Shown piece by piece: positions 1 to 64,000 of a stretch of DNA of 64,000 nt; within the stretch, counting starts at the first letter, position 1, and every line of letters begins with the position of its first letter. Made by a program: the position numbers and the translations under genes. Origin of the DNA: Methylobacter tundripaludum (GTDB taxonomy: Bacteria > Pseudomonadota > Gammaproteobacteria > Methylococcales > Methylomonadaceae); assembly GCF_002934365.1 (NCBI RefSeq), contig NZ_PTIY01000010.1, positions 124,001-188,000 on the forward strand, given 5' to 3'. The notes below the pieces were generated by a model, which worked only from the letters and a program-made list of their open reading frames with translations, searched no databases and was not told the origin of the DNA.

Positions 1-753
1 ATCGTCAGCGCTGACAATCAGGTCGCCTTGTTGCAATCCGGCTGCCAGTGCGGCGCTATCGGGGAGCACTTTTCCTATGATAGGCTGCAATTTTGGCGAC
101 CAAGGCTTAAAGCCTAAGCGTTGATACAATACATCAGGGCTTTCACTGTCTTTATCGGCAAGCTCAAGCACCTTGATAGCTTGTTGACCATCAAAGTTTC
201 TTACCTCAACCTTTATGCTGTGTTCTCCATCAAGCCCCGAGGATACTAATACACTCATGGCCTCGGTCCAGGTTGGCGTCGTCTTGCCGTTAACCGAGAC
301 GATCTCATCGCCTTCAACAAAGCCTGCGGCTGCGGCTAATGTACCCTGCTCTACCGCGCCGAGTATCGGTTTTATGCCGGTCTCGCCAATGACCAACACG
401 CTCCAGAACAACACGACTGCGAGCACCAAGTTAAACAGGGGGCCTGCCGCAACGATGGCCGTTCTGGCTAATACAGATTGGCGATTAAACGCAAACGGCA
501 AATCGGCTTCGCTGACTTCCCCTTCCCGCTCATCGACCATCTTGACATAGCCGCCCAGTGGGATTGCCGATATGGCATACTCTGTCGCACCTGGTTTTTT
601 CCGGTACGACCATAAAACCTTGCCAAAACCGACCGAAAACCGGAGTACTTTGACTCCGGCTTTGCGCGCCACCCAGAAGTGTCCGAATTCATGAAATGAA
701 ACCAGGACGCTGATGGCGACCAGGAAATAAAACAGTGTATGCAGCAAATCCAT
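1..753 (-). CDS. rseP: RseP site-2 intramembrane metalloprotease (N-terminal part, cut by window edge)
   Basis: Site-2-protease family zinc endopeptidase of the inner membrane, which in relatives cleaves anti-sigma factor RseA within the membrane and clears signal peptides. The frame is open from an ATG at 753 to the window edge, giving 251 residues of a protein usually about 450 long. The zinc motif HEFGH lies at residues 21-25 inside the first membrane segment. A second membrane segment and the start of a PDZ domain (SVNGKTTPTW) follow. The start overlaps the dxr stop by one base (TGATG), so the two are probably translationally coupled. The C-terminal half, with the second metal-ligand motif, lies outside the window. 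Confidence 0.93.
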   Translation of the reverse strand, partial: MDLLHTLFYFLVAISVLVSFHEFGHFWVARKAGVKVLRFSVGFGKVLWSYRKKPGATEYAISAIPLGGYVKMVDEREGEVSEADLPFAFNRQSVLARTAIVAAGPLFNLVLAVVLFWSVLVIGETGIKPILGAVEQGTLAAAAGFVEGDEIVSVNGKTTPTWTEAMSVLVSSGLDGEHSIKVEVRNFDGQQAIKVLELADKDSESPDVLYQRLGFKPWSPKLQPIIGKVLPDSAALAAGLQQGDLIVSADD

Positions 754-1937
754 CAATAATTAAGCTCTTCAATAATCTGCCTAGACGTTAACCGGGCCTG
801 CTGATCCGTATCTAAAATGATTTCCAGCGTATCGGCAGGCTTGGCCTCGAATTCTCCCATACAGCGCTCAATAATAACCGGAATATCGGTAAAGCGAACC
901 TGTTCATTCAAAAATGCTTCGACAGCAATTTCATTCGCCGCATTCAAAACAGTCGGCATGGTACCGCCCGCAGCAATAGCCTCATACGCCAGGCGTAAGC
1001 ACGGAAAACGTTCAAGGCTTGGCTCCTGAAAATCCATACGTCCTACATCGAAAATATTCAACGGCTCAACGCCCGAATCGAAGCGTTCCGGCCATGCCAT
1101 CGAATAAGCGATCGGTATGCGCATATCGGGATTGCCCATTTGCGCCAAAACCGTTCCATCTACATAATCCACCATCGAATGAATAACGCTTTGCGGATGG
1201 ATAACCACCTGTATCTGATCTGGGGCCATATCGAATAAAATACAAGCCTCGATCATCTCCAGGCCCTTATTCATCATCGTTGCCGAATCCACGGAAATTT
1301 TTCTGCCCATATCCCAGTTAGGGTGAGCCACTGCTTGGGCGGGCGTTACAGCAACCAGCTGATCGACCGGCATTTCCCGGAAAGGGCCGCCGGAAGCGGT
1401 CAATAAAATACGTCTGGCTTGCTTCGCCTGCATGCCTGTTTTATAGCCTGCTGGCATGCACTGGAATATCGCATTATGCTCGCTATCGATCGGCAGCAAC
1501 TGTGCTCCTGAGTCGCTGACGGCTTGCATGAAAATAGAACCCGACATCACTAGCGCTTCTTTGTTGGCCAATAATACGGTTTTACCCGCTTTGGCCGCCG
1601 CCAGACTCGGCAATAAGCCCGCTGCGCCTACGATGGCCGCCATGACTGAATCGACGTTGTCCAGTGTGGCGACATGTTCCAAGGCCTTGGCGCCTGACAG
1701 GACTTTTATATCGGCTATCGTCGAGTCTTTAAGCTTTTGTTCAAAGATTCGCGCCTTATCTTCATCCACTACAACGACGATCTCTGGATGATGCTCCAGA
1801 CATTGCTCGTAGAGGGTGTCAATATTGGTATTGGCGGTTAACGCAACAACCTTGTACAGACTTGAATGCCTGGCTACCACATCTAAGGTGCTGACACCGA
1901 TCGAGCCGGTCGCTCCAAGTATGCAAATGCCTTTCAT
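753..1937 (-). CDS. dxr: 1-deoxy-D-xylulose 5-phosphate reductoisomerase
   Basis: Second step of the MEP isoprenoid pathway: NADPH-dependent rearrangement and reduction of DXP to 2-C-methyl-D-erythritol 4-phosphate in the cytoplasm. The 394-residue length is normal for the family. A nucleotide-binding GATGSIG lies at residues 8-14, and the metal/substrate segment [17 protein letters not shown] is present mid-protein. The gene overlaps cdsA upstream (ATGA) and rseP downstream, in the conserved uppS-cdsA-dxr-rseP order. All key family segments look intact. Confidence 0.97.
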
Positions 1938-2815
1938 GACATCAGTCCTATCAATAATATGCCGGCATAAAAAAATGGAATGGCTGCAATCAAACTGTCA
2001 ACCCTGTCCAGAATACCGCCGTGACCGGGTAGTATTGAGCCCGTATCTTTAACGCCGCGCTGACGTTTGACCACGCTAAAAAATAAATCGCCATAAATAG
2101 AGATCAACACCGTCAATACAGACAACATTATAAAATCGGATACTCTCATCCAGACAAAACCATCTCGATAGCTATAATAGCCAATGAACGCTATGGACCA
2201 AACGGCGCCGGCTAGTAAAGCCCCATACATGCCTTGCACCGTCTTGCCTGGGCTGATTTCAGGCGCCAACTTGATTTTACCGAATTTCTTACCGGCAAAA
2301 TAAGCCGCAATGTCCGCCGTCCAAACTAAAATCAAAAAGTACAAGGTCATTTCCGAGCCGTAAAAAGCTCTTAACCTGCTTAAAAACATCCATGTCGCCA
2401 ACAAAATACCCCATCCGATTAAGGCTTTATATCGGGCTCTCATTCCCAGCTTTAAAACGCCCTCAGGCGTGTTCCTGATTAATATCATGACCAGTATCCA
2501 GAACAGCACCGGCGGTATAACCAGCCACTCCAGAGCGCCTGAATAGTCCCTGATATCAGGCCAATCCAATACTTGGGCGGCCAGCTCCAGAAATTGTGTC
2601 CAAAAATGCAGCCATAGCATCGGCAGAATCAACGCGAACAAAAACAACCCGCGTTTAAGCGGCGAATTGATACCGATAAGGTTAGCCCACTCCCATGCCG
2701 CCAAAAGAGTGATCAGCCCTATAAGCAATGAAAAATACTCTGAAGGCAGCTGAAAAACGGCAAGCACAACTAGAGGAACCAGAATTAATGCGGTAATAAT
2801 TCGCTGTAGTAACAT
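1934..2815 (-). CDS. cdsA: Phosphatidate cytidylyltransferase
   Basis: Integral membrane enzyme that makes CDP-diacylglycerol from phosphatidate and CTP, the branch point of phospholipid synthesis. The 293-residue product is strongly hydrophobic with about eight membrane segments. It ends in the CdsA signature region ([12 protein letters not shown]), including the two conserved aspartate/arginine positions. It overlaps the dxr start by four bases. The product feeds PgsA, whose gene is at 19911-20474 in this window. Confidence 0.96.
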
Positions 2816-2876
2816 TTTGATTATTATTATGATGAAGTTGGAATTAAGTGTTAATTTTCAGTAAAAAATCGGCCAG

Positions 2877-3665
2877 TTATTTTAAAGTAATTGATTCAAG
2901 TTGCTCTCCGGTATAACCAAAGCGCCTTTGCCTGCTTTTAAAGCTCTTGATAGCATCTTCGAGTGAACTCTGGTCGAAATCCGGCCATAGCGTTTCGGTA
3001 AAATACAATTCTGTATAAGCCAGTTGCCATAACAAAAAGTTACTGACGCGCTGCTCGCCGCCGGTCCTGATAAACAAGTCGGGTTCTGGCAGATCCGCGG
3101 TTGATAAGTACTGGTTGATCAGCTGCTCATTAATGTCCTGATTTTCCAATTCTCCGGCGGCAATTTTTGCCGCCACTGTCCGAAACGCCTGACACATATC
3201 CCAGCGCCCGCCATAATTTGCCGCGATAACCAGCGTTAAGGCATTATTATCTTTGGTTTGCGCCTCTCCATCGGCCATTTTGGCTTGTAACTTATCAGAA
3301 AATGCCGTCCTGTCGCCGATAAATCGCAAGCGGATGTTATTACGGTCCAGCTTATTGATTTCTCTTTGCAGAGTCGCCATGAACAAGCCCATCAACAATG
3401 ACACTTCTTCTTCGGGGCGACGCCAGTTCTCACTGCTAAAAGCAAACAAAGTCAAGACTTCAACCTCGTGCTTCGCGCAATACTCGACAATTTTCCGAAC
3501 CGCTTTAACCCCGGCCTGATGCCCGACGGCGCGAGGCATAAATCTTTTCTGCGCCCAACGACCGTTACCATCCATGATAACGGCGATATGGCGCGGATTG
3601 TTGCTATTTATCCCTGTATTGAGGGTGGGGGCCGATTCCAAACTGTTACAGTCATCCGTAGACAT
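2877..3665 (-). CDS. uppS: Undecaprenyl diphosphate synthase (cis-prenyltransferase)
   Basis: Condenses isopentenyl diphosphate onto farnesyl diphosphate to form the C55 carrier lipid for peptidoglycan and O-antigen. The signature VIMDGNGRWAQKR begins at residue 29 with the catalytic Asp at 32, and the C-terminal RTGGEQRVSNFLLWQ active-site segment is present. Its 262 residues are slightly longer than average because of a 24-residue polar N-terminal extension. It lies between frr and cdsA. The farnesyl diphosphate substrate is made by IspA, encoded at 25890-26786. Confidence 0.96.
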   Translation of the reverse strand: MSTDDCNSLESAPTLNTGINSNNPRHIAVIMDGNGRWAQKRFMPRAVGHQAGVKAVRKIVEYCAKHEVEVLTLFAFSSENWRRPEEEVSLLMGLFMATLQREINKLDRNNIRLRFIGDRTAFSDKLQAKMADGEAQTKDNNALTLVIAANYGGRWDMCQAFRTVAAKIAAGELENQDINEQLINQYLSTADLPEPDLFIRTGGEQRVSNFLLWQLAYTELYFTETLWPDFDQSSLEDAIKSFKSRQRRFGYTGEQLESITLK

Positions 3666-3679
3666 TGTTTAAATCCCAA

Positions 3680-4237
3680 TTACATTGACAGTAAATCAGC
3701 TTCTTTTGCTTCCAGCAATTTCTCAACGTCTTTTACATATTGATCGGTCAATTTTTGAATTTTTTCTTCGGCCGCACGTGCCTCATCTTCGGAAATCATT
3801 TTTTCCTTTAAGGCATCTTTTATTGCTGAATTGGCATCGCGGCGAATATTTCTGATTGCAACGCGACCATTCTCCGCTTCATTCTTGACCACTTTAACCA
3901 AGGCACGACGGCGCTCTTCAGTCAACGGCGGCAATGGAATCCTGATAGTCATGCCGTTGGTAGCAGGGTTTAAACCCAGATCCGATTTCAAAATGGCTTT
4001 TTCAATCGCCTGGACCATGCCTTTTTCCCACGGTGTAATCGTCAATGTACGTGCGTCTTCGACCGCTATGTTGGCAACCGATGATAAAGGGGATTCAGTC
4101 CCATAATAGGTAACGCTGATTTGATCCAACAAACTGGGATGCGCCCTACCCGTCCTTATTTTTGAGAATTCATGTTTCAAGGCTTCAATACTTTTGCCCA
4201 TGCGGGTTGAAGCATCCTGTTGAATGTCACTAATCAT
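3680..4237 (-). CDS. frr: Ribosome recycling factor
   Basis: Splits post-termination ribosomes together with EF-G. The 185-residue length is standard. The characteristic N-terminal helix ([20 protein letters not shown]) and the conserved [12 protein letters not shown] segment are present, and the C-terminus is a long charged helix. The start lies eight bases inside the 3' end of pyrH, giving coupled pyrH-frr expression as in most proteobacteria. Nothing unusual was seen. Confidence 0.97.
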
Positions 4238-4961
4238 TATCTGTTCCTCGTTGAATAAGAGATCCTATCTCTTCGCCCATCATCAATCTCATTACTGCAC
4301 CTTTCTCAAAAATATTCATCACCCGCATTGGCACATTATTATCCCGACATAATACCAACGCAGTGGTGTCCATTACATTGAGGCGCTGATCCAGCGCTTC
4401 GTCATAAGTTAATCGTGGATAGAATTTAGCATTCTTGTCTTTTTGCGGATCGGCGGAATAAACGCCTTTCACTTTAGTCGCCTTAATCATCAACTCGGCA
4501 TTGATTTCAATCGCCCTGAGACTGGCTGCCGAATCGGTAGTAAAAAAAGGATTGCCGGTTCCCGCCGCAAAAATAACAACCCGGCCTTTTTCCAGATGTC
4601 TGACCGCCCTGCGGCGGATATAATCTTCACAAACCTGATTGATTTTCAGCGCGGACATTACCCTGACCTGCTGTCCGTGAGCTTCCAGCGCATCTTGCAT
4701 GGCTAAGGCATTGATCACGGTAGCCAGCATACCCATTTGGTCGCTGGTTACTCTATCCAATCCTTCCGAAGCTTTTTCCGCGCCACGCAATATATTACCG
4801 CCACCGATAACCAAACCAATTTGAAGACCGGCATCGCATAACTCTTTAATTTCAGTAGCAAGACGTTTAACAATATCTGCATCAATACTGCCACCTGTCT
4901 CACTCATTAAAGCTTCACCGCTTAACTTAAGTAAAATTCTCTGGCAAATCAATTTAGTCAT
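4230..4961 (-). CDS. pyrH: UMP kinase
   Basis: Amino-acid-kinase-fold enzyme that phosphorylates UMP to UDP; the bacterial type is hexameric and controlled by GTP and UTP. The N-terminal phosphate-binding LLKLSGEAL and the glycine-rich [11 protein letters not shown] are present. The nucleotide-binding part has [16 protein letters not shown]. The 243-residue length is typical. It sits between tsf and frr in the conserved translation-linked order. Confidence 0.97.
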
Positions 4962-5025
4962 TTTAATTATCGGGGGCTGGTAGTTATTATCGATGCGTAT
5001 TCTACGGAGTTAGCCGAAGAGTGAA

Positions 5026-5913
5026 TTAATTGCCTCTAACTTGCGCCATAACTTCTTCGGCAAAGTTTTCTTCTTTCTTTTCAATACCTTCGCCCACTTC
5101 CAAACGGGCAAAACGGACTACGCTGTTACCTTTAGATGCAAGCAGTTTGCCGATAGTAACTTTATCGTCCTTAATGAAAGGTTGACCCACCAGGGTGATT
5201 TCGGCCAAAAACTTGCTGATACGGCCGACTACCATCTTCTCAATAATGTCTGCCGGTTTTCCGCTTTCTGCAGCTTGAGCCGAGAAAATCTCTTTTTCTT
5301 TCTCAATAAGTTCCGCAGGCACTTGCTCGTCGGAAACACAAGTCGGTTTACTTGCTGCAATATGCATCGCAATATCTTTGCCTAATTCGTCATCAGCCTT
5401 GGCTAATTCAACGATCACGCCGATTTTTTTGCCGTGCAAATAACAAGCTGTACCACCCGTAGCGGTGTGGTATTTCAGGAACCTTCTGACAGTAATATTT
5501 TCGCCCAACTTGGCAATCAGACCGCGACGAACTTCGTCTACGATAGTGCCGTCGGCCAACTTCATTGCCAGCAGTTGTTCTTCTGTTTCGACATCGGAAC
5601 TCAACAAAGCCGCCGTGACGTTATTGACGAAATTCACGAAATCATCAGCCTTGGCAACAAAATCAGTCTCGCAATTGACATCGGCAATCGCCACAGTTTT
5701 GCCGTCATCACTGACTTTTACGCCGATGATGCCTTCGGCAGCAATGCGATCGGATTTTTTATCGGCCTTGGCTAAACCGGATTTGCGCATATTTTCAATC
5801 GCCAATTCCATGTCGCCATTCGCTTCAACTAACGCTTTTTTGCACTCCATCATGCCGGAGCCAGTTCTTTCACGTAGTTCCTTAACCATTGCAGCACTAA
5901 TAGTATTACTCAT
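5026..5913 (-). CDS. tsf: Elongation factor Ts
   Basis: Guanine-nucleotide exchange factor for EF-Tu. The N-terminal UBA-like helix bundle (VKELRERTGSGMMECKKAL) and the nucleotide-exchange motif TDFVAKADDFV are visible, followed by the two dimerisation repeats. Its 295 residues match the family. It lies downstream of rpsB, from which it is separated by a GC-rich hairpin at 5945-5974 that may partly uncouple the two. Confidence 0.97.
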   Translation of the reverse strand: MSNTISAAMVKELRERTGSGMMECKKALVEANGDMELAIENMRKSGLAKADKKSDRIAAEGIIGVKVSDDGKTVAIADVNCETDFVAKADDFVNFVNNVTAALLSSDVETEEQLLAMKLADGTIVDEVRRGLIAKLGENITVRRFLKYHTATGGTACYLHGKKIGVIVELAKADDELGKDIAMHIAASKPTCVSDEQVPAELIEKEKEIFSAQAAESGKPADIIEKMVVGRISKFLAEITLVGQPFIKDDKVTIGKLLASKGNSVVRFARLEVGEGIEKKEENFAEEVMAQVRGN

Positions 5914-5944
5914 TCTTTGTTTTTCCTCATTAGTTCATCACTAT

Positions 5945-5974
5945 AAAAACGCCCCCGTGAGGAGGCGTTTTTTT
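5945..5974 (-). terminator. rpsB-tsf intergenic hairpin (partial terminator / attenuator)
   Basis: The two arms AACGCC-TCC and GG-GGCGTT form a GC-rich stem around a short loop. T-rich runs lie on both sides, so it could act in either direction. It sits in the 112 bp between rpsB and tsf. Since tsf has no obvious promoter of its own here, I read it as an attenuating read-through terminator. This is inference; only the inverted repeat is seen. Confidence 0.7.
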
Positions 5975-6025
5975 GCCTAACTTCTAAGCGCCCAAAAAGC
6001 GCCTGTAAAAAAATAAAACCGTATT

Positions 6026-6766
6026 TTATTCAGCTGCCGCTTCTTCAACAAAATCATCCGCTTTTGCTGATAATCCCAAACTAGCTGTTTTAGCTTCCAT
6101 GACTGCCGCGGAAACACTTTCGCAGTAGAGTTTAACGGCACGGATCGAGTCATCATTACCAGGGATGATGTAATCAATTTTTTCCGGTGAATTATTCGAA
6201 TCCACAATGCCGACGACTGGAATACCTAATTTCTTGGCTTCACTAATCGCATTCTTTTCATAACCGACATCCAATATGAAAATCACGTCAGGGACGCCTT
6301 TCATGTCTTTAATTCCGCCCAAACTGCGTTCCAGCTTTTCAAGCTCGCGTTCCATACCCAACGCTTCTTTCTTGCCGAAACGTTGATAAAGGGTGCCGTC
6401 AGCCTTCATCGCTTCTAATTCTTTTAAGCGATTGATAGATTTCTTGATGGTTTTGAAATTTGTCAGCATGCCGCCTAACCAACGATGGTTAACATAAGGC
6501 ATGCCACAACGTGTTGCTTCTTCGGCAACCACTTTACGCGCTGCTTTTTTGGTGCCGACAAACAGGACGGTGCCTTTGTTTGCTGTCATCTGACCCAGAT
6601 AATTCATTGCGTCGTTGAACATTGGAAGCGTTTTTTCCAAATCAATGATATGGATCTTGTTACGTGCGCCGAATAGGTATGTAGCCATTTTCGGGTTCCA
6701 ATAACGAGTTTGATGTCCAAAGTGAACACCCGCTTCAAGCATTTGACGCATAGATACTGCTGCCAT
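6026..6766 (-). CDS. rpsB: 30S ribosomal protein S2
   Basis: Small-subunit protein needed for late assembly and for S1 binding. The N-terminus [22 protein letters not shown] is the family signature, and the [13 protein letters not shown] and IVDSN-SP segments are present. The 246-residue length is typical. The start ATG is preceded by a good Shine-Dalgarno (TAGGAGA). The upstream leader folds into nested hairpins (6791-6892), as expected for autogenous control by S2. Confidence 0.98.
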
Positions 6767-6790
6767 TAATTTCTCCTAAGATAAAAAATT

Positions 6791-6900
6791 CGGAACCGCT
6801 GTTCCGAGTTGGGTTACGCCTCCACCTATCCCGATTGGAAACCGGTTACAATAATTTGTAACCAGCACCCTTCCAAACGTGACGATAGGCGTGAGTATTA
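6791..6900 (-). promoter_or_regulatory. Structured 5' leader of rpsB (candidate S2-responsive element)
   Basis: Three nested stems can be read: an outer pairing of 6816-6820/6825-6830 with 6884-6892 (ACGCC, CCTATC), a middle TTGGAA/TTCCAA pairing (6835-6840 with 6871-6876), and an inner perfect 8-bp stem (6844-6851 with 6856-6863, loop TAAT). A separate hairpin CGGAAC/GTTCCG (6791-6806) next to a T-run lies 25 bases before the start codon. Gammaproteobacterial rpsB leaders are known to be autoregulated by S2. Assignment to that class is inference. Confidence 0.55.
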
Positions 6901-6919
6901 GTTCAAAAAAGAACTTCCC

Positions 6920-6948
6920 TTTATACCATAATTAGCCATTCACAACAA
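6920..6948 (-). promoter_or_regulatory. Putative sigma-70 promoter of rpsB-tsf
   Basis: On the minus strand a -35 TTGTTG (6943-6948) and a -10 TATAAA (6920-6925) are separated by exactly 17 bases. Transcription would start near 6913 and give a leader of about 145 nt that contains the nested hairpins. Pattern-based only. Confidence 0.5.
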
Positions 6949-7055
6949 GCTGATCTCTGTTAAAATGGCTTTATTACACGGGAGCAAGAAGAGAAATTCA
7001 TGACTAAAAACCCAGTCGCTTGCGCCTTTTGCCTTTTGCCTTACACCTGATTTTT

Positions 7056-7820
7056 ATGAGCATAATTATTAAGACCGAAAGTGAAATTGAAAAAATGCGT
7101 ATCGCCGGAAAGCTGGCGGCCGAAGTCTTAGAGATGATCGAGCCTTATGTCGTTCCCGGCGTCACCACAGACGAGCTTGATCAGATCTGTCACGATTATA
7201 TTGTCGACATCCAAAACGCCGTACCTGCGCCACTCAATTACCGCGGATTTCCGAAATCAATTTGCACGTCAATTAACCAGCAGATCTGCCACGGCATTCC
7301 CAGCGGGAAAAAACTCAAATCAGGCGATATCGTCAACATCGACATTACCGTCATCAAAGACGGCTACCACGGAGATACCAGTAAAATGTTTTGCGTCGGC
7401 GAAGTAAGCCGGCATGCAAAACGCCTGGTTAGAATAACCCAGGAAGCCATGTTTTTAGGCATCCAACAAGTCAAGCCGGGCGCCACACTAGGCGATGTCG
7501 GCCATGCCATACAAAAACATGCGGAATCCAATCGCTACTCCGTCGTCAGGGAGTTTTGCGGACACGGTATCGGTAAAAACTTTCACGAAGAGCCCCAAGT
7601 GCTGCATTACGGCAAAGCCGGTGAGGGAGAAGTCCTTGAGGCTGGCATGATATTAACCATCGAACCCATGATTAATCTCGGAAAACGGCATATGAAGGTG
7701 TTGGCCGACGGCTGGACGGCTGTAACCAAAGACAGAAGCTTATCCGCGCAATGGGAACACACCATCCTGGTAACCCAGAACGGCTATGAAATCCTGACTT
7801 TACGCCAAGAAGAAATGTGA
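7056..7820 (+). CDS. map: Methionine aminopeptidase type I
   Basis: Removes the initiator methionine from nascent proteins. From the ATG at 7056 the product is 254 residues; an upstream in-frame TTG at 7020 is possible, but the family N-terminus MSIIIKTESEIEKMR supports 7056. The five metal ligands are visible: the two Asp of VNIDITVIKDGYHGDTSKM, His of EFCGHGIG, Glu of LTIEPM and Glu of WEHTILV. It stands divergent from rpsB, a classical arrangement, and overlaps glnD by four bases. The 7022-7044 upstream stretch is a short GCCTTTT-type repeat arm. Confidence 0.96.
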   Translation: MSIIIKTESEIEKMRIAGKLAAEVLEMIEPYVVPGVTTDELDQICHDYIVDIQNAVPAPLNYRGFPKSICTSINQQICHGIPSGKKLKSGDIVNIDITVIKDGYHGDTSKMFCVGEVSRHAKRLVRITQEAMFLGIQQVKPGATLGDVGHAIQKHAESNRYSVVREFCGHGIGKNFHEEPQVLHYGKAGEGEVLEAGMILTIEPMINLGKRHMKVLADGWTAVTKDRSLSAQWEHTILVTQNGYEILTLRQEEM

Positions 7821-10450
7821 ACACTTTGAATAAAACGATTTTCAGCCAAAAAGACAGCCTGCAACAATTCAAACAGCTGTTAAAGCAAAAAGATGCTGAA
7901 CTAAGACAAAAATTCAACCCGCACAAATCAGTCGCCAAACTACTTCAAGACAAATCCGATTTCATCGATGAAATCTTGATCTGCTGCTGGCAACATTTTC
8001 TCGGCGAACACACCGATCAGCTCTCGCTGTGCGCCGTCGGCGGTTACGGAAGAAGGGAGCTATTCCCCTACTCCGATATCGACCTGGTTGTCTTGCTGGA
8101 TTCCGAAGACACAACCGCCTACCAGGAAGCATTGTCAAATTTCTTTACCTTTCTATGGGATATCGGCTTAAAACTGGGACAAAGCGTCCGCACTATCAAT
8201 CAATGCATCGACGCCGCGATAGCCGATCAAACCATCATGACCAGCCTTATGGAAATTCGGCTGATCATCGGCAACGCAAAGCTGCACAAAACACTAAAAC
8301 AACAAACCACTTCAGACAAAATCTGGCCGTCAGATCAGTTTTTTGCCGCGAAAATGGAAGAACAGCGCCAGCGTTACGCGAAATTTCATGACACCGCCTA
8401 CAATCTTGAACCCAACGTCAAAGAAGGACCCGGCGGGTTACGCGACAGGCAAGTCATCGCCTGGGTATTTAAGCGCCATTACAACTCATCAACACTCAAG
8501 GAGCTGATTAAATACGGCTTTATGCCCGAATCCGAATATCTAGAGCTGGTTGCCGCCCTGGAAGTGCTATGGCGGATTCGTTACGCACTGCATCTTTTAA
8601 CCAATCGCTGCGAAGATCGGCTTATTTTCGACTATCAGCGCGATCTTGCCAGACAATTCGGCTTCAGCACCGAGCATCAGGAATACAATCAGGACGTCGA
8701 ACAGTTCATGCAGTTTTACTTTAAAACCGTACTCGGACTTGAGCGCCTCAATGAAATGCTGCTGCAATTGTTTAATGAACGCTTCGTTTCCGGGGAGGCC
8801 ATTTGCAAAGCCATCCCCCTTAACGACAAATTTGTCGTCATCAACGGCTACCTTGAAGCCGCTGATGACACCCTTTTCGAACGACACCCGCTTGCCTTAC
8901 TGGAACTCTTTTTAGTCCTGGAACAGAATTCCTCAATTAAAGGCGTCCGGGCAACAACCATACGCCTGATTCGCAAAAACCTGCACTTAATCGACGACGC
9001 ATTTCGCCACAACAAAGCCGCTAACCGTCTTTTTATAGAAGCCTTTCGCCAACCTTTAGGCATTACCGACCAGCTCAGACGGATGAATCGTTACGGGATT
9101 TTAGCCGCCTATATCCCTTGCTTTGCCAATATTGTCGCCCGTATGCAGTATGATTTATTTCATATTTACACGGTAGACGAACACACTCTTTTTGTTATCC
9201 GTAACTTACGCCGCTTCGCCTTAGAAAGACATCTGGACGAACTCCCTTTCTGCAATGACATTTTCCAACTGATTGCAAAACCGGAAATACTGTATCTTGC
9301 CGGCCTGTTCCACGACATAGCCAAAGGCAGGAACGGCGACCACTCCGCCATTGGCGAAGAAATCGCCAGGGAATTCTGCATTCAGCACGAACTTTCCTCA
9401 CACGACACCAACCTGATATGCTGGCTGGTGCGCAATCACTTGGTCATGTCGATGACCGCGCAACGAAAAGACATCAGCGACCCGGACATCATTCATCAAT
9501 TCGCACAAACCGTCGGCAGCATCGAATACCTGAACTACCTGTACCTGCTTACCGTGGCCGATATTCGCGCAACCAACCCCGAACTTTGGAACGCATGGAA
9601 AGACGCCCTGCTAAAAGAGCTTTATTCGGCGACCTACAGCACCCTGCACAGAGGCTTGCACAATCCCGTAAAAATAGCGGACCGCCTGCTTGAAAATAAA
9701 AAAGAAGCAAAAGACGAACTGATAAAACTCGGTATCTCCGAACCGGTCATCATCAGATCCTGGCAACACGCCAGCGACGATTATTTCTTAAGATATTCAG
9801 CGGATGAAATAGCCTGGCATACCATCGCCATAGCCTCATCCAAGGAAGATGAGCTGCCCCTGGTCTTGCTGCGTCCGCAAACCCAACGAGGCAGCGCGGA
9901 GGTTTTTGTTTACACAAAAAATGAAGAAGCTATTTTTTCACTCAGCACAGCCACGCTTGATCAACTGGGGCTCACCATTCTTGACGCCAGAATCATGACC
10001 ACCACTGATGACTATGTACTTAATAGTTTTTTGGTCCTTGAACAATCGGGAGACCCCATCAATGAATTGTTCAGAGAAGTGCATATCTGCACCGCACTTC
10101 GCAATAACCTGCTGCATCACGAAGTGAAAAAACACAAAAATATTCACCGCCAATCAAGGCAGGCCAAACATTTCCCCATCCCCACCAGCATTCAATTCCA
10201 TGCGGACCCTTTAAACAGGCATACGATCATTGAACTCATCACTACGGACCATGCCGGGCTTTTATCAAAAATAGGCCGTGCGTTTGTGCAAAAAAACATT
10301 CACCTGCACAGCGCAAAAATAACCACCATCGGCAGCCGGGCTGAAGACATGTTTTACATTACAGACAACCACTCACAACCTATCGCGGACACCGCCAAAC
10401 AGGAGCAAATACGCGAAGAGATGCTGAAAATGCTGGGTGCAACAAGCTGA
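7817..10450 (+). CDS. glnD: Bifunctional PII uridylyltransferase / uridylyl-removing enzyme
   Basis: Senses glutamine and modifies PII proteins, controlling glutamine synthetase and NtrBC. Domain order in 877 residues: nucleotidyltransferase (GGYGRRELFPYSDIDLVVL near residue 75), central HD domain (LAGLFHDIAKGRNGDHS near 495), and two C-terminal ACT domains. It starts at a GTG that overlaps the map stop (GTGA). The length equals that of enterobacterial GlnD. With gltBD nearby it links to nitrogen assimilation, and NtrC-type sigma-54 control is of general interest here. Confidence 0.96.
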   Translation: MNTLNKTIFSQKDSLQQFKQLLKQKDAELRQKFNPHKSVAKLLQDKSDFIDEILICCWQHFLGEHTDQLSLCAVGGYGRRELFPYSDIDLVVLLDSEDTTAYQEALSNFFTFLWDIGLKLGQSVRTINQCIDAAIADQTIMTSLMEIRLIIGNAKLHKTLKQQTTSDKIWPSDQFFAAKMEEQRQRYAKFHDTAYNLEPNVKEGPGGLRDRQVIAWVFKRHYNSSTLKELIKYGFMPESEYLELVAALEVLWRIRYALHLLTNRCEDRLIFDYQRDLARQFGFSTEHQEYNQDVEQFMQFYFKTVLGLERLNEMLLQLFNERFVSGEAICKAIPLNDKFVVINGYLEAADDTLFERHPLALLELFLVLEQNSSIKGVRATTIRLIRKNLHLIDDAFRHNKAANRLFIEAFRQPLGITDQLRRMNRYGILAAYIPCFANIVARMQYDLFHIYTVDEHTLFVIRNLRRFALERHLDELPFCNDIFQLIAKPEILYLAGLFHDIAKGRNGDHSAIGEEIAREFCIQHELSSHDTNLICWLVRNHLVMSMTAQRKDISDPDIIHQFAQTVGSIEYLNYLYLLTVADIRATNPELWNAWKDALLKELYSATYSTLHRGLHNPVKIADRLLENKKEAKDELIKLGISEPVIIRSWQHASDDYFLRYSADEIAWHTIAIASSKEDELPLVLLRPQTQRGSAEVFVYTKNEEAIFSLSTATLDQLGLTILDARIMTTTDDYVLNSFLVLEQSGDPINELFREVHICTALRNNLLHHEVKKHKNIHRQSRQAKHFPIPTSIQFHADPLNRHTIIELITTDHAGLLSKIGRAFVQKNIHLHSAKITTIGSRAEDMFYITDNHSQPIADTAKQEQIREEMLKMLGATS

Positions 10451-10479
10451 CACCAACATGTGTTCTGCATAGCCCCCGA

Positions 10480-10863
10480 TTAACTCATCTCGATGCCGGC
10501 GCTTCTCTCAATAAATTGAACCAGCCACTCATGATCATGGCTTCCAATATCGGCATAGCGCAACCCGATTTTGCACTGATCGCTAGACATGCGCCGCGAA
10601 AAAACCACTTGGCATCGCGCGGCGATTTTGGACGACTGCCCCTCCCCATCAAACAGATTCAGATCAACAAATACAGACACCGGCTTACCGTCACGAACAA
10701 AACTCCCACCCGGCGTAATCATATTCCGTTGTCTGATATTACACTCAACACCAAGCCCATCACTGGATACATCTACCGCAACCACCTTAATGCGCACACC
10801 GTCTTCGGTAGTGACAATAGCAGAAACCTGTATTGGAACCCGTTGATAAAGCCTTCTTTCCAT
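10480..10863 (-). CDS. PilZ-domain protein (probable c-di-GMP receptor)
   Basis: A 127-residue single-domain protein. The RxxxR-type motif (MERRLYQRVP) is at the N-terminus and the second c-di-GMP motif is present as DVSSDGLG, so ligand binding is plausible. I chose the ATG at 10863 because the RR motif follows directly; an alternative start at 10875 would add four residues. It is convergent with glnD, with a gap of about 29 bp. The output it controls cannot be deduced. The window also encodes a diguanylate cyclase (58223-59269) and an EAL protein (53056-54255). Confidence 0.85.
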   Translation of the reverse strand: MERRLYQRVPIQVSAIVTTEDGVRIKVVAVDVSSDGLGVECNIRQRNMITPGGSFVRDGKPVSVFVDLNLFDGEGQSSKIAARCQVVFSRRMSSDQCKIGLRYADIGSHDHEWLVQFIERSAGIEMS

Positions 10864-10956
10864 AACTATCCACACCCACTATCACATCACACAAATTTAA
10901 AGATTTTAGTTTAAAAATTTAATTATTCCAGCATCCGATACCGCCGGAAACAATGA

Positions 10957-12174
10957 TCAAATAATCGGTTCACCTCGGGCAAGCTTGGGCAAATTCCCCT
11001 CCAAGCCCATCGCACCGCGCATCACTTTATTTTTAGCGGGCAAAATCCGCTCAGCCAAACCCAGTCCCAAGTTGCGTAAAAACTTGACCGGCAACACCCG
11101 ATTACTAAACACCCGGTAAAAAACATCCATTACCGTCATCATTTTCAAGTTTTCATTGCGGCGCATTTTTTCATAACGCTTTAAAACCGACACATCGCCC
11201 AGCTCAAGCCCCTGTTTATTTGCATCAATCAGCACCTCGGCCAATGCCGCCGCATCCAGCAAACCGATATTAACCCCCTGTCCCGCCAACGGATTGATCA
11301 TATGCGCCGCATCGCCAACCAGAACCACGCCGGGCTTAACATAACTTTGCGCATGCTGGCGTTTCAATGGAAAACTCGCAGCCCCCAGGATGGCATTAAC
11401 CTGACCCAGGCAATCGGGAAAAGCCGCCGTCAACTCTCGTAGCAAATCTTCGTTGGACAACGCTTTCAACCGACACACTTCATCCGGCGAGTTATACCAA
11501 ACAATAGAGCCATAATGCCCGGTTAACGGTAAAAACGCCTGCGGACCACTGGGTACAAAACGTTGCCAGGTTATATCCTGTTGCCCGTACTCCGTTTCGA
11601 TATAAATCACCAAAGCGTGCTGCTTGTAATCCCAACTGGTTACGCCCAAACCCACTGCCTGCCTGACCCTGGATTGACCGCCGTCTGCCGCAACCAGCAC
11701 TTTTGCCGACAAAATCCTGCCGTCATTCAACTCCACTTCGGTCGATTTTCCAGCCGAATAATTGATTTTATTAATTGCAGCCGGACACATCAGCTCGACA
11801 TTATCAAAATCCTGCAAACGCTCCAATAACGCCAGTTGAGTCACCCTATTTTCAACGATATAACCCAGTTCGGGATAATTAATATCATCACTGCAAAACT
11901 CGGTATCCCCCGCCGTTTCCCACACCCGCATCCGACGGAACGGGCAAAGCCTGCGATTGGCGACGCCACGCCAAGCGCCGACGGTTTCGAGTATGTTTTT
12001 TGACGCAATACTGAGTGCGGAAACCCTTAAATCATGCGGCTGATCGGCAGCAAAAGCCTGTGGCGGAGCGCTCTCTATCACTGCGACACGCAATGGGCTC
12101 CCGCCGAGCCCGCAAGCAACGGCAGCGCCAACCATACCCCCGCCCACCACTACAACATCAAAATTTTCTTTCAT
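10957..12174 (-). CDS. ubiI: FAD-dependent ubiquinone biosynthesis hydroxylase, UbiI/VisC-like
   Basis: Aromatic-ring monooxygenase of the UbiH/UbiI/COQ6 family, acting on ubiquinone intermediates at the inner membrane. The N-terminal dinucleotide motif VVVGGGMVGAAVACGLG and the late FAD-ribityl motif GDAAHMINPLAGQG are intact. The N-terminal region (LRVSALSIAS) is closest to UbiI/VisC in my reading, but UbiH or UbiF cannot be excluded. The ATG at 12174 is preferred over the longer frame from 12189. Length 405 residues, normal for the family. Confidence 0.85.
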   Translation of the reverse strand: MKENFDVVVVGGGMVGAAVACGLGGSPLRVAVIESAPPQAFAADQPHDLRVSALSIASKNILETVGAWRGVANRRLCPFRRMRVWETAGDTEFCSDDINYPELGYIVENRVTQLALLERLQDFDNVELMCPAAINKINYSAGKSTEVELNDGRILSAKVLVAADGGQSRVRQAVGLGVTSWDYKQHALVIYIETEYGQQDITWQRFVPSGPQAFLPLTGHYGSIVWYNSPDEVCRLKALSNEDLLRELTAAFPDCLGQVNAILGAASFPLKRQHAQSYVKPGVVLVGDAAHMINPLAGQGVNIGLLDAAALAEVLIDANKQGLELGDVSVLKRYEKMRRNENLKMMTVMDVFYRVFSNRVLPVKFLRNLGLGLAERILPAKNKVMRGAMGLEGNLPKLARGEPII

Positions 12175-12401
12175 AATCAACCAAATCATATTAAGGTGAA
12201 TTCACTCGGACTATTGCAATACCCTAAAAAGCACAGTTCGCTTGCAAAAATCGAAGAGATATTCAATGGAAACAATCAGCCATCAAAACCAAAGCGGAAA
12301 GATACCACATCTATCATAAGCAACATGACAAAAACCACAACCAACTTTGCTACTATGAACCACATATCAACTAATTACAGGCGTACACAACAAAAGACTG
12401 C

Positions 12402-12430
12402 GTGACAGAATCGCCTGCAATCCGTATAAT
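12402..12430 (+). promoter_or_regulatory. Putative sigma-70 promoter of gltB
   Basis: GTGACA (12402-12407) and a perfect TATAAT (12425-12430) are separated by 17 bases and lie 112 bp upstream of gltB. The rest of the 12175-12540 gap shows no ORF that I can support. A Shine-Dalgarno AGAGGT precedes the gltB ATG. Confidence 0.6.
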
Positions 12431-12542
12431 TACTTGGTTTTGCCGTATCGCCGCCTCTGATATACGCATCAGAACGAGCGCGGAACGAGGGTTCTTGAAT
12501 TACAGATTAGCAACCCTTTTGTAATATTTTTTAGAGGTAACA

Positions 12543-15500
12543 ATGAGTCAAAGTACGCTACCCGCCAGACAGGGTTTATATGATCCGCGCCACGAACATG
12601 ATGCATGCGGCGTGGGTTTCATCGTTCATATAAAGGGTCAAAAAAGCCATGAAATCGTACGTCAGGGTTTAGAACTGCTTAAAAACCTGACCCACCGTGG
12701 CGCGGTCGGTGCTGACATATATGCAGGCGACGGCGCCGGCATTTTGATTCAAATGCCCGATGCTTTCTTGCGCGCAGAATGCGGCAAATTAGACATATCC
12801 CTCCCGACCGCAGGCGATTATGCCGCCGGCATGGTGTTTTTGCCGCGTGACGCAGCCAATCGAGCGACTTGCGAAAAATTATTAACCGACATTATTGCGC
12901 GGGAAAAAGCCGTACTGTTGGGTTGGCGCGATGTACCTGTCGATAACCGCACACTGGGCGAGTCGGTCAAACTGGTCGAGCCGTTTATCCGGCAGATTTT
13001 TATTGGCCGTGGCGAAGATTGCGCAGACCAGGATGCGTTCGAGCGCAAGCTGTTTGTAATCCGCAAGCAAGTCGAAAATGCCGTCCGTGATTTAAAGCTG
13101 GATGGTGGTCATGCGTTTTATATCCCATCCTTATCCTCACGCACCATCGTATACAAAGGCATGCTGCTGGCAGACCAGGTCGGATCATTCTACGCCGACT
13201 TAAGCGATGAAAGCATGGTCAGCGCCCTGGCATTGGTTCATCAGCGCTTTTCAACCAACACTTTCCCAACCTGGGATCTAGCGCATCCTTTCCGCCTGAT
13301 CGCCCATAACGGCGAAATCAACACTTTGCGCGGCAATGTTAACGGCATGGCGGCGCGTCGCCATTCTATTGCGTCCAAAGTATTGGGCGACGACATGCAC
13401 AAACTGTGGCCTTTAATCGACGAAGCACAATCGGATTCAGCCTGCTTCGACAATGCGCTTGAATTATTAGTCGCAGGCGGCTATTCAATGGCCCACGCGA
13501 TGATGCTGCTAATTCCCGAAGCCTGGGCCGGCAACGTCCTGATGGATGAAAAACTGCGCGCGTTTTACGAATATAACGCCGCCCTGATGGAGCCTTGGGA
13601 CGGCCCCGCCGCCATCGCTTTTACCGACGGCCGCCAAATCGGCGCGACCTTGGATCGCAACGGCTTGCGCCCTGCCCGCTATCTGGTCACCGATGACGAT
13701 TTCGTCATTATGGCGTCGGAAATGGGCGTATTGGAAGTTCCCCAACACAAAATCATCAAAAAATGGCGTTTGCAACCGGGCAAAATGCTGCTGATTGACA
13801 CCGAGCAGGGTCGCATCATTGATGACGCGGAATTGAAAGCCAATTTGGCATCGCTCCACCCTTACGCTGAATGGCTGACCAAAACACAAATCCTGCTCGC
13901 CGAACTGCCGCCCGAAGTTTCAGCCATGGCACCGGACGCGCATACCCTTTTGGATCGGCAACAAGCATTCGGTTATACCCGCGAAGACATCGAGTTCATC
14001 CTGAAACCGATTGCGCAAACCGGCCAGGAGCCGATCAGCTCAATGGGCATCGACGCCGCGCTGGCGGTGTTATCGCAACGTTCGCGCATGCTGTACGATT
14101 ATTTCAAGCAAGGCTTTGCCCAAGTCACCAATCCGGCCATAGACCCGATCCGCGAAGAATTGGTCATGTCACTGGTTTCACTGATCGGCCCGCGCCCCAA
14201 TTTATTGGGCCTGGACGAAGGCGGCACTCACATGCGCCTGGAAGTGGAACAGCCTATTTTGTCCAATCAGGATCTGGAAAAAATTCGCCGTATCGAAACA
14301 CGCACCGGCGGCGCATTCAAAACCAAAACCCTGACGCTTTGCTATCCTTCCGACTTGGGTGCCGGCGGCATGGAAGCGGCGATAGACAAGCTATGTCTTG
14401 CTGCGAAACAGGCGGTTGAAGAAGGCAATAACATCCTGGCGCTGTCCGACCGCGATCTGGATATTGCGCACATCGCGATACCCGCCCTGCTCGCAACATC
14501 GGCCGTACATCACTACCTGACTCGCGAAGGTTTGCGTACCAAAGTCGGCCTGGTTGTCGAAACCGGCGAAGCGCGCGAAGTCCATCATTTTGCGCTGCTG
14601 GCGGCTTACGGCGCGGAAGCGGTCAACCCTTACCTGGCGTTCGACACGATTTCAGGGCTATGCCAAGAGATCAGCGACCTCAGCGAATATGAAGCGCACA
14701 AGCGTTACATCAAGGCGATCTCCAAAGGCCTGCTTAAAGTCATGTCCAAAATGGGCATTTCGACGTACCAGTCTTATTGCGGCGCGCAAATATTTAATGC
14801 AATCGGTTTGTCGGAACCTTTCCTGGATCGTTACTTCACAGGCACAACCAGCACCGTTGAAGGCGCCGGTTTAGCTGAAATCAGCGAAGAAACCACTCGC
14901 CGTCACCGTATTGCGTTCAGCAATGCGCCGTTATACCGCGACGCGTTGGATATTGGCGGAGAATACGCATACCGGGTACGCGGCGAAGCGCATACCTGGA
15001 CGCCTGCGACCATCAGCACCTTGCAACACGCAACACGCAGCAACAGCTATGAAAAATATGCCGAATTCTGCCGCCTGATTGATGAGCAAAACGAAGCCTT
15101 GTTGACCTTGCGCGGCTTAATGTCGTTCAAGGAAAGTGCTACACCGGTGCCGTTGGACGAAGTGGAACCTGCTGCGGAAATCGTCAAACGTTTCGCAACC
15201 GGCGCAATGTCGTTCGGTTCAATCTCCTACGAAGCACATACCAACCTGGCTATTGCGATGAACCGCATCGGCGGCAAATCCAATACCGGCGAAGGCGGCG
15301 AGCTTCCAGAACGATTCCAGACTCTGCCCAACGGCGATTCAATGCGCTCGGCAATCAAACAAGTCGCTTCCGGCCGTTTCGGCGTGACTACAGAATACCT
15401 GGTTAACGCCGACGACATTCAAATCAAGATCAGCCAAGGTGCAAAACCCGGCGAAGGCGGACAGCTGCCCGGCCATAAAGTCGATGCGGTTATCGCCAGA

Positions 15501-17162
15501 GTGCGTCATTCGACACGCGGTGTAGGCTTGATTTCGCCGCCGCCGCACCATGACATTTATTCGATTGAGGATTTGGCCCAGCTGATCCATGACCTGAAAA
15601 ACGTCAACCCCGAAGCCCGGATCAGCGTCAAGCTGGTATCCGAGCACGGTGTCGGTACTGTGGCAGCGGGCGTTTCCAAAGCCCATGCCGATCATGTGAC
15701 CATTTCCGGCTATGACGGCGGCACCGGCGCCAGCCCGATGACTTCGATCAAACACGCCGGTTTGCCGTGGGAAATCGGCCTTGCCGAAACCCATCAAACA
15801 TTGGTATTGAACAAACTGCGCGGACGTATCGCCGTCCAAGTCGACGGCGGCCTACGCACCGGACGCGATGTCGTCATAGGCGCATTATTAGGCGCGGACG
15901 AATTCGGCTTCGCCACGGCGCCGTTGATCGTGTCGGGTTGTTTGATGATGCGCAAATGCCATTTGAACACCTGCCCGGTCGGCGTAGCGACGCAAGACCC
16001 CGAACTGCGCAAACGCTTTACCGGACAACCCGAGCATGTGGTCAATTACTTCTTCATGGTCGCGGAAGATGTGCGTCAATGGATGGCGAAACTCGGCTTC
16101 CGCAACATCAATGAAATGATCGGACGCTCGGACTTACTGGACATGCAGCGTTCGCTGAACCATTGGAAAACCCAGGGGCTGGATTTCAGCCGGGTTTTCT
16201 ACAGACCCGAAGTTGACGGTGCAACGGCTATTTATAACCACGAAAGCCAAGATCACGGCCTGGAACAAGCACTGGATCACACCTTGATTGCAGCGGCCAA
16301 ACCTGCGCTGGAAAACGCGCAACCGGTGGTTATCAATACGCCGATCCACAATATTAACCGTACTTTCGGAGCGATGTTATCCGGTGAAGTGGCCAAACGT
16401 TATGGCCATAAAGGCTTGCCTGACGACACCATTGCGATTCACGTCAAAGGCACCGCAGGCCAAAGTTTCGGCGCGTTTTTGGCGCAAGGCATCAGCATCG
16501 ATCTTGAAGGCGAAGGCAACGACTATGTAGGCAAAGGCATGAGCGGCGGGCGTATCGCCATACGCCAACCTAAGGACTGCCCGATTACGCCGGCGGAAAA
16601 CATTATCGTCGGCAACACCGTGTTGTACGGCGCGATCAGCGGCGAATGCTATTTCAGCGGCGTTGCCGGCGAGCGTTTTGCGGTGCGCAATTCGGGCGCC
16701 ATGGCGGTTGTAGAGGGCGTCGGCGATCATGGCTGCGAATACATGACCGGCGGCGTAGTGGTCGTACTCGGACAAACCGGCCGCAATTTTGCGGCGGGCA
16801 TGTCCGGTGGCGTGGCTTATGTGCTGGATGAAGACCGCAGCTTCGAAAAGCGTTGCAATCTGGCGATGGTTGAACTCGAACCAATCCCGGAGGAAGACGA
16901 CACGCTGGAAGCTATCGCACATCAGGGCGGCGACATGGAAACACATGGACGCGTCAACATTATGTCCGATATGACCCGGCATGATGCGCAGCGTTTAAAG
17001 CATTTGATTGAAAACCATAAGCGTTATACCGACAGTGCAAGAGCTCAGCACATCTTGGATAACTGGCAAGATTACTTGCCTCGCTTTGTTAAAGTCATGC
17101 CGGTCGATTACCGAGAAGCGCTCAAACAAATTCAGGCGGAACAAGCTACCGCGGCGGCATAA
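12543..17162 (+). CDS. gltB: Glutamate synthase (NADPH) large subunit
   Basis: Alpha subunit of GOGAT: glutamine + 2-oxoglutarate to two glutamates. The 1539-residue protein has an N-terminal glutaminase domain whose catalytic Cys is residue 22 (HDACGVGF); the preceding 21 residues would be the removed propeptide. It continues with the central domain, the FMN-binding synthase domain, the 3Fe-4S cysteines ([20 protein letters not shown]) and a C-terminal glycine-rich GXGXG beta-helix domain. gltD follows after about 210 bp containing a palindromic repeat. Confidence 0.97.
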
Positions 17163-17255
17163 TCGTTACGACACTATTGGCGCTACCAACTTAACGCAAA
17201 AACAACTCAAGGCTTAACCGCTTGCCCTAAACCTGTCTAAGGGCGAACGGTTAAA

Positions 17256-17312
17256 CCGTTCATGGTTCGACAAGCCCCTCCTGAGCGCAGTCGAAGATCT
17301 CGCCACGAACGG
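17256..17312. repeat. REP-like palindromic element (TTCGACAAGC family)
   Basis: Imperfect inverted repeat with arms CCGTTCATGG and CCACGAACGG around an inner TTCGACAAGC / GCGCAGTCGAA pair. It sits between gltB and gltD. The same core recurs at 29270-29387, 38340-38413 and, inside a coding sequence, 57628-57680. Confidence 0.75.
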
Positions 17313-17374
17313 CTTAACCTTAAACGTATCATGTTAAGTTAGTAGCCACACTATTTAAGTAGAAGGTATTAAAG

Positions 17375-18817
17375 ATGGGTAAACCAACCGGGTTTATGGA
17401 ACTACCACGCACAGAGCGGCATTACGCCTCTCCTAGTGATCGTATCCAGCATTATCATGAATTTACGCTATCCCCCAGCGATTCCGAAGTCGCTGAACAG
17501 GGCTCAAGATGCATGGATTGCGGCATCCCTTTTTGCCATAACGGCTGCCCTGTCAATAACATCATCCCGGATTGGAATGACGGTGTTTATCGAGGCGATT
17601 GGCAGCAGGCGCTGGATATTTTACACAGCACCAACAATTTCCCCGAGTTTACCGGACGCATTTGTCCTGCGCCCTGCGAAGCGGCCTGCACACTCAATCT
17701 GCAAGATCAGCCGGTGACCATTAAATCGATAGAATGCGCGATTATCGACAAAGGCTGGGAAATGGGCTGGGTAAAACCGCAAATCCCGGAACTTCGCACC
17801 GGCAAGCGCGTTGCGGTAATAGGTTCGGGGCCTTCAGGATTGGCCTGCGCCCAGCAGCTGGCGCGCGCCGGGCACGAAGTCACGGTCTATGAGAAGAATG
17901 ACCGTATCGGCGGCCTGTTACGCTACGGCATTCCCGACTTCAAGATGGAAAAGCACTTGATTGACCGGCGCATTGCGCAAATGCAGGCGGAAGGCGTCAG
18001 CTTCAGGCCCAACAGCCATATCGGCAAAGACATTTCCGCGCAAAAACTGCTCGCCGAATACGATGCCGTGGTTTTAGCGGTAGGTTCTGAAAAGCCGCGC
18101 GACCTGGAAGTTCCCGGACGTAACGACTATAAAGGCGTTTATTATGCGATGGACTTTTTGCGCCAGCAAAACAAGCGCAACGCGGGCGACGCCATAGCCG
18201 AAGAGGATGCGATTACCGCGACCGACAAACATGTCGTCGTGATCGGCGGCGGCGATACCGGTTCCGATTGCATAGGCACGTCAATCCGCCAAGGCGCAGC
18301 ATCCGTGGTGCAACTCGAAATCCTGCCGCAACCGCCTGAAAAAGAGAACAAATTGCTGACTTGGCCGCTGTGGCCCAACAAGTTGCGCACCACGTCTTCG
18401 CACGATGAAGGCATCAAAAAGCGTTACTTTAGCGTCAACACCCAAAGCGTTACCGGCAAAGACGGCAAAATAACCCACTTGAACGCGGTTGAAGTGGAAT
18501 GGAAGCAAGAAGGCGGACAATGGAAAATGAGCGAGAAGCCGGATAGCGCATTCACGCTGGAAGCGAACATCGTGTTTTTAGCGATGGGCTTTGTTCACCC
18601 GGTACACGAAGGCTTGCTAAAAGAGCTGGGCGTTGAACTTGAGCGCAATAACATCAAAGCCACCGATAAACAATACCGTACTTCGGTCGACAAAGTGTTT
18701 GCCGCCGGAGATGGACGGCGCGGTCAATCGCTGGTGGTCTGGGCGATACGCGAAGGCAGGCAAGCCGCCCGAGCGGTCGATGAGTTCCTGATGGGCACAT
18801 CGGAACTGCCGAGATAA
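17375..18817 (+). CDS. gltD: Glutamate synthase (NADPH) small subunit
   Basis: Beta subunit of GOGAT; takes electrons from NADPH through FAD to the 4Fe-4S centres. The N-terminal cysteine cluster ([20 protein letters not shown] and [11 protein letters not shown]), an FAD motif [16 protein letters not shown] and an NADPH motif [11 protein letters not shown] are all present in 480 residues. The length matches the family. It ends 7 bp before a strong hairpin. Confidence 0.97.
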
Positions 18818-18823
18818 TGCTGT

Positions 18824-18846
18824 TAGGGCGGCTTTAGCCGCCCTTT
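18824..18846 (+). terminator. Rho-independent terminator of gltBD
   Basis: Perfect GGGCGGC/GCCGCCC stem with a TTTA loop followed by a short T-run, directly after the gltD stop. Confidence 0.75.
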
Positions 18847-18858
18847 GAACACAAAACT

Positions 18859-18888
18859 GTGCGCATTCTTAGATCGAAGATGCGCACA
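18859..18888 (-). terminator. Hairpin downstream of the small zinc-ribbon-like gene
   Basis: Arms TGTGCGCA and TGCGCACA, extended by TTCTT/AAGA, with a small loop. On the minus strand it is followed by a T-rich GTTTTGTG, which fits a terminator for the 18917-19102 gene. Confidence 0.45.
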
Positions 18889-18916
18889 AGCATATCCTCC
18901 TCAAGATAAAAACGTT

Positions 18917-19102
18917 CTAAAGCGCTTTTGATTTCCTCTTTCCGCACCGTTTACATTGATAAACAGTGATCAACTTACCCTGTTTCACATCAAACTGCTT
19001 TTCGTTTAAGACTTCCCATTTATGAAAGCCGCTGCTGCATAGGGTATTGCCCTTATGCAGCTGAGATGGTTTGGGTCGTTTAAATGGAACCACGTCGCCC
19101 AT
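18917..19102 (-). CDS. Small Cys/Lys-rich protein with a possible zinc ribbon
   Basis: A 61-residue basic protein beginning MGDVVPFKRPKPS. It holds Cys and His positions CSSGFHKW and a C-terminal CKRCGKRKSK, which could form a zinc ribbon. I chose the ATG at 19102 because the sequence upstream of it in the longer frame looks non-conserved. The function is not known to me; the basic charge suggests nucleic-acid contact, an inference. It lies alone between gltD and a tetR gene. Confidence 0.6.
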   Translation of the reverse strand: MGDVVPFKRPKPSQLHKGNTLCSSGFHKWEVLNEKQFDVKQGKLITVYQCKRCGKRKSKAL

Positions 19103-19229
19103 GATTTTCCTCCAAGCGGAATAAACAAGCTTCCACAAGAAACCAGTGGCATGCAATCGGTTTTAATGCCAATAACAGACAAGCAAAGCGCAGTCCCAAA
19201 TGAATGCACTTAATGCCTGACCCAAGACA

Positions 19230-19853
19230 TCACTTTTTAACGATGGTATTCCACGCCGTAAGCCAGGCTTGCGATTGGTAGAAATCGGCTTTCTTATCAA
19301 AAAAGCCGGTCAACACCAGTTTCAAAATGTTCTCAATAATACCGAAGAACTGGGCATAACCTAGCTGCGGGGTGATATTGCGCAGTTCTCCCGCCTTGAT
19401 GCCTGCCTCGATGATCCTGATGATTTTTATAAAGGCGGCGGCTTCGTGCAACGGCTTCGCTTCCGGTAAAAATTCATCGGTTTTTACAATCAACAGAAAC
19501 CGCATCACATCCGGCGCTTCGTCGGTTAACCTGAATAATAAGTCGACTATGCTTCGCAATTGCTCGGATGGCTTTTCATTCTTGCGCCTTATGTCATCGA
19601 TAGAGATGTTTAAACTGTCGAGAATATTTGCCCGTAACTGCGCGGCAATTATTTGTTTGCTCTTGAAGTGCCGATAGATTGTGCCGACATCTTCTAGGCC
19701 GGCCGCCTCTTTAATATCGATTAGCGATGTATTGAAATAACCTTTTCCGGCAAACAATTGCAATGCCGCCAGCAATATTTCATCCTGCACTTCAGATTTT
19801 GTCTGAATGTCTTCTATTTCCTGATCCATGTTCTTCTTTAACAGCTGATTCAA
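19230..19853 (-). CDS. TetR-family transcriptional regulator
   Basis: N-terminal TetR DNA-binding domain (ILLAALQLFAGKGYFNTSLIDIKEAAGLEDVGTIYRHF, residues about 26-63) with the usual helix-turn-helix and YRHF end. The C-terminal ligand domain is unassigned. 207 residues; starting at a later Met (MDQ, residue 9) is also possible. Its target is unclear: pgsA lies downstream of nothing obviously regulated, and no divergent gene is adjacent. Confidence 0.85.
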   Translation of the reverse strand: MNQLLKKNMDQEIEDIQTKSEVQDEILLAALQLFAGKGYFNTSLIDIKEAAGLEDVGTIYRHFKSKQIIAAQLRANILDSLNISIDDIRRKNEKPSEQLRSIVDLLFRLTDEAPDVMRFLLIVKTDEFLPEAKPLHEAAAFIKIIRIIEAGIKAGELRNITPQLGYAQFFGIIENILKLVLTGFFDKKADFYQSQAWLTAWNTIVKK

Positions 19854-19910
19854 TGCGCTGTATTGTGTGTTAGTGAAAATCCGAACGGTCTATAAGACAT
19901 AGACCCAATT

Positions 19911-20474
19911 TTATTTTGCGGACAACACCGCCAGTGCCGCCCTTAAGTAATTAACCATCGACCATAAGGTCAAGATGGCTGCGACATACAATAAACCGTA
20001 GCCGCAATAATTAACCGGCAAACCCAGAATATCATCGCGATATAGCAGCATGCCGATCGCCAGCATTTGCGCGGTGGTTTTCCATTTGCCCAATTGAGAG
20101 ACCTTGACCTTCGCCCGTTGGCCGATCTCCGCCATCCATTCCCGTAACGATGCAATCGTTATTTCCCTGCCGATAATAACCGCGGCAGGAACAGCCAGAT
20201 AAGGACTACCTTGTTGCTGAACGATCAACACCAAAACCATAGCCACCATCAATTTATCCGCAACCGGATCAAGGAAAGCCCCAAAAGGGGTTTCCAGACT
20301 CATTTTTCTGGCAAGATAACCGTCCAACCAATCGGTAAAACCCGCAATAATAAAAATCAGCGTACAGGCGAGATTTGAATATTCCCAAGGCAGGTAGAAA
20401 ACCACTGTTATCAGCGGGATTAACCCGATCCTTAACAGCGTCAGATTTGTCGGTAAGTTAAATTCAATGGTCAT
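19911..20474 (-). CDS. pgsA: Phosphatidylglycerophosphate synthase
   Basis: CDP-alcohol phosphotransferase that forms phosphatidylglycerol phosphate from CDP-diacylglycerol and glycerol 3-phosphate. The family motif D-G-x2-A-R-x8-G-x3-D-x3-D is present as DGYLAR...GAFLDPVADKL. 187 residues with four or more membrane segments. It overlaps the end of uvrC by 11 bases, the conserved uvrC-pgsA pair. Confidence 0.95.
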   Translation of the reverse strand: MTIEFNLPTNLTLLRIGLIPLITVVFYLPWEYSNLACTLIFIIAGFTDWLDGYLARKMSLETPFGAFLDPVADKLMVAMVLVLIVQQQGSPYLAVPAAVIIGREITIASLREWMAEIGQRAKVKVSQLGKWKTTAQMLAIGMLLYRDDILGLPVNYCGYGLLYVAAILTLWSMVNYLRAALAVLSAK

Positions 20475-22305
20475 CTTGATGATGAAATAGTTCGTAAATC
20501 CGTTGCGCCAACTGACGGCTTATGCCATCCACACTGCAAAGTGCATCCACTCCAGCCTGTGAAATACCTTGCAGCCCCCCAAATTGTTTCAATAAAATCT
20601 GCCGCCGTTTAGGCCCCAATCCCGGAATCGCTTCCATAGCCGACTGTTTTTTGGCCTTGCCCCGGCGCTGCCTGTGTCCTGTTATCGCAAACCGGTGCGC
20701 TTCATCGCGGATATGCTGGATCAACAACAAACCGCTGGCTCCGGGCTTTATATCTATCGGCTGATCCTGGTCCACCAGTATCAGCTTTTCCATACCGGGT
20801 TTTCGATCCGGCCCTTTGGAAACGCCCACTATCATAACATTGTTTATGTCTAATTCCGCCAGCGCCTTTTGCGCTTCATGCACCTGGCCTTTACCGCCGT
20901 CTATCAGCAATATATCCGGCGCGGTATGTTCGCCCTGTTTCAGCCGCTTAAAACGCCTGAACACCGCCTGATGGATCGCCGCATAATCGTCGCCGCCGGT
21001 GATGCCTTCGATATTAAACCGGCGGTAAGCCGATTTTACCGGCCCTTCCCGGTCGAAAACAACGCAGGATGCAACGGTTTGATCGCCCTGGGTATGACTG
21101 ATGTCAAAGCATTCCAGACGTTTCGGCAGCTCCTTGCAACCCAATTCTTCCTGCAAACTGAGAAAGCGGGCATAAAGCCCCTGTTTATCGGACAACTTGC
21201 TCAACAGCGAATTTTCGGCGTTGGTGCCGGCCATTTGCAGCCATTTCAAGCGCTCGCCCCTGACGTTGTGGGCAATAGCCACCGCATGCTTTGCTTGGGC
21301 CGCCAGCACTTCCATCAACAACTCGGCTTCTTCCGGCTGGTGGCTGACGATCAATTCATGAGGCGCCTGTTTATCCAGGTAGTATTGCGGAATAAACGCC
21401 TGGACGATAGCCGCCGGATCGTGCTCGTCGGTTATCTTGGGAAAAAATACCTTGTTACCCAAATGCTGGCCGTTACGGATAAAAAACACCTGCACGCAGG
21501 CCACACCGGCCTTGGTCGCGCAGGCGATAATATCGACATCGCCGCGCTCGCCGTGAACAAAGTGCTTTTCCAGCACCGAGCGCAATTTCAAGATTTGATC
21601 CCTGAAACCTGCGGCCTGCTCATATTCAAGATTAGCCGCCGCCTGTTCCATCTTGGCAATCAACCGGTCGATCAGCAGGCCGCCCTTGCCTTCCAGAAAC
21701 AACACCGTGCTGTCGACATCCTGAGCATAGGCGGCCTTGTCGATCAGGCCGACGCACGGCGCAGTGCAGCGCTCTATCTGGTGCTGCAAACAGGGCCGGG
21801 AACGGTTGTTGTAAATGGAATCATCGCACTGCCTGATCGGAAAAATCCGTTGCAGCAGCTTGAGACTTTCCCTGATCGCACCGATGCCCGGATAAGGGCC
21901 GAAATACTTGCCCTTACGTTTTTTTGCGCCGCGATGCAGCGTGATCTGGGGGAAATCATGTTCGCTGGACAGAAAGATATAGGGATAGGATTTATCATCC
22001 CTCAAGCAGATATTGTAGCGGGGCTTGTGTCGCTTGATCTGCTGGCATTCCAGCAACAGCGCCTCGCCCTCGGTATGCGTGACCGTGACTTCAATATTCG
22101 CAATCTTGGCGACCATCGCCTGCTGCTTGGCCCCGGCGGTTTGCTTTTTAAAATAACTGGAAACGCGGTTTTTAAGATTCTTGGCCTTACCGATATAAAT
22201 AATCTCGGCCCGATCATTCAGCATCTTGTAAATGCCGGGGCGGGTGGTCAGGTTTTTTAAAAACGCTTTAACATCAAAACCATTTTCTGCTAACTCGGGG
22301 CTCAC
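20464..22305 (-). CDS. uvrC: UvrABC excinuclease subunit C
   Basis: Makes both incisions in nucleotide excision repair. The 613-residue protein has an N-terminal GIY-YIG nuclease domain (RPGIYKM...IIYIGKAKNLKNRV), a UVR motif in the middle, an RNase H-like C-terminal nuclease (ECFDISHTQG) and a helix-hairpin-helix end (IPGLGPKRRQILLKQFGG). Length and domain order are normal. Translationally coupled to pgsA. Confidence 0.97.
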   Translation of the reverse strand: MSPELAENGFDVKAFLKNLTTRPGIYKMLNDRAEIIYIGKAKNLKNRVSSYFKKQTAGAKQQAMVAKIANIEVTVTHTEGEALLLECQQIKRHKPRYNICLRDDKSYPYIFLSSEHDFPQITLHRGAKKRKGKYFGPYPGIGAIRESLKLLQRIFPIRQCDDSIYNNRSRPCLQHQIERCTAPCVGLIDKAAYAQDVDSTVLFLEGKGGLLIDRLIAKMEQAAANLEYEQAAGFRDQILKLRSVLEKHFVHGERGDVDIIACATKAGVACVQVFFIRNGQHLGNKVFFPKITDEHDPAAIVQAFIPQYYLDKQAPHELIVSHQPEEAELLMEVLAAQAKHAVAIAHNVRGERLKWLQMAGTNAENSLLSKLSDKQGLYARFLSLQEELGCKELPKRLECFDISHTQGDQTVASCVVFDREGPVKSAYRRFNIEGITGGDDYAAIHQAVFRRFKRLKQGEHTAPDILLIDGGKGQVHEAQKALAELDINNVMIVGVSKGPDRKPGMEKLILVDQDQPIDIKPGASGLLLIQHIRDEAHRFAITGHRQRRGKAKKQSAMEAIPGLGPKRRQILLKQFGGLQGISQAGVDALCSVDGISRQLAQRIYELFHHQDDH

Positions 22306-22457
22306 ACTTTATCCTGTAACATACGGCGCACTACGATGAATCTATCGCGCAAGCATTTTACCAGCAACGAGGCGCGTTATCTGCCTGCATTTATTCTGCA
22401 TCTTGCGAATAACGCTCTAAAACTTCGGCATCTATAGTCATTCCGCGCAATCCGGTT

Positions 22458-23407
22458 TTAACCGATTGCCCCGCCGCAGCTGCTGCCCTGTCCTGCCGTG
22501 CAGCCATAACAATGTTGCAAGGTGGCAATGATTTTGCCGGTTAATACTGGCACCTGAACCAAATGCAGATTTTGCTTGCCGCCCAGGGGCAATTGCAGCA
22601 TTTGGTTAAAGTCGCAATCGTAGACAAAGCCTTGCCAATCGACGCTCAAAGTATTCTTGCACATAAGCTTGCCCAAGTTTGGCGCATGGAAGTTAGCCTT
22701 TAGCAACTGCATATACTGATCAAACCGGCCGGTACTGAGCAGGACGGCGCCGAACCGTTGTATCGGTAAATTGGTCATCGCAAACAGATGATTGAACGCG
22801 ACAGCGTAATGCTCGTGCAAATGCCGCTTATAAGCGCTCTCCAACGTCTGCTGTTCGGGCGGCAAGGTGCGCTTTGCGGATTATAAACCAGGTTTAATTC
22901 AAGCCCGGTATCGGCTTTTCCGTAACCCAGCTTGTTCAACAATTGCAAAGCCTTGATGCTGGCATTAAACGTCCCTTTGCCGCGCTGCTTATCGACGTTC
23001 TCTTTAAAATAACACGGCAACGACGCAACGATTTCAACCTTGTTTTCCGCCAGAAATCCGGCCATGTCCTCAAAACCGTTTTCCAGCAGAACAACCAGAT
23101 TGCAACGGTCGATAATCTTTAAGCATCGGTCCCGCGCCTGGGTCACCAGATAACGAAAATGCGGATTCATTTCCGGCGCTCCGCCGGTTAAGTCGAGCGT
23201 ATGAAGCGCATGCTTATCGATAAAAGCCAAAACCTGATCAACGGTAGCTTTATCCATTGACTCGGTGCGTTTAGGCCCGGCATTGACATGACAATGGGTG
23301 CAGCTCAAATTACATAAATAGCCCAAGTTAACTTGCAGAATTTCCAGTTTGTTGCGCGTAATGGCAGGAAAATCGGAGTTTTTTAAATAGGGTAGCGAAT
23401 CGATCAT
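22458..23407 (-). pseudogene. arsS: Arsenosugar biosynthesis radical SAM protein ArsS, frameshifted
   Basis: The 5' frame (23407 to about 22868) has the radical SAM cluster motif CNLSCTHCH and continues to LVYNPQSA. The sequence then resumes in another frame (from about 22865) as LPPEQQTLESAYK and runs to the family ending CYGCTAGQGSSCGGAIG, which is the DUF3641-type C-terminal domain. The two parts together match a full-length protein, so one base seems to be missing near 22866-22872. ArsS-type enzymes act on methylated arsenic compounds. A true mutation or an assembly error both remain possible. Confidence 0.8.
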
Positions 23408-23430
23408 ACTGAAATCCTGTAAGAGATTTT

Positions 23431-23612
23431 CACCACGAAGACACGAAGTTTTTTTATTTTGTAACTATTCGCTTGTTATTAGGACACTCAAAAATAGTCG
23501 CTTTAAGCGACGCGAATCCGGCAAATTATGTGGATGTGCGTTGCTTGTCCTGCCCGAAGGAATACTGAAATAAGTGTTATATTTTTCTTCTGTCCTTCGA
23601 GTCTTCGTGGTG
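23431..23612. repeat. CACCACGAAGACACGAAG palindromic repeat, copy 1 (spread arms)
   Basis: One arm CACCACGAAGACACGAAG at 23431-23448 and an inverted arm CTTCGAGTCTTCGTGGTG at 23595-23612, with about 145 bp between. It lies between arsS and parE, covering the gap. The same arms recur closer together at 26801-26863 and 29486-29543. Confidence 0.7.
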
Positions 23613-23631
23613 CATTTATACAAGCCTTACA

Positions 23632-25524
23632 TCAAGCTATATCCGCCAAATTCCCCTTGGTTTCCAGCCACACCTTCCTGTCCTGCGAGCGCTTTTTAGC
23701 CAGCAATAAATCCAGCCGGCCGTTGGTGTCATCGCCTTCGGCTACCGTTAACTGCACCAGCCTGCGGGTGTCGGGATTCATCGTGGTTTCCCGAAGCTGG
23801 CTGGGATTCATCTCGCCCAAGCCTTTAAAGCGTTGCACATTGATTTGGCCTTTTAGCTTTTCGGCGGCGATACGGTCCAACACCCCTTGGCGTTCGGCTT
23901 CGTCCAACGCGTAAAACACCCGCTTGCCGACATCGATCCGATACAGCGGCGGCATCGCGACAAATACGTGACCGGCTTCCACCAGCGACTTGAAATGCTG
24001 GTAAAACAATGCGCAGATCAAGGTGGCGATATGGTTGCCGTCGGAGTCGGCATCGGCCAGGATGCAGACCTTGCCGTAGCGCAGGTTCTGCAAATCGGAA
24101 GAACCCGGCTCTATGCCCAAGGCCACCGCAATGTCATGAACCTCCTGCGACGCCATCACCTGATTGGACTCAACTTCCCAGGTATTCAAAATCTTGCCGC
24201 GCAACGGCATAATGGCCTGAAAATCACGCTCCCGCGCTTGTTTGGCCGAACCGCCCGCCGAATCCCCTTCGACCAGGAACAACTCGGTCCGGGCTATATC
24301 CTGCGCCGAACAGTCGGCCAATTTGCCCGGCAATGCAGGGCCTGAGGTGATTTTTTTGCGGATAATTTTTTTATTGGAACGCAGCCGTTTTTGCGCGCTG
24401 GAAATAATGATTTCGGCGATTTTCTCGCCTTCGGCAGGATTCTGGTTCAGCCATAAACTAAAACTGTCTTTCGCCACGCCGGACACGAAGGCCACGCATT
24501 CGCGGGAGCTGAGTCGTTCCTTGGTTTGCCCGGAAAACTGCGGATCTTCCAGTTTTACCGACAACACAAAATGGCAGTTTTCCCAGACATCTTCCGGCGC
24601 GACTTTAACGCCGCGCGGCAGGATATTCCTGATGTCGCAAAACTCGCGCATCGCTTCGGTCAGACCTGCGCGCAAGCCGTTGACATGGGTTCCGCCTTGC
24701 GCGGTCGGCACCAGATTAACGTAACTTTCGGCCAGCACTTCCGCCGGATTTTCAATCGCCCAAACGATGCCCCATTCGACGGCTTCATGATTAGCGGCCA
24801 TGCTGCCCATAAACGGCTGTTCCGGGCTGTAGTCAATATCGCCGATGCGGTCGAGCAAATATTCCTTGAGTCCGTCCTGATAACACCAGAAATATTCTTC
24901 GTCGGTTTGGTCGACTTTCAGCGATATTTTCAAGCCCGGACATAAAACCGCCTTGGCGCGCAACACATGCTTAAGCTTTAAGACCGATACCTTGTTGGAA
25001 TCGAAATATTTTTCATTCGGCCAGAAGCGGATAGATGTGCCGGTATTATTCTTGCCGACCGTGCCGGTCTCGGTCAGTTCGGTTTGTTTTTCGCCGTCGG
25101 CATATTCCATTTGATAAATCTTGCCGTTCCTTTTGACTTCTATTTCCAGCTTTGCCGACAAGGCATTAACAACAGAGACGCCGACACCGTGCAAGCCGCC
25201 GGAAAACTGGTAATTCTTATTGGAGAATTTTCCGCCCGCATGCAGCTGGGTCAAAATCACCTCAACGCCGGGAATACCTTGTTCCGGGTGTATATCGACC
25301 GGCATGCCCCGGCCATTATCGCTGACCAGCACCGAGCCGTCTTTATACAGCACTACATCGATAGCCGTAGCGTGACCCGCCATCGCCTCGTCAACGCTGT
25401 TATCGACGACTTCCTGCACCAAATGGTTAGGCCTTGTGGTGTCCGTGTACATGCCGGGGCGTTTCCGCACCGGCTCCAGGCCGCTTAAAACTTCGATTGC
25501 GGCCGCGTTATATTCGTTACTCAT
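23632..25524 (-). CDS. parE: DNA topoisomerase IV subunit B
   Basis: ATPase subunit of the chromosome decatenase. The GHKL ATPase domain is at the N-terminus (NSVDEAMAGHA, DNGRGMPVDIH, GGLHGVGVSVVNAL), followed by the transducer and the Toprim domain (EGDSAGGSAKQARER, PLRGKILN). The 630-residue length fits ParE rather than the longer GyrB. The partner parC is not in the window. Confidence 0.95.
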   Translation of the reverse strand: MSNEYNAAAIEVLSGLEPVRKRPGMYTDTTRPNHLVQEVVDNSVDEAMAGHATAIDVVLYKDGSVLVSDNGRGMPVDIHPEQGIPGVEVILTQLHAGGKFSNKNYQFSGGLHGVGVSVVNALSAKLEIEVKRNGKIYQMEYADGEKQTELTETGTVGKNNTGTSIRFWPNEKYFDSNKVSVLKLKHVLRAKAVLCPGLKISLKVDQTDEEYFWCYQDGLKEYLLDRIGDIDYSPEQPFMGSMAANHEAVEWGIVWAIENPAEVLAESYVNLVPTAQGGTHVNGLRAGLTEAMREFCDIRNILPRGVKVAPEDVWENCHFVLSVKLEDPQFSGQTKERLSSRECVAFVSGVAKDSFSLWLNQNPAEGEKIAEIIISSAQKRLRSNKKIIRKKITSGPALPGKLADCSAQDIARTELFLVEGDSAGGSAKQARERDFQAIMPLRGKILNTWEVESNQVMASQEVHDIAVALGIEPGSSDLQNLRYGKVCILADADSDGNHIATLICALFYQHFKSLVEAGHVFVAMPPLYRIDVGKRVFYALDEAERQGVLDRIAAEKLKGQINVQRFKGLGEMNPSQLRETTMNPDTRRLVQLTVAEGDDTNGRLDLLLAKKRSQDRKVWLETKGNLADIA

Positions 25525-25568
25525 ACTTCCTAATCACTCAAAATTCAATTTCATATATAATGCTGGAC

Positions 25569-25626
25569 GAAAGGCAAAAGGCGAAAGGCACAAAATTTTT
25601 CGCCTTTTGCCTTTTGCCCTTCGCCT
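25569..25626. repeat. GGCAAAAGGC/GCCTTTTGCC inverted repeat
   Basis: Arms built from GGCAAAAGGCGAAAGGC and GCCTTTTGCCTTTTGCC around ACAAAATTTTT. A single arm of the same type occurs at 7022-7044 upstream of map, and a diverged pair at about 46990-47057 around the HMA_2 gene end. Could serve as a two-way terminator between parE and xseB. Confidence 0.6.
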
Positions 25627-25663
25627 TAATAATACATCGTACCATTAAAATTTTTTTTATCTC

Positions 25664-25897
25664 ATGCCGAAAAAGAAAACCCCGACTTTATTCGAAGATT
25701 CACTCGCCGAACTTGAACAGTTGGTTAACCAGCTTGAACAAGGCGATATTTCGCTGGAAGAATCGTTAAAGTCATTTGAGCGCGGCGTTAACCTGACCCG
25801 CACCTGTCAAAAAGCCCTGCAAGAGGCCGAACAGAAAGTTCAAATCCTGATTGAAAAAAACGGCACTCAAACCCTGGAGCCCTTTACCGATGAGTAA
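25664..25897 (+). CDS. xseB: Exodeoxyribonuclease VII small subunit
   Basis: 77 residues with the family pattern [32 protein letters not shown]. It associates with XseA to degrade single-stranded DNA. Overlaps ispA by eight bases, the usual xseB-ispA pair of gammaproteobacteria. Confidence 0.95.
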
Positions 25898-26786
25898 TGC
25901 GTTAAAAGAATATCTTGATTTTTGTCAAAACCGTGTAGAAAGAGCTTTGGACGCCCGTCTTCCCGGCGAAAACATACTGCCGCAAAAACTGCATCGGGCC
26001 ATGCGCTACAGCACATTGGACGGCGGCAAGCGGATGCGCCCGATGCTGACCTATTGCACCGGCAAAACACTGGGTGTTGCTCCCGAAACATTGGATGGCC
26101 CGGCTTGCGCGGTTGAATTCATACATGTTTATTCGTTGATCCATGACGATCTGCCGGCGATGGACGATGACGATCTCAGACGCGGCAAAGCCACCTGCCA
26201 TGTGGCTTTCGATGAAGCGACCGCTATTTTAACCGGCGACGCCTTGCAGGCTTTGGCTTTTGAAACACTGGCCAATGATCCCAGCATCACCGCAAGCGCC
26301 GAAAACCGTTTGAAAATGATCAGCGTTTTAACCAAAGCCAGCGGCTCTCAAGGCATGGTCGGCGGTCAGGCGATCGATCTGCAATCCGTAGGCACCAGCC
26401 TGACCTTGCCTGAACTGGAAAACATGCATATCCATAAAACCGGCGCATTGATCCGAGCCAGCGTCAATATGGCGACGTTGGCTAAAGCCGATATAGACCC
26501 CGATGTTGCCAAGAAACTGGATAATTATGCCAAGTGCATAGGCTTATCGTTCCAGGTTAAGGACGACATACTCGACGAGGAAAGCGACACTGCGACCTTG
26601 GGCAAAACCCAGGGCAAAGACAAGGACAACAACAAACCCACCTACCCTGCTCTTTTAGGCATGGACGGAGCCAAACAAAAAGCTCAGGAGCTGCATGAAC
26701 TAGCGCTGGATAACCTGAGTATTTTCGGCAGCGAGGCCGATTTATTGCGCGATTTGTCGCTTTATATTATTCAGCGGGATCACTAG
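25890..26786 (+). CDS. ispA: Farnesyl diphosphate synthase (geranyltranstransferase)
   Basis: Polyprenyl synthase that adds isopentenyl units to dimethylallyl diphosphate to give farnesyl diphosphate, the UppS substrate. The first Asp-rich motif is [14 protein letters not shown] and the second is KDDILD. I chose the ATG at 25890 (298 residues), which gives the normal N-terminus; a frame from 25851 is longer but would start inside xseB. Normally dxs follows ispA in other species; here a repeat and a small orphan follow. Confidence 0.95.
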
Positions 26787-26800
26787 AACTAAAGGATTTT

Positions 26801-26863
26801 CACCACGAAGACACGAAGACAATATTCAGTACGTTAAAACTTCGTGCCCTTCGTATCTTCGTG
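26801..26863. repeat. CACCACGAAGACACGAAG palindromic repeat, copy 2
   Basis: Arm CACCACGAAGACACGAAG at 26801-26818 and the inverted arm CTTCGTGCCCTTCGTATCTT ending at 26863. It lies in the 308-bp gap between ispA and the 67-aa gene. The rest of that gap (26864-27094) holds no further ORF that I support. Confidence 0.7.
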
Positions 26864-27094
26864 TTTATTAATTATCAAGTCCCGCCTGATAAATTTTCTG
26901 TATCTCTTTAAAAACAACCCTAACTGCCGATAACAAGTTAAGGGAAAAGAATTGCCGGTTTATTGTCATCTCTCCCAAAAAGCAACGCATTAAGATACGC
27001 TAGTGCAATGTATTACAAAAATATTTTGAAAACGGCATTTTTCTTGCTGGGTGCATAATGAATCTAGTTTAGCTATTTTTTTAGGAGTACGGCA

Positions 27095-27298
27095 ATGACA
27101 ACGCAAAACACAAATACAGTAGATTCATCATGGACAATGTTTATCGAAATTTTAAGTGATGAATTTGCCGCGAAAACCGGATTTGGGGTGTATGCCCATA
27201 TCACGCCGGTGGATGCTGATCAGGCTTACCAACAATATCAACTACGCAACGCGCCGATGCGGCTATTCGTCCGCGAGTATGTCCGGCGCTATGCTTAA
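27095..27298 (+). CDS. Small protein of unknown function (67 aa)
   Basis: ORF of 67 residues with a good Shine-Dalgarno (TTAGGAGT) seven bases before the ATG, which makes it likely to be expressed. It is soluble by composition, rich in Tyr, Gln and Asp, ending in LFVREYVRRYA. I do not recognise the family. Flanked by a palindromic repeat upstream and by a hairpin with T-run (27386-27415) downstream. Confidence 0.6.
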   Translation: MTTQNTNTVDSSWTMFIEILSDEFAAKTGFGVYAHITPVDADQAYQQYQLRNAPMRLFVREYVRRYA

Positions 27299-27385
27299 GT
27301 CAGCCCCTAACTCCTTTGCGCTCGACACGTTTTGTCCTGCGCAAACGGTTGGCGTTGGCGGCTACGAATCAACGACCCTGTTGCT

Positions 27386-27415
27386 AGCGGGATTCCGGCA
27401 ACCGCTTTATTTTTT
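27386..27415 (+). terminator. Terminator-like hairpin after the 67-aa gene
   Basis: AGCGG/CCGCT stem with an 11-base loop followed by TTATTTTTT. The T-run overlaps the 3' end of dsbD on the other strand. Confidence 0.45.
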
Positions 27416-29170
27416 GACAATGCCCAACTGGGCGAGAAATTTTTCGGCTTCCATATAACCGATAACCCGATATGACTGGCGTTCTCGCTGATCAGGTCCG
27501 AAAAAAAGTATCGCTGGCGGGCCGAGCAAATTAAATTTTTTCAGCAGTGCCTGCTCGGCATGTAAATTTTGCGTAACATCGGCCCTCACTAACACAACTG
27601 ACGATAAAGCATCCTTAACATCGGGATCGGAAAAGGTATAAAGCTCCATTTCCTTGCATAAGGCGCACCAGTCGGCATAAAAATCCAGCATGACCCAACG
27701 CCCTTGCGCATGAGCTTCTGCCAACGTTTGCTGCAACTCGTCGGCTGATTTGATCTGCTGAAACGGCAGCTTCGGCTGCTCTGCGCAGGCGATTGCCGCG
27801 ACACATAAAAGCTGCATAGCGTCGCGTTGCTGATGCGTAGCAATCCCTACCAGTAAAAAGATCGCGTAAGTCAGTGCCACCAGCCCGGCGCCTTTCCAGA
27901 GCTTCTTCCAACCCAGATACATCAGCGGAATCATCAGCAGAGCCAGCCAAAGCGATTGGGTAACCACCTCCGGCATGACACGTCCCAATAGCCAGATCGC
28001 GACGGCCAACAGCCCTACCCCAAAAACAGCTTTCGTGACATTCATCCAGACACCGGTTTTGGGTAACAGTTTTCCGGCGGAAGTCCCGATAATAAGCAGC
28101 GGCAGCCCCATACCTATCCCCAATGAGAACAGCGCCAATCCTCCCAACATCGCGTCGCCGGTTTGCCCGATGTAAATCAGCGCGCCCGCTAAAGGGGCCG
28201 TAATGCACGGCCCGACAGCCAACGCCGAAAGCATGCCCATAACCGCCGCACCCAACAGATTTCCGCCCCGTTGCTTGGCGCTGATAGTCACGATTCTTGA
28301 TTGAACAAAGGCAGGCATTTGCAGATGAAAAACTCCAAACATCGAGCAAGCCAACAAAACAAAAATCCCGCTGAACGCAATAATGGCCCAAGGCTCCAGG
28401 AAAAAAGCTTGCAGGTTGCTACCGAAAAGTCCCGCTAATACGCCGAAAATCGTATAAGTCACAGCGGAAGCGAATACATAAGCCAGAGACAACACAAAGG
28501 CTCTTCGGGTCGTCAGTCGCGCCCCCTGACCGACGATGATGCCGGAAAGAATCGGAATCATCGGAAACACGCACGGCGTAAACGCCAGCAACAAACCAAA
28601 TCCGAGGAAACTCAGGATAATCAGCCACAACGATCTGTCCGCCAGCGAGGCGGCGATACTGTCCTGTTCCGAGATAAACGGAGCTAAATTATCGGAACCG
28701 GAAGTCATGCCCCACCAATTGAAACTTTCATCCGCCAAATCGAAAGAAACGGTTTGTTGAACGGGCATATAACAAACGCCCGCATCCGCGCAGCCCTGGA
28801 AAGTGACTTCCAATACCAGCTTGTCCTGTTTTGGGTCCTGCCGCTGAAGAGCGACTTCTACCTCTAAATGATCCCGGAAAATTTCCACGTCACCGAAGAA
28901 TTTATCTTGTTTGGTATGGCCTGGTGGAAATATCTGTTCTCCCACTTTTATATCGGGAGTCAGCGAGACAAATTTGAATTTGTTGCGATACAGGTAATAG
29001 CCGTTCGCAATGTCCCAGGACAGTAATAACTTGTCCGATTTTTTCACCTTGGATGTGAATTGAAAAGCTTGCTCGGCCGGCAATAAATCCGCCGAATCGG
29101 CAGCGAACGCCTGACCGGCAACGCCGAACATCAGGCAAATTAGAAGTTTTAAGATTCCAGCTTTAACCAT
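27407..29170 (-). CDS. dsbD: Thiol:disulfide interchange protein DsbD
   Basis: Inner-membrane electron carrier that moves reducing equivalents from cytoplasmic thioredoxin to periplasmic thiol proteins (DsbC, CcmG, and copper-site thiols). The ATG at 29170 gives 587 residues: signal peptide, N-terminal beta domain with CADAGVCYMPV, eight membrane helices (FTPCVFPMIPILSG, GPCITAPLAG carry the core cysteines) and a C-terminal thioredoxin domain with WCALCKEME. A frame starting at 29215 would add 15 residues without support. It lies just upstream of the copper region, whose TlpA-like lipoprotein is a plausible client. Confidence 0.94.
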   Translation of the reverse strand: MVKAGILKLLICLMFGVAGQAFAADSADLLPAEQAFQFTSKVKKSDKLLLSWDIANGYYLYRNKFKFVSLTPDIKVGEQIFPPGHTKQDKFFGDVEIFRDHLEVEVALQRQDPKQDKLVLEVTFQGCADAGVCYMPVQQTVSFDLADESFNWWGMTSGSDNLAPFISEQDSIAASLADRSLWLIILSFLGFGLLLAFTPCVFPMIPILSGIIVGQGARLTTRRAFVLSLAYVFASAVTYTIFGVLAGLFGSNLQAFFLEPWAIIAFSGIFVLLACSMFGVFHLQMPAFVQSRIVTISAKQRGGNLLGAAVMGMLSALAVGPCITAPLAGALIYIGQTGDAMLGGLALFSLGIGMGLPLLIIGTSAGKLLPKTGVWMNVTKAVFGVGLLAVAIWLLGRVMPEVVTQSLWLALLMIPLMYLGWKKLWKGAGLVALTYAIFLLVGIATHQQRDAMQLLCVAAIACAEQPKLPFQQIKSADELQQTLAEAHAQGRWVMLDFYADWCALCKEMELYTFSDPDVKDALSSVVLVRADVTQNLHAEQALLKKFNLLGPPAILFFGPDQRERQSYRVIGYMEAEKFLAQLGIVKK

Positions 29171-29269
29171 AAGCAAGCTCTCCAACGAGTTAGATTGAAA
29201 GCAGGGGAAATTCAATATTAGGATTTGGTTAAAAATAACTTCTTGAAATCACTATTTTCGCTCGTCAAA

Positions 29270-29387
29270 CCGTTCGTGCTGACCCTTAGACTACGCTCAG
29301 GACTAAAGGCCTTGTCGAAGCATGATCGGCTTGACGCGGCGGGACAAAATTTTTCCGCCCACCCTTCGACAAGCTCAGGGCGAACGG
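29270..29387. repeat. REP-like palindromic element (TTCGACAAGC family)
   Basis: Two tandem palindromes with arms CCGTTCGTGCTGA and the inverse CAGGGCGAACGG, including CTTCGACAAGCTCAGG. It occupies much of the 421-bp gap between dsbD and the NosL-barrel gene. The gap also holds the 29486-29543 repeat and no ORF I support. Confidence 0.75.
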
Positions 29388-29485
29388 AAAAATTTCATCC
29401 GTTCAATATCGGGAAGTTATTACTGGCCATATCCTTAGGCGATGTCCAGTGAAGAATCTACCCAAGCATATCATGGTCTGTTTTT

Positions 29486-29543
29486 CACCACGAAGGACAC
29501 GAAGTTTATATTTTTTCTTCGTGCTCTTCGTGTCTTCGTGGTG
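29486..29543. repeat. CACCACGAAGACACGAAG palindromic repeat, copy 3
   Basis: Arm CACCACGAAGGACACGAAG (29486-29504) and inverse arm CGTGTCTTCGTGGTG ending at 29543, with an AT-rich loop. Compact hairpin form of the same element seen at 23431 and 26801. It sits just downstream of the seven-gene copper operon. Confidence 0.7.
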
Positions 29544-29592
29544 AATAATTCCGGGATGTCTTATTTTTCTAACCGCTGAGAGCGACCGATGG

Positions 29593-30996
29593 TCAATAAT
29601 CCGGGGCGGCCCGGAAGGTCCAAATAACGGAAAGGTTACCGAAGAAGCCGTCACCCAACTGCACCTGCTGGTACTCTCCTCTGGCGTTTCTAGTCTTTTG
29701 GGAATTCAGGTCCTCGTAAATCGGTAAGCCGACCGACCCCCGTAACTTGAAGTTGCCGCCAAAGGCATTCAGGAACCGGTAGTCGGAAACGAACGCCAGA
29801 TTGGTGGACGTGCCTCCTGAATTGCCGATCTTGCTGCCCCGGTCTTTATTTTTATCCGTATAGCCGGCATCCATTTCGATACCGATCATCCAGTCGTAGT
29901 TTGGCGTGTAATGCAAGGCCAGACCCGCTGTAGCAACGTCGCCGAATTCAAAATTGTCGCTATTTTCCGGGTTGACATTGTAAAGGGCTGAGGCGTGCAG
30001 CCAGAAGTCCTTCCAACGTTGGGAATAGAGCATCCCCCCCGTGAAGGTCGCGGTGCCTTTGCCGAGTTGCAGTCCCGGTGATTGGGAAATCAAGCCGGTC
30101 GCGGCATCGCGGGTGGCGTTGAATTGACCGGTAGGCAAGCTGGTGCCGAGCAGGACGGTGGCGAACTGATCCCAGCGGGTGCTGCGCCATAAATTGTAGC
30201 GCCCTTCGAGGGTAATGTCGCCGAATCCGTTGGTATTATCGACCGTTTCCCCAAATGTTCCTGCTGTAGGTTGCAGCAGGGTAGTCATCCTTTTTTCAAA
30301 CCAGGGTGCGTTCATGAACAGCGCGAGATTGTCGGTCGGCGAGTAATTCACCGTCAAGGCTTGTTGCTGCACCTGCATTTCTTTCGGCGTTTTCGGCTGG
30401 GCCCTGTTGCTGCGAATATAATTATTCGGGTCTTCGCCATTGGAGCCGATCTTGAGATTGTCTTTTTGAGTATAACCGTAGACCATGCCGACGCTGAAGT
30501 TCCCTTTACCCGGCGTCACCGCGGTACGGATACGAAACGGTGCGGTTGTGCCTACCGGCGAAACATCATCGTAGGCAATGTTAAAATCGATCAGTTCGCC
30601 GCCTTCCTTGGCGGCAAACGCTTCGGCCTCCTCGCGCTTGGCGAAAGCAATGTAGTTGGGCACCATATCGGGAATCACCTTACTGCCGAGCACATAAGTA
30701 GCCGTTTGCGCATCCACCAACTCGCCTGAAACCCAATCATGCACTTTTACCGACTCAAATGCGGATATGCCGCCGGCATCCTCAACTTCCCTCAGCATAC
30801 AGGCGACGCCGCAGGTATATTCCTTCTTGCCGTCCTTGTAGACCAGTTCGGCGGCGCTCTTTTGGTACTGGTCGATCCACATGCCGCAAACCCGGCAACT
30901 TTCACGCTTGTGCGCCTCTTCGGCCGATACAGAGGCCGACAGCAATGTAAACTGGATTAACATCAGTATGAACGCTGTTTTAATGACCGTTTTCAT
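29593..30996 (-). CDS. NosL-domain / outer-membrane beta-barrel fusion protein
   Basis: 467 residues. A signal peptide (about residues 1-25) is followed by a NosL-like segment with the Cu-ligand type motif CRVCGMW (C34, C37) and a second pair CGVACM (C62, C66), plus the NosL-like AQTATYVLGSKVIP region. From about residue 160 to the end the sequence changes to alternating amphipathic beta-strands with aromatic girdles and ends in Tyr, typical of an outer-membrane barrel. The last gene of the operon. A NosL domain on a barrel is not a layout I know; the likely role is copper binding at the outer membrane, an inference. Confidence 0.75.
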   Translation of the reverse strand: MKTVIKTAFILMLIQFTLLSASVSAEEAHKRESCRVCGMWIDQYQKSAAELVYKDGKKEYTCGVACMLREVEDAGGISAFESVKVHDWVSGELVDAQTATYVLGSKVIPDMVPNYIAFAKREEAEAFAAKEGGELIDFNIAYDDVSPVGTTAPFRIRTAVTPGKGNFSVGMVYGYTQKDNLKIGSNGEDPNNYIRSNRAQPKTPKEMQVQQQALTVNYSPTDNLALFMNAPWFEKRMTTLLQPTAGTFGETVDNTNGFGDITLEGRYNLWRSTRWDQFATVLLGTSLPTGQFNATRDAATGLISQSPGLQLGKGTATFTGGMLYSQRWKDFWLHASALYNVNPENSDNFEFGDVATAGLALHYTPNYDWMIGIEMDAGYTDKNKDRGSKIGNSGGTSTNLAFVSDYRFLNAFGGNFKLRGSVGLPIYEDLNSQKTRNARGEYQQVQLGDGFFGNLSVIWTFRAAPDY

Positions 30997-31516
30997 AAAA
31001 AACTCCTTTATTCAGAATGGTTGTAAAGCGTTTTTCAAATTCTTCGATGCCGGCTTCCCCGGTGATCTTGTCCCGGACAATACCCTCCTCGTCGATAATG
31101 AAAGTGGTCGGCAAGCCGATGACGCCGAACTGTTTGGCCACCAATCCGTATTCATCGATCAGCATCGGATAGGTCAGGTGAGCGAATTTTTTGAGTCGCT
31201 CGTCGGTTTTGTCGGTTCGGCTTTCATTAATGGCTACCGGCATAAATTCCCGGTCTTTGTACTTTTGGTAAAGAGGTTCCAGCGACAACAGAATCTCTTT
31301 GTCGCAAAAACAACAATCGACACCCCAAAAGCGCAGCAGCGCGATTTTGCCTTTAATGTCTTTAGGCAAGGACACCGATTTCCCCTGAAAGTCGGTCAGC
31401 GTGACATCAGGGATAACATCACCGATCTGCAAGCCTGCCCGCTTATTGCAGCCGCCGAGCGCCGTAGCGATCAGCAGGGCCAGCAGCAGTAGTTTCACCG
31501 GGTTGATCGTGCTCAT
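30980..31516 (-). CDS. TlpA/ResA-like thioredoxin lipoprotein
   Basis: 178 residues with a lipobox (ALGGC, C23), so probably anchored in a membrane facing the periplasm. The thioredoxin fold keeps the region GKIALLRFWGVDCCFCDKE, whose active site is C68-C-F-C71 in place of the common WCxPC, and the cis-proline GLPTTFI. It overlaps the NosL gene by ATGA and the NosL-barrel gene by 17 bases. It likely keeps copper-site cysteines reduced, with DsbD as electron source; this is inference. Confidence 0.85.
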   Translation of the reverse strand: MSTINPVKLLLLALLIATALGGCNKRAGLQIGDVIPDVTLTDFQGKSVSLPKDIKGKIALLRFWGVDCCFCDKEILLSLEPLYQKYKDREFMPVAINESRTDKTDERLKKFAHLTYPMLIDEYGLVAKQFGVIGLPTTFIIDEEGIVRDKITGEAGIEEFEKRFTTILNKGVFYENGH

Positions 31517-32043
31517 GTCCTGCGATCCAACGATTCGATAACGGCGGGGGTTACCTCCTGAAAGCGGATGATGGATTTGCCTTTATGATCCTCCAGGAAT
31601 TCCTGGGCCGCTTCCCGATCCTTGAACGGCAGCAATTCATGCCCCATCGGACCCAATACATCCGAACCGAGCACATAAAAGGCCGATTTGGCATCGATCA
31701 ACTCCACTTCGTAATAATCGGTAACGTAAATATCCTTGATGTTTTCCGCCGCTTTTCCGGGCGTATATTTTGCTGTGTCGAAGATATGCTTGAACATATC
31801 TTTCGCGCCGTCGTAGAAATAGTAAGAACCGTCCGTGAACATGATTTGGGCTACCCATTTCGGGTACTTGTAGACAAACATGCCGCATACCGGACAGCGG
31901 TCGGTTTTTTTGATCGTAACCGTGGGTTCGTCGCCATAGCTGATGTTGATACTGAACAGCAGAAACAGCCCGAGCATTATTTTGGGATATATCCCCGTTC
32001 CCGGCTTAGGGCGTGCAGGAACCGATTTAATAGACAACTTCAT
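31513..32043 (-). CDS. NosL-family copper-binding protein
   Basis: 176 residues from the ATG at 32043. An N-terminal membrane anchor or signal segment is followed by the NosL signature RCPVCGMFVYKYPKW (C50, C53, M55) and the AKSAFYVLGSDVLGPMG segment. NosL proteins bind Cu(I) and act in assembly of the nitrous oxide reductase CuZ centre; no nos genes are seen here. This copy sits between the multi-pass membrane protein and the TlpA-like gene. Confidence 0.85.
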   Translation of the reverse strand: MKLSIKSVPARPKPGTGIYPKIMLGLFLLFSINISYGDEPTVTIKKTDRCPVCGMFVYKYPKWVAQIMFTDGSYYFYDGAKDMFKHIFDTAKYTPGKAAENIKDIYVTDYYEVELIDAKSAFYVLGSDVLGPMGHELLPFKDREAAQEFLEDHKGKSIIRFQEVTPAVIESLDRRT

Positions 32044-33040
32044 AGGCAATCACCAAACTTGAGGAAACAATTTCATAACTGACCAGCGCGGTAAACGCGG
32101 CATATAAAATGACGGAAGCCAGAGCCAGTTTGCGGATGAATCCGCCGAGCATAGCTTGCAGGCTTTCCACTTGGCGAAAGGGAAGCAGCGCGCCGACGCC
32201 GAGACCCGACACCACTGCGCCGAACAACAGCATATAAAGCAGGTAGCCGATATAGCTGTAGTCTTCCATGATGATGCAGAACGGACAGTGATGGGTCGGC
32301 AGTTCATAGATGTACAGCGAGATGAAAGATACGATGGAAACCAGCGAGACGAGAAACATCAGCAGACTCAACGCGGCATACAGATAGCCGCCTAAACCTT
32401 TTAAATAGAAAAAAATCCCGCAAAGCAGCGTACCCGACATGGCGCTGTAAAAAATCCACATCATCGGCAATGCAGGCATTGATGCAATTTCGGAACCTAT
32501 GCCCGTTACCCGCTCGCTGCTGAACAAACTGCCGCAACAGGAGGTAATCACATCGGCCTCCATGTTCAAAAAATAGGCGCTTTCCAGTATCGTCTCCAGG
32601 ATAATAAAGGGCGCGATGAACGCCAGCAGCAGGTATTTTTTCTTGATCAGCGGGTAATCGTAACCCTGGTTGTCGGCATAATTCAAAACCAGCCACAATC
32701 CGGCCAGGATAAAGCTGAAAATCTTCAGTACCAGCGTCGGATAGCCGAAACCGTCGACGTTTAAGGTGCCGGCGGCGCACATTGCGCCGACGAACAGCGG
32801 GGTCAGGCTGTCGGCGGTAAATATGTACAAAAACAGCGACAGCAGTTGCAGGCCGAAAACATACGAGAGCAGCGTCGAAATCAGGTAGGTTTTGCGCTCC
32901 AGCACCAACTGCAATTCGTGGCCGCTCTGTATATCCCAATGTCTTAGGATTTGCACGCCGTAAAACACCGCATACAAAACCATACCGCTGCCTATATAGG
33001 CGGCCAGCAGATTGGCGATAACAGTGGGATGCAGAATCAC
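32027..33040 (-). CDS. Multi-pass membrane protein with Cys pairs, NosL-cluster associated
   Basis: 337 residues starting at a GTG two bases after the ATPase stop. About nine hydrophobic segments. Two striking cysteine clusters: a CCGS in a loop near residue 166 and HHCPFC near residue 255, both reminiscent of metal or redox sites. I do not know a named family; the context (NosL, ABC, TlpA-like) points to copper or thiol transfer across the inner membrane. The 3' end overlaps the nosL start by 17 bases. Confidence 0.75.
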   Translation of the reverse strand: MILHPTVIANLLAAYIGSGMVLYAVFYGVQILRHWDIQSGHELQLVLERKTYLISTLLSYVFGLQLLSLFLYIFTADSLTPLFVGAMCAAGTLNVDGFGYPTLVLKIFSFILAGLWLVLNYADNQGYDYPLIKKKYLLLAFIAPFIILETILESAYFLNMEADVITSCCGSLFSSERVTGIGSEIASMPALPMMWIFYSAMSGTLLCGIFFYLKGLGGYLYAALSLLMFLVSLVSIVSFISLYIYELPTHHCPFCIIMEDYSYIGYLLYMLLFGAVVSGLGVGALLPFRQVESLQAMLGGFIRKLALASVILYAAFTALVSYEIVSSSLVIAYEVVY

Positions 33041-33042
33041 AA

Positions 33043-33714
33043 CTAACCCTCGATTTGGCCGTCGCGGAGGTTGACCACCCGGTCCACCATCGAAGATTCA
33101 TAGACCAGCGGATCATGGCTGGTGATGATCACGGTTTTACCTTCCGCCTTGAATTTCTCGATGATTTCCATGAACCGGTACGACAGCTTGGTATCGAGAT
33201 GGGCGGTCGGCTCATCGGCAATGATGATATGCGGATCGTTGATCAGGGCGCGCACGATAGAGGCGCGCTGGGCTTCCCCGCCGGACAACCACTCCACCTT
33301 AGAAGCGGCCTTGTTGGCGATATTAAGTTCGGACAGACCGTTCATCGCCTTGATTTTCAGATGCGAACGCTTTTCCCCGAGCGGGTAGGCAGGCAACATC
33401 ACGTTATCCAATACCGATATACCCTTAATCAGGTTCGGTTGCTGAAAAATGAAACCGAAAGTCTTGCGGCGTATGTCGGTCAGGAACCGTTCCGGCAGGC
33501 TGGTGATTTCGCGTCCTTGCAGCTTTACCCGCCCCGCCGAAGGGCGGCTCATGCAACCGACGATGCTGAGCAGCGTGGTTTTTCCCGAACCGCTGGGGCC
33601 TTTCAGCACGGTGACCTGGTTTTCCGCTATACGCAAATTGACACTGTTCAGCGCCGAAAACTCGCTCGGATTGCCCGCATTAAACACTTTTTTAACATTG
33701 ACCAGTTCGATCAT
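33043..33714 (-). CDS. ABC transporter ATP-binding protein (MacB/LolD type)
   Basis: 223 residues, complete ABC ATPase: Walker A GPSGSGKTTLL, signature WLSGGEAQRASIVRAL, Walker B IIIADEPTAHLD and a switch His. The family is that of LolD/MacB/FtsE, which couple ATP hydrolysis to periplasmic motion rather than to substrate passage through the membrane. Forms a pair with the FtsX-like permease encoded next upstream. Confidence 0.93.
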   Translation of the reverse strand: MIELVNVKKVFNAGNPSEFSALNSVNLRIAENQVTVLKGPSGSGKTTLLSIVGCMSRPSAGRVKLQGREITSLPERFLTDIRRKTFGFIFQQPNLIKGISVLDNVMLPAYPLGEKRSHLKIKAMNGLSELNIANKAASKVEWLSGGEAQRASIVRALINDPHIIIADEPTAHLDTKLSYRFMEIIEKFKAEGKTVIITSHDPLVYESSMVDRVVNLRDGQIEG

Positions 33715-33716
33715 GA

Positions 33717-34952
33717 CTATTCTCCAGTAAATCGCATCGCCGAATCAGGGTCGATGGTTGCAGCCCGCCAGATCGGAACAATGGTCGCCACCGTGTAGGG
33801 AACCACAGTCAGGAAAAACAGCGTCGTCAGCTGTTCGAGATTGACGAAAGGCGTCAGCTCGAAATTCGGGTAAAGACTCGACCAGCCCTTCAGCGCCGGT
33901 TCGAAGACAATGGAGCCGGTAAAAAACACATGCACATAAGCCAGAATCACGCCGCTGAAAAAAGCCGTCAGCGAAACCACGGCCCCTTCCCAAAATTTCA
34001 TCTGGATCACGTCCGACGTTTCCCAGCCCACCGCCTTGAGTATGCCGATTTCCCGCCGCTCCCCTGCGCTCAGACCCGAAGCCTTGTCCCAAGCGAAAAT
34101 AACAAATGCGAGCACCGCCGCCGAGAAAATGACGATCATCATGCCGCCGCGCCAGTTGAAAATGGAGTCGTAAGTCCTCAGAATCTCGTCGCGAATAATC
34201 GGCCGGGCATCGGGTAGGTGTTTCTTTATTTTCGACGCCACCATTTCCACTTCGCTGGGATTGTTGACGGCGACGGTAAGATCGGTCACATGGCTCTGGT
34301 CGATGCCGAACAGTTTTCTAAAATCTTCGCCGGTAATCAGCATCAAATCGGAGGAAACCAGTTCCGATTGCGAGGACAGGACGCCCGCGATCCTGAAATT
34401 CATCACCTTGCCGTCAAAGGCGCGAAACGGCATGTAATCATCCTTGCCGATGTTGCGAAGACGGGCGACGCCGTTGCCGATAATCAGCGTTCCCGGTTCG
34501 AGCACCGCGCCATTGAGCTCATACAAGGGTCTGGCCGACTGTCCGCCGGATTCGCTTTCAACCACCGTGGTCTTCGCGGACGGCTTGGCGGCGTCGCTGC
34601 TTGGCGGCGTCAGCAGCGTGTAATTGGCGCTAACCAGACTGTCGTAATAATAACCCCATAACCGGCTTTCGACCGAGGCCACCCCTCGGATGCTTTTAAT
34701 GGTTTCGATATAACTGGCCGGAAAAAGATCGTGCCGCCCGGCGACGATTTTTTGCACCACAATTTCCGGCGCGCCCTTCAGGATCAGCGAGGCTTCTTTT
34801 TTAATCGCATAAGTGAAGAACATCGTCGAGGCCAGAATAAAGACGATCAGCGTATATAAAGCCAGCAAGCCGAAGTTTTTCACCTTTCTGCGCAGCAACG
34901 AGGAGATCGTGAAATCGATAATGTAACGTTGTTTTTCAATCCAGTTTCTCAT
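33717..34952 (-). CDS. FtsX-like ABC transporter permease (MacB/LolC-like)
   Basis: 411 residues from the ATG at 34952, which overlaps the small membrane gene stop (ATGA); the frame upstream of it is unrelated. Topology: one membrane helix near the N-terminus (residues 24-45), a large periplasmic domain, then three helices near the C-terminus, the FtsX arrangement. The conserved SAGERREIGILKAVGWETSDV segment is present. With the ATPase it likely works as a mechanotransmitter moving a periplasmic copper or NosL complex; this is inference. Confidence 0.9.
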   Translation of the reverse strand: MRNWIEKQRYIIDFTISSLLRRKVKNFGLLALYTLIVFILASTMFFTYAIKKEASLILKGAPEIVVQKIVAGRHDLFPASYIETIKSIRGVASVESRLWGYYYDSLVSANYTLLTPPSSDAAKPSAKTTVVESESGGQSARPLYELNGAVLEPGTLIIGNGVARLRNIGKDDYMPFRAFDGKVMNFRIAGVLSSQSELVSSDLMLITGEDFRKLFGIDQSHVTDLTVAVNNPSEVEMVASKIKKHLPDARPIIRDEILRTYDSIFNWRGGMMIVIFSAAVLAFVIFAWDKASGLSAGERREIGILKAVGWETSDVIQMKFWEGAVVSLTAFFSGVILAYVHVFFTGSIVFEPALKGWSSLYPNFELTPFVNLEQLTTLFFLTVVPYTVATIVPIWRAATIDPDSAMRFTGE

Positions 34953-35245
34953 GGGCGATCGATAATCCTTTCGGGTGGTTGGGTGAACGAACCGGACGGG
35001 AAGTGTTCCAGCGACAGCGGATGGTCCTGGAACGCGGTATTTAAATCGGCTTGCGACAGATGCCGGGTGTAGCGGGCTTCGGTGAACAGGCACAGATCGG
35101 TAAGCTGTAGTGCCTTGACCAGCGCCGATTTTTCTTCGAGGCTTTCCTGCTGCGCCTTTGCGCTAAAAGAGGCATGCATCAGCAGCAGACCCAGAAAAAA
35201 AACGCCGGTCGATAAATACAAAAAAAATAACGAGGAATTTCTCAT
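34949..35245 (-). CDS. Small membrane-anchored protein, first gene of the NosL-ABC operon
   Basis: 98 residues from the ATG at 35245 (an in-frame TTG at 35251 is possible). One N-terminal hydrophobic segment (SSLFFLYLSTGVFFLGLLL) is followed by a periplasmic tail with TDLCLFTEARYTRHLSQADL. I do not recognise a named domain; conservation next to an FtsX-like permease suggests an accessory subunit. Overlaps the permease start. The leader to the sigma-54-like promoter is about 190 nt. Confidence 0.7.
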   Translation of the reverse strand: MRNSSLFFLYLSTGVFFLGLLLMHASFSAKAQQESLEEKSALVKALQLTDLCLFTEARYTRHLSQADLNTAFQDHPLSLEHFPSGSFTQPPERIIDRP

Positions 35246-35442
35246 CGGCAATGCTCAAAAATGCGCCAGTCGTTCAAGGATTGTTCTGTGCGTAATGGGT
35301 AACTGAATTACCCGCTTTTAAAGGCGGTTCAATTGCTCTTGCTTTTAAATTATCGGCAAATGATCCAGGTCTGGCAACAATATATTCGATTATTATAAAA
35401 CTTTAGTATAAAACTCAAATATCACTAAGCGCGATTCGATTA

Positions 35443-35461
35443 AGAGAGCACAATATATGCC
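35443..35461 (-). promoter_or_regulatory. Sigma-54-like -24/-12 promoter of the NosL-ABC operon
   Basis: On the minus strand GGCATATATTGTGCT has GG and GC separated by 10 bases, the invariant spacing of -24/-12 promoters. It agrees closely with the second copy at 48709-48727. The expected start is near 35436. The inverted-repeat box at 35518-35566 lies about 80-130 bp upstream of it, a usual place for an enhancer. A weak sigma-70-like pair (35392-35397 and 35413-35418, spacer 15) is also visible; I prefer the -24/-12 reading. Confidence 0.6.
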
Positions 35462-35517
35462 TTTTATATTTAATTAAAATTAATCAAAACATTAGAAAAA
35501 GAACGAAAAAAACCCAA

Positions 35518-35566
35518 TTAAACTATGTTATATCCCACATTAATTACGTTAAATAACACAGTTTAA
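35518..35566. promoter_or_regulatory. Inverted-repeat box (candidate enhancer site), copy A
   Basis: TTAAACTATGTTA (35518-35530) faces GTTAAATAACACAGTTTAA (35548-35566), which is one base different from the box at 48228-48246 and 48794-48812. The long gap 35252-35760 otherwise holds the promoter, AT-rich DNA and a short GC-poor repeat near 35650-35745 (ACGGAAGCACAGAA / CCATCCGTGTTCC); no ORF is supported. Confidence 0.6.
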
Positions 35567-35760
35567 TAAAAGAATTAATATCCTTAATAACTACTTATTT
35601 AAACCGATCGTAGCTATTCGGCAGAGATTAGTTAGACCGGCCGGATTTTTAAAACACGGAAGCACAGAACCGGACGAATTTGATTTTCTTTTTTATCGGC
35701 GTTTATCCGTAAAATCCGCGCCATCCGTGTTCCCGGCAACCGCCGGGCAGCTGGACCCCA

Positions 35761-37050
35761 TTATTCCGGCATAACCCGGCGCCACAACTGCTTCAACTCC
35801 CGAATCAAGCGTTGCTGCTCGGTTTCTGTTGCCGGAATTTCCTGCTCCACAGGCTGCGTTTTTTCCGCCCTACCCGCTTCAGGCTCGTTGTCAACGACAA
35901 TAAAGGTTCCGGAAATCATCCCCATCCAGCAACTCCACGGCACCACGCCGGTCTCGGGGGGCGTGAACTCAATGACCTGAATGCCGGGCTCGAACTTAAT
36001 ATCAAGCCCGTACTGCGGCACCACGATTGCCTTGTTGCATTCGTTTAGTTCCTTGGCGTTGATCACCCATTTGACCGGAACGCCTTTGCGTAATGTAAAT
36101 TTGTTCGGTTTGAATCCGGTTTTAATCACATCCATGTTGATGATTTGTTCGGTTTCGCAGGAAGGGCTTTCAGCGACCGTCGGCGACAATTGCTGCGACA
36201 CGCGGGCAACCAGGGTATTGAAATCAACGCCGGTACCGGTGACCGCCAAGCCGCGGTTCAGCATGATTGCGCCCAGCGCCATGACGATCACCCCGGAAGC
36301 TTTCAGCAGTTTCGGCGTCAGATTGGTCGAAAGCAGACTGGTCAGAAACCCGAAACCCAGCAATAACGGCAAAGTGCCGATGCCGAAAAAGAACAGAATC
36401 GCCGCGCCTTGCGACCAGCTGCCGGTGCCGGCCGCCATCACATACATCGCTTGCAGCGGCCCGCAAATAATCATCAAACCGTTCAGCAAGCCGATCACAA
36501 ATGGATTGCTGTGCCTGCGGTACTCCTTGCCGACAAAGCGCATCAGGAACTTCGGCGCTTTAAACTGAAAACGGCTCAACGACGGAAACACTTCCAGCAT
36601 GTGCAATCCGAACAGAACAAGAAAAACGCCCGCCGCGACGCCGACTGCACCTTGCGTGTAAGGGGTGAACGCAACGATTGAGCCGAACGCACCAAACAGC
36701 GCGCCGATCAATGTATAAGAAATCGTTTTACCGATACCGTAAAGAAAATGCGTGGCGTAGGATTTATGTCCGTTGGTAGCCGATTTTGCCGTGTAACCGA
36801 GAATCAGCGGGCCGCACATGCCGACGCAGTGAAAGCTGGTCAGGAAGCCGATCAGGATCAACAGGCCATAACTCATGTCGCGACTGAGTTTAGGCATGTC
36901 GGAATGACTCATGAACCAGCTGTCGAGCCAAAGAATCAAGCCGATGCCAAAAAGCGCAAATGTGACCGCTACGACTTTTTTTAATACCGAAAACAAAGCG
37001 TTAGGACGATGAACCGGATCAGGTTGAAAACTCTCGTTGTTACTATTCAT
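35761..37050 (-). CDS. SafE-type membrane protein with C-terminal cupredoxin domain
   Basis: 429 residues. After an N-terminal segment, the SafE/TauE-like part begins with TSFHCVGMCGPLILGY, a Cys-Met-rich first-helix motif typical of copper-handling CcoH/SenC-like members of the family. About seven helices follow. The C-terminus has a cupredoxin-like domain (TGFKPNKFTLRKGVPVKW, then ECNKAIVVPQYG and PWSCWMGMISGTFIV), where the conserved Cys-Met-Met region could bind Cu. Downstream is the NosL-ABC regulatory region, but the gene itself is upstream of it and reads the same way, so it may be separate. Confidence 0.85.
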   Translation of the reverse strand: MNSNNESFQPDPVHRPNALFSVLKKVVAVTFALFGIGLILWLDSWFMSHSDMPKLSRDMSYGLLILIGFLTSFHCVGMCGPLILGYTAKSATNGHKSYATHFLYGIGKTISYTLIGALFGAFGSIVAFTPYTQGAVGVAAGVFLVLFGLHMLEVFPSLSRFQFKAPKFLMRFVGKEYRRHSNPFVIGLLNGLMIICGPLQAMYVMAAGTGSWSQGAAILFFFGIGTLPLLLGFGFLTSLLSTNLTPKLLKASGVIVMALGAIMLNRGLAVTGTGVDFNTLVARVSQQLSPTVAESPSCETEQIINMDVIKTGFKPNKFTLRKGVPVKWVINAKELNECNKAIVVPQYGLDIKFEPGIQVIEFTPPETGVVPWSCWMGMISGTFIVVDNEPEAGRAEKTQPVEQEIPATETEQQRLIRELKQLWRRVMPE

Positions 37051-37381
37051 GATTAGATGTTAAGCATCGGTAAAATCCTTCGGATTGGCATAGAACCGTA
37101 AGAATAAATCCATTAACAATAGGATTATTGAAGTAAATCGGATATAGCTTATTAAATACCCAGCATAGGGGTCAAGTAAGAGTTTATTTTTACCCAGCAG
37201 ATCTATTGCACAATGAAGTTCAGTGGAGTACATTTAAATAAACTGTCAAGTTATATATACGGCAGTAAGTTTTTCTGCTTTTGATAATATCCTTACTGCA
37301 ATGACATAGAAAACTGAATATTAATTGACTTAATTATAAAAATTGTCTTAAATAAATTTTAGTTACAATATAGGGTATTCG

Positions 37382-37741
37382 ATGAATCACATATCTACAG
37401 AAACACATTCGACCCCGAACCAGGGAAAAACGGCCATGACAGCAAGCCATTCGACTAAAGGCGAGCTGGTAGTGAAGGGCGTTGCAACGACCATGGCGGC
37501 GGCAACAATCCTGGAAACGGGCAAAGGCGTCATGACTACGCTGGCCAAACACCCGCTTGTGATGTTCGGAATGGGTTTTGTTGCCGGTTATCTGACGCAT
37601 AAATACCGTAAAGAAATTATTGTGCTCACTAGCAAAACCGCCGAACAAAGCAAGGATTTTGTCTTGAAGCAAAAAGAACATCTTCAAGACTTCCTTGCGG
37701 AAAGCCTGCAGGATGCCGAAGACACTGACACTACAAAATAA
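37382..37741 (+). CDS. Small single-span protein of the HP-FGxGxVAGY-KYRK family (copy 1)
   Basis: 119 residues from the ATG at 37382; a second possible start is the ATG at 37436-37438 (MTASHSTKG). A single glycine-rich membrane segment (about residues 52-72) holds KHPLVMFGMGFVAGY, followed by KYRKEI and a charged amphipathic tail with FVLKQKEHLQDFLAESLQD. A paralogue at 47783-48025 shares the core and the tail. Function unknown; all copies sit near copper ATPases. Promoter: TTGTCT and CAATAT with 17 bases between (37343-37371), which would leave almost no leader for the first ATG. Confidence 0.7.
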   Translation: MNHISTETHSTPNQGKTAMTASHSTKGELVVKGVATTMAAATILETGKGVMTTLAKHPLVMFGMGFVAGYLTHKYRKEIIVLTSKTAEQSKDFVLKQKEHLQDFLAESLQDAEDTDTTK

Positions 37742-37784
37742 GGTAATCCCGTAGCGCGCGATAAGCCGATAATGACGTTCTGGA

Positions 37785-37834
37785 GTTCAAAGCCGGCTTT
37801 GAACAATTTACAAGTACAAGGCTAGCCTTGTACT
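37785..37834. repeat. Pair of perfect palindromes between copper genes
   Basis: GTTCAAAGCCGGCTTTGAAC (37785-37804) is a perfect 20-bp palindrome. Eight bases on, 37813-37834 is a perfect 22-bp palindrome (arms AGTACAAGGCT). The pair is flanked by GGAG and CTCC. It lacks a T-run, so a simple terminator is less likely than a BIME-like repeat. Located in the 37742-37978 gap. Confidence 0.7.
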
Positions 37835-37978
37835 CCGTCATGTTGTCAACGCGGCTTTATGATTCATCGCAATCTTTACGGATACAGAATAAGCGGTTAA
37901 GAGCAAACTATCGTCCGGCTCAAAATGTGTATTCAGCTTTTGAGCCCTGTTAATAACATTGAATAAGGAGCGTAAATT

Positions 37979-38299
37979 ATGGCACATGTACACGGAGCAA
38001 AGGCTGTAGCCGAGACTGGAACGGCAAAAATGATGGACTCCACAATGGGAAAAATGGGCATGGGGTCGATGATGGAGGGAAGCATGAGCTCAATGATGAG
38101 CGAGGGCATGGGATCGATGATGAAAACGCCTGCAATTGCTTCGGGCGTTGCCGTATCCGCCGGTTCCAGCGCCGGGAAAAGCGTTATCAAAAAAATCATC
38201 ACACATCCCTTGACGCTTTTCGGTCTCGGTGTCGTTGCAGGCTACTATATTTATAAGTATCGCAAGTCTATCATTTCGGCTTCCGACGAAACCCGGTAA
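37979..38299 (+). CDS. Met-rich single-span protein of the HP-FGxGxVAGY-KYRK family (copy 2)
   Basis: 106 residues, with a strong Shine-Dalgarno (AAGGAGCG) before the ATG. The N-terminal half is rich in Met: 13 of the 31 residues from 18 to 48, as MG/SMM repeats, plus His3 and His5. The C-terminal half carries the family core THPLTLFGLGVVAGYYIYKYRKS. Met-rich stretches of this kind bind Cu(I) in CopB/PcoA-type proteins, so a membrane-tethered copper sink is the likely role, by inference. Lies directly upstream of the copper ATPase at 38501. Confidence 0.8.
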   Translation: MAHVHGAKAVAETGTAKMMDSTMGKMGMGSMMEGSMSSMMSEGMGSMMKTPAIASGVAVSAGSSAGKSVIKKIITHPLTLFGLGVVAGYYIYKYRKSIISASDETR

Positions 38300-38339
38300 C
38301 AAGAATAAACCTAAAAAGATCAGTTGGAATGCACAAAAT

Positions 38340-38413
38340 CCGTTCGTGCTGAGCTTGTCGAAGCATGAGCGGCCCCCATTCGACAAGCTCATGACAGGCT
38401 CAGGCAAGCGGTT
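38340..38413. repeat. REP-like palindromic element (TTCGACAAGC family)
   Basis: CCGTTCGTGCTGAGCTTGTC and the inverse CGACAAGCTCATG, ending in GCAAGCGGTT. It lies in the gap before the copper ATPase gene. Confidence 0.7.
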
Positions 38414-38500
38414 AAGCCTTGAGGCGTGCATCCCGCCACCTTAAAGTTGACAGTCTTTTACTTAAGGCATAGCCGGTAAAAGTTCTGAAATATCACTATC

Positions 38501-40984
38501 ATGGACACTGAAATGAAAGCTTCCGATACCGGCAGTTTAACCCACGGCAAAGTAGTTCATGCACTGAACCGGCGAGTCCGTATTATTGCCCCGATTCTGC
38601 GCAAAGATCCTGAACGGGCATGCGTTCTGGAGATCCTGCTGCAAAAGCGGGAAGGCATCGAAAAAGTCCGCACAGTTCCCGATATTGCTTCCATAGTCAT
38701 CCACTTCGATCCCGATAAACTGCCGAAAACAAAGCTGCTCTCCCTGTTGGATGCGTTACTGGCGAATCTGGGCAAAAAAACCACAACTGTTTTCAATAAC
38801 GCTACGCAATTAATACCTGCCGAGGGCGATGAACATCTTGCCGAACAGGAGTTCAATCTCAGTGTCGATGGGATGAGCTGCGTATCCTGCGCACTTTTAA
38901 TCGAGATGCTGTTGAACCGGGACCCGCGCATTTCGTCGGCGAACGTCAATTACGCTACAGAAACCGCTACGGTGACCGGTCGAACCACCAAAGAAAACGT
39001 CTGCATGTTGATCGGGAACATGGGCTACAAAGCGCAAAATCTTGATAGTTTGGCTCAGCGCCAAATTATGATCGCGCGCGAAAAACAACGCCTGATCGAT
39101 GCCCGGCGGCGCGCCATTTTGGCCGGAGTGCTGAGTCTGCCTGTCATGATTATCGGCATGACCGCGCCCACGTCCCGGTTTTGGCACTGGACGCAGCATT
39201 TGCTCGCCACGCCTATCGTGCTCTGGGCAGGATGGCCGTTCTTTGATAAAGCCGTAAAACTGGCCCGGCAACGGGCCACCAACATGGACAGCCTGATTGC
39301 GATGGGAGTGGGTGCATCTTACGGTTACAGCGTGGCGTCCCTGCTGGCCGGTAAACGGGGGCAGTACTTCGATTCCGCAACCGGGATCATAGCCTTCGTC
39401 CTGATCGGCCGCTACCTGGAGGAAAAAGCCAAAGGCAAAGCCCATGAAGCGATCCGCTCTTTGGTCGATTTGCAGCCGCAAAACGCAACCGTCATGCATG
39501 GCAATAAAAAAGTCCTGATCAGCGTTGATCAGGTTCACGTCAACGACATATTGCTGATTCGCCCCGGCGAAAAAATACCGACTGACGGCATCGTGATTGA
39601 CGGCCTTTCGACGGTCGACGAATCCATGATAACCGGCGAAAGTCTGCCGGTTGTAAAAGAGCACGGTCACCATCTTGTCGGCGGCTGCATTAACGGCAAC
39701 GGCGTTCTAAAAATGCGCGTCACCGCTGTCGGCACGGATACGGTGCTGGCAAACATTATTCATATGGTGGACCAGGCCCAGTCGTCCAAATTACCGATTC
39801 AAAAAACCGTGGATCGTATTTCCGCTGTTTTTGTGCCCTCCGTGATAGCGGTATCGTCACTTACCTTCCTGGCCTGGCTGTCGGTCGGCGTGGGTTTTCG
39901 AATCGCCTTCAGCAATGCCGTAGCGGTACTGCTGATCGCCTGCCCCTGCTCGCTCGGTTTGGCGACGCCGATGGCGATCATGGTCGGCACCGGGCAGGCG
40001 GCTCGGCGCGGGGTTTACATCCGCAACGGGGAAAGCCTGGAGATGGCGTCGAAGCTGACCACGATCGTGTTCGATAAAACGGGAACCATCACCGAGGGCA
40101 AGCCTCGGGTTACCGACTTTATTACCCTTGCTAAAAAGAGCGAAGAACGCATATTAACCTTGGTTGCTGCGGCCGAATCCGGCTCCGAGCATTTTCTGGC
40201 GAAAACAATCGTTGCTTATGCCCAAGAACATCATGTCAGCCCGGTCAAGGTCGAAGCATTTACCAATGTCCCCGGCCACGGCATTCATGCCAGGGTGGAC
40301 GGTTGCGATGTCTTGATCGGCAACCGCTCCTGGCTTGAAGAATCGGGCGTTGATTTAAAAACCCTGGCGAAACGCGCCCTACCCTTAGCCGAACAAGGCA
40401 AGACCCCGGTTTATGTCAGCGTGGACGGCAAGGTCGCCGCGTTGTTCGGCATCGCCGACCAGCCAAGGGCGAACGCCGGGGAGGCTATAGAAAGACTGCG
40501 CAAGCTGGGGCTCAAGCCCATGATGGTCACCGGAGATACCGAACAAACCGCCCGTTACATTGCCGAACAGGTAGGCATCGATACCGTCATTGCGAACGCC
40601 AAACCGGACCGGAAACTCGAAATTGTCCGCGAGTTGCAGGCTCAGGGTAATAAAGTAGGCATGATCGGCGACGGTATCAATGATGCGCCCGCCCTGGCAT
40701 CGGCCGATGTCAGCTTTGCGATCGGCACAGGCACCGATGTCGCTATCGAAACCGCAGACCTTACTCTGGTCAGCGGCGACATCAGCAAGGTCGCCGATGT
40801 GATGGAATTGAGCGGCGAGACCTTGCGCGTGATCAAGCAAAACCTGTTCTGGGCGTTGGGTTACAACACGATTGCTATTCCGGTCGCGGCCCTGGGCAAA
40901 CTCAACCCGATGATTGCGTCGGGTGCGATGGCGTTAAGCTCCATTTCGGTAGTGCTTAATTCCCTGAGGTTGCAGCGCAAGTAG
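38501..40984 (+). CDS. P1B-type copper ATPase with N-terminal HMA_2-like plus HMA domains (copy 1)
   Basis: 827 residues. The first about 95 residues are an HMA_2-like fold (RRVRIIAPIL...) without CxxC. A regular HMA domain follows with GMSCVSC (C127, C130). The transporter core has CPCSLG (C481, C483; Ser instead of the common Ala), the phosphorylation site DKTGT (D525), TGD and GDGIND motifs, and the TM7/TM8 Cu(I) signatures YN and MALSS. The nucleotide-domain SEHP motif is SEHF (H564, F565). Likely exports Cu(I) to periplasm or inner vesicles. Follows the Met-rich small protein, probably co-transcribed. Confidence 0.88.
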   Translation: MDTEMKASDTGSLTHGKVVHALNRRVRIIAPILRKDPERACVLEILLQKREGIEKVRTVPDIASIVIHFDPDKLPKTKLLSLLDALLANLGKKTTTVFNNATQLIPAEGDEHLAEQEFNLSVDGMSCVSCALLIEMLLNRDPRISSANVNYATETATVTGRTTKENVCMLIGNMGYKAQNLDSLAQRQIMIAREKQRLIDARRRAILAGVLSLPVMIIGMTAPTSRFWHWTQHLLATPIVLWAGWPFFDKAVKLARQRATNMDSLIAMGVGASYGYSVASLLAGKRGQYFDSATGIIAFVLIGRYLEEKAKGKAHEAIRSLVDLQPQNATVMHGNKKVLISVDQVHVNDILLIRPGEKIPTDGIVIDGLSTVDESMITGESLPVVKEHGHHLVGGCINGNGVLKMRVTAVGTDTVLANIIHMVDQAQSSKLPIQKTVDRISAVFVPSVIAVSSLTFLAWLSVGVGFRIAFSNAVAVLLIACPCSLGLATPMAIMVGTGQAARRGVYIRNGESLEMASKLTTIVFDKTGTITEGKPRVTDFITLAKKSEERILTLVAAAESGSEHFLAKTIVAYAQEHHVSPVKVEAFTNVPGHGIHARVDGCDVLIGNRSWLEESGVDLKTLAKRALPLAEQGKTPVYVSVDGKVAALFGIADQPRANAGEAIERLRKLGLKPMMVTGDTEQTARYIAEQVGIDTVIANAKPDRKLEIVRELQAQGNKVGMIGDGINDAPALASADVSFAIGTGTDVAIETADLTLVSGDISKVADVMELSGETLRVIKQNLFWALGYNTIAIPVAALGKLNPMIASGAMALSSISVVLNSLRLQRK

Positions 40985-41279
40985 ATGGATGGGGGAAAGG
41001 CTTCAAAAAGGTTGGGCATGCTGTTTATGCCCAACATTTCGATGGTTGAATATGGAAATGACTATCAATTTGCCCATGCCCGAACACTGAAACGTCGGGC
41101 AACGAAAAGATGTTGCTCGACCTACAACTGAGCGAGCTTCGAATGCCTGACTGAGTGATTCGGGAACGGCCAACATAGCAACCTCCAAAAACGTCTATTG
41201 ACGCAGTTTTGATGATATAGAGAAAACCATTTAATTACTTGTTAGACTTTGCTTTTTTTCTTGAAATTCATTGTAATGT

Positions 41280-41305
41280 GACTTATAGTCCGTAGACTCA
41301 TAATC
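41280..41305 (+). promoter_or_regulatory. Controller-protein C-box pair upstream of the restriction gene
   Basis: GACTTATAGTC (41280-41290) and GACTCATAATC (41295-41305), separated by CGTA, match the C-box architecture of R-M controller proteins. The ATG of the fused gene lies 22 bp downstream with no Shine-Dalgarno, which fits a leaderless start. The surrounding 40985-41327 gap is AT-rich toward the gene and holds no other ORF I support. Confidence 0.7.
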
Positions 41306-41327
41306 AACAACGTGGTCGAATTGTTTC

Positions 41328-42254
41328 ATGAAAACATCCGACTACATACAAAAAATTTTTGGGGTACGCATTCGTGAACTTAGAAAAAGCAAGGGCTTTT
41401 CTCAAGAGAGTTTTTCTTTTGAATGTAAGCTTGATCGCACTTATGTTAGTCAAGTTGAACAAGGTAAAAGAAATATCAGCCTTCAAAATATTAAAATCAT
41501 GGCTGATGCTCTTAATGTTCCTATTGCAGCATTATTTTCTGAATCTTATTTATCTCCGAAAGCCATCAAAGAACCCGAAATTGTTTATAAGGTTAAAGAC
41601 AATTTTTCAATTCAATGTGGATTCCAAGTATCGGGGCAAGACATCTTGACTGCGTCAAATGCAACTGCAGAACAATTACAACTACTCCCATTTTCCCTTT
41701 ACCAAAGTATCGACCTAAAAACATTGAGTGCTATTGTTGGCGCAGTATTTGTAGGTGACCTTGCCGAACAAGTGGGTGCAATTGTCAATCCTATTGAAAA
41801 AGGGCATCCTGATATTATTCCCGCTTCTGGACACATCGCTACTGAAGCACAACTGAGAAACTATCCAGATGGACTTGAAATTAAAGTTACCGTTGGCAAC
41901 GTATCAACAGGTAGTAATTTACAACCTGGTACTCCACGCATAAATCAATTAACGGGAATAACATGGCAAGCACACCATAGAGAGGTAAAAAGTCTACTTG
42001 GTCTTACTATTGATTTTGCAGGAACTTTACATGAGGGTAAATATTATCCTGTTATAACTGGGGTATTTTATGCAAATGATCTTACCGAAAACGACTGGGG
42101 AGAAATTAGCGGGACAACAGGAAGAAATACTAAAGTTACTGGCATGAAAATATCAGGAAAAAAGAAAATGGGTAGCGGATGGGTTTTACTACTTGATAAA
42201 GAAATGTATCTGAAAAAATATTCAGCTAAATTAAAGATTATTCTGGAACGATAA
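41328..42254 (+). CDS. Controller-like HTH / type II restriction endonuclease fusion
   Basis: 308 residues. Residues about 10-72 form an XRE-type helix-turn-helix (RIRELRKSKGFSQESFSF, DRTYVSQVEQGKRNISL) like an R-M controller protein. The rest has a PD-(D/E)XK-like layout: HPDII near residue 164 and GLEIKV near 183, a candidate catalytic site. The 2-bp gap to the methyltransferase and the C-box in front support an R-M operon with regulator and endonuclease on one polypeptide. The recognition sequence cannot be read from here. The DNA is AT-rich compared with its neighbours. Confidence 0.75.
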   Translation: MKTSDYIQKIFGVRIRELRKSKGFSQESFSFECKLDRTYVSQVEQGKRNISLQNIKIMADALNVPIAALFSESYLSPKAIKEPEIVYKVKDNFSIQCGFQVSGQDILTASNATAEQLQLLPFSLYQSIDLKTLSAIVGAVFVGDLAEQVGAIVNPIEKGHPDIIPASGHIATEAQLRNYPDGLEIKVTVGNVSTGSNLQPGTPRINQLTGITWQAHHREVKSLLGLTIDFAGTLHEGKYYPVITGVFYANDLTENDWGEISGTTGRNTKVTGMKISGKKKMGSGWVLLLDKEMYLKKYSAKLKIILER

Positions 42255-42256
42255 AC

Positions 42257-42997
42257 ATGTTCTATTACTATGGTCGAAAAAAGCAGATTGCTAAGCACTA
42301 CCCAATACCAAACTATGATGTCATTATAGAGCCATTTGCAGGGGCGGCGGCATATTCGTTTCATCATAATTCAATAGCTAAAAAAGTTATTTTGATTGAA
42401 AAGGATGAAAAGGTTGCCAACATTTGGAAATGGTTTATTCACGAAGCAACTGAACGAGACATACAGTCGCTTCCTGACCTACAGCCAGGGGAAAGAAGTA
42501 CAGAGTTTCTTCATATAATTCACGCGGCAACCAAAATGGCTTTTGCATTCAAAAGAATTAAGGTAACGCCAGTTCTTGCTCGTAACTGGGAAATTAGTAG
42601 AAGAGTATTTGCCAAACATTTGCATGAAATCAAGCATTGGGAAATCATCTGCGGAGACTTTACGGAAGCTCCTGATATTGAAGCAACATGGTTCATTGAC
42701 CCACCCTATTTAGGCGAGCCTGGGATGGGCTACCGCCACAGTAGTGCATTGATTAATTACACAGAACTTGCTAAATGGGCATTATCCAGAAAAGGAGAAA
42801 TAATTTGTTGCGAAGGAATCGGCGCAAATTATTTACCTTTTACTCCTCTGATTGAATTAAAGGGTATTGCAGGTAAAACTAGTAAAGAAATGATTTTTTA
42901 CAAACAAGGAAGTAGAAATAAACAAAGCAATATACTCGATCTTATAGAGCCGGGTAGGTCGGGTAACCGCCTTTTGTTGCCCGACATTTCAGTCTAA
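42257..42997 (+). CDS. Site-specific DNA adenine methyltransferase (D12 class)
   Basis: 246 residues. The AdoMet motif I appears as EPFAGAAAYS and the catalytic motif IV as DPPY, in the order of the Dam/D12 class that methylates adenine N6. It begins two bases after the endonuclease stop, so the pair is one transcript. It should protect host DNA from the fused endonuclease. Base composition is AT-rich like its neighbour, hinting at transfer. Confidence 0.85.
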   Translation: MFYYYGRKKQIAKHYPIPNYDVIIEPFAGAAAYSFHHNSIAKKVILIEKDEKVANIWKWFIHEATERDIQSLPDLQPGERSTEFLHIIHAATKMAFAFKRIKVTPVLARNWEISRRVFAKHLHEIKHWEIICGDFTEAPDIEATWFIDPPYLGEPGMGYRHSSALINYTELAKWALSRKGEIICCEGIGANYLPFTPLIELKGIAGKTSKEMIFYKQGSRNKQSNILDLIEPGRSGNRLLLPDISV

Positions 42998-43018
42998 AAG
43001 CAAATAATTGGAATATAA

Positions 43019-43144
43019 AAAGGTAGCCATAGAAACTATGAACACCCAAACGGTAGCCGCATTACTATTTCTGGGCAACTCTCAGATGATGCTAAACCCT
43101 ATCAAATTCGCGAGACAAAGAGAAAGATTATGGAGTCAAAATAA
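43019..43144 (+). pseudogene. hicA: 5'-truncated hicA toxin remnant
   Basis: In the frame ending at 43144 a HicA C-terminus is readable: KGSHRNYEHPNGSRITIS followed by SDDAKPYQIRETKRKI. A TAA lies directly in front of the first readable residue, so the N-terminal third is missing and no start codon exists. The stop overlaps the hicB ATG (TAATG), as in hicA-hicB pairs. Truncation probably came with the insertion of the R-M genes next to it. Confidence 0.7.
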
Positions 43145-43383
43145 TGAAAGAAAGTGACCGCTATATCAAAATTGTTGAATGGTCCGATGAAGATGGATGT
43201 TTTGTTGGTTCTTGTCCCGGAATAATTGATACTTGCTGTCATGGAGATGATGAGATTCAAGTTTATACCGAGCTTTGTCAGATTGTGAATGAATGGGTTG
43301 AAACTATCAAAAATGATGGGAAGCCTTTGCCATCTCCTACGGTGAGCAGGAATTTAGCAAGTAAATTATTGAATGTAGCTTAA
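43144..43383 (+). CDS. hicB: HicB-type antitoxin
   Basis: 79 residues with the HicB-like fold YIKIVEWSDEDGCFVGSCPGI and the helix ELCQIVNEWVETIKNDGKPLP. In complete systems HicB neutralises the HicA mRNA interferase. Here its hicA is truncated, so it would be an orphan antitoxin. It is translated through overlap with the hicA remnant. Confidence 0.75.
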   Translation: MKESDRYIKIVEWSDEDGCFVGSCPGIIDTCCHGDDEIQVYTELCQIVNEWVETIKNDGKPLPSPTVSRNLASKLLNVA

Positions 43384-43425
43384 GCCAACGCTCCAGCGGA
43401 GCTTCGCGTTATGAATGAGCAGTTT

Positions 43426-43611
43426 CTAACATAAACCGGCCATTCCAGAATCCTTTGAAAGACAGGAAATGGCCGAAAGCAGATATTCATATTTTTGATC
43501 TTTAGATAATATCGGCATAAATCCAAATTCGATTTCATTTATGCCGGATCGAATCCAGACTTTTACATTGTGTTCACACGCCTGAATCTGAATCAGCATG
43601 CCTCTGCGCAC
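43426..43611 (-). CDS. Hypothetical 61-aa protein following the SafE gene
   Basis: Frame of 61 residues, 18 bp downstream of the SafE-type gene in the same direction, with MLIQIQACEHNVKVW and ISCLSKDSG. I do not recognise it. The 43384-43629 gap holds nothing else I support. It could be spurious. Confidence 0.3.
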   Translation of the reverse strand: MRRGMLIQIQACEHNVKVWIRSGINEIEFGFMPILSKDQKYEYLLSAISCLSKDSGMAGLC

Positions 43612-43629
43612 AAAATCAACGCGTTACGT

Positions 43630-44460
43630 TTAACTGCCCTGAATGTTTTTAATCAAGCCGGTATAGTATTCAAGCATTTGTTGCAGAAACAGAATAACTG
43701 AATCGATTTCATTTTTTATATCGTGGATGAAATTATGTTGCTGGAAGCTTTCTGCGGCATAGAACGATAATCCCATATAGATCGTGTTGCAGCCCATCGC
43801 GATCATAATCAGCGCGGCAGACTTCAACATCAAGCCTCTAAATTGGGCGCTCATTTTGCCGAACGCCACGCTGACAAACAGCATGGTAGGTAGCGTGCCC
43901 GCTCCGAACGTCAACATCAGCAAACCGCCTTCCATAATGGTCGTCGCCGATGTCGCTTTAACCGCCATCGCAAAGGTTAACGGACACGGCATCAGGCCGT
44001 TTAACAATCCGGCAATCGTTGCGCCAAGCAAGGGGCCTTTGCTTCTCGATTCGGCATAACCCCGGCGCAACACATTCATCGGCAACAGCTTTACCGAGCC
44101 TTGAAAGGGAATCCAGCCTAAAATACCCAGGGCGAGAACAATCACAACGGCACCGATGATCATTTGCAGGATGCTTTGAACTTGGCCGAACACCCCGCTG
44201 GAAACCAGCACGACGCCGAGGGTGGCCGCTGCAAATCCGACCAAGGTGTACACGAATATTCTGGCAATCTGATAAGCGAAATACGGCAAATAACTTTTTG
44301 ACATGCCGGGTTTCATAAAACACCCTGAAACCAGCGCGCCGCACATTCCGACACAGTGGCCGCTGCCCAGTACACCGGCCATAAAAGCCAGACCGTAATC
44401 AAATCCGCCGGCAGCGGCAACGACATGCTGCATGCCATGATCCATCGTTGAATGATCCAT
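43630..44460 (-). CDS. SafE-type copper-handling membrane protein
   Basis: 276 residues. An N-terminal Met/His segment (MDHSTMDHGMQH) precedes the SafE core with GSGHCVGMCGALVSGCF, then about six helices, with GLMPCPLTFAMAV later. The family includes members linked to Cu delivery to cytochrome oxidase (CcoS/CcoH neighbours, copper exporters). It follows the second copper ATPase by 7 bp and is probably co-transcribed. Unlike the 35761 protein it has no cupredoxin domain. Confidence 0.85.
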   Translation of the reverse strand: MDHSTMDHGMQHVVAAAGGFDYGLAFMAGVLGSGHCVGMCGALVSGCFMKPGMSKSYLPYFAYQIARIFVYTLVGFAAATLGVVLVSSGVFGQVQSILQMIIGAVVIVLALGILGWIPFQGSVKLLPMNVLRRGYAESRSKGPLLGATIAGLLNGLMPCPLTFAMAVKATSATTIMEGGLLMLTFGAGTLPTMLFVSVAFGKMSAQFRGLMLKSAALIMIAMGCNTIYMGLSFYAAESFQQHNFIHDIKNEIDSVILFLQQMLEYYTGLIKNIQGS

Positions 44461-44467
44461 TGCGTTC

Positions 44468-46924
44468 CTATTTTTTATTTAATCTTAATGAGTTAACAAT
44501 AACCGAAACCGAACTTAAAGCCATCGCGGCCGAGGCTATCATCGGGTTGAGATTTCCCATCGCCGCAACCGGAATGGCAACGACGTTGTAACCGAACGCC
44601 CAGAACAGGTTTTGCTTGATGATCCTGATGGTATCGGTGCTTAACTGGATAGCCTCGGTCACTTTGGTGATGTCGCCGTGCACCAGCGTCATATCGGCCG
44701 ACTCAATCGCGATGTCGGTGCCGGTTCCGATCGCGAAGCCGACATTGGCAGCTGCCAATGCAGGTGCGTCATTAATGCCGTCGCCGATCATGCCGACCTT
44801 TTTGCCTTCATTTTGAAACTGGTGAATGATGGCCAATTTTTGTTCGGGCTTGGCATTGGCGATAACCGTTTCAATGCCCACGATAGCGGCAATATAATTT
44901 GCGGTTTTTTCGGTGTCGCCGGTTACCATCAGCGTATGTACGCCGAGTTTTTTCAGGTGCTGAATGGCTTGTACGGCCTGAGGCCTGGGCTTGTCGGCAA
45001 TGCCGAATACAGCCGCCGCTTTGCCGTTGACCGCCATAAATACCGGCGTTTTACCTTGCCCTGAAAAATCGCCTGCCGCAGCCAACAAACCCTCAACCTC
45101 TACGCCTTTCTCCAACAGCCAGGCTTTATTGCCCAGCAACAGCATTTTGCCGTCAACTGACGCTTCGATGCCCCGGCCGGTTTCGCTGTAAAAATGCGTG
45201 CATTCCTGCAATTCGATAGACCGTTCCTTGGCATAAGTCACAATCGCCTTGCCCAAAAAATGTTCCGAACTGTGTTCCGCCGAGGCCGCCAACCGGATTA
45301 TTTTTTCTTCGCTGAGCCGGGACAGTTTGAGCAAATCGGTGACTTTAGGTTTGCCTTCGGTAATCGTGCCGGTTTTGTCGAAAACGACGACATTGAGCTT
45401 CGCCGCCGTCTCCAGGCTTTCCCCGTTGCGGATATAAATCCCTTCGCGCGCTGCCTGCCCCGCGCCCACCATAATCGCCGCCGGTGTCGCCAAGCCCAAT
45501 GCGCAAGGACAGGCGATCAGCAATACCGTGATCGCGTTACCGAAAGCGAAGCCGAACGGCGCGCCTACCAGCAGCCAACCGGCCATGGTTAAACCGGAAA
45601 GAACCATCACCGACGGCACAAACACGGCGGAAATTTTATCGACCTGTTTTTGGATCGGCAACTTGGTCGCCTGCGCCTGATCGACCATATGCACTATGCC
45701 CGCCAACACAGTATCCATGCCCACCGCCGTTACGCGGATACGCAACGCGCCGTTGCCGTTGACGCAGCCGCCAATCACTTGGTGGCCCACGTCTTTGACG
45801 ACGGGCAGGCTTTCTCCGGTCACCATGGCCTCGTCAACCGTCGATACGCCGTGGATGACGATGCCGTCGGTCGGTATTTTCTCGCCGGGACGCACCAGCA
45901 GCACATCGTCTATCGCGCAATCGTCAACGGCAATGACTATTTCCTGTCCGTCGCGAATCAGGGTTGCGGTTTGCGGTTGCAAGTCGACCAGTTTGCGTAT
46001 CGCTTCGCCGGCTTTACCTTTGGCTCTCTCCTCTAAAAAGCGCCCCAACAGCACAAAAGTGATGATGGCCGCGCCCGCTTCGAAGTAGATATGACCGCTG
46101 CGCCTGAATAATGCAGGCAAGCTGTAGCCGTAAGCCGAGCCGACGCCGAGAGCGATTAACGAGTCCATATTGGCTGTTCGTTGCTTTGCCAAGCGCCAGG
46201 CTTTGGTAAAAAACGTCCAACCCGACCAGAAAACCACCGGCGTGGTCAGCGCAAACTGCATCCAATGCAGCCAGCGCGAGGTCGGCATGCTCATGCCGAC
46301 AACGACAACCGGAAAACTCAAAACAGCGGACCAGATAAACCGGCGTTTGGCGACAACAATCCTTTGCTGCTCTTTTTCGATCAGTTTTTTACGTTGCGAT
46401 AAGGTATCCATCGCGTAGGTTTGATAGCCCAGAGTCGCAACCTTGGCGCTCACGTCATCCTTGACTAACTGACCATGAACGGTCAGGGTTGAGGTTCCGA
46501 AGTTTACGCTGGCTTGCTTGATTCGGTGGTCGCGCTTTAGCACCATTTCGATCAGCAAGGCGCAGGATGCGCAGGTCATGCCTTCAACGGCAAGATCGAC
46601 TTCCTGTACCGGACCTTCAAAGACCTTCTTTTGTTGTTCGTGCTGCTCGGCCTGTTTCCGGGCAATATTGCCCAGCACCGCATCCAACATAATCAGTAAA
46701 TTCTTTTTGGGCAACCGGGTCGGGTCGAACTGAATAACCACAGAGCCCAACGCGTATACTGAGCGCACCCTTTTTATTTCAGGCCGCTTTTTTAAAAGAA
46801 TCTCGAAAATATAGCCGCGCTCCTGATCGTTTTTCAAGATCGGCGAGATGATTCGGATACGTCGGGTTAATTGGTGAACCAGCTGAAAATTTTTCGGAGC
46901 CGGATGAGAAGTTTGGGTATCCAT
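44468..46924 (-). CDS. P1B-type copper ATPase with N-terminal HMA_2-like plus HMA domains (copy 2)
   Basis: 818 residues, the same architecture as the 38501 protein: HMA_2-like N-terminus without CxxC, an HMA domain with GMTCASC (C118, C121), CPCALG, DKTGT and the TM7/TM8 YN / MALSS signature. The SEHP motif is again SEHF (H555). The two are clear paralogues with conserved SEHF and the same HMA pair. Located between the HMA_2 gene and the SafE gene in one minus-strand operon. Confidence 0.88.
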
Positions 46925-47058
46925 AGCGACAGTTCTCAGGTATGGGCAGGAGGGTATAACGAAAACAGTATCAAACCTAACTCGCCACTACAAAGTGAGA
47001 GATGAGGATTAGGCGAAAGGCTAAAAAACAATCGTCAACATGCTCCTTTCGCCTCTCT

Positions 47059-47670
47059 CTATTTTTGTCTGCGTGAGCGAACTAACAAAAAGAACATATA
47101 AAACAGAGCCATCCATTCATAACGATGCGCAAAAGGTCTTACCAGCCAATGTTGAGTAATATTGTTCCAGTGCAGCCTGATAAGAAAGATCACCAAAATA
47201 TCGTTTAAAAAATCAATGATGGCTTTTTCCGGGTCTTTCATGAAAGCCGCAGGCTTTTTCATGCCCATCTTGGTAATGATTTTAGCGGCCTGAACGGTTT
47301 CTTTCGCATCCCCAAATTTTTCTTTGGCCCAGCGTGTCGCTTTAAAACCGTCTAATTTCGATTTGACTTTTTCCTTCCACAGCATTGACTTTGAAACAGG
47401 CTTTGGATTTAAGTCGCCGTTTTTTTCCAGATCGGCGAGCAATTGAAACAATTGCCGGGCCAACGACTTGAAATCGCAAACCGCTTCATCGAAGCGAATA
47501 GATAATTTCTGCTGCCCACGATAGAGCTTGGCGCGATACACACCGTCTATTTTGGAGATGCCATCCGTCACCGCTTTGGCTGCATCAACATTGCAAACCT
47601 GAGCGGGTATTTGAAATCTTACATGCCCGTCCACACGATAACGCAGCACAAACTCTTTTTGGATAGACAT
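47059..47670 (-). CDS. Stand-alone HMA_2-like domain protein
   Basis: 203 residues. The first about 85 (KEFVLRYRVDGHVRFQIP...KIDGVYRAKLYRGQQKLSIRF) resemble the HMA_2 fold found at the N-terminus of the two SEHF ATPases. A basic linker and a helical segment with KMGMKKPAAFM follow, and a membrane span near the C-terminus (ALFYMFFLLV). No CxxC is present. Likely a cytoplasmic, membrane-tethered metal or protein-contact module. Its 5' region has a hairpin near 47699-47740 with a T-run. Confidence 0.7.
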   Translation of the reverse strand: MSIQKEFVLRYRVDGHVRFQIPAQVCNVDAAKAVTDGISKIDGVYRAKLYRGQQKLSIRFDEAVCDFKSLARQLFQLLADLEKNGDLNPKPVSKSMLWKEKVKSKLDGFKATRWAKEKFGDAKETVQAAKIITKMGMKKPAAFMKDPEKAIIDFLNDILVIFLIRLHWNNITQHWLVRPFAHRYEWMALFYMFFLLVRSRRQK

Positions 47671-47698
47671 AACTTAAGAAAACCCCTGAAAAAACAAA

Positions 47699-47740
47699 AC
47701 GGGCGCCCTGGCTTTATGCAGACAGGAAGAACACCCGTTA
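47699..47740 (-). terminator. Hairpin between the small-protein gene and the HMA_2 gene
   Basis: On the minus strand AACGGG faces CCCGTT across a 30-base loop with internal pairing, followed by TTTTGTTTTTT. It may work as an attenuator within the minus-strand copper operon. Confidence 0.4.
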
Positions 47741-47782
47741 TTCTGTAAGAAATGAACCGACGTTGACTGAAGAATCTGTTTG

Positions 47783-48025
47783 TTATTCTTTGCTTTCCGC
47801 GACGATGTCTTCCAGATTTTCTTTTTGTTGCAGCACAAAATCTTTACCGGCGTCTACTGCCTTGGTGGTGCCGGAAATTATTTCTTTTCTGTATTTGTAG
47901 ACCAGATAGCCGGCTACCACGCCCATACCGAAAACAAGAACCGGATGTTTAGCAACATTACTCATTAGTCTACTCCCCGTATGTACTGTAGATGAAACAA
48001 TTGACCCTTTAGCTGCGAGCTTCAT
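47783..48025 (-). CDS. Small single-span protein of the HP-FGxGxVAGY-KYRK family (copy 3)
   Basis: 80 residues. The core NVAKHPVLVFGMGVVAGYL is followed by VYKYRKEIIS and a tail FVLQQKENLEDIVAES that is close to the tail of copy 1. It lies in the operon of the second HMA_2-type ATPase, upstream of the HMA_2 gene. Function unknown. Confidence 0.75.
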   Translation of the reverse strand: MKLAAKGSIVSSTVHTGSRLMSNVAKHPVLVFGMGVVAGYLVYKYRKEIISGTTKAVDAGKDFVLQQKENLEDIVAESKE

Positions 48026-48054
48026 ATTGATTTTTCCCTTAATAATTCAAACAA

Positions 48055-48222
48055 TTAATCCTGGTCAGGATCGGGCAGAATCTGATCTTCATTTAACAGT
48101 TGATAAATGCCCTTACATCCTTCACAGCAAAACGCTTTATCGCCTTCTTTTGTTTTCAATGTAAAACTCGGTGTTTCAACATCCAATCCGCAAAGATCGC
48201 ACACTTTTTTAGTATCGGTCAT
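48055..48222 (-). CDS. Stand-alone Cys-rich metal-binding peptide (ATPase N-terminal-domain-like)
   Basis: 55 residues, MTDTKKVCDLCGLDVETP... with C8, C11, C32, C33 and C36 in a CxxCGL...FCCEGCKGI pattern. This matches the metal-binding domain found at the N-terminus of FixI/CcoI-type copper ATPases, here as a separate gene. It heads the minus-strand operon of the second SEHF ATPase. No Shine-Dalgarno is visible; the ATG lies in a TATAATG next to the box at 48228-48246. Confidence 0.7.
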   Translation of the reverse strand: MTDTKKVCDLCGLDVETPSFTLKTKEGDKAFCCEGCKGIYQLLNEDQILPDPDQD

Positions 48223-48227
48223 TATAC

Positions 48228-48246
48228 TTAAACTATGTTATTTAAC
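48228..48246 (-). promoter_or_regulatory. Inverted-repeat box (candidate enhancer site), copy B
   Basis: On the minus strand GTTAAATAACATAGTTTAA, identical over 19 bases with the copy at 48794-48812. It is placed directly upstream of the 55-aa Cys-rich gene. No -24/-12 element was found at the usual distance, so its promoter is unclear. Confidence 0.5.
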
Positions 48247-48447
48247 CTGTTTGCCAATGCTAGCAAAATATGAATCTCCCTACAACAGCATACGACTTAT
48301 TCACATCGCTAACTGGGTAATTGCATCGTTCAAGCAGCATGACTAACAAATGAGCTGAGGCAAAAATTAAAGCTGTTCCATTATAACCCATCCATTGTAT
48401 ATTTTGGCATACAATGTCTGAGCAAAAAATAACAACTCCGGGATTAC

Positions 48448-48663
48448 TTAAGCTGCCTTAGACACATCAGCCCTGCCACTCACCGCCCGACTTGAAGCCT
48501 TCATCAGAGCAATTCTTAACGCCCCTGTCAAACTAGCGCCCAGACCCAGCCTGACAGCCAAAGCCGGCACTAAAATCATCGACGCAACAACTAAACCGGT
48601 TCCTAATAACAAAGAGCCGTTATTATTTTTGTTAACTTCTGTGGATGCTGCTTGCTGACTCAT
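48448..48663 (-). CDS. Small glycine/alanine-rich membrane protein, sigma-54-type promoter
   Basis: 71 residues with one hydrophobic segment (LLLGTGLVVASMILVPALAVRLGLGASLTG) and a basic C-terminus. A Shine-Dalgarno AGAGG precedes the ATG. The gene is controlled by the -24/-12 element at 48709-48727, so it shares regulation with the NosL-ABC operon. I do not recognise a family. It is not a member of the HP-FG-VAGY group by sequence. Confidence 0.6.
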   Translation of the reverse strand: MSQQAASTEVNKNNNGSLLLGTGLVVASMILVPALAVRLGLGASLTGALRIALMKASSRAVSGRADVSKAA

Positions 48664-48708
48664 ATTTCACACCTCTTCTATACAATTAAGTAATAAAACG
48701 TACAAAAC

Positions 48709-48727
48709 AGAGAGCACAATTAATGCC
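48709..48727 (-). promoter_or_regulatory. Sigma-54-like -24/-12 promoter of the 71-aa gene
   Basis: On the minus strand the element reads TTGGCATTAATTGTGCT (with two bases upstream). GG and GC are spaced by 10 bases, and TGGCA matches the -24 consensus. It lies 46 bp upstream of the ATG. It agrees in 17 of 19 bases with the promoter at 35443-35461. Confidence 0.65.
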
Positions 48728-48774
48728 AATTTATAAGCAACTGATTTTATTAAAAATAAATAGAATTGATTGCA

Positions 48775-48822
48775 CACCAACTCATTAAACTAAGTTAAAT
48801 AACATAGTTTAATGAGTTGGTG
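48775..48822. promoter_or_regulatory. Inverted-repeat box (candidate enhancer site), copy C: large palindrome
   Basis: Two 23-base arms (48775-48797 and 48800-48822) match at all but one position, around a 2-base centre. They include GTTAAATAACATAGTTTAA (48794-48812). The centre lies about 85-95 bp upstream of the expected start at 48702. The 48664-49011 gap holds this, the promoter and nothing else supported. Confidence 0.65.
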
Positions 48823-49011
48823 CGCCATATCCCTTATATTGCTCTGCACCCCTTCATTTGACCTGCAAAAATAAGTAATGGGTATAAGCCGCAGTTTGCT
48901 CTATGATTAGCCCCCGCTAATATCGACAACACCCACAAATTGACAATGACAGACGACCCACTCCTTAAATCAGAATTCAACAATATTTTTATCGCAACAA
49001 ATGAAATTTAA

Positions 49012-50385
49012 ATGACGCTCCCACCCCATTCAATTCCATCCCAATCGACCGACACGCATCACTGCGAGCAGCAGGCCGACCAACTCAATAGCCAATGCCG
49101 TTGCGTATCGCTCAACCGGGAAGCAATGCATGCGGAACTTTGGCAAGCGCAAGACGATACCAACCTGTATCGAATGATCATGGAAGAACGCCCGCATCTT
49201 TTTGCCGAATCCGCCGTTTTTGTTACCGACAGCAGTATAAAAAAACAGCGCGAGATCATTACTGCCGTAGAAAGTGTTATCGCTTTACCCGCTTATCAGG
49301 AACGCGTCCTTGCGTATGCTCCCGATGCGGCGAAATTTATACCGAAGGCGCACAGTGTTTTTTTCGGTTACGACTTCCACCTGAGCCCCGAAGGACCGCA
49401 ATTAATTGAAATCAACACCAATGCGGGCGGAGCTTTACTTAATGCTATCGTGGCGCGCACGCAAAAAACTTGTTGCGATTTAGCCGTGGAAGAATTACTG
49501 GCGCAGATAACATGCGCAACAGGCGCCGATAATCCTGAACAAGCCTTTATTGCGATGTTTCTTGAAGAGTGGCAAGCGGAACGGGGGGAACAGCCTTTAG
49601 GTTCTATCGCTATTGTCGATGAAAATCCGGAAAGCCAATACATGCTGCCGGAATTTATTTTGTTCAAAAAACTGTTTGAACAACACAACATAAACGCCAT
49701 TATTTGCGATCCATCTGAACTGGTATTTCATGAGCAAGCGCTTTGGCACGAAAACCAGCGTATTGACCTGATCTACAATCGGCTGACGGATTTCGGATTA
49801 GAAGCAGCGGCGCACGAATCTTTATTAAAAGCCTACTTGGCCAAAGCGGTAGTCGTGACCCCTCACCCACGGGCTCACGCACTTTATGCCGACAAAAGAA
49901 ACCTGGTGCTGCTGACTGACGAAGCGACATTGCTGGATCTCGGCGTTGACGCGAAAACCAGAACCCTGCTTCTTACCGGTATCGCCCACACCGTTTCGGT
50001 CAATCCTGATGATGCCGAATCACTGTGGGCTGCCCGCAAACATTTGTTTTTTAAACCCGCCAAAGGCTACGGCAGCAAAGCCGCCTATCGCGGCGACAAG
50101 CTAACCCGGCGGGTTTTTGGCGAAATATTGCAGGGCGATTACGTTGCACAGACGCTGGTGCAACCGAGTGAACGTCAATTGGAAGTGGAAAACAAAATCG
50201 TCGATTTCAAACTTGACCTGCGGCATTACGTTTATAAAGGCCGGACACAATTGATAAGCGCCCGCCTCTATCAGGGACAAACAACTAATTTCCGCACTCC
50301 CGGCGGAGGCTTTGCCCAGGTTATTGTGGTTCCGTGCCGAGATAATAAAAATACTCAGCCAGAAGACTGTGAGAATAGTTTATAA
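49012..50385 (+). CDS. ATP-grasp-like protein of unknown substrate
   Basis: 457 residues. ATP-grasp-type features: FFKPAKGYGSKAAYRG, LIEINTNAGGALLN, FKLDLRHYVYKG and TNFRTPGGGFA. The N-terminus holds THHCEQQ and NSQCRC cysteines. The order of the motifs may point to a circularly permuted fold. I cannot name the product: peptide ligation or a small-molecule amide are options. It lies between the metal gene cluster and the canonical copA-copZ pair, reading toward copA, with a 13-bp hairpin at its end (50367-50399). Confidence 0.6.
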   Translation: MTLPPHSIPSQSTDTHHCEQQADQLNSQCRCVSLNREAMHAELWQAQDDTNLYRMIMEERPHLFAESAVFVTDSSIKKQREIITAVESVIALPAYQERVLAYAPDAAKFIPKAHSVFFGYDFHLSPEGPQLIEINTNAGGALLNAIVARTQKTCCDLAVEELLAQITCATGADNPEQAFIAMFLEEWQAERGEQPLGSIAIVDENPESQYMLPEFILFKKLFEQHNINAIICDPSELVFHEQALWHENQRIDLIYNRLTDFGLEAAAHESLLKAYLAKAVVVTPHPRAHALYADKRNLVLLTDEATLLDLGVDAKTRTLLLTGIAHTVSVNPDDAESLWAARKHLFFKPAKGYGSKAAYRGDKLTRRVFGEILQGDYVAQTLVQPSERQLEVENKIVDFKLDLRHYVYKGRTQLISARLYQGQTTNFRTPGGGFAQVIVVPCRDNKNTQPEDCENSL

Positions 50386-50399
50386 GACTATTCTCACAG
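50367..50399. terminator. Hairpin between the ATP-grasp gene and copA
   Basis: Perfect 13-bp arms CTGTGAGAATAGT and ACTATTCTCACAG with a 7-base loop that holds the stop codon of the ATP-grasp gene. It lies between convergent genes and may stop transcription from both sides, although no T-run follows. Confidence 0.45.
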
Positions 50400-50414
50400 A
50401 TTCACACCTTACAG

Positions 50415-52655
50415 TTATCTGCTCTCGCCGAACTTCATCCAACGCAAGCGGTTGGCGTTGCTGACCACGGTCACCGAGGACAATGCCATAGCCGCACCGG
50501 CAATCATCGGGTTTAGCAACACGCCGAATAGCGGATACAACAAACCTGCCGCAACCGGAATGCTGACGGTGTTATAGAAAAATGCGCCGATCAGGTTTTG
50601 CTTGATATTGATCACCGTCGCCTTGGATAACTCGATGGCTTCAGGCACTTTTAACAGCGAGCCTTGCAAAATAACCACATCGGCGCTTTCAATGGCGACA
50701 TCGGTTCCGGTACCGATTGCAAAACCGACATCGGCCTGCGCCAAGGCGGGCGCATCGTTGATACCGTCGCCGACCATGCCGACGGTTTCACCGGATTGTT
50801 GCAGCTCTTTAACCACTTCTGCCTTATCCTGAGGCAACACCTGCGCCCGCACTTCGGAAATGCCCGCCTGCCTGGCAATCGCATTAGCGGTTATCTGATT
50901 GTCCCCGGTCACCATGATGATGCGCACACCCTGGTTTTTCAATATTTGCACCGCATGCGCAGAATCCTTTTTAATCGGATCGGAAACGGCGATAATGCCT
51001 ACTATTTGATCGTCTACGGCAAGCAGCATCGGCGTTTGGCCCAAAGCCGACAGCTCTTCCAACCGGTCGTTAAAGCGCGTGTAGCTAACGCTTTGCTCTT
51101 CCATCAACGCCTTGTTGCCGAACAGTACGCGCCGTTCGTTAATGGTCGCCATGACCCCGTGGCCCGCAACTGCGGCAAATTGTTTAACTTTTTCGAGCTT
51201 TATTTGCCTGGCTTCCGCTGCCGATATAATAGCGGTCGCCAGCGGGTGTTCCGAGCCCGATTCAATACTGGCCGCCCATTGCAACACCTGCTCTTCGCTA
51301 CTGTCGCCGATGGCGTCAACCGTTGAAACAGTCGGCTTGCCCTCGGTTACCGTGCCGGTTTTATCGAGTATCAGACAGGTTAATTTACCGGCCAATTGCA
51401 AGGCTTCGCCCTTACGAATCAATATGCCTGATTGGGCGGCACGGCCCACCGCGACCATCACCGAAATAGGCGTAGCCAAACCCAACGCACAAGGACAGGC
51501 GATAACCAGAACGGTCATCGAGGTGACGAAGGCATAGCCCAGTGAAGGCTCCGGCCCAAAAGCGTACCAAATCAAAAAAGTCAGCGCCGAAACCGCGACG
51601 ACAACCGGTACAAAAACACCGGAAATTTTATCCGCCAGACGGGCGATTTCAGGTTTGCTGCTTTGTGCTTGCCGGACGCTTTTAATAATCTGCGCCAGTG
51701 CGGTATCGCGGCCGATCCGGGTTGCGGTAAACAAAAAACTGCCGGTCTGGTTCATGGTTCCGGCAACCACTTCCGCACCCACGGTTTTCTCTACCGGCAA
51801 TGATTCGCCGGTCAGCATCGACTCGTCAACCGTGGAATGCCCTTCCAGCAACACGCCGTCCACGGCGATTTTTTCGCCGGGCCTGACTCTTAATGTCTCG
51901 CCCAAGCCCACGTCTTCGATAGCGATGTCTATTTCTTCGCCATTCCTGATCACGCGGGCGGTGCGCGGCTGCAACCCGATCAGCTGACGAATGGCGCTGG
52001 AGGTTTTGCCTCTGGCCAATGTTTCCAATCCCGAACCCATGTTAATGAAGGCCAGAATCATCACGGCGGCTTCGAAATAGGCATGTTTCGCCAAAGACGG
52101 CAGGGTGGCGTAATAATCGATAACAATACAGGAATACAGCCACGCCGAGCCTGTACCCAACGCAATCAGGGTGTCCATGTTGGCCTGCCCTAACGTTAGC
52201 GCCTTGTACGCACCGCTGTAAAAATGCCAGCCTGAATAAACCAGGATGCTTAAGGTAATCAGCGCGATTTCCGGCCAGAGCCATAGTCCTGTCGGAGAAC
52301 CGATTTCCGGCAACCAGCCGAAATGATCGCCTACCATCAACAGCGTACCGAAGATTGCCGCTACAACGGCTTTTTTCATCAATTGCCGGTAACGTTGCAG
52401 TTCTTGCTCTTCCTGCTCGGAAGGATCTTCAAATCCCTCCATCACCGCTGCATCATAACCGGCCTCCTTAACGGCCCGCTTTAACAGCTCGGGATCGGCG
52501 CCGCCTTTAACCAGCGCGGAATGGTCGGCGAAATTGACGCTGACCGAGGTCACGCCATCAACCGCAGCCAGAGCGCCCTCAACGACGCTGACGCATCCGG
52601 CGCAACTCATACCCAAGATAGATAACCGCAACTCATCGGAAGTCTTGGCGCTCAT
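50415..52655 (-). CDS. copA: Cu(I)-exporting P1B-type ATPase, canonical form
   Basis: 746 residues with one N-terminal HMA domain (GMSCAGC, C18 and C21), CPCALG in the sixth helix, DKTGT, the regular SEHPLATAI motif, [10 protein letters not shown] and a C-terminal YN / MALSS pair. It lacks the HMA_2 region of the other two. It is preceded by copZ and is the standard housekeeping efflux pump, by family. Confidence 0.93.
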
Positions 52656-52671
52656 AACATCACCTCTTTAA

Positions 52672-52887
52672 TTACGATGTTTCCACGGTAAAACCCGCAT
52701 CAATGATAGCGTCGGTAATAACATCCAAACTGGTTTTTTCTGTATCAAATTCAACGTCGACTTCCTTGTTTTTGCTTGATGCATTAACCGACAACACGCC
52801 GTCGACAGCGTTCAGCTTGTTTGTCACATTGGCTTCGCAACCGCCACATTTCATGCCGGTAACAGTTAACGATACGGATTCAATCAT
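52672..52887 (-). CDS. copZ: CopZ-like copper chaperone
   Basis: 71 residues, a lone HMA domain with GMKCGGC (C14, C17) and the usual beta-alpha-beta-beta-alpha-beta pattern. It lies 16 bp upstream of copA and is probably co-transcribed. It delivers Cu(I) to CopA in relatives. A Shine-Dalgarno AAAGGAG lies just before the ATG. Confidence 0.92.
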   Translation of the reverse strand: MIESVSLTVTGMKCGGCEANVTNKLNAVDGVLSVNASSKNKEVDVEFDTEKTSLDVITDAIIDAGFTVETS

Positions 52888-52944
52888 TTTAGTCTCCTTT
52901 GTTGACAGAGGCGCGGCCTCTCTAAGTAATGCCTATATCATACT

Positions 52945-52957
52945 CGACTGATAGTCG
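52945..52957 (-). promoter_or_regulatory. Short palindrome in the copZ-copA promoter region
   Basis: CGACT-GAT-AGTCG lies about 58 bp upstream of copZ, next to TATGATAT-like AT-rich DNA. It may be an operator of a MerR-type copper sensor, but spacing to -35/-10 is not clear. No regulator gene is adjacent. Confidence 0.35.
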
Positions 52958-53055
52958 ATAATCATGGTATAAATTAAATATTATATGTGTGATTATCGTT
53001 GTGTTGGCCCGAGATTACCTATAAATTTCTAACAAACCACCTTAAACAATTTTAA

Positions 53056-54255
53056 ATGGCAGACATAATAATCGGGCGACAACAGATTTTTGACCAAAAG
53101 CTGAATATTTACGCCTATGAACTGCTTTTCAGGGGCGATGATTTCGACCTGAATCATAAAGACGGGGCAACGCAAGCAACCAACCAAGTCATTACCGATA
53201 CCATTTTAGAAGTGGGACTCAACACCATAGTAGGTCCTCACAAAGCCTTCATTAACTTTACGACGCAAAACATCCTGGACAAGACGCCGCTACACCTACC
53301 CAAAGACCGGATTGTCATTGAAGTGCTCGAAAACGTTGAAATCGATTCAAGAATTGTCGCCAACTTGAAAGAGCTGTCAAAACTAGGCTATATCATTGCG
53401 CTGGATGACTTCGTCTTTTCCGAAGAATGGAAGCCGCTGGTGGAATTTGCCGATATTATCAAGCTCGATATTATGGAAATGGGCGAGTCCAAGACTCGCG
53501 AACTGATCAGCCGGCTGAAGCCCTACAATGTCCAATTACTTGCGGAAAAAGTAGAAACATACGCCGAATATCAATACCTCGTCGAATTGGGCTGCGATTA
53601 TTTCCAGGGTTTCTTTTTCAACAAACCCAATATAGTTTCAGGCAAACGCATAAGCGTTAATCAATCGGCAGCCATTCAATTGTTAAACACTGTCAACAAC
53701 CCGGACGTTGAATTTGAAGACCTGACCAAGATAATCTCGTTGGATGTCGGGCTCAGCTATAAACTGCTGCATTACATCAATTCCGCGTTTTTCTCCCTAC
53801 CCAATAAAATCTCATCCATTAGCCATGCCATTTCTTATCTGGGATTGAAGGAAATAAAACGCTGGATAAATATATTGACGTTGGCGTCCTTATCCAACAA
53901 GCCGGAAGCTGTCATGCAAAATGCGTTAATACGCGGCAAAATGTGTGAGGAATTGGCGAGCCTGACCGGCAACAAATCCGACAACTTCTTCCTGATCGGC
54001 ATCTTGTCCAATCTGGACAGTTTGCTGGACATACCCTTGGATGAAGCAATAAGCCAGCTGCCTTTGGCCGACAATATCGTTTCCGCGATATTGCACAAAG
54101 AAGGGCTGGGCGGAGAAGCGCTTAAGTGCGTTATCAGTTACGAGCATTGGGATATTTCATCAATATCATTTAAGGATATTGACCAAGCCATCATTGGCGA
54201 CACTTATATTCACAGCATCAACTGGGCAAAAGACGTTATGGGCAATATAAAATAA
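53056..54255 (+). CDS. EAL-HDOD domain protein (YuxH/CdgJ-like)
   Basis: 399 residues. The N-terminal EAL-like domain has the degenerate motif YELLFR in place of E-x-L-x-R, LDDFVF and DYFQGFFF, so phosphodiesterase activity is doubtful. The C-terminal part is an HDOD domain (IISLDVGLSYKLLHYINSAFFSL, ISSISHAISYLGLKEIKRW). Family members act as signalling scaffolds in motility. Two bases separate it from hflD. Confidence 0.85.
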   Translation: MADIIIGRQQIFDQKLNIYAYELLFRGDDFDLNHKDGATQATNQVITDTILEVGLNTIVGPHKAFINFTTQNILDKTPLHLPKDRIVIEVLENVEIDSRIVANLKELSKLGYIIALDDFVFSEEWKPLVEFADIIKLDIMEMGESKTRELISRLKPYNVQLLAEKVETYAEYQYLVELGCDYFQGFFFNKPNIVSGKRISVNQSAAIQLLNTVNNPDVEFEDLTKIISLDVGLSYKLLHYINSAFFSLPNKISSISHAISYLGLKEIKRWINILTLASLSNKPEAVMQNALIRGKMCEELASLTGNKSDNFFLIGILSNLDSLLDIPLDEAISQLPLADNIVSAILHKEGLGGEALKCVISYEHWDISSISFKDIDQAIIGDTYIHSINWAKDVMGNIK

Positions 54256-54257
54256 CT

Positions 54258-54881
54258 ATGTCATTAAATACAATCACCAACCAAACTATCGCTCTTGCCG
54301 GCATTGCCCAGACAGCGGCGCTGGTTCAACAACTGGCAACGACAGGCGCCGCCGACACAAAGGCCCTTGAAGCCAGCATTGGCAGTCTTTTCGTTAGCGA
54401 TGAACATGGCGTGGCAAATGTCTACGGCGGATTATCCGGCCTTAAACTGGGCATTGAACGGCTTAACGATCAGATGAGCGGTCTCAAAATCGCTAACCCC
54501 GAACAGGCCCGCTATGCAGCCTCGCTGGTTTTTCTGGAAAATCAACTTTCCAAACAGCCCGCCATGCTGAAAACCATTTTCGCCGGCATTGAACGCGCCC
54601 AATCGCAATCCGAGCATTTCGGCCTGCTGCATGAAAATGTATTGGCGAATCTCGGCAACATTTATCACACCACTATCAGCACCATGCAGCCTAGAATCAT
54701 GGTCAATGGTGAGCAGGAATATTTATCCAGGCCCGATGTCGTCAATAAAGTACGCGCCTGCCTGCTGGCCGGGATACGTTCGGCCATTCTTTGGAAGCAC
54801 TGCGGCGGCGCCCGCTGGAAATTTCTGTTCTACCGCAAAAAGATTCAGGCTGAATTGCAAATCCTGTTGAAGCAACTTTAA
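54258..54881 (+). CDS. hflD: HflD-like high-frequency lysogenisation protein homologue
   Basis: 207 residues. The N-terminus QTIALAGIAQTAALVQQLA and the C-terminal region VNKVRACLLAGIRSAILWKHCGGARWKFLF match HflD/YcfC, a peripheral membrane protein that in E. coli lowers the CII protein of phage lambda. Usually next to mnmA and purB; here it follows an EAL-HDOD gene. Confidence 0.9.
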   Translation: MSLNTITNQTIALAGIAQTAALVQQLATTGAADTKALEASIGSLFVSDEHGVANVYGGLSGLKLGIERLNDQMSGLKIANPEQARYAASLVFLENQLSKQPAMLKTIFAGIERAQSQSEHFGLLHENVLANLGNIYHTTISTMQPRIMVNGEQEYLSRPDVVNKVRACLLAGIRSAILWKHCGGARWKFLFYRKKIQAELQILLKQL

Positions 54882-54889
54882 CCGACGGC

Positions 54890-55819
54890 ATGACAGCCCT
54901 GATCGAAGCCGAACACCTGACCCGCTATTACGGCAAACATTGCGCCGTCAACGATGTCAGCTTTGCCTTAGCCAAAGGCGAAGTGCTCGGCTTTTTGGGC
55001 GCCAACGGCGCGGGTAAAACCACCACCATGCAAATGCTGTGCGGCAATCTCGCTCCCAGCGCCGGGCAAATTAAAATCAACGGTTTCGATCTGCTGGATC
55101 AACCCAAGGCCGCCAAACTGAGCTTGGGATACTTGCCCGATACGCCGCCGCTATACAAAGAACTAACGGTTCAGGAATTCCTGCTTTACTGCGCCCGGCT
55201 GCACGGCATCGCCAAAAATTCTATCCCTGATTCAATCAAACGAGCCCAAGAGCGTTGCGGCTTAACCGAGGTGGCCGACCGGCTGATCGCCAATCTGTCC
55301 AAAGGCTTTCAGCAGCGCATCGGCATTGCCCAGGCTATCTTGCACAACCCTGAAGTTATCGTGCTGGATGAGCCGACGGTCGGACTTGACCCTATTCAAA
55401 TCCGTGAAATCCGCGCCTTAATCCGGGAACTGGGACAAGATCACGGCGTCATCCTGTCTACCCATAGACTGACCGAAGTGCAGGAATCCTGCTCACATGT
55501 GCAGATCATCGATCAAGGACAGCTGATACTGAACGAAACAGTAGCCGGACTTAACCGGCAAATGGATACCGGCACCTTGCAAGTCCTCACCCGGCTGCCG
55601 TCTGACATTAACAAGTTATCGGCCATCCCCGGCGTCAACTCTATCGAAAGCATTTCAGCAAACCGGATCAGAATCCACCACAGCGTCACCGCCAATCCCG
55701 CCGAACACATTGCCGAACAAATCATTGCCGCCGGATGGGGCCTGCAGGAACTGACGCCGGTAAAAAGATCGATGGAAGATATTTTTATCAGCTTGACCAA
55801 AGAGCATCGCGAATTATGA
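54890..55819 (+). CDS. ABC transporter ATP-binding protein (GldA-like)
   Basis: 309 residues with Walker A GANGAGKTTTM, signature LSKGFQQRIGIAQAIL and Walker B VIVLDEPTVGLDP. The ABC-2 type is associated with the permease and auxiliary protein that follow, like gldA-gldF-gldG. Overlaps the permease start (ATGA). Confidence 0.92.
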   Translation: MTALIEAEHLTRYYGKHCAVNDVSFALAKGEVLGFLGANGAGKTTTMQMLCGNLAPSAGQIKINGFDLLDQPKAAKLSLGYLPDTPPLYKELTVQEFLLYCARLHGIAKNSIPDSIKRAQERCGLTEVADRLIANLSKGFQQRIGIAQAILHNPEVIVLDEPTVGLDPIQIREIRALIRELGQDHGVILSTHRLTEVQESCSHVQIIDQGQLILNETVAGLNRQMDTGTLQVLTRLPSDINKLSAIPGVNSIESISANRIRIHHSVTANPAEHIAEQIIAAGWGLQELTPVKRSMEDIFISLTKEHREL

Positions 55820-56574
55820 GCATGATTTTAGCCATTGCTTCCCGTGAATTCAGAAGCCTGTTTTTGTCACCGATGGCCTGGACGATATTAGCCGTCCTGC
55901 AATTCATCCTGGCGTTTTTATTTTTAACCCAGGTTGAAGCCTTCACCTCACTCCAGCCCAAACTGGCTTCGATTGAAGGCGCACCCGGCCTGACCGATAT
56001 TATCGTGCCGCCCTTGTTCGGCAACGCGGGCATCATTCTGTTACTGGTCACGCCGTTATTGACCATGCGCCTGATCTGCGAAGAACGCCGCAACAAGACC
56101 TTATCCCTGCTGCTTTCCGCGCCTGTTTCCAATATCGACATCATACTCGGCAAGTATTTAGGCCTACTCGGACTGATGCTGTTGATCATTGCGCTGATCA
56201 CCCTGATGCCGTTATCTTTGTTGTCCGGCGCCGAGCTCGATTTCGGCAAACTATTCGCCAATATCCTGGCGCTGCTGCTGCTGGTTACCGCTTTTACCGC
56301 AATCGGCCTGTTTATGTCCTGTGTCGCCGGCCATCCCACCGTTGCCGCAATGGGCGCCTTCGGCATGTTGTTGCTGTTGTGGATTCTGGATTGGTCTGCC
56401 GGCATGAACGATCAACGCAGCGAGCTGCTTGAATACCTGTCGATCTTAAGGCACTTCCAGAATATCCAAAGCGGCCTGATCAGCTCGGCCGACCTGAGTT
56501 ACTTCGTGCTGTTTACCGCCACCTTCATCACCCTGAGCATTCGCAGCCTGGATAACGACCGCTTGCAAAAATGA
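55816..56574 (+). CDS. ABC-2 type permease (GldF-like)
   Basis: 252 residues from the ATG at 55816; a frame from 55735 lies inside the ATPase gene. About six hydrophobic segments (PMAWTILAVLQFILAFLFL, IILLLVTPLLTM, LGLLGLMLLIIALI). It overlaps the next gene by ATGA, so three genes form one operon. Confidence 0.9.
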   Translation: MSMILAIASREFRSLFLSPMAWTILAVLQFILAFLFLTQVEAFTSLQPKLASIEGAPGLTDIIVPPLFGNAGIILLLVTPLLTMRLICEERRNKTLSLLLSAPVSNIDIILGKYLGLLGLMLLIIALITLMPLSLLSGAELDFGKLFANILALLLLVTAFTAIGLFMSCVAGHPTVAAMGAFGMLLLLWILDWSAGMNDQRSELLEYLSILRHFQNIQSGLISSADLSYFVLFTATFITLSIRSLDNDRLQK

Positions 56575-57953
56575 AAATATCCCGCCATAAACACCAGCAG
56601 ATCCGCTTAAAAAACGGACTTATCGTCCTGGCTTTATTGTGCGCTTTCGGCACGCTGGCTTGGTTAAGCAACCGTTATAAAGTGGAAACCGATATAACCG
56701 GCAACAACAGCAACAGCCTGTCCCAGGCTTCGCAAAAACTGCTGGAATCGCTGCCCGGCGACATACGCCTGACCGCCTACATTAAAAAAGAACCGGCATT
56801 AAGAAGCCAGATTGCACAATTGGTTGACCGCTACAAACGGCATAAAGCCGATCTGACGCTAAGCTTCATAGACCCCGATTCGCAGCCGGACAAAACCCGC
56901 GAATTGAATATAGATGCAACCGGCGCCGTTATTGTCGAATATCAGGGCCGCAGCGAAAAACTGAACTTTATCGACGAATCATCGCTGACTAATGCCCTGT
57001 TGCAACTGGCTAACGCCGGTGAACGCTGGGTCACCTTCCTGACCGGTCACGGCGAACGCGCACCTGACGGCATCGCCAATTTCGATTTAGGCCAATTCGG
57101 CAAGGAACTGGATCGCCGTAAAATCAAGGCTCAAACCATCAATCTGGCGACAATGCCGGACATTCCCCGCAACTCCGCATTGCTGGTGCTTACCGCTCCC
57201 GCCGTTCCGCTACTGCCCGCCGAGCTTGAACTGATCAAACGCTATATCCGGCAAGGCGGCAACCTTTTGCTGCTAACCGATCCGGGCAACCGCCATCTGG
57301 ACGCATTGCAACAGCTCATAGGTTTGCGCCAGCTTCCGGGAACTCTCGTAGACAGCAGCTCCAAGCTTTACGGCATTAACGACCCCAGCTTCGTGCTCGC
57401 CAGCGACTATATTCGCCATCCCGTCACCCAGGGTTTTCAGACCATCACCGTTTACCCGGTTGCCGCCGCGCTGGAAATCGGCGAAGAAACGGATTTCCAG
57501 GCCGTAGTCCTGCTTAAAAGCGCATCGCAGTCATGGACGGAAACCGGCCCGATAGCCGGGAAAATTCTTTTCGATGCCGACGGCGACGAAAAACAAGGGC
57601 CGCTTGCCTTCGCCTATGCGTTGACCCGCCCTTCGACAAGCTCAGGACAGGTTCTTTCGACAAGCTCAGACAAAGAACCTTTGGAACAGCGCATTATCGT
57701 GACTGGCGATGGCGATTTCCTGTCCAACAGCTATATCGGTAATGTCGGCAACCTGGACATAGGACTGCGAATGGTCAACTGGCTGATTCATGACGACCGG
57801 TTTATCGACATCCCGGCAAAAATCGCAACCGATAAAAGCCTGCAACTGAGCCAGATCAGCGTCGCCGTGATCGGTTTCGGCTTTTTGGTTGTCATACCGT
57901 TTTTATTAATGGGCGCAGGCTTTTACATCTGGCGTAAACGCAAGCAGCGTTAG
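56571..57953 (+). CDS. GldG-like ABC accessory protein with an in-frame repeat insertion
   Basis: 460 residues. One N-terminal helix, a large periplasmic domain (GHGERAPDGIANFDL, LLLTDPGNRHLDALQ) and a C-terminal helix (VAVIGFGFLVVIPFLLMGAGFYIW), the GldG/DUF4350-like layout. Between residues 353 and 370 the residues RPSTSSGQVLSTSSDKEP are encoded by a TTCGACAAGC-type palindromic repeat (57628-57680), so an interspersed repeat has been inserted without breaking the frame. Confidence 0.87.
   Translation: MKISRHKHQQIRLKNGLIVLALLCAFGTLAWLSNRYKVETDITGNNSNSLSQASQKLLESLPGDIRLTAYIKKEPALRSQIAQLVDRYKRHKADLTLSFIDPDSQPDKTRELNIDATGAVIVEYQGRSEKLNFIDESSLTNALLQLANAGERWVTFLTGHGERAPDGIANFDLGQFGKELDRRKIKAQTINLATMPDIPRNSALLVLTAPAVPLLPAELELIKRYIRQGGNLLLLTDPGNRHLDALQQLIGLRQLPGTLVDSSSKLYGINDPSFVLASDYIRHPVTQGFQTITVYPVAAALEIGEETDFQAVVLLKSASQSWTETGPIAGKILFDADGDEKQGPLAFAYALTRPSTSSGQVLSTSSDKEPLEQRIIVTGDGDFLSNSYIGNVGNLDIGLRMVNWLIHDDRFIDIPAKIATDKSLQLSQISVAVIGFGFLVVIPFLLMGAGFYIWRKRKQR
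57628..57680. repeat. REP-like element inside the gldG-like coding sequence
   Basis: CCCTTCGACAAGCTCAGGAC is followed by a hairpin AGGTTCTTT (57649-57657) / AAAGAACCT (57672-57680) whose loop repeats TCGACAAGCTCAGA. It is the same core as in the intergenic copies, but read through as protein. Confidence 0.8.
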
Positions 57954-58222
57954 CCAAATCCTGCATCGCTGCTGCGCTCCAAGGTACGAATGAAGTATGT
58001 GGCGCCCAAGTCGCTGAACAAAGTGAAACGCATCTTTCGCGATAGATGCGCTTTGTACCTGAGCGCATCTATACCCCCTCTGTTTTGCAAGCTTTTTTCT
58101 ATTTGATCGCTACAGCCAGTCAACGCAGTTGCGGCCTGTTCCCGTTAATGAGCTGGCCCTGAGAATTATCCTATCGTCCTATCGTCCTATCGGCCTCGAA
58201 GACCCACGCGCCAAGATAGATA

Positions 58223-59269
58223 CTACGCAGCCCGACTTTTACTTTCGCGCTTGTTGGCATACATGGCTTCGTCGGCATGTCGCAATAATAGCTCAGCGGT
58301 ATCGCCGTGTTGCGGATAAGTAGCAACACCGACGCTGATATCGGTGCTGACTGCGTTGCCCCGGTAGTTAAAATTGGTGGCAACCAATGTTTCCTTGATG
58401 CGTTTTGCCACCAGCTCCGCTTCTTCTGCGGTGGTTTCAGGCAGCAATACCGTAAATTCGTCGCCGCCGTAGCGGGCAGCGGAATCGCAGCCTCTTAGAC
58501 AATGACGGAAGTTGTCGGCGACCGAGCGCAACAGCAGGTTGCCTGCTTCGTGCCCGTATCGGTCATTGACGATTTTTAAGTTATTGCAATCACCCAAGAG
58601 TAAGCTGAATGTGCGTCCGCCGCGCCGGGCTTGATGCAATTGTTTTTCCAATAATTCCATAAAAGCGCCGCGGTTGTAGAGGCTGGTTAATTCATCGGTT
58701 TGCGCGGAAGTTTTGACACGGCTGAAAGCGTGGTAGATGTCGTTAGACAGCATGGTCGTGATGTAACCCACCAACAACATCGGAAACAGCCAGGTCAGCA
58801 GGACGCTGCCCTCGCTTAAGGAGAACAGCCCATTGCCGGTTACGCCGCTTTTGCCCAAATAGACATAACAAGTGCCGATTAATATCACTTCCAGCAAGGT
58901 AGTCAGCTTACCCAAAGCCAAAGAGCTGGTGATGATCGGTAGAAAGTACAGGTTAAGCAGCAGGCTGTTTTGGCGCCCGGTATGCCAAACGAACCAAGTG
59001 ATCAGCAGGATCATGACCCAGGTTTCTATAGCCAATTTCCAAACATTGGCTTTGGCAAAAAAGTTGAAGTAATGGAATACCATGACGAAACTGGCAAAAG
59101 CGCAGAGTCCGCCCAGTAAAAAGACTTTTACCTCTTCCTCAAGATGCCCTACCACCAGATAAAACATCATCAAAACCAACAGTAACCATTCGATTTCCGC
59201 GACGGTTCGGGAAAAACCATTCAGGGCGTCGGGTTCTTGGTTGAGGCGAAAAAAAGGTTCCTTGGTCAT
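58223..59269 (-). CDS. Membrane-bound diguanylate cyclase (GGDEF)
   Basis: 348 residues from the ATG at 59269. The N-terminal half has about six hydrophobic segments (MMFYLVVGHL, WVMILLITWFVW, LLTWLFPMLLVGYITTML), and the C-terminal half has GGDEF with the sequence RYGGDEFTVLLPET. The inhibitory I-site RGCD lies five residues before, so feedback by c-di-GMP is expected. The frame from 59347 has poor support. Enzyme makes c-di-GMP, which the PilZ protein may bind. Confidence 0.92.
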   Translation of the reverse strand: MTKEPFFRLNQEPDALNGFSRTVAEIEWLLLVLMMFYLVVGHLEEEVKVFLLGGLCAFASFVMVFHYFNFFAKANVWKLAIETWVMILLITWFVWHTGRQNSLLLNLYFLPIITSSLALGKLTTLLEVILIGTCYVYLGKSGVTGNGLFSLSEGSVLLTWLFPMLLVGYITTMLSNDIYHAFSRVKTSAQTDELTSLYNRGAFMELLEKQLHQARRGGRTFSLLLGDCNNLKIVNDRYGHEAGNLLLRSVADNFRHCLRGCDSAARYGGDEFTVLLPETTAEEAELVAKRIKETLVATNFNYRGNAVSTDISVGVATYPQHGDTAELLLRHADEAMYANKRESKSRAA

Positions 59270-59509
59270 GTGGATTTTCCCGTTGATAATATTGGGCTGC
59301 AAAACGTAAAGAAATCGGTTTAATATTCTAACACATACTATATGCAACCCGTGACCTAGCGCATCAGCCTAGCAAAGGCCGCTACCGCTCAAAGCAGGCC
59401 TGCCGCACAGTCCTTACCTCGCTCATTGGCCTTGGGCAAGTTCAGGTAAAACTATCGCTGCAATTACAGCCCAAGCCAGACTCGCCCGGAACTTGCAGCC
59501 ATTCACAGT

Positions 59510-60514
59510 TTAAAAATCTTTGAATCGGCTGCTTAACAATTCCCGCGCCCGACTATCCGCACCCGACGGAAGCTTGTCGGGACCGTCGTTAATCCAGGCG
59601 GCGATGTCTTTCCATGCGGTGGGCGCTTGCAAATCGCGCAACAGCATGTGGTAGCCATGCGGATAAATCGCCACGGTTTTTCCCATCGTATCCGCCTGGA
59701 GGAATTGCTGCAAGAAGGCATACGTCGGTTCCTTGGGGATAATTTCATCTTTCTCGCCGTAAAGCATCAGGGCATTTCCGTGCAGCGACTCGGCGCTGTT
59801 AAATGCCGCATCCATCAAATCGGTCAAACCGTATACCGTTTCGACGCGGGTCGCCTTGATAACCCAGGGGTCGCGCCCTAGGGCGCGGAGCATTTCGATG
59901 TTATCCGACGCCACGACATGTACGCCCTCCCCGGTCAGTGTCAACCAGGGCATAGTATGCGCCAGCGTCCAAAGCAACCCGGTTTGGTACCAAGGCATGG
60001 TTGACCTAGCCCATAATGCCGGCGCTGCAAGAATAACACCTGCGACTTCCGGCATATCTACCCGACTCATGGCGGTGATGACAATCGCGCCGCCCATGCT
60101 TTCTCCCAGCAAATAAACCGGACGTTTGGGGTAACGTTGTTTTACCAATTGCACTAAAACCAGCAAATCCTTGGTATAGGCATCGCCGCCGGCCCACAAA
60201 CCGCGTTGCGGAGCGGCACCGAAACCGCGCTGGTCATACGCGAAACAGGCGATACCCAGCTTACTGAAATACTCCCCCGGCGACTCGAAAAAACGGCTGT
60301 AATCGTTAAACCCGTGCAGCGCGATAATAACCGCATGCGGTTCGGTTTTCGGCAGCCAACGCCGTAATGGCAATCTTGCGCCGTCTTCTGTTAGGAATGT
60401 GTTCTCGCCAAGTTGCGCCGCATTATTTTTTTCACCGGGCGGATAAATCATCGGCATACAGCCGCTTTGACTAATAATCAGTAAAAAAGCAATCAGTAGG
60501 TATCGGAATTTCAT
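59510..60514 (-). CDS. Alpha/beta-hydrolase lipoprotein (lysophospholipase-like)
   Basis: 334 residues with a lipobox (SQSGC) so it is likely a lipoprotein. The nucleophile elbow is GESMGG, and HGFNDYSRFF and YGEKDEIIP mark the family of serine hydrolases such as monoacylglycerol lipase/PldB. The catalytic His is probably in PHGYHML. Lies next to other envelope genes. Confidence 0.85.
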   Translation of the reverse strand: MKFRYLLIAFLLIISQSGCMPMIYPPGEKNNAAQLGENTFLTEDGARLPLRRWLPKTEPHAVIIALHGFNDYSRFFESPGEYFSKLGIACFAYDQRGFGAAPQRGLWAGGDAYTKDLLVLVQLVKQRYPKRPVYLLGESMGGAIVITAMSRVDMPEVAGVILAAPALWARSTMPWYQTGLLWTLAHTMPWLTLTGEGVHVVASDNIEMLRALGRDPWVIKATRVETVYGLTDLMDAAFNSAESLHGNALMLYGEKDEIIPKEPTYAFLQQFLQADTMGKTVAIYPHGYHMLLRDLQAPTAWKDIAAWINDGPDKLPSGADSRARELLSSRFKDF

Positions 60515-60692
60515 ACGCTTATTTCAGCATCGTGTACGGTAGGAACTATTATACCCGTGTCAGCCGGATTCTGACTGTATGGACATATTGACCAAGGCTA
60601 TCCAGCCCGACCCAAAGGCTTTATGATATGGCCGGACGTATTGCAAGAATCCCAACCAAAACAAAAGCCGACCATTAACCTTCTTTTTTACC

Positions 60693-61412
60693 TTGGCAAG
60701 ACAATCCCGCTACTCCAGCCGCAGCAACTTTCGCTCATTATCCTTCAAGGGAATACTGCGCAGGGCGGCGCTTTATTTGCTGTTCACCTTTCTGGCCTCA
60801 TCGGTCGGCCTGTGTCTATTTTTACGCTGGGTGCCGGCGCCCACCTCGGCGTTTATGGTGTATCGGCATGTTGAAGACTTGATTGACGACGGCTCGTTCA
60901 AAACTATTAGATACTCATGGGTCAGCGCAAAAAAAATCTCGCCTTACGCCGCCTCGGCAGTCATTGCTGCCGAAGACCAGCGTTTCTTCCAACATTCCGG
61001 GTTTGATTTGCATGCCATACAATCATCTATTGATATGTATATCGATGGCGGACGGCTTAGGGGCGCGAGCACAATTTCCCAGCAAGTGGCCAAGAATTTA
61101 TTTTTAACACCGTCAAAAAGCTTTGTCCGCAAAGGGCTGGAAGTCTGGTTTACAGTGTTGATCGAACTACTCTGGAGTAAGGATCGGATATTGACGGTTT
61201 ACTTGAATATCGCTGAATTCGGCGACCATCTGTTCGGCATAGAAGCGGCAAGCCAGTATTATTTTGGCGTCCACGCAAATCAAATCAGCAGGTCGCAAGC
61301 GGCATTATTGGCGGCAACCCTGCCTAACCCGATACTGCTGCGGGCGGCACAGCCATCAAGTTATGTACTTAAACGCCAACACTGGATACTCAGGCAAATG
61401 CAAAATCAGTGA
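60693..61412 (+). CDS. mtgA: Monofunctional peptidoglycan glycosyltransferase
   Basis: 239 residues starting at a TTG. After a membrane anchor, the GT51 motifs EDQRFFQHSGFD, GASTISQQVAKNLFL and KDRILTVYLNIAEFG are present; the catalytic Glu is in the first. It polymerises lipid II without a transpeptidase domain. Start choice: no ATG is available upstream in frame, and the length matches the family. Confidence 0.93.
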   Translation: MARQSRYSSRSNFRSLSFKGILRRAALYLLFTFLASSVGLCLFLRWVPAPTSAFMVYRHVEDLIDDGSFKTIRYSWVSAKKISPYAASAVIAAEDQRFFQHSGFDLHAIQSSIDMYIDGGRLRGASTISQQVAKNLFLTPSKSFVRKGLEVWFTVLIELLWSKDRILTVYLNIAEFGDHLFGIEAASQYYFGVHANQISRSQAALLAATLPNPILLRAAQPSSYVLKRQHWILRQMQNQ

Positions 61413-61508
61413 GTTTTTTAGGGACTGTGTCTGGTATAATTTCAGAATTAATAACCGTCCGATACAGACGCCCAATCAATTCAACAGCAAAGTAAGTAGA
61501 GATAAGCC

Positions 61509-62396
61509 ATGAGTATGCAAAAAACCATTATCAACGCCCGTTTATTCATGAGCAGTCTTGTTATATCTAGTGTACTTGCGGGTTGCGCGACAACGCAGGA
61601 AGTCAATGAAAAAGACCCTTGGGAAGGTTGGAACCGCGGCACTCAAGAATTTAATGACGATCTCGACCAAGCCGTTATCAAGCCCGTAGCGAAAGGCTAT
61701 TTGTGGATAACCCCCAAATTCGTTAATGACGGCATAACCAATTTTTTCAGCAATCTTAACGACATCGGCGTAACCGTCAATGATTTGCTACAACTTAAAA
61801 TGCTACAGGGCGGTATGGACGCCAGCCGTTTTCTGGTTAACACTACTGTCGGTGTCGCAGGCTTTATCGATGTGGCAAAAATGATCGATTTGCCAAAGCA
61901 TAATGAAGATTTCGGACAAACGCTAGGCTTCTGGGGCGTTCCGACGGGCAACTATCTGGTGGTGCCGTTTATGGGAGCCAGTTCGCCTAGAGAAGTCGCC
62001 GGGGCTGTTGGCGACGCTTTATTGAACCCGCTCACCTATACCTTTGTATTTGCCGGCAGCGGCGCTGCCATCAGTGCGGTCAATACCGGCGCTAAATCCG
62101 TCGATGTGACCGATACCCGGGCCGATTTGATACCGACTGAAAAAATCGTTGATGAAGCCTCTGTCGACCGCTATTCATTTATCAAAAACTCTTACCAGCA
62201 GCGTCGCGAATACTTGCTCCACGACGGCAATGTGCCTGAAGAAGATGAGCTGCAACTGGAGGCTGAAACCGAAGGCACGAACGTTGCAAAAACTAACGGC
62301 GCTGCTTCGACAGCCACCGGCAGCGGTAACGGTTCAGCTCCGGTTATCGATAACTCCAAACACCTTCTAAATTTGTCGGCGCCTGTTAAAGAATAA
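61509..62396 (+). CDS. mlaA: MlaA (VacJ) phospholipid-transport lipoprotein
   Basis: 295 residues with lipobox VLAGC and the family start DPWEGWNRGTQEFND. Outer-membrane part of the Mla pathway that removes misplaced phospholipids. The rest of the mla genes are not in this window. A second ATG (residue 3) is close. Confidence 0.93.
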   Translation: MSMQKTIINARLFMSSLVISSVLAGCATTQEVNEKDPWEGWNRGTQEFNDDLDQAVIKPVAKGYLWITPKFVNDGITNFFSNLNDIGVTVNDLLQLKMLQGGMDASRFLVNTTVGVAGFIDVAKMIDLPKHNEDFGQTLGFWGVPTGNYLVVPFMGASSPREVAGAVGDALLNPLTYTFVFAGSGAAISAVNTGAKSVDVTDTRADLIPTEKIVDEASVDRYSFIKNSYQQRREYLLHDGNVPEEDELQLEAETEGTNVAKTNGAASTATGSGNGSAPVIDNSKHLLNLSAPVKE

Positions 62397-62504
62397 GTAA
62401 TGCACAGGGCGGCCGGTCTGGCCGCCCCTTTGATGATTGGTGAGCAGTCCGTATTTCGCGCGCTTCGGACGAGTGAGAGTGATATTGTGATCGCCGATTT
62501 TAAA

Positions 62505-63368
62505 ATGAAATTTCCATTATTCATCTTGTTGCTGGGTATTTTCTCCGAATGCTCTTCATCCCCTGCCGCAAATAACTGGGCAACCATCAAACAATCCGTG
62601 CAGATCGGCGACAGCGCGCAGAGCATTGGCTCTTACACGGCCGGCTGCTTAAGTGGCGCCGTCTCGCTACCCCAAAATGGCCCCGGCTATCAATTGATGC
62701 GCCCCACGCGAAACCGGTCATACGGTCACCCCGACTTGATACGGTTTATCGAAAGCATAGCCAAGACCACGCATTCACGGCATTGGGGAGTCCTGCTGAT
62801 CGGCGATCTAGGGCAGCCGCGCGGCGGCCCTACACCAAGCGGGCATCGCAGCCATCAAAGCGGGCTCGATGTCGACATCTGGTATCTGCTGTCGCAACAG
62901 GCCGCAAACCGGAGTCTGACGTTTAATGAGCGCGAAACCTGGAGCGCTCCGTCGGTGCTTGCTGCTCAATCGGATGCTATCGATGACCGCCAGTGGTCAT
63001 CGGCTCACGAAAAAATCCTTGAAATGGCCGCAGGTAAGCCGGAAGTAGACCGCATCTTTGTCAACCCCAGCGTCAAACGCCTGTTATGCAGACGTAAATC
63101 CGACCATAGTTGGCTAAAAAAAATCCGTCCATGGTGGGGCCATGACGATCACTTTCATGTGCGTCTTAAATGCCCATTGAACAATCAAAACTGCACAGCA
63201 CAGGAGCCGCTTCCTGAAAGCGACGGTTGCGATGCATCGCTGGCCTGGTGGTTTTCAGAGGAAGCCAAAACGCCGGCTCCCACGGCTAAAAAACCGGAAC
63301 CGCCGGTACTTCCGGCGCTGTGCGATGTTATTTTGAATGCAACTAAATCAGGCCTTTATCATCCCTAA
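62505..63368 (+). CDS. mepA: Penicillin-insensitive murein endopeptidase
   Basis: 287 residues from the ATG at 62505; the longer frame from 62400 lacks a signal peptide. A signal segment with Cys (MKFPLFILLLGIFSEC) is followed by the metal sites HRSHQSGLDVD and HDDHFHVR, the LAS-type zinc peptidase signature. Cuts D-Ala-mDAP crosslinks in the periplasm. Extra C-terminal tail of about 50 residues. Confidence 0.93.
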   Translation: MKFPLFILLLGIFSECSSSPAANNWATIKQSVQIGDSAQSIGSYTAGCLSGAVSLPQNGPGYQLMRPTRNRSYGHPDLIRFIESIAKTTHSRHWGVLLIGDLGQPRGGPTPSGHRSHQSGLDVDIWYLLSQQAANRSLTFNERETWSAPSVLAAQSDAIDDRQWSSAHEKILEMAAGKPEVDRIFVNPSVKRLLCRRKSDHSWLKKIRPWWGHDDHFHVRLKCPLNNQNCTAQEPLPESDGCDASLAWWFSEEAKTPAPTAKKPEPPVLPALCDVILNATKSGLYHP

Positions 63369-63609
63369 TCGGGACGATAAAGCCCAGTCCGTCATCCGTT
63401 GCAATATATTCGGACAATTCCAGCCTCAACTTATCCAGCGCCTCATCAAGCGCTTCGTGCTTTACCTGGTGAAACGAAGGCAACATGGTTGATGCGTTGT
63501 GATACTTTAAAATATCCAGCAATATTCTGGCTTGTTCAATATTGTATCGATGTTTCACAACTTCTCCGTGGGTACTGCACCGTGTAAACTTATCCAAGTG
63601 TCCACTCAT
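63343..63609 (-). CDS. Small protein of unknown function (88 aa)
   Basis: 88 residues, charged and helical (RILLDILKYHNASTMLPSFHQVKHEALDEALDKLRLELSEY). Its 3' end overlaps the mepA 3' end by 26 bp in convergent orientation. I cannot assign a function. Confidence 0.5.
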   Translation of the reverse strand: MSGHLDKFTRCSTHGEVVKHRYNIEQARILLDILKYHNASTMLPSFHQVKHEALDEALDKLRLELSEYIATDDGLGFIVPIRDDKGLI

Positions 63610-63745
63610 ATCGTCTAGATTCCAATTTATTGATCAGCAATTTGCTTTATTTTCTGACAAGCTAAGGCAGTTTCGTAAAACCTCACCCTACCTGCTTGAC
63701 AAACAAAAGTATTATAACTTGAGACGTCCATAGTAAAAAAGCCAC

Positions 63746-64000
63746 TTAATAAGTTTTCATCAACCCATCCAGCGTTAATCCGCAACTGGGTGCAAACGTT
63801 TTCATAAAAAAAATCACTTCCGGCTGCTCCGACGCCCCAATCGTCACAGCCAATTGCTCGGCAGCGGTTTCAAACTCGGAATTGCCGGCCTTTAATTCGG
63901 CTTGACATTTAAGATAAGCCGAAATTTTATCCGCCGCCTTGATGATCCGCACATGCTCCGGCGGCATCTGGTCGTGATGAATCAGCGCCTGAAAATCCTC
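63746..64000 (-). CDS. yfbR: 5'-deoxynucleotidase, YfbR-like (C-terminal part)
   Basis: The open frame starts beyond the window. Residues EDFQALIHHDQMPPEHVRII then KAADKISAYLKCQAELKAGN match the C-terminal half of YfbR, an HD-domain dNMP phosphatase. About 84 residues of the C-terminal end are seen. The N-terminal HD motif is outside. Confidence 0.75.
   Translation of the reverse strand, partial: EDFQALIHHDQMPPEHVRIIKAADKISAYLKCQAELKAGNSEFETAAEQLAVTIGASEQPEVIFFMKTFAPSCGLTLDGLMKTY

Follow-up and report, generated by a model that had tools for sequence, protein, structure and literature searches.

In Methylobacter tundripaludum, we find a compact gene set that is not a methanotroph speciality: its core, consisting of a small membrane protein (A), an FtsX-like permease (B), an ATPase (C), an orphan membrane protein (D) and NosL, recurs across phyla and constitutes a nosZ-independent NosL system. 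Besides the methanotroph, its carriers include many metal and sulfate reducers, most of which have no nosZ. Our reading, to which we assign a probability of roughly 45%, is that this module is an envelope machine that handles Cu(I) at the expense of ATP and independently of nosZ. We observe directly how the genes are ordered and conserved, that D and NosL co-occur, that nosZ is rare, which fold class B has and that the module is linked to Cu-type CusA; cargo, direction, complex formation and the roles of the parts are what we infer from this.

In the window (the whole stretch of 64,000 nucleotides analysed here), seven tightly packed genes, A to G, lie on the minus strand at 29593–35245, all with open reading frames. 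A (34949–35245, ATG at 35245) encodes a small protein with a single membrane helix and a short conserved tail, and shares an ATGA with B (33717–34952, ATG at 34952), an FtsX-like permease of the type VII ABC fold class (PF02687, 31.8 bits, cut-off 25.5). The B/C and C/D junctions nearly abut, with C (33043–33714) encoding a LolD/FtsE/MacB-type ATPase (ABC_tran, 101.5 bits) and D (32027–33040) an orphan membrane protein with eight predicted long helices and conserved Met, Cys and His residues. Overlaps at D/E, E/F and F/G join the remaining genes: E (31513–32043) encodes NosL (PF05573, 121.6 bits), F (30980–31516) a TlpA/ResA-like protein (AhpC-TSA) with a CxxC motif and a lipobox-like stretch, and G (29593–30996) a NosL domain (PF05573, 69.2 bits) fused to a predicted outer-membrane barrel (PF13557, 39 bits, cut-off 22). 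Both NosL copies exceed the curated PF05573 cut-off of 24, their C-x-M copper motifs read CPVCGM and CRVCGM, and E additionally matches solved NosL chains. A TTG at 32049 is a possible alternative start of E. The seven overlapping minus-strand genes described in an earlier note on this DNA are thus borne out by the open frames, and the identities it proposed by Pfam and NCBIfam matches for B, C, E, F and G.

In its structural model (mean pLDDT 81.1), the permease B has a large extracytoplasmic domain. Foldseek returned 65 PDB matches at E ≤ 0.001, with LolE, LolC, MacB, a Streptococcus transporter and HrtB at the top, and a profile search retrieved LolF, YtrF and LolC; among the matches listed, the haem exporter HrtB had the highest target-normalised TM-score to B (0.63). 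B and C combine an FtsX-like permease carrying an extracytoplasmic domain with a LolD/MacB-type ATPase, as in type VII ABC transporters, and these family and fold matches agree with the MacB/LolD-type ABC unit that the earlier note had recognised. Neither protein belongs to LolCDE or MacB proper, since B and C score beneath the FtsE, LolD, MacB and LolC/E equivalog cut-offs (LolC/E 44.7 of 362.45, LolD 168.3 of 307.75 and MacB 166.6 of 966 bits).

D matched no Pfam or NCBIfam family, no PDB sequence by profile at E ≤ 10 and no PDB fold by Foldseek at E ≤ 0.001; its model consists of eight long helices (mean pLDDT 86.4). Residues M87, C88, C168, C169, H250, H251 and C252 are invariant in all 43 aligned D proteins; position 255 holds Cys in 40 of them, with Asp in L063, L070 and L078. 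These conserved positions sit in loops 2, 4 and 6, which hold 0.23, 1.63 and 0.72 Lys/Arg per sequence, compared with 1.60, 2.14, 2.12 and 2.07 in loops 1, 3, 5 and 7. Because of this low content, the invariant Met, Cys and His residues of D are predicted to face the periplasm, a placement only weakly suggested for loop 4, which is long, holds the CC pair and has the 1.63. A gave at most chance-level matches in Pfam and NCBIfam and none in the PDB; it is strongly conserved, and 12 of its residues do not vary across all 80 rows compared, duplicate places included.

D, as a unique protein, served as the tracer for the module. A profile scan of GTDB genome contigs gave at least 594 pattern matches, at least 556 of them encoding a D relative, from which the best 80 loci were kept; three of these (L032, L038 and L056) are contigs also counted as G001, G027 and G046. 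We ran profiles of the window genes on six-frame translations of 95 sequences, comprising the 80 loci, 14 further genome stretches and the window, and found that the A-B-C-D order hardly varies. Both the methanotroph form and other gammaproteobacterial loci have NosL after D; elsewhere it precedes A, often in two copies, making NosL-(NosL)-A-B-C-D the usual form. The seven-gene order for which the earlier note had proposed a search thus holds in the methanotroph clade but gives way to this arrangement elsewhere. The grouping of the core genes exceeds chance. In the 51 of the best 80 loci that are well flanked (no less than 3.6 kb of sequence preceding D and 2.6 kb following it), A lies within 6 kb of D in 49, B in 50, C in 51 and NosL in 46, with two NosL copies in 29; over the same distance, NosL was not found in L058, L070, L077, L081 and L099. 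F occurs within this range in 21 of the 51, and a DsbD_2-containing gene that we call Z, or another DsbD-type domain, in 12.

Across genomes, NosL follows D. In the order of the Geobacteraceae member Pelotalea chapellei (G367), D is present in 86 of 141 genomes, some as fragments, and NosL in 92; both occur in 83, D alone in 3, NosL alone in 9 and neither in 46. NosL is therefore found in 83/86 D-positive versus 9/55 D-negative genomes (Fisher 2.6e-24, ignoring phylogeny and incomplete genomes). As nosZ was detected in 1/141 of these genomes, the NosL that tracks D forms a system independent of nosZ, and the usual annotation of NosL as a nitrous oxide reductase accessory protein misleads in this order. 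Full-length nosZ was found in 0/6 D-bearing relatives of the order sample; it occurs in 5/58 other carriers of D (8 further genomes plus those of 50 of the 80 public loci), never near D: four have it on a separate contig, and G205 has it 2.2 Mb from D (1.1 Mb if the shared contig is circular). Near-full-length matches among the order relatives came only from two genomes without D (G055 and G061; 475 and 472 bits, cut-off 625). The host genome itself (4.18 Mb, completeness 99.92) has two NosL matches overall, both in the seven-gene set, and lacks full-length nosZ, the best match scoring 38.7 bits over a C-terminal stretch only. With linked nosZ lacking in its own genome and in the 58 other carriers, the module is not a member of a nos cluster (nosRZDFYL), and the nosZ counts lead us to reject a nos-cluster remnant. 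Freedom from denitrification, which the earlier note had proposed together with a check for co-occurring nosZ, is what these counts support: none of the 58 other carriers has nosZ near D, and the gene is rare among carriers.

The same note had suggested that the module perhaps serves copper enzymes of a methanotroph and had proposed a check for co-occurrence with pmoCAB; this part was not sustained. The host genome has two pmoA genes, and pmoA, searched for across the order sample, is present in 68/81 genomes, with D in 6/81; D occurs in 5/68 relatives with pmoA and in 1/13 without a match. In the class sample, D is found in 10/274 genomes, two of which also belong to the order sample. Since D is so infrequent among pmoA-bearing relatives and most of the 80 loci come from other groups, a link to pMMO is unsupported, and we reject service to pMMO as a general role on this lack of co-occurrence. 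To our knowledge, methane oxidation by pMMO is not a trait of sulfate reducers or of Geobacteraceae, in whose order D reaches 86/141. By their titles, the best 80 of at least 556 loci belong mostly to Methylococcales, Desulfobacterota-type groups, Nitrospirae and bins named Deltaproteobacteria. In a midpoint-rooted tree of 90 D proteins, the methanotroph sequences form one clade (100/100) within a larger set from other phyla; one bin each of Methylomirabilis, Nitrospira and Nitrosomonas also falls in this clade, and binning can bring in foreign contigs. This nesting suggests horizontal transfer of the module into methanotrophs. A virus or plasmid origin was rejected: seven pattern matches in viral contigs included none encoding a D relative, and 72,556 plasmid records, a set that may lack entries from the host genome or close to it, gave no D match at 1e-5.

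Several observations point to copper as the likely cargo, namely the CxxCGM motif of NosL, the invariant Met, Cys and His residues of D, and the CusA and multicopper oxidase neighbours; together they favour the copper-trafficking role put forward in the earlier note. PMC6530538 describes NosL as a Cu(I) chaperone that presumably binds copper through its CxM motif. A CxxCGM pattern occurs in 120 of 121 NosL proteins near D, and the remaining one reads CPVCGM further in. Of the loci kept (the best 80 of at least 556), 18 have CusA-type frames no further than 10 kb from D and 15 have CusB-type frames, in several arrangements. All 15 long CusA frames carry Met at E. coli positions 573, 623 and 672, a triad whose role in E. 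coli CusA we take as given; the other three frames are short. In 24 carrier genomes (~101 Mb as the sum of rounded sizes), about 50 HME-RND rows above cut-off were counted by hand, and 118 RND matches were obtained at 1e-100. From this background, 0.6 to 1.5 such matches would be expected in the 1.24 Mb of loci versus the 18 loci observed, a comparison in which the profiles differ and some counted rows are the neighbours themselves. Genome-wide, HME-RND pumps are present in 77/86 D-positive and 44/55 D-negative genomes, which is not a significant difference (p 0.14). CusA is absent from the window genes, and L045 alone among methanotroph-form loci shows it.

In the mechanism that we propose, B and C would form a type VII (mechanotransmission) ABC unit, with D as its membrane partner, whose Met/Cys/His site would face the periplasm and bind Cu(I), A as a small anchored subunit, and one or two copies of NosL as the Cu(I) carrier. 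ATP hydrolysis would move the extracytoplasmic part of B, and Cu(I) would thereby pass between D and NosL. Where present, F and DsbD would keep thiols reduced, and the NosL-barrel fusion G may hold copper near the outer membrane. The copper path from the inner to the outer membrane put forward in the earlier note is putative. Copper would then go mainly to homeostasis or export (through CusBA in several anaerobes), not to N2O reductase; the non-significant HME-RND association and the single methanotroph-form locus with CusA argue against export as the general role.

The module could instead mature a cuproenzyme other than NosZ, a reading that we hold to be unlikely; the ABC unit would then enable NosL to supply Cu(I) to an enzyme in the periplasm or further out, such as a multicopper oxidase. 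In 7/80 loci a large multicopper oxidase (Cu-oxidase_2) is encoded at most about 10 kb from D, with all four histidine motifs in six and two motifs in L077, where the locus end cuts the frame; their presence raises this enzyme-loading reading and lowers the main one. The pairing of NosL with an ABC transporter is moreover the known logic of NosZ maturation, as set out in the part of PMC7558416 seen. However, CusA is also present in six of the seven oxidase loci, where the oxidase may accordingly be part of a copper-resistance island, and just 7/80 loci is few for a general role. No Cu-oxidase_2 match was found beside methanotroph-type loci, and no other enzyme family recurs among the 103 of 286 other nearby frames that were scanned, in which histidine-kinase domains lead with five members and Cu-oxidase_3 appears in two.

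Quite improbable, in our estimation, is small-molecule export by the ABC unit, be it of a thiol, a sulfur species or a haem-like compound, or a transfer of thiol redox power, with NosL merely protecting or using what is moved. The TM-score of B to HrtB would suit such a role, as would the CPFC in D, which resembles a CxxC motif, and the thiol proteins F and DsbD; NosDFY has also been suggested to supply sulfur for CuZ in the section available of PMC6530538. The replacement of C255 by Asp in 3/43 D proteins, with both His residues and C252 invariant, nevertheless fits a metal site better, and the presence of F in only 21/51 well-flanked loci indicates that thiol upkeep is not a fixed part. A LolCDE-like sorter moving the lipoproteins of the cluster (F and some NosL) to the outer membrane is very improbable indeed, for although B and C are nearest in sequence to the LolC/LolF and LolD/FtsE types and F has its lipobox-like stretch, a rough lipobox pattern occurs in just 9/121 NosL near D, the LolC/E and LolD scores fall far under their cut-offs, and D would be left unexplained.

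The proposed Cu(I)-handling machine can be set beside several known systems. Like NosDFYL, which matures NosZ, it couples NosL as a Cu(I) carrier to an ABC transporter at the periplasmic side, but most of its carriers lack nosZ and its permease is FtsX-like, whereas NosY is of another ABC type; we know of no counterparts of A and D in NosDFYL. With the type VII ABC systems LolCDE, MacB, HrtBA, FtsEX and YtrEF it shares the fold class of B and the ATPase type of C, yet it falls below every equivalog cut-off listed and has A, D and NosL as fixed partners. The copper/silver export system CusCFBA is brought to mind by the triad-bearing CusA found beside the module in 18/80 loci, a pump that does not adjoin it in the window and accompanies the methanotroph form only at L045; NosL could stand in for CusF. 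MccL, which we take to be a NosL-type protein without NosZ, resembles the module in this respect, as do other NosL relatives outside nos clusters. A NosL family protein of this kind is reported from Sulfurospirillum, and the sections seen of that paper do not mention an ABCD partner (PMC6242987).

A search of open-licence full texts, which leaves subscription journals and preprints outside its scope, yielded no description of the module. The association of NosL with an ABC transporter is established, but we are not aware of one that has an FtsX-like permease, two orphan partners of this kind and a distribution poor in nosZ. Tentatively, at somewhat less than even odds, it represents a new class of ATP-powered Cu(I) machine, built from a type VII ABC unit, an orphan Met/Cys/His metal-site protein and a NosL carrier, that would be widespread in anaerobic metal and sulfate reducers, horizontally shared with methanotrophs, and the main partner of NosL in bacteria that do not reduce N2O. 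The module probably handles copper outside the cytoplasm by a route of its own, and it offers two unnamed, strongly conserved families together with a testable idea of ATP-driven copper hand-over in that compartment. NosL appears among the unique predicted functions of Methylocaldum marinum S8 in the excerpt seen of PMC10974252; L046 is a Methylocaldum locus, and the S8 protein may belong to the module.

Scans of the locus for promoters (10 promoter-like sites versus 10.4 expected) and terminators (19 versus 14.9) were uninformative. Z (35761–37050, minus strand), with a DsbD_2 membrane domain and a cupredoxin-like part, lies upstream of the module, as in many methanotroph loci. Downstream, many of these loci have DsbD or a related thioredoxin-like protein, represented in the window by DsbD at 27407–29215 on the minus strand (PRK00293, 612.5 bits). 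Host D shares 93% identity with the D protein from a Methylobacter MAG. The window also has, within 18 kb, three P1B ATPases whose CPC motifs we take to indicate the Cu type, and one of these P1B-type metal ATPases (38501–40984, plus strand) has counterparts adjoining the module in several methanotroph loci.

Very large multicopper oxidases lie close to D, the orphan membrane protein of the module, in seven loci (L059, L077, L091, L098, L105, L106 and L109); the frames called for them span 748 to 1594 aa. In six of these seven, the multicopper oxidase is adjoined by CusA, the HME-RND copper pump.

The window itself holds three P1B-type ATPases at most 18 kb from the module (38501-40984, 44468-46924 and 50415-52655), each with a CPC motif that we take to be of the Cu type; an HMA_2 domain is present in two of the three. 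Two genes for small proteins (37382-37741 and 37979-38299) separate the first ATPase from Z, the upstream gene encoding a DsbD_2 membrane domain and a cupredoxin-like part, and relatives of the 37382-37741 protein adjoin Z and a P1B-type ATPase in 5 of 80 D-bearing loci, the best 80 of at least 556. Flanked by the metal ATPases, an HTH-domain gene is followed by one matching a D12-class DNA methyltransferase (41328-42997).

In the tree of D proteins, the methanotroph clade also includes D from bins titled Nitrosomonas (L045), Methylomirabilis (L049) and Nitrospira (L051), reflecting either transfer or wrong binning. Asp replaces C255, a residue of the CxxC motif, in D of L063, L070 and L078; in the L070 locus, profile annotation also found neither A nor B nor NosL in the vicinity of D. 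Z has an additional N-terminal GMHCxGC motif of the HMA type in 4 of 17 rows (L052, L014, L056 and L046), of which L014 and L056 are the same place and count as one.
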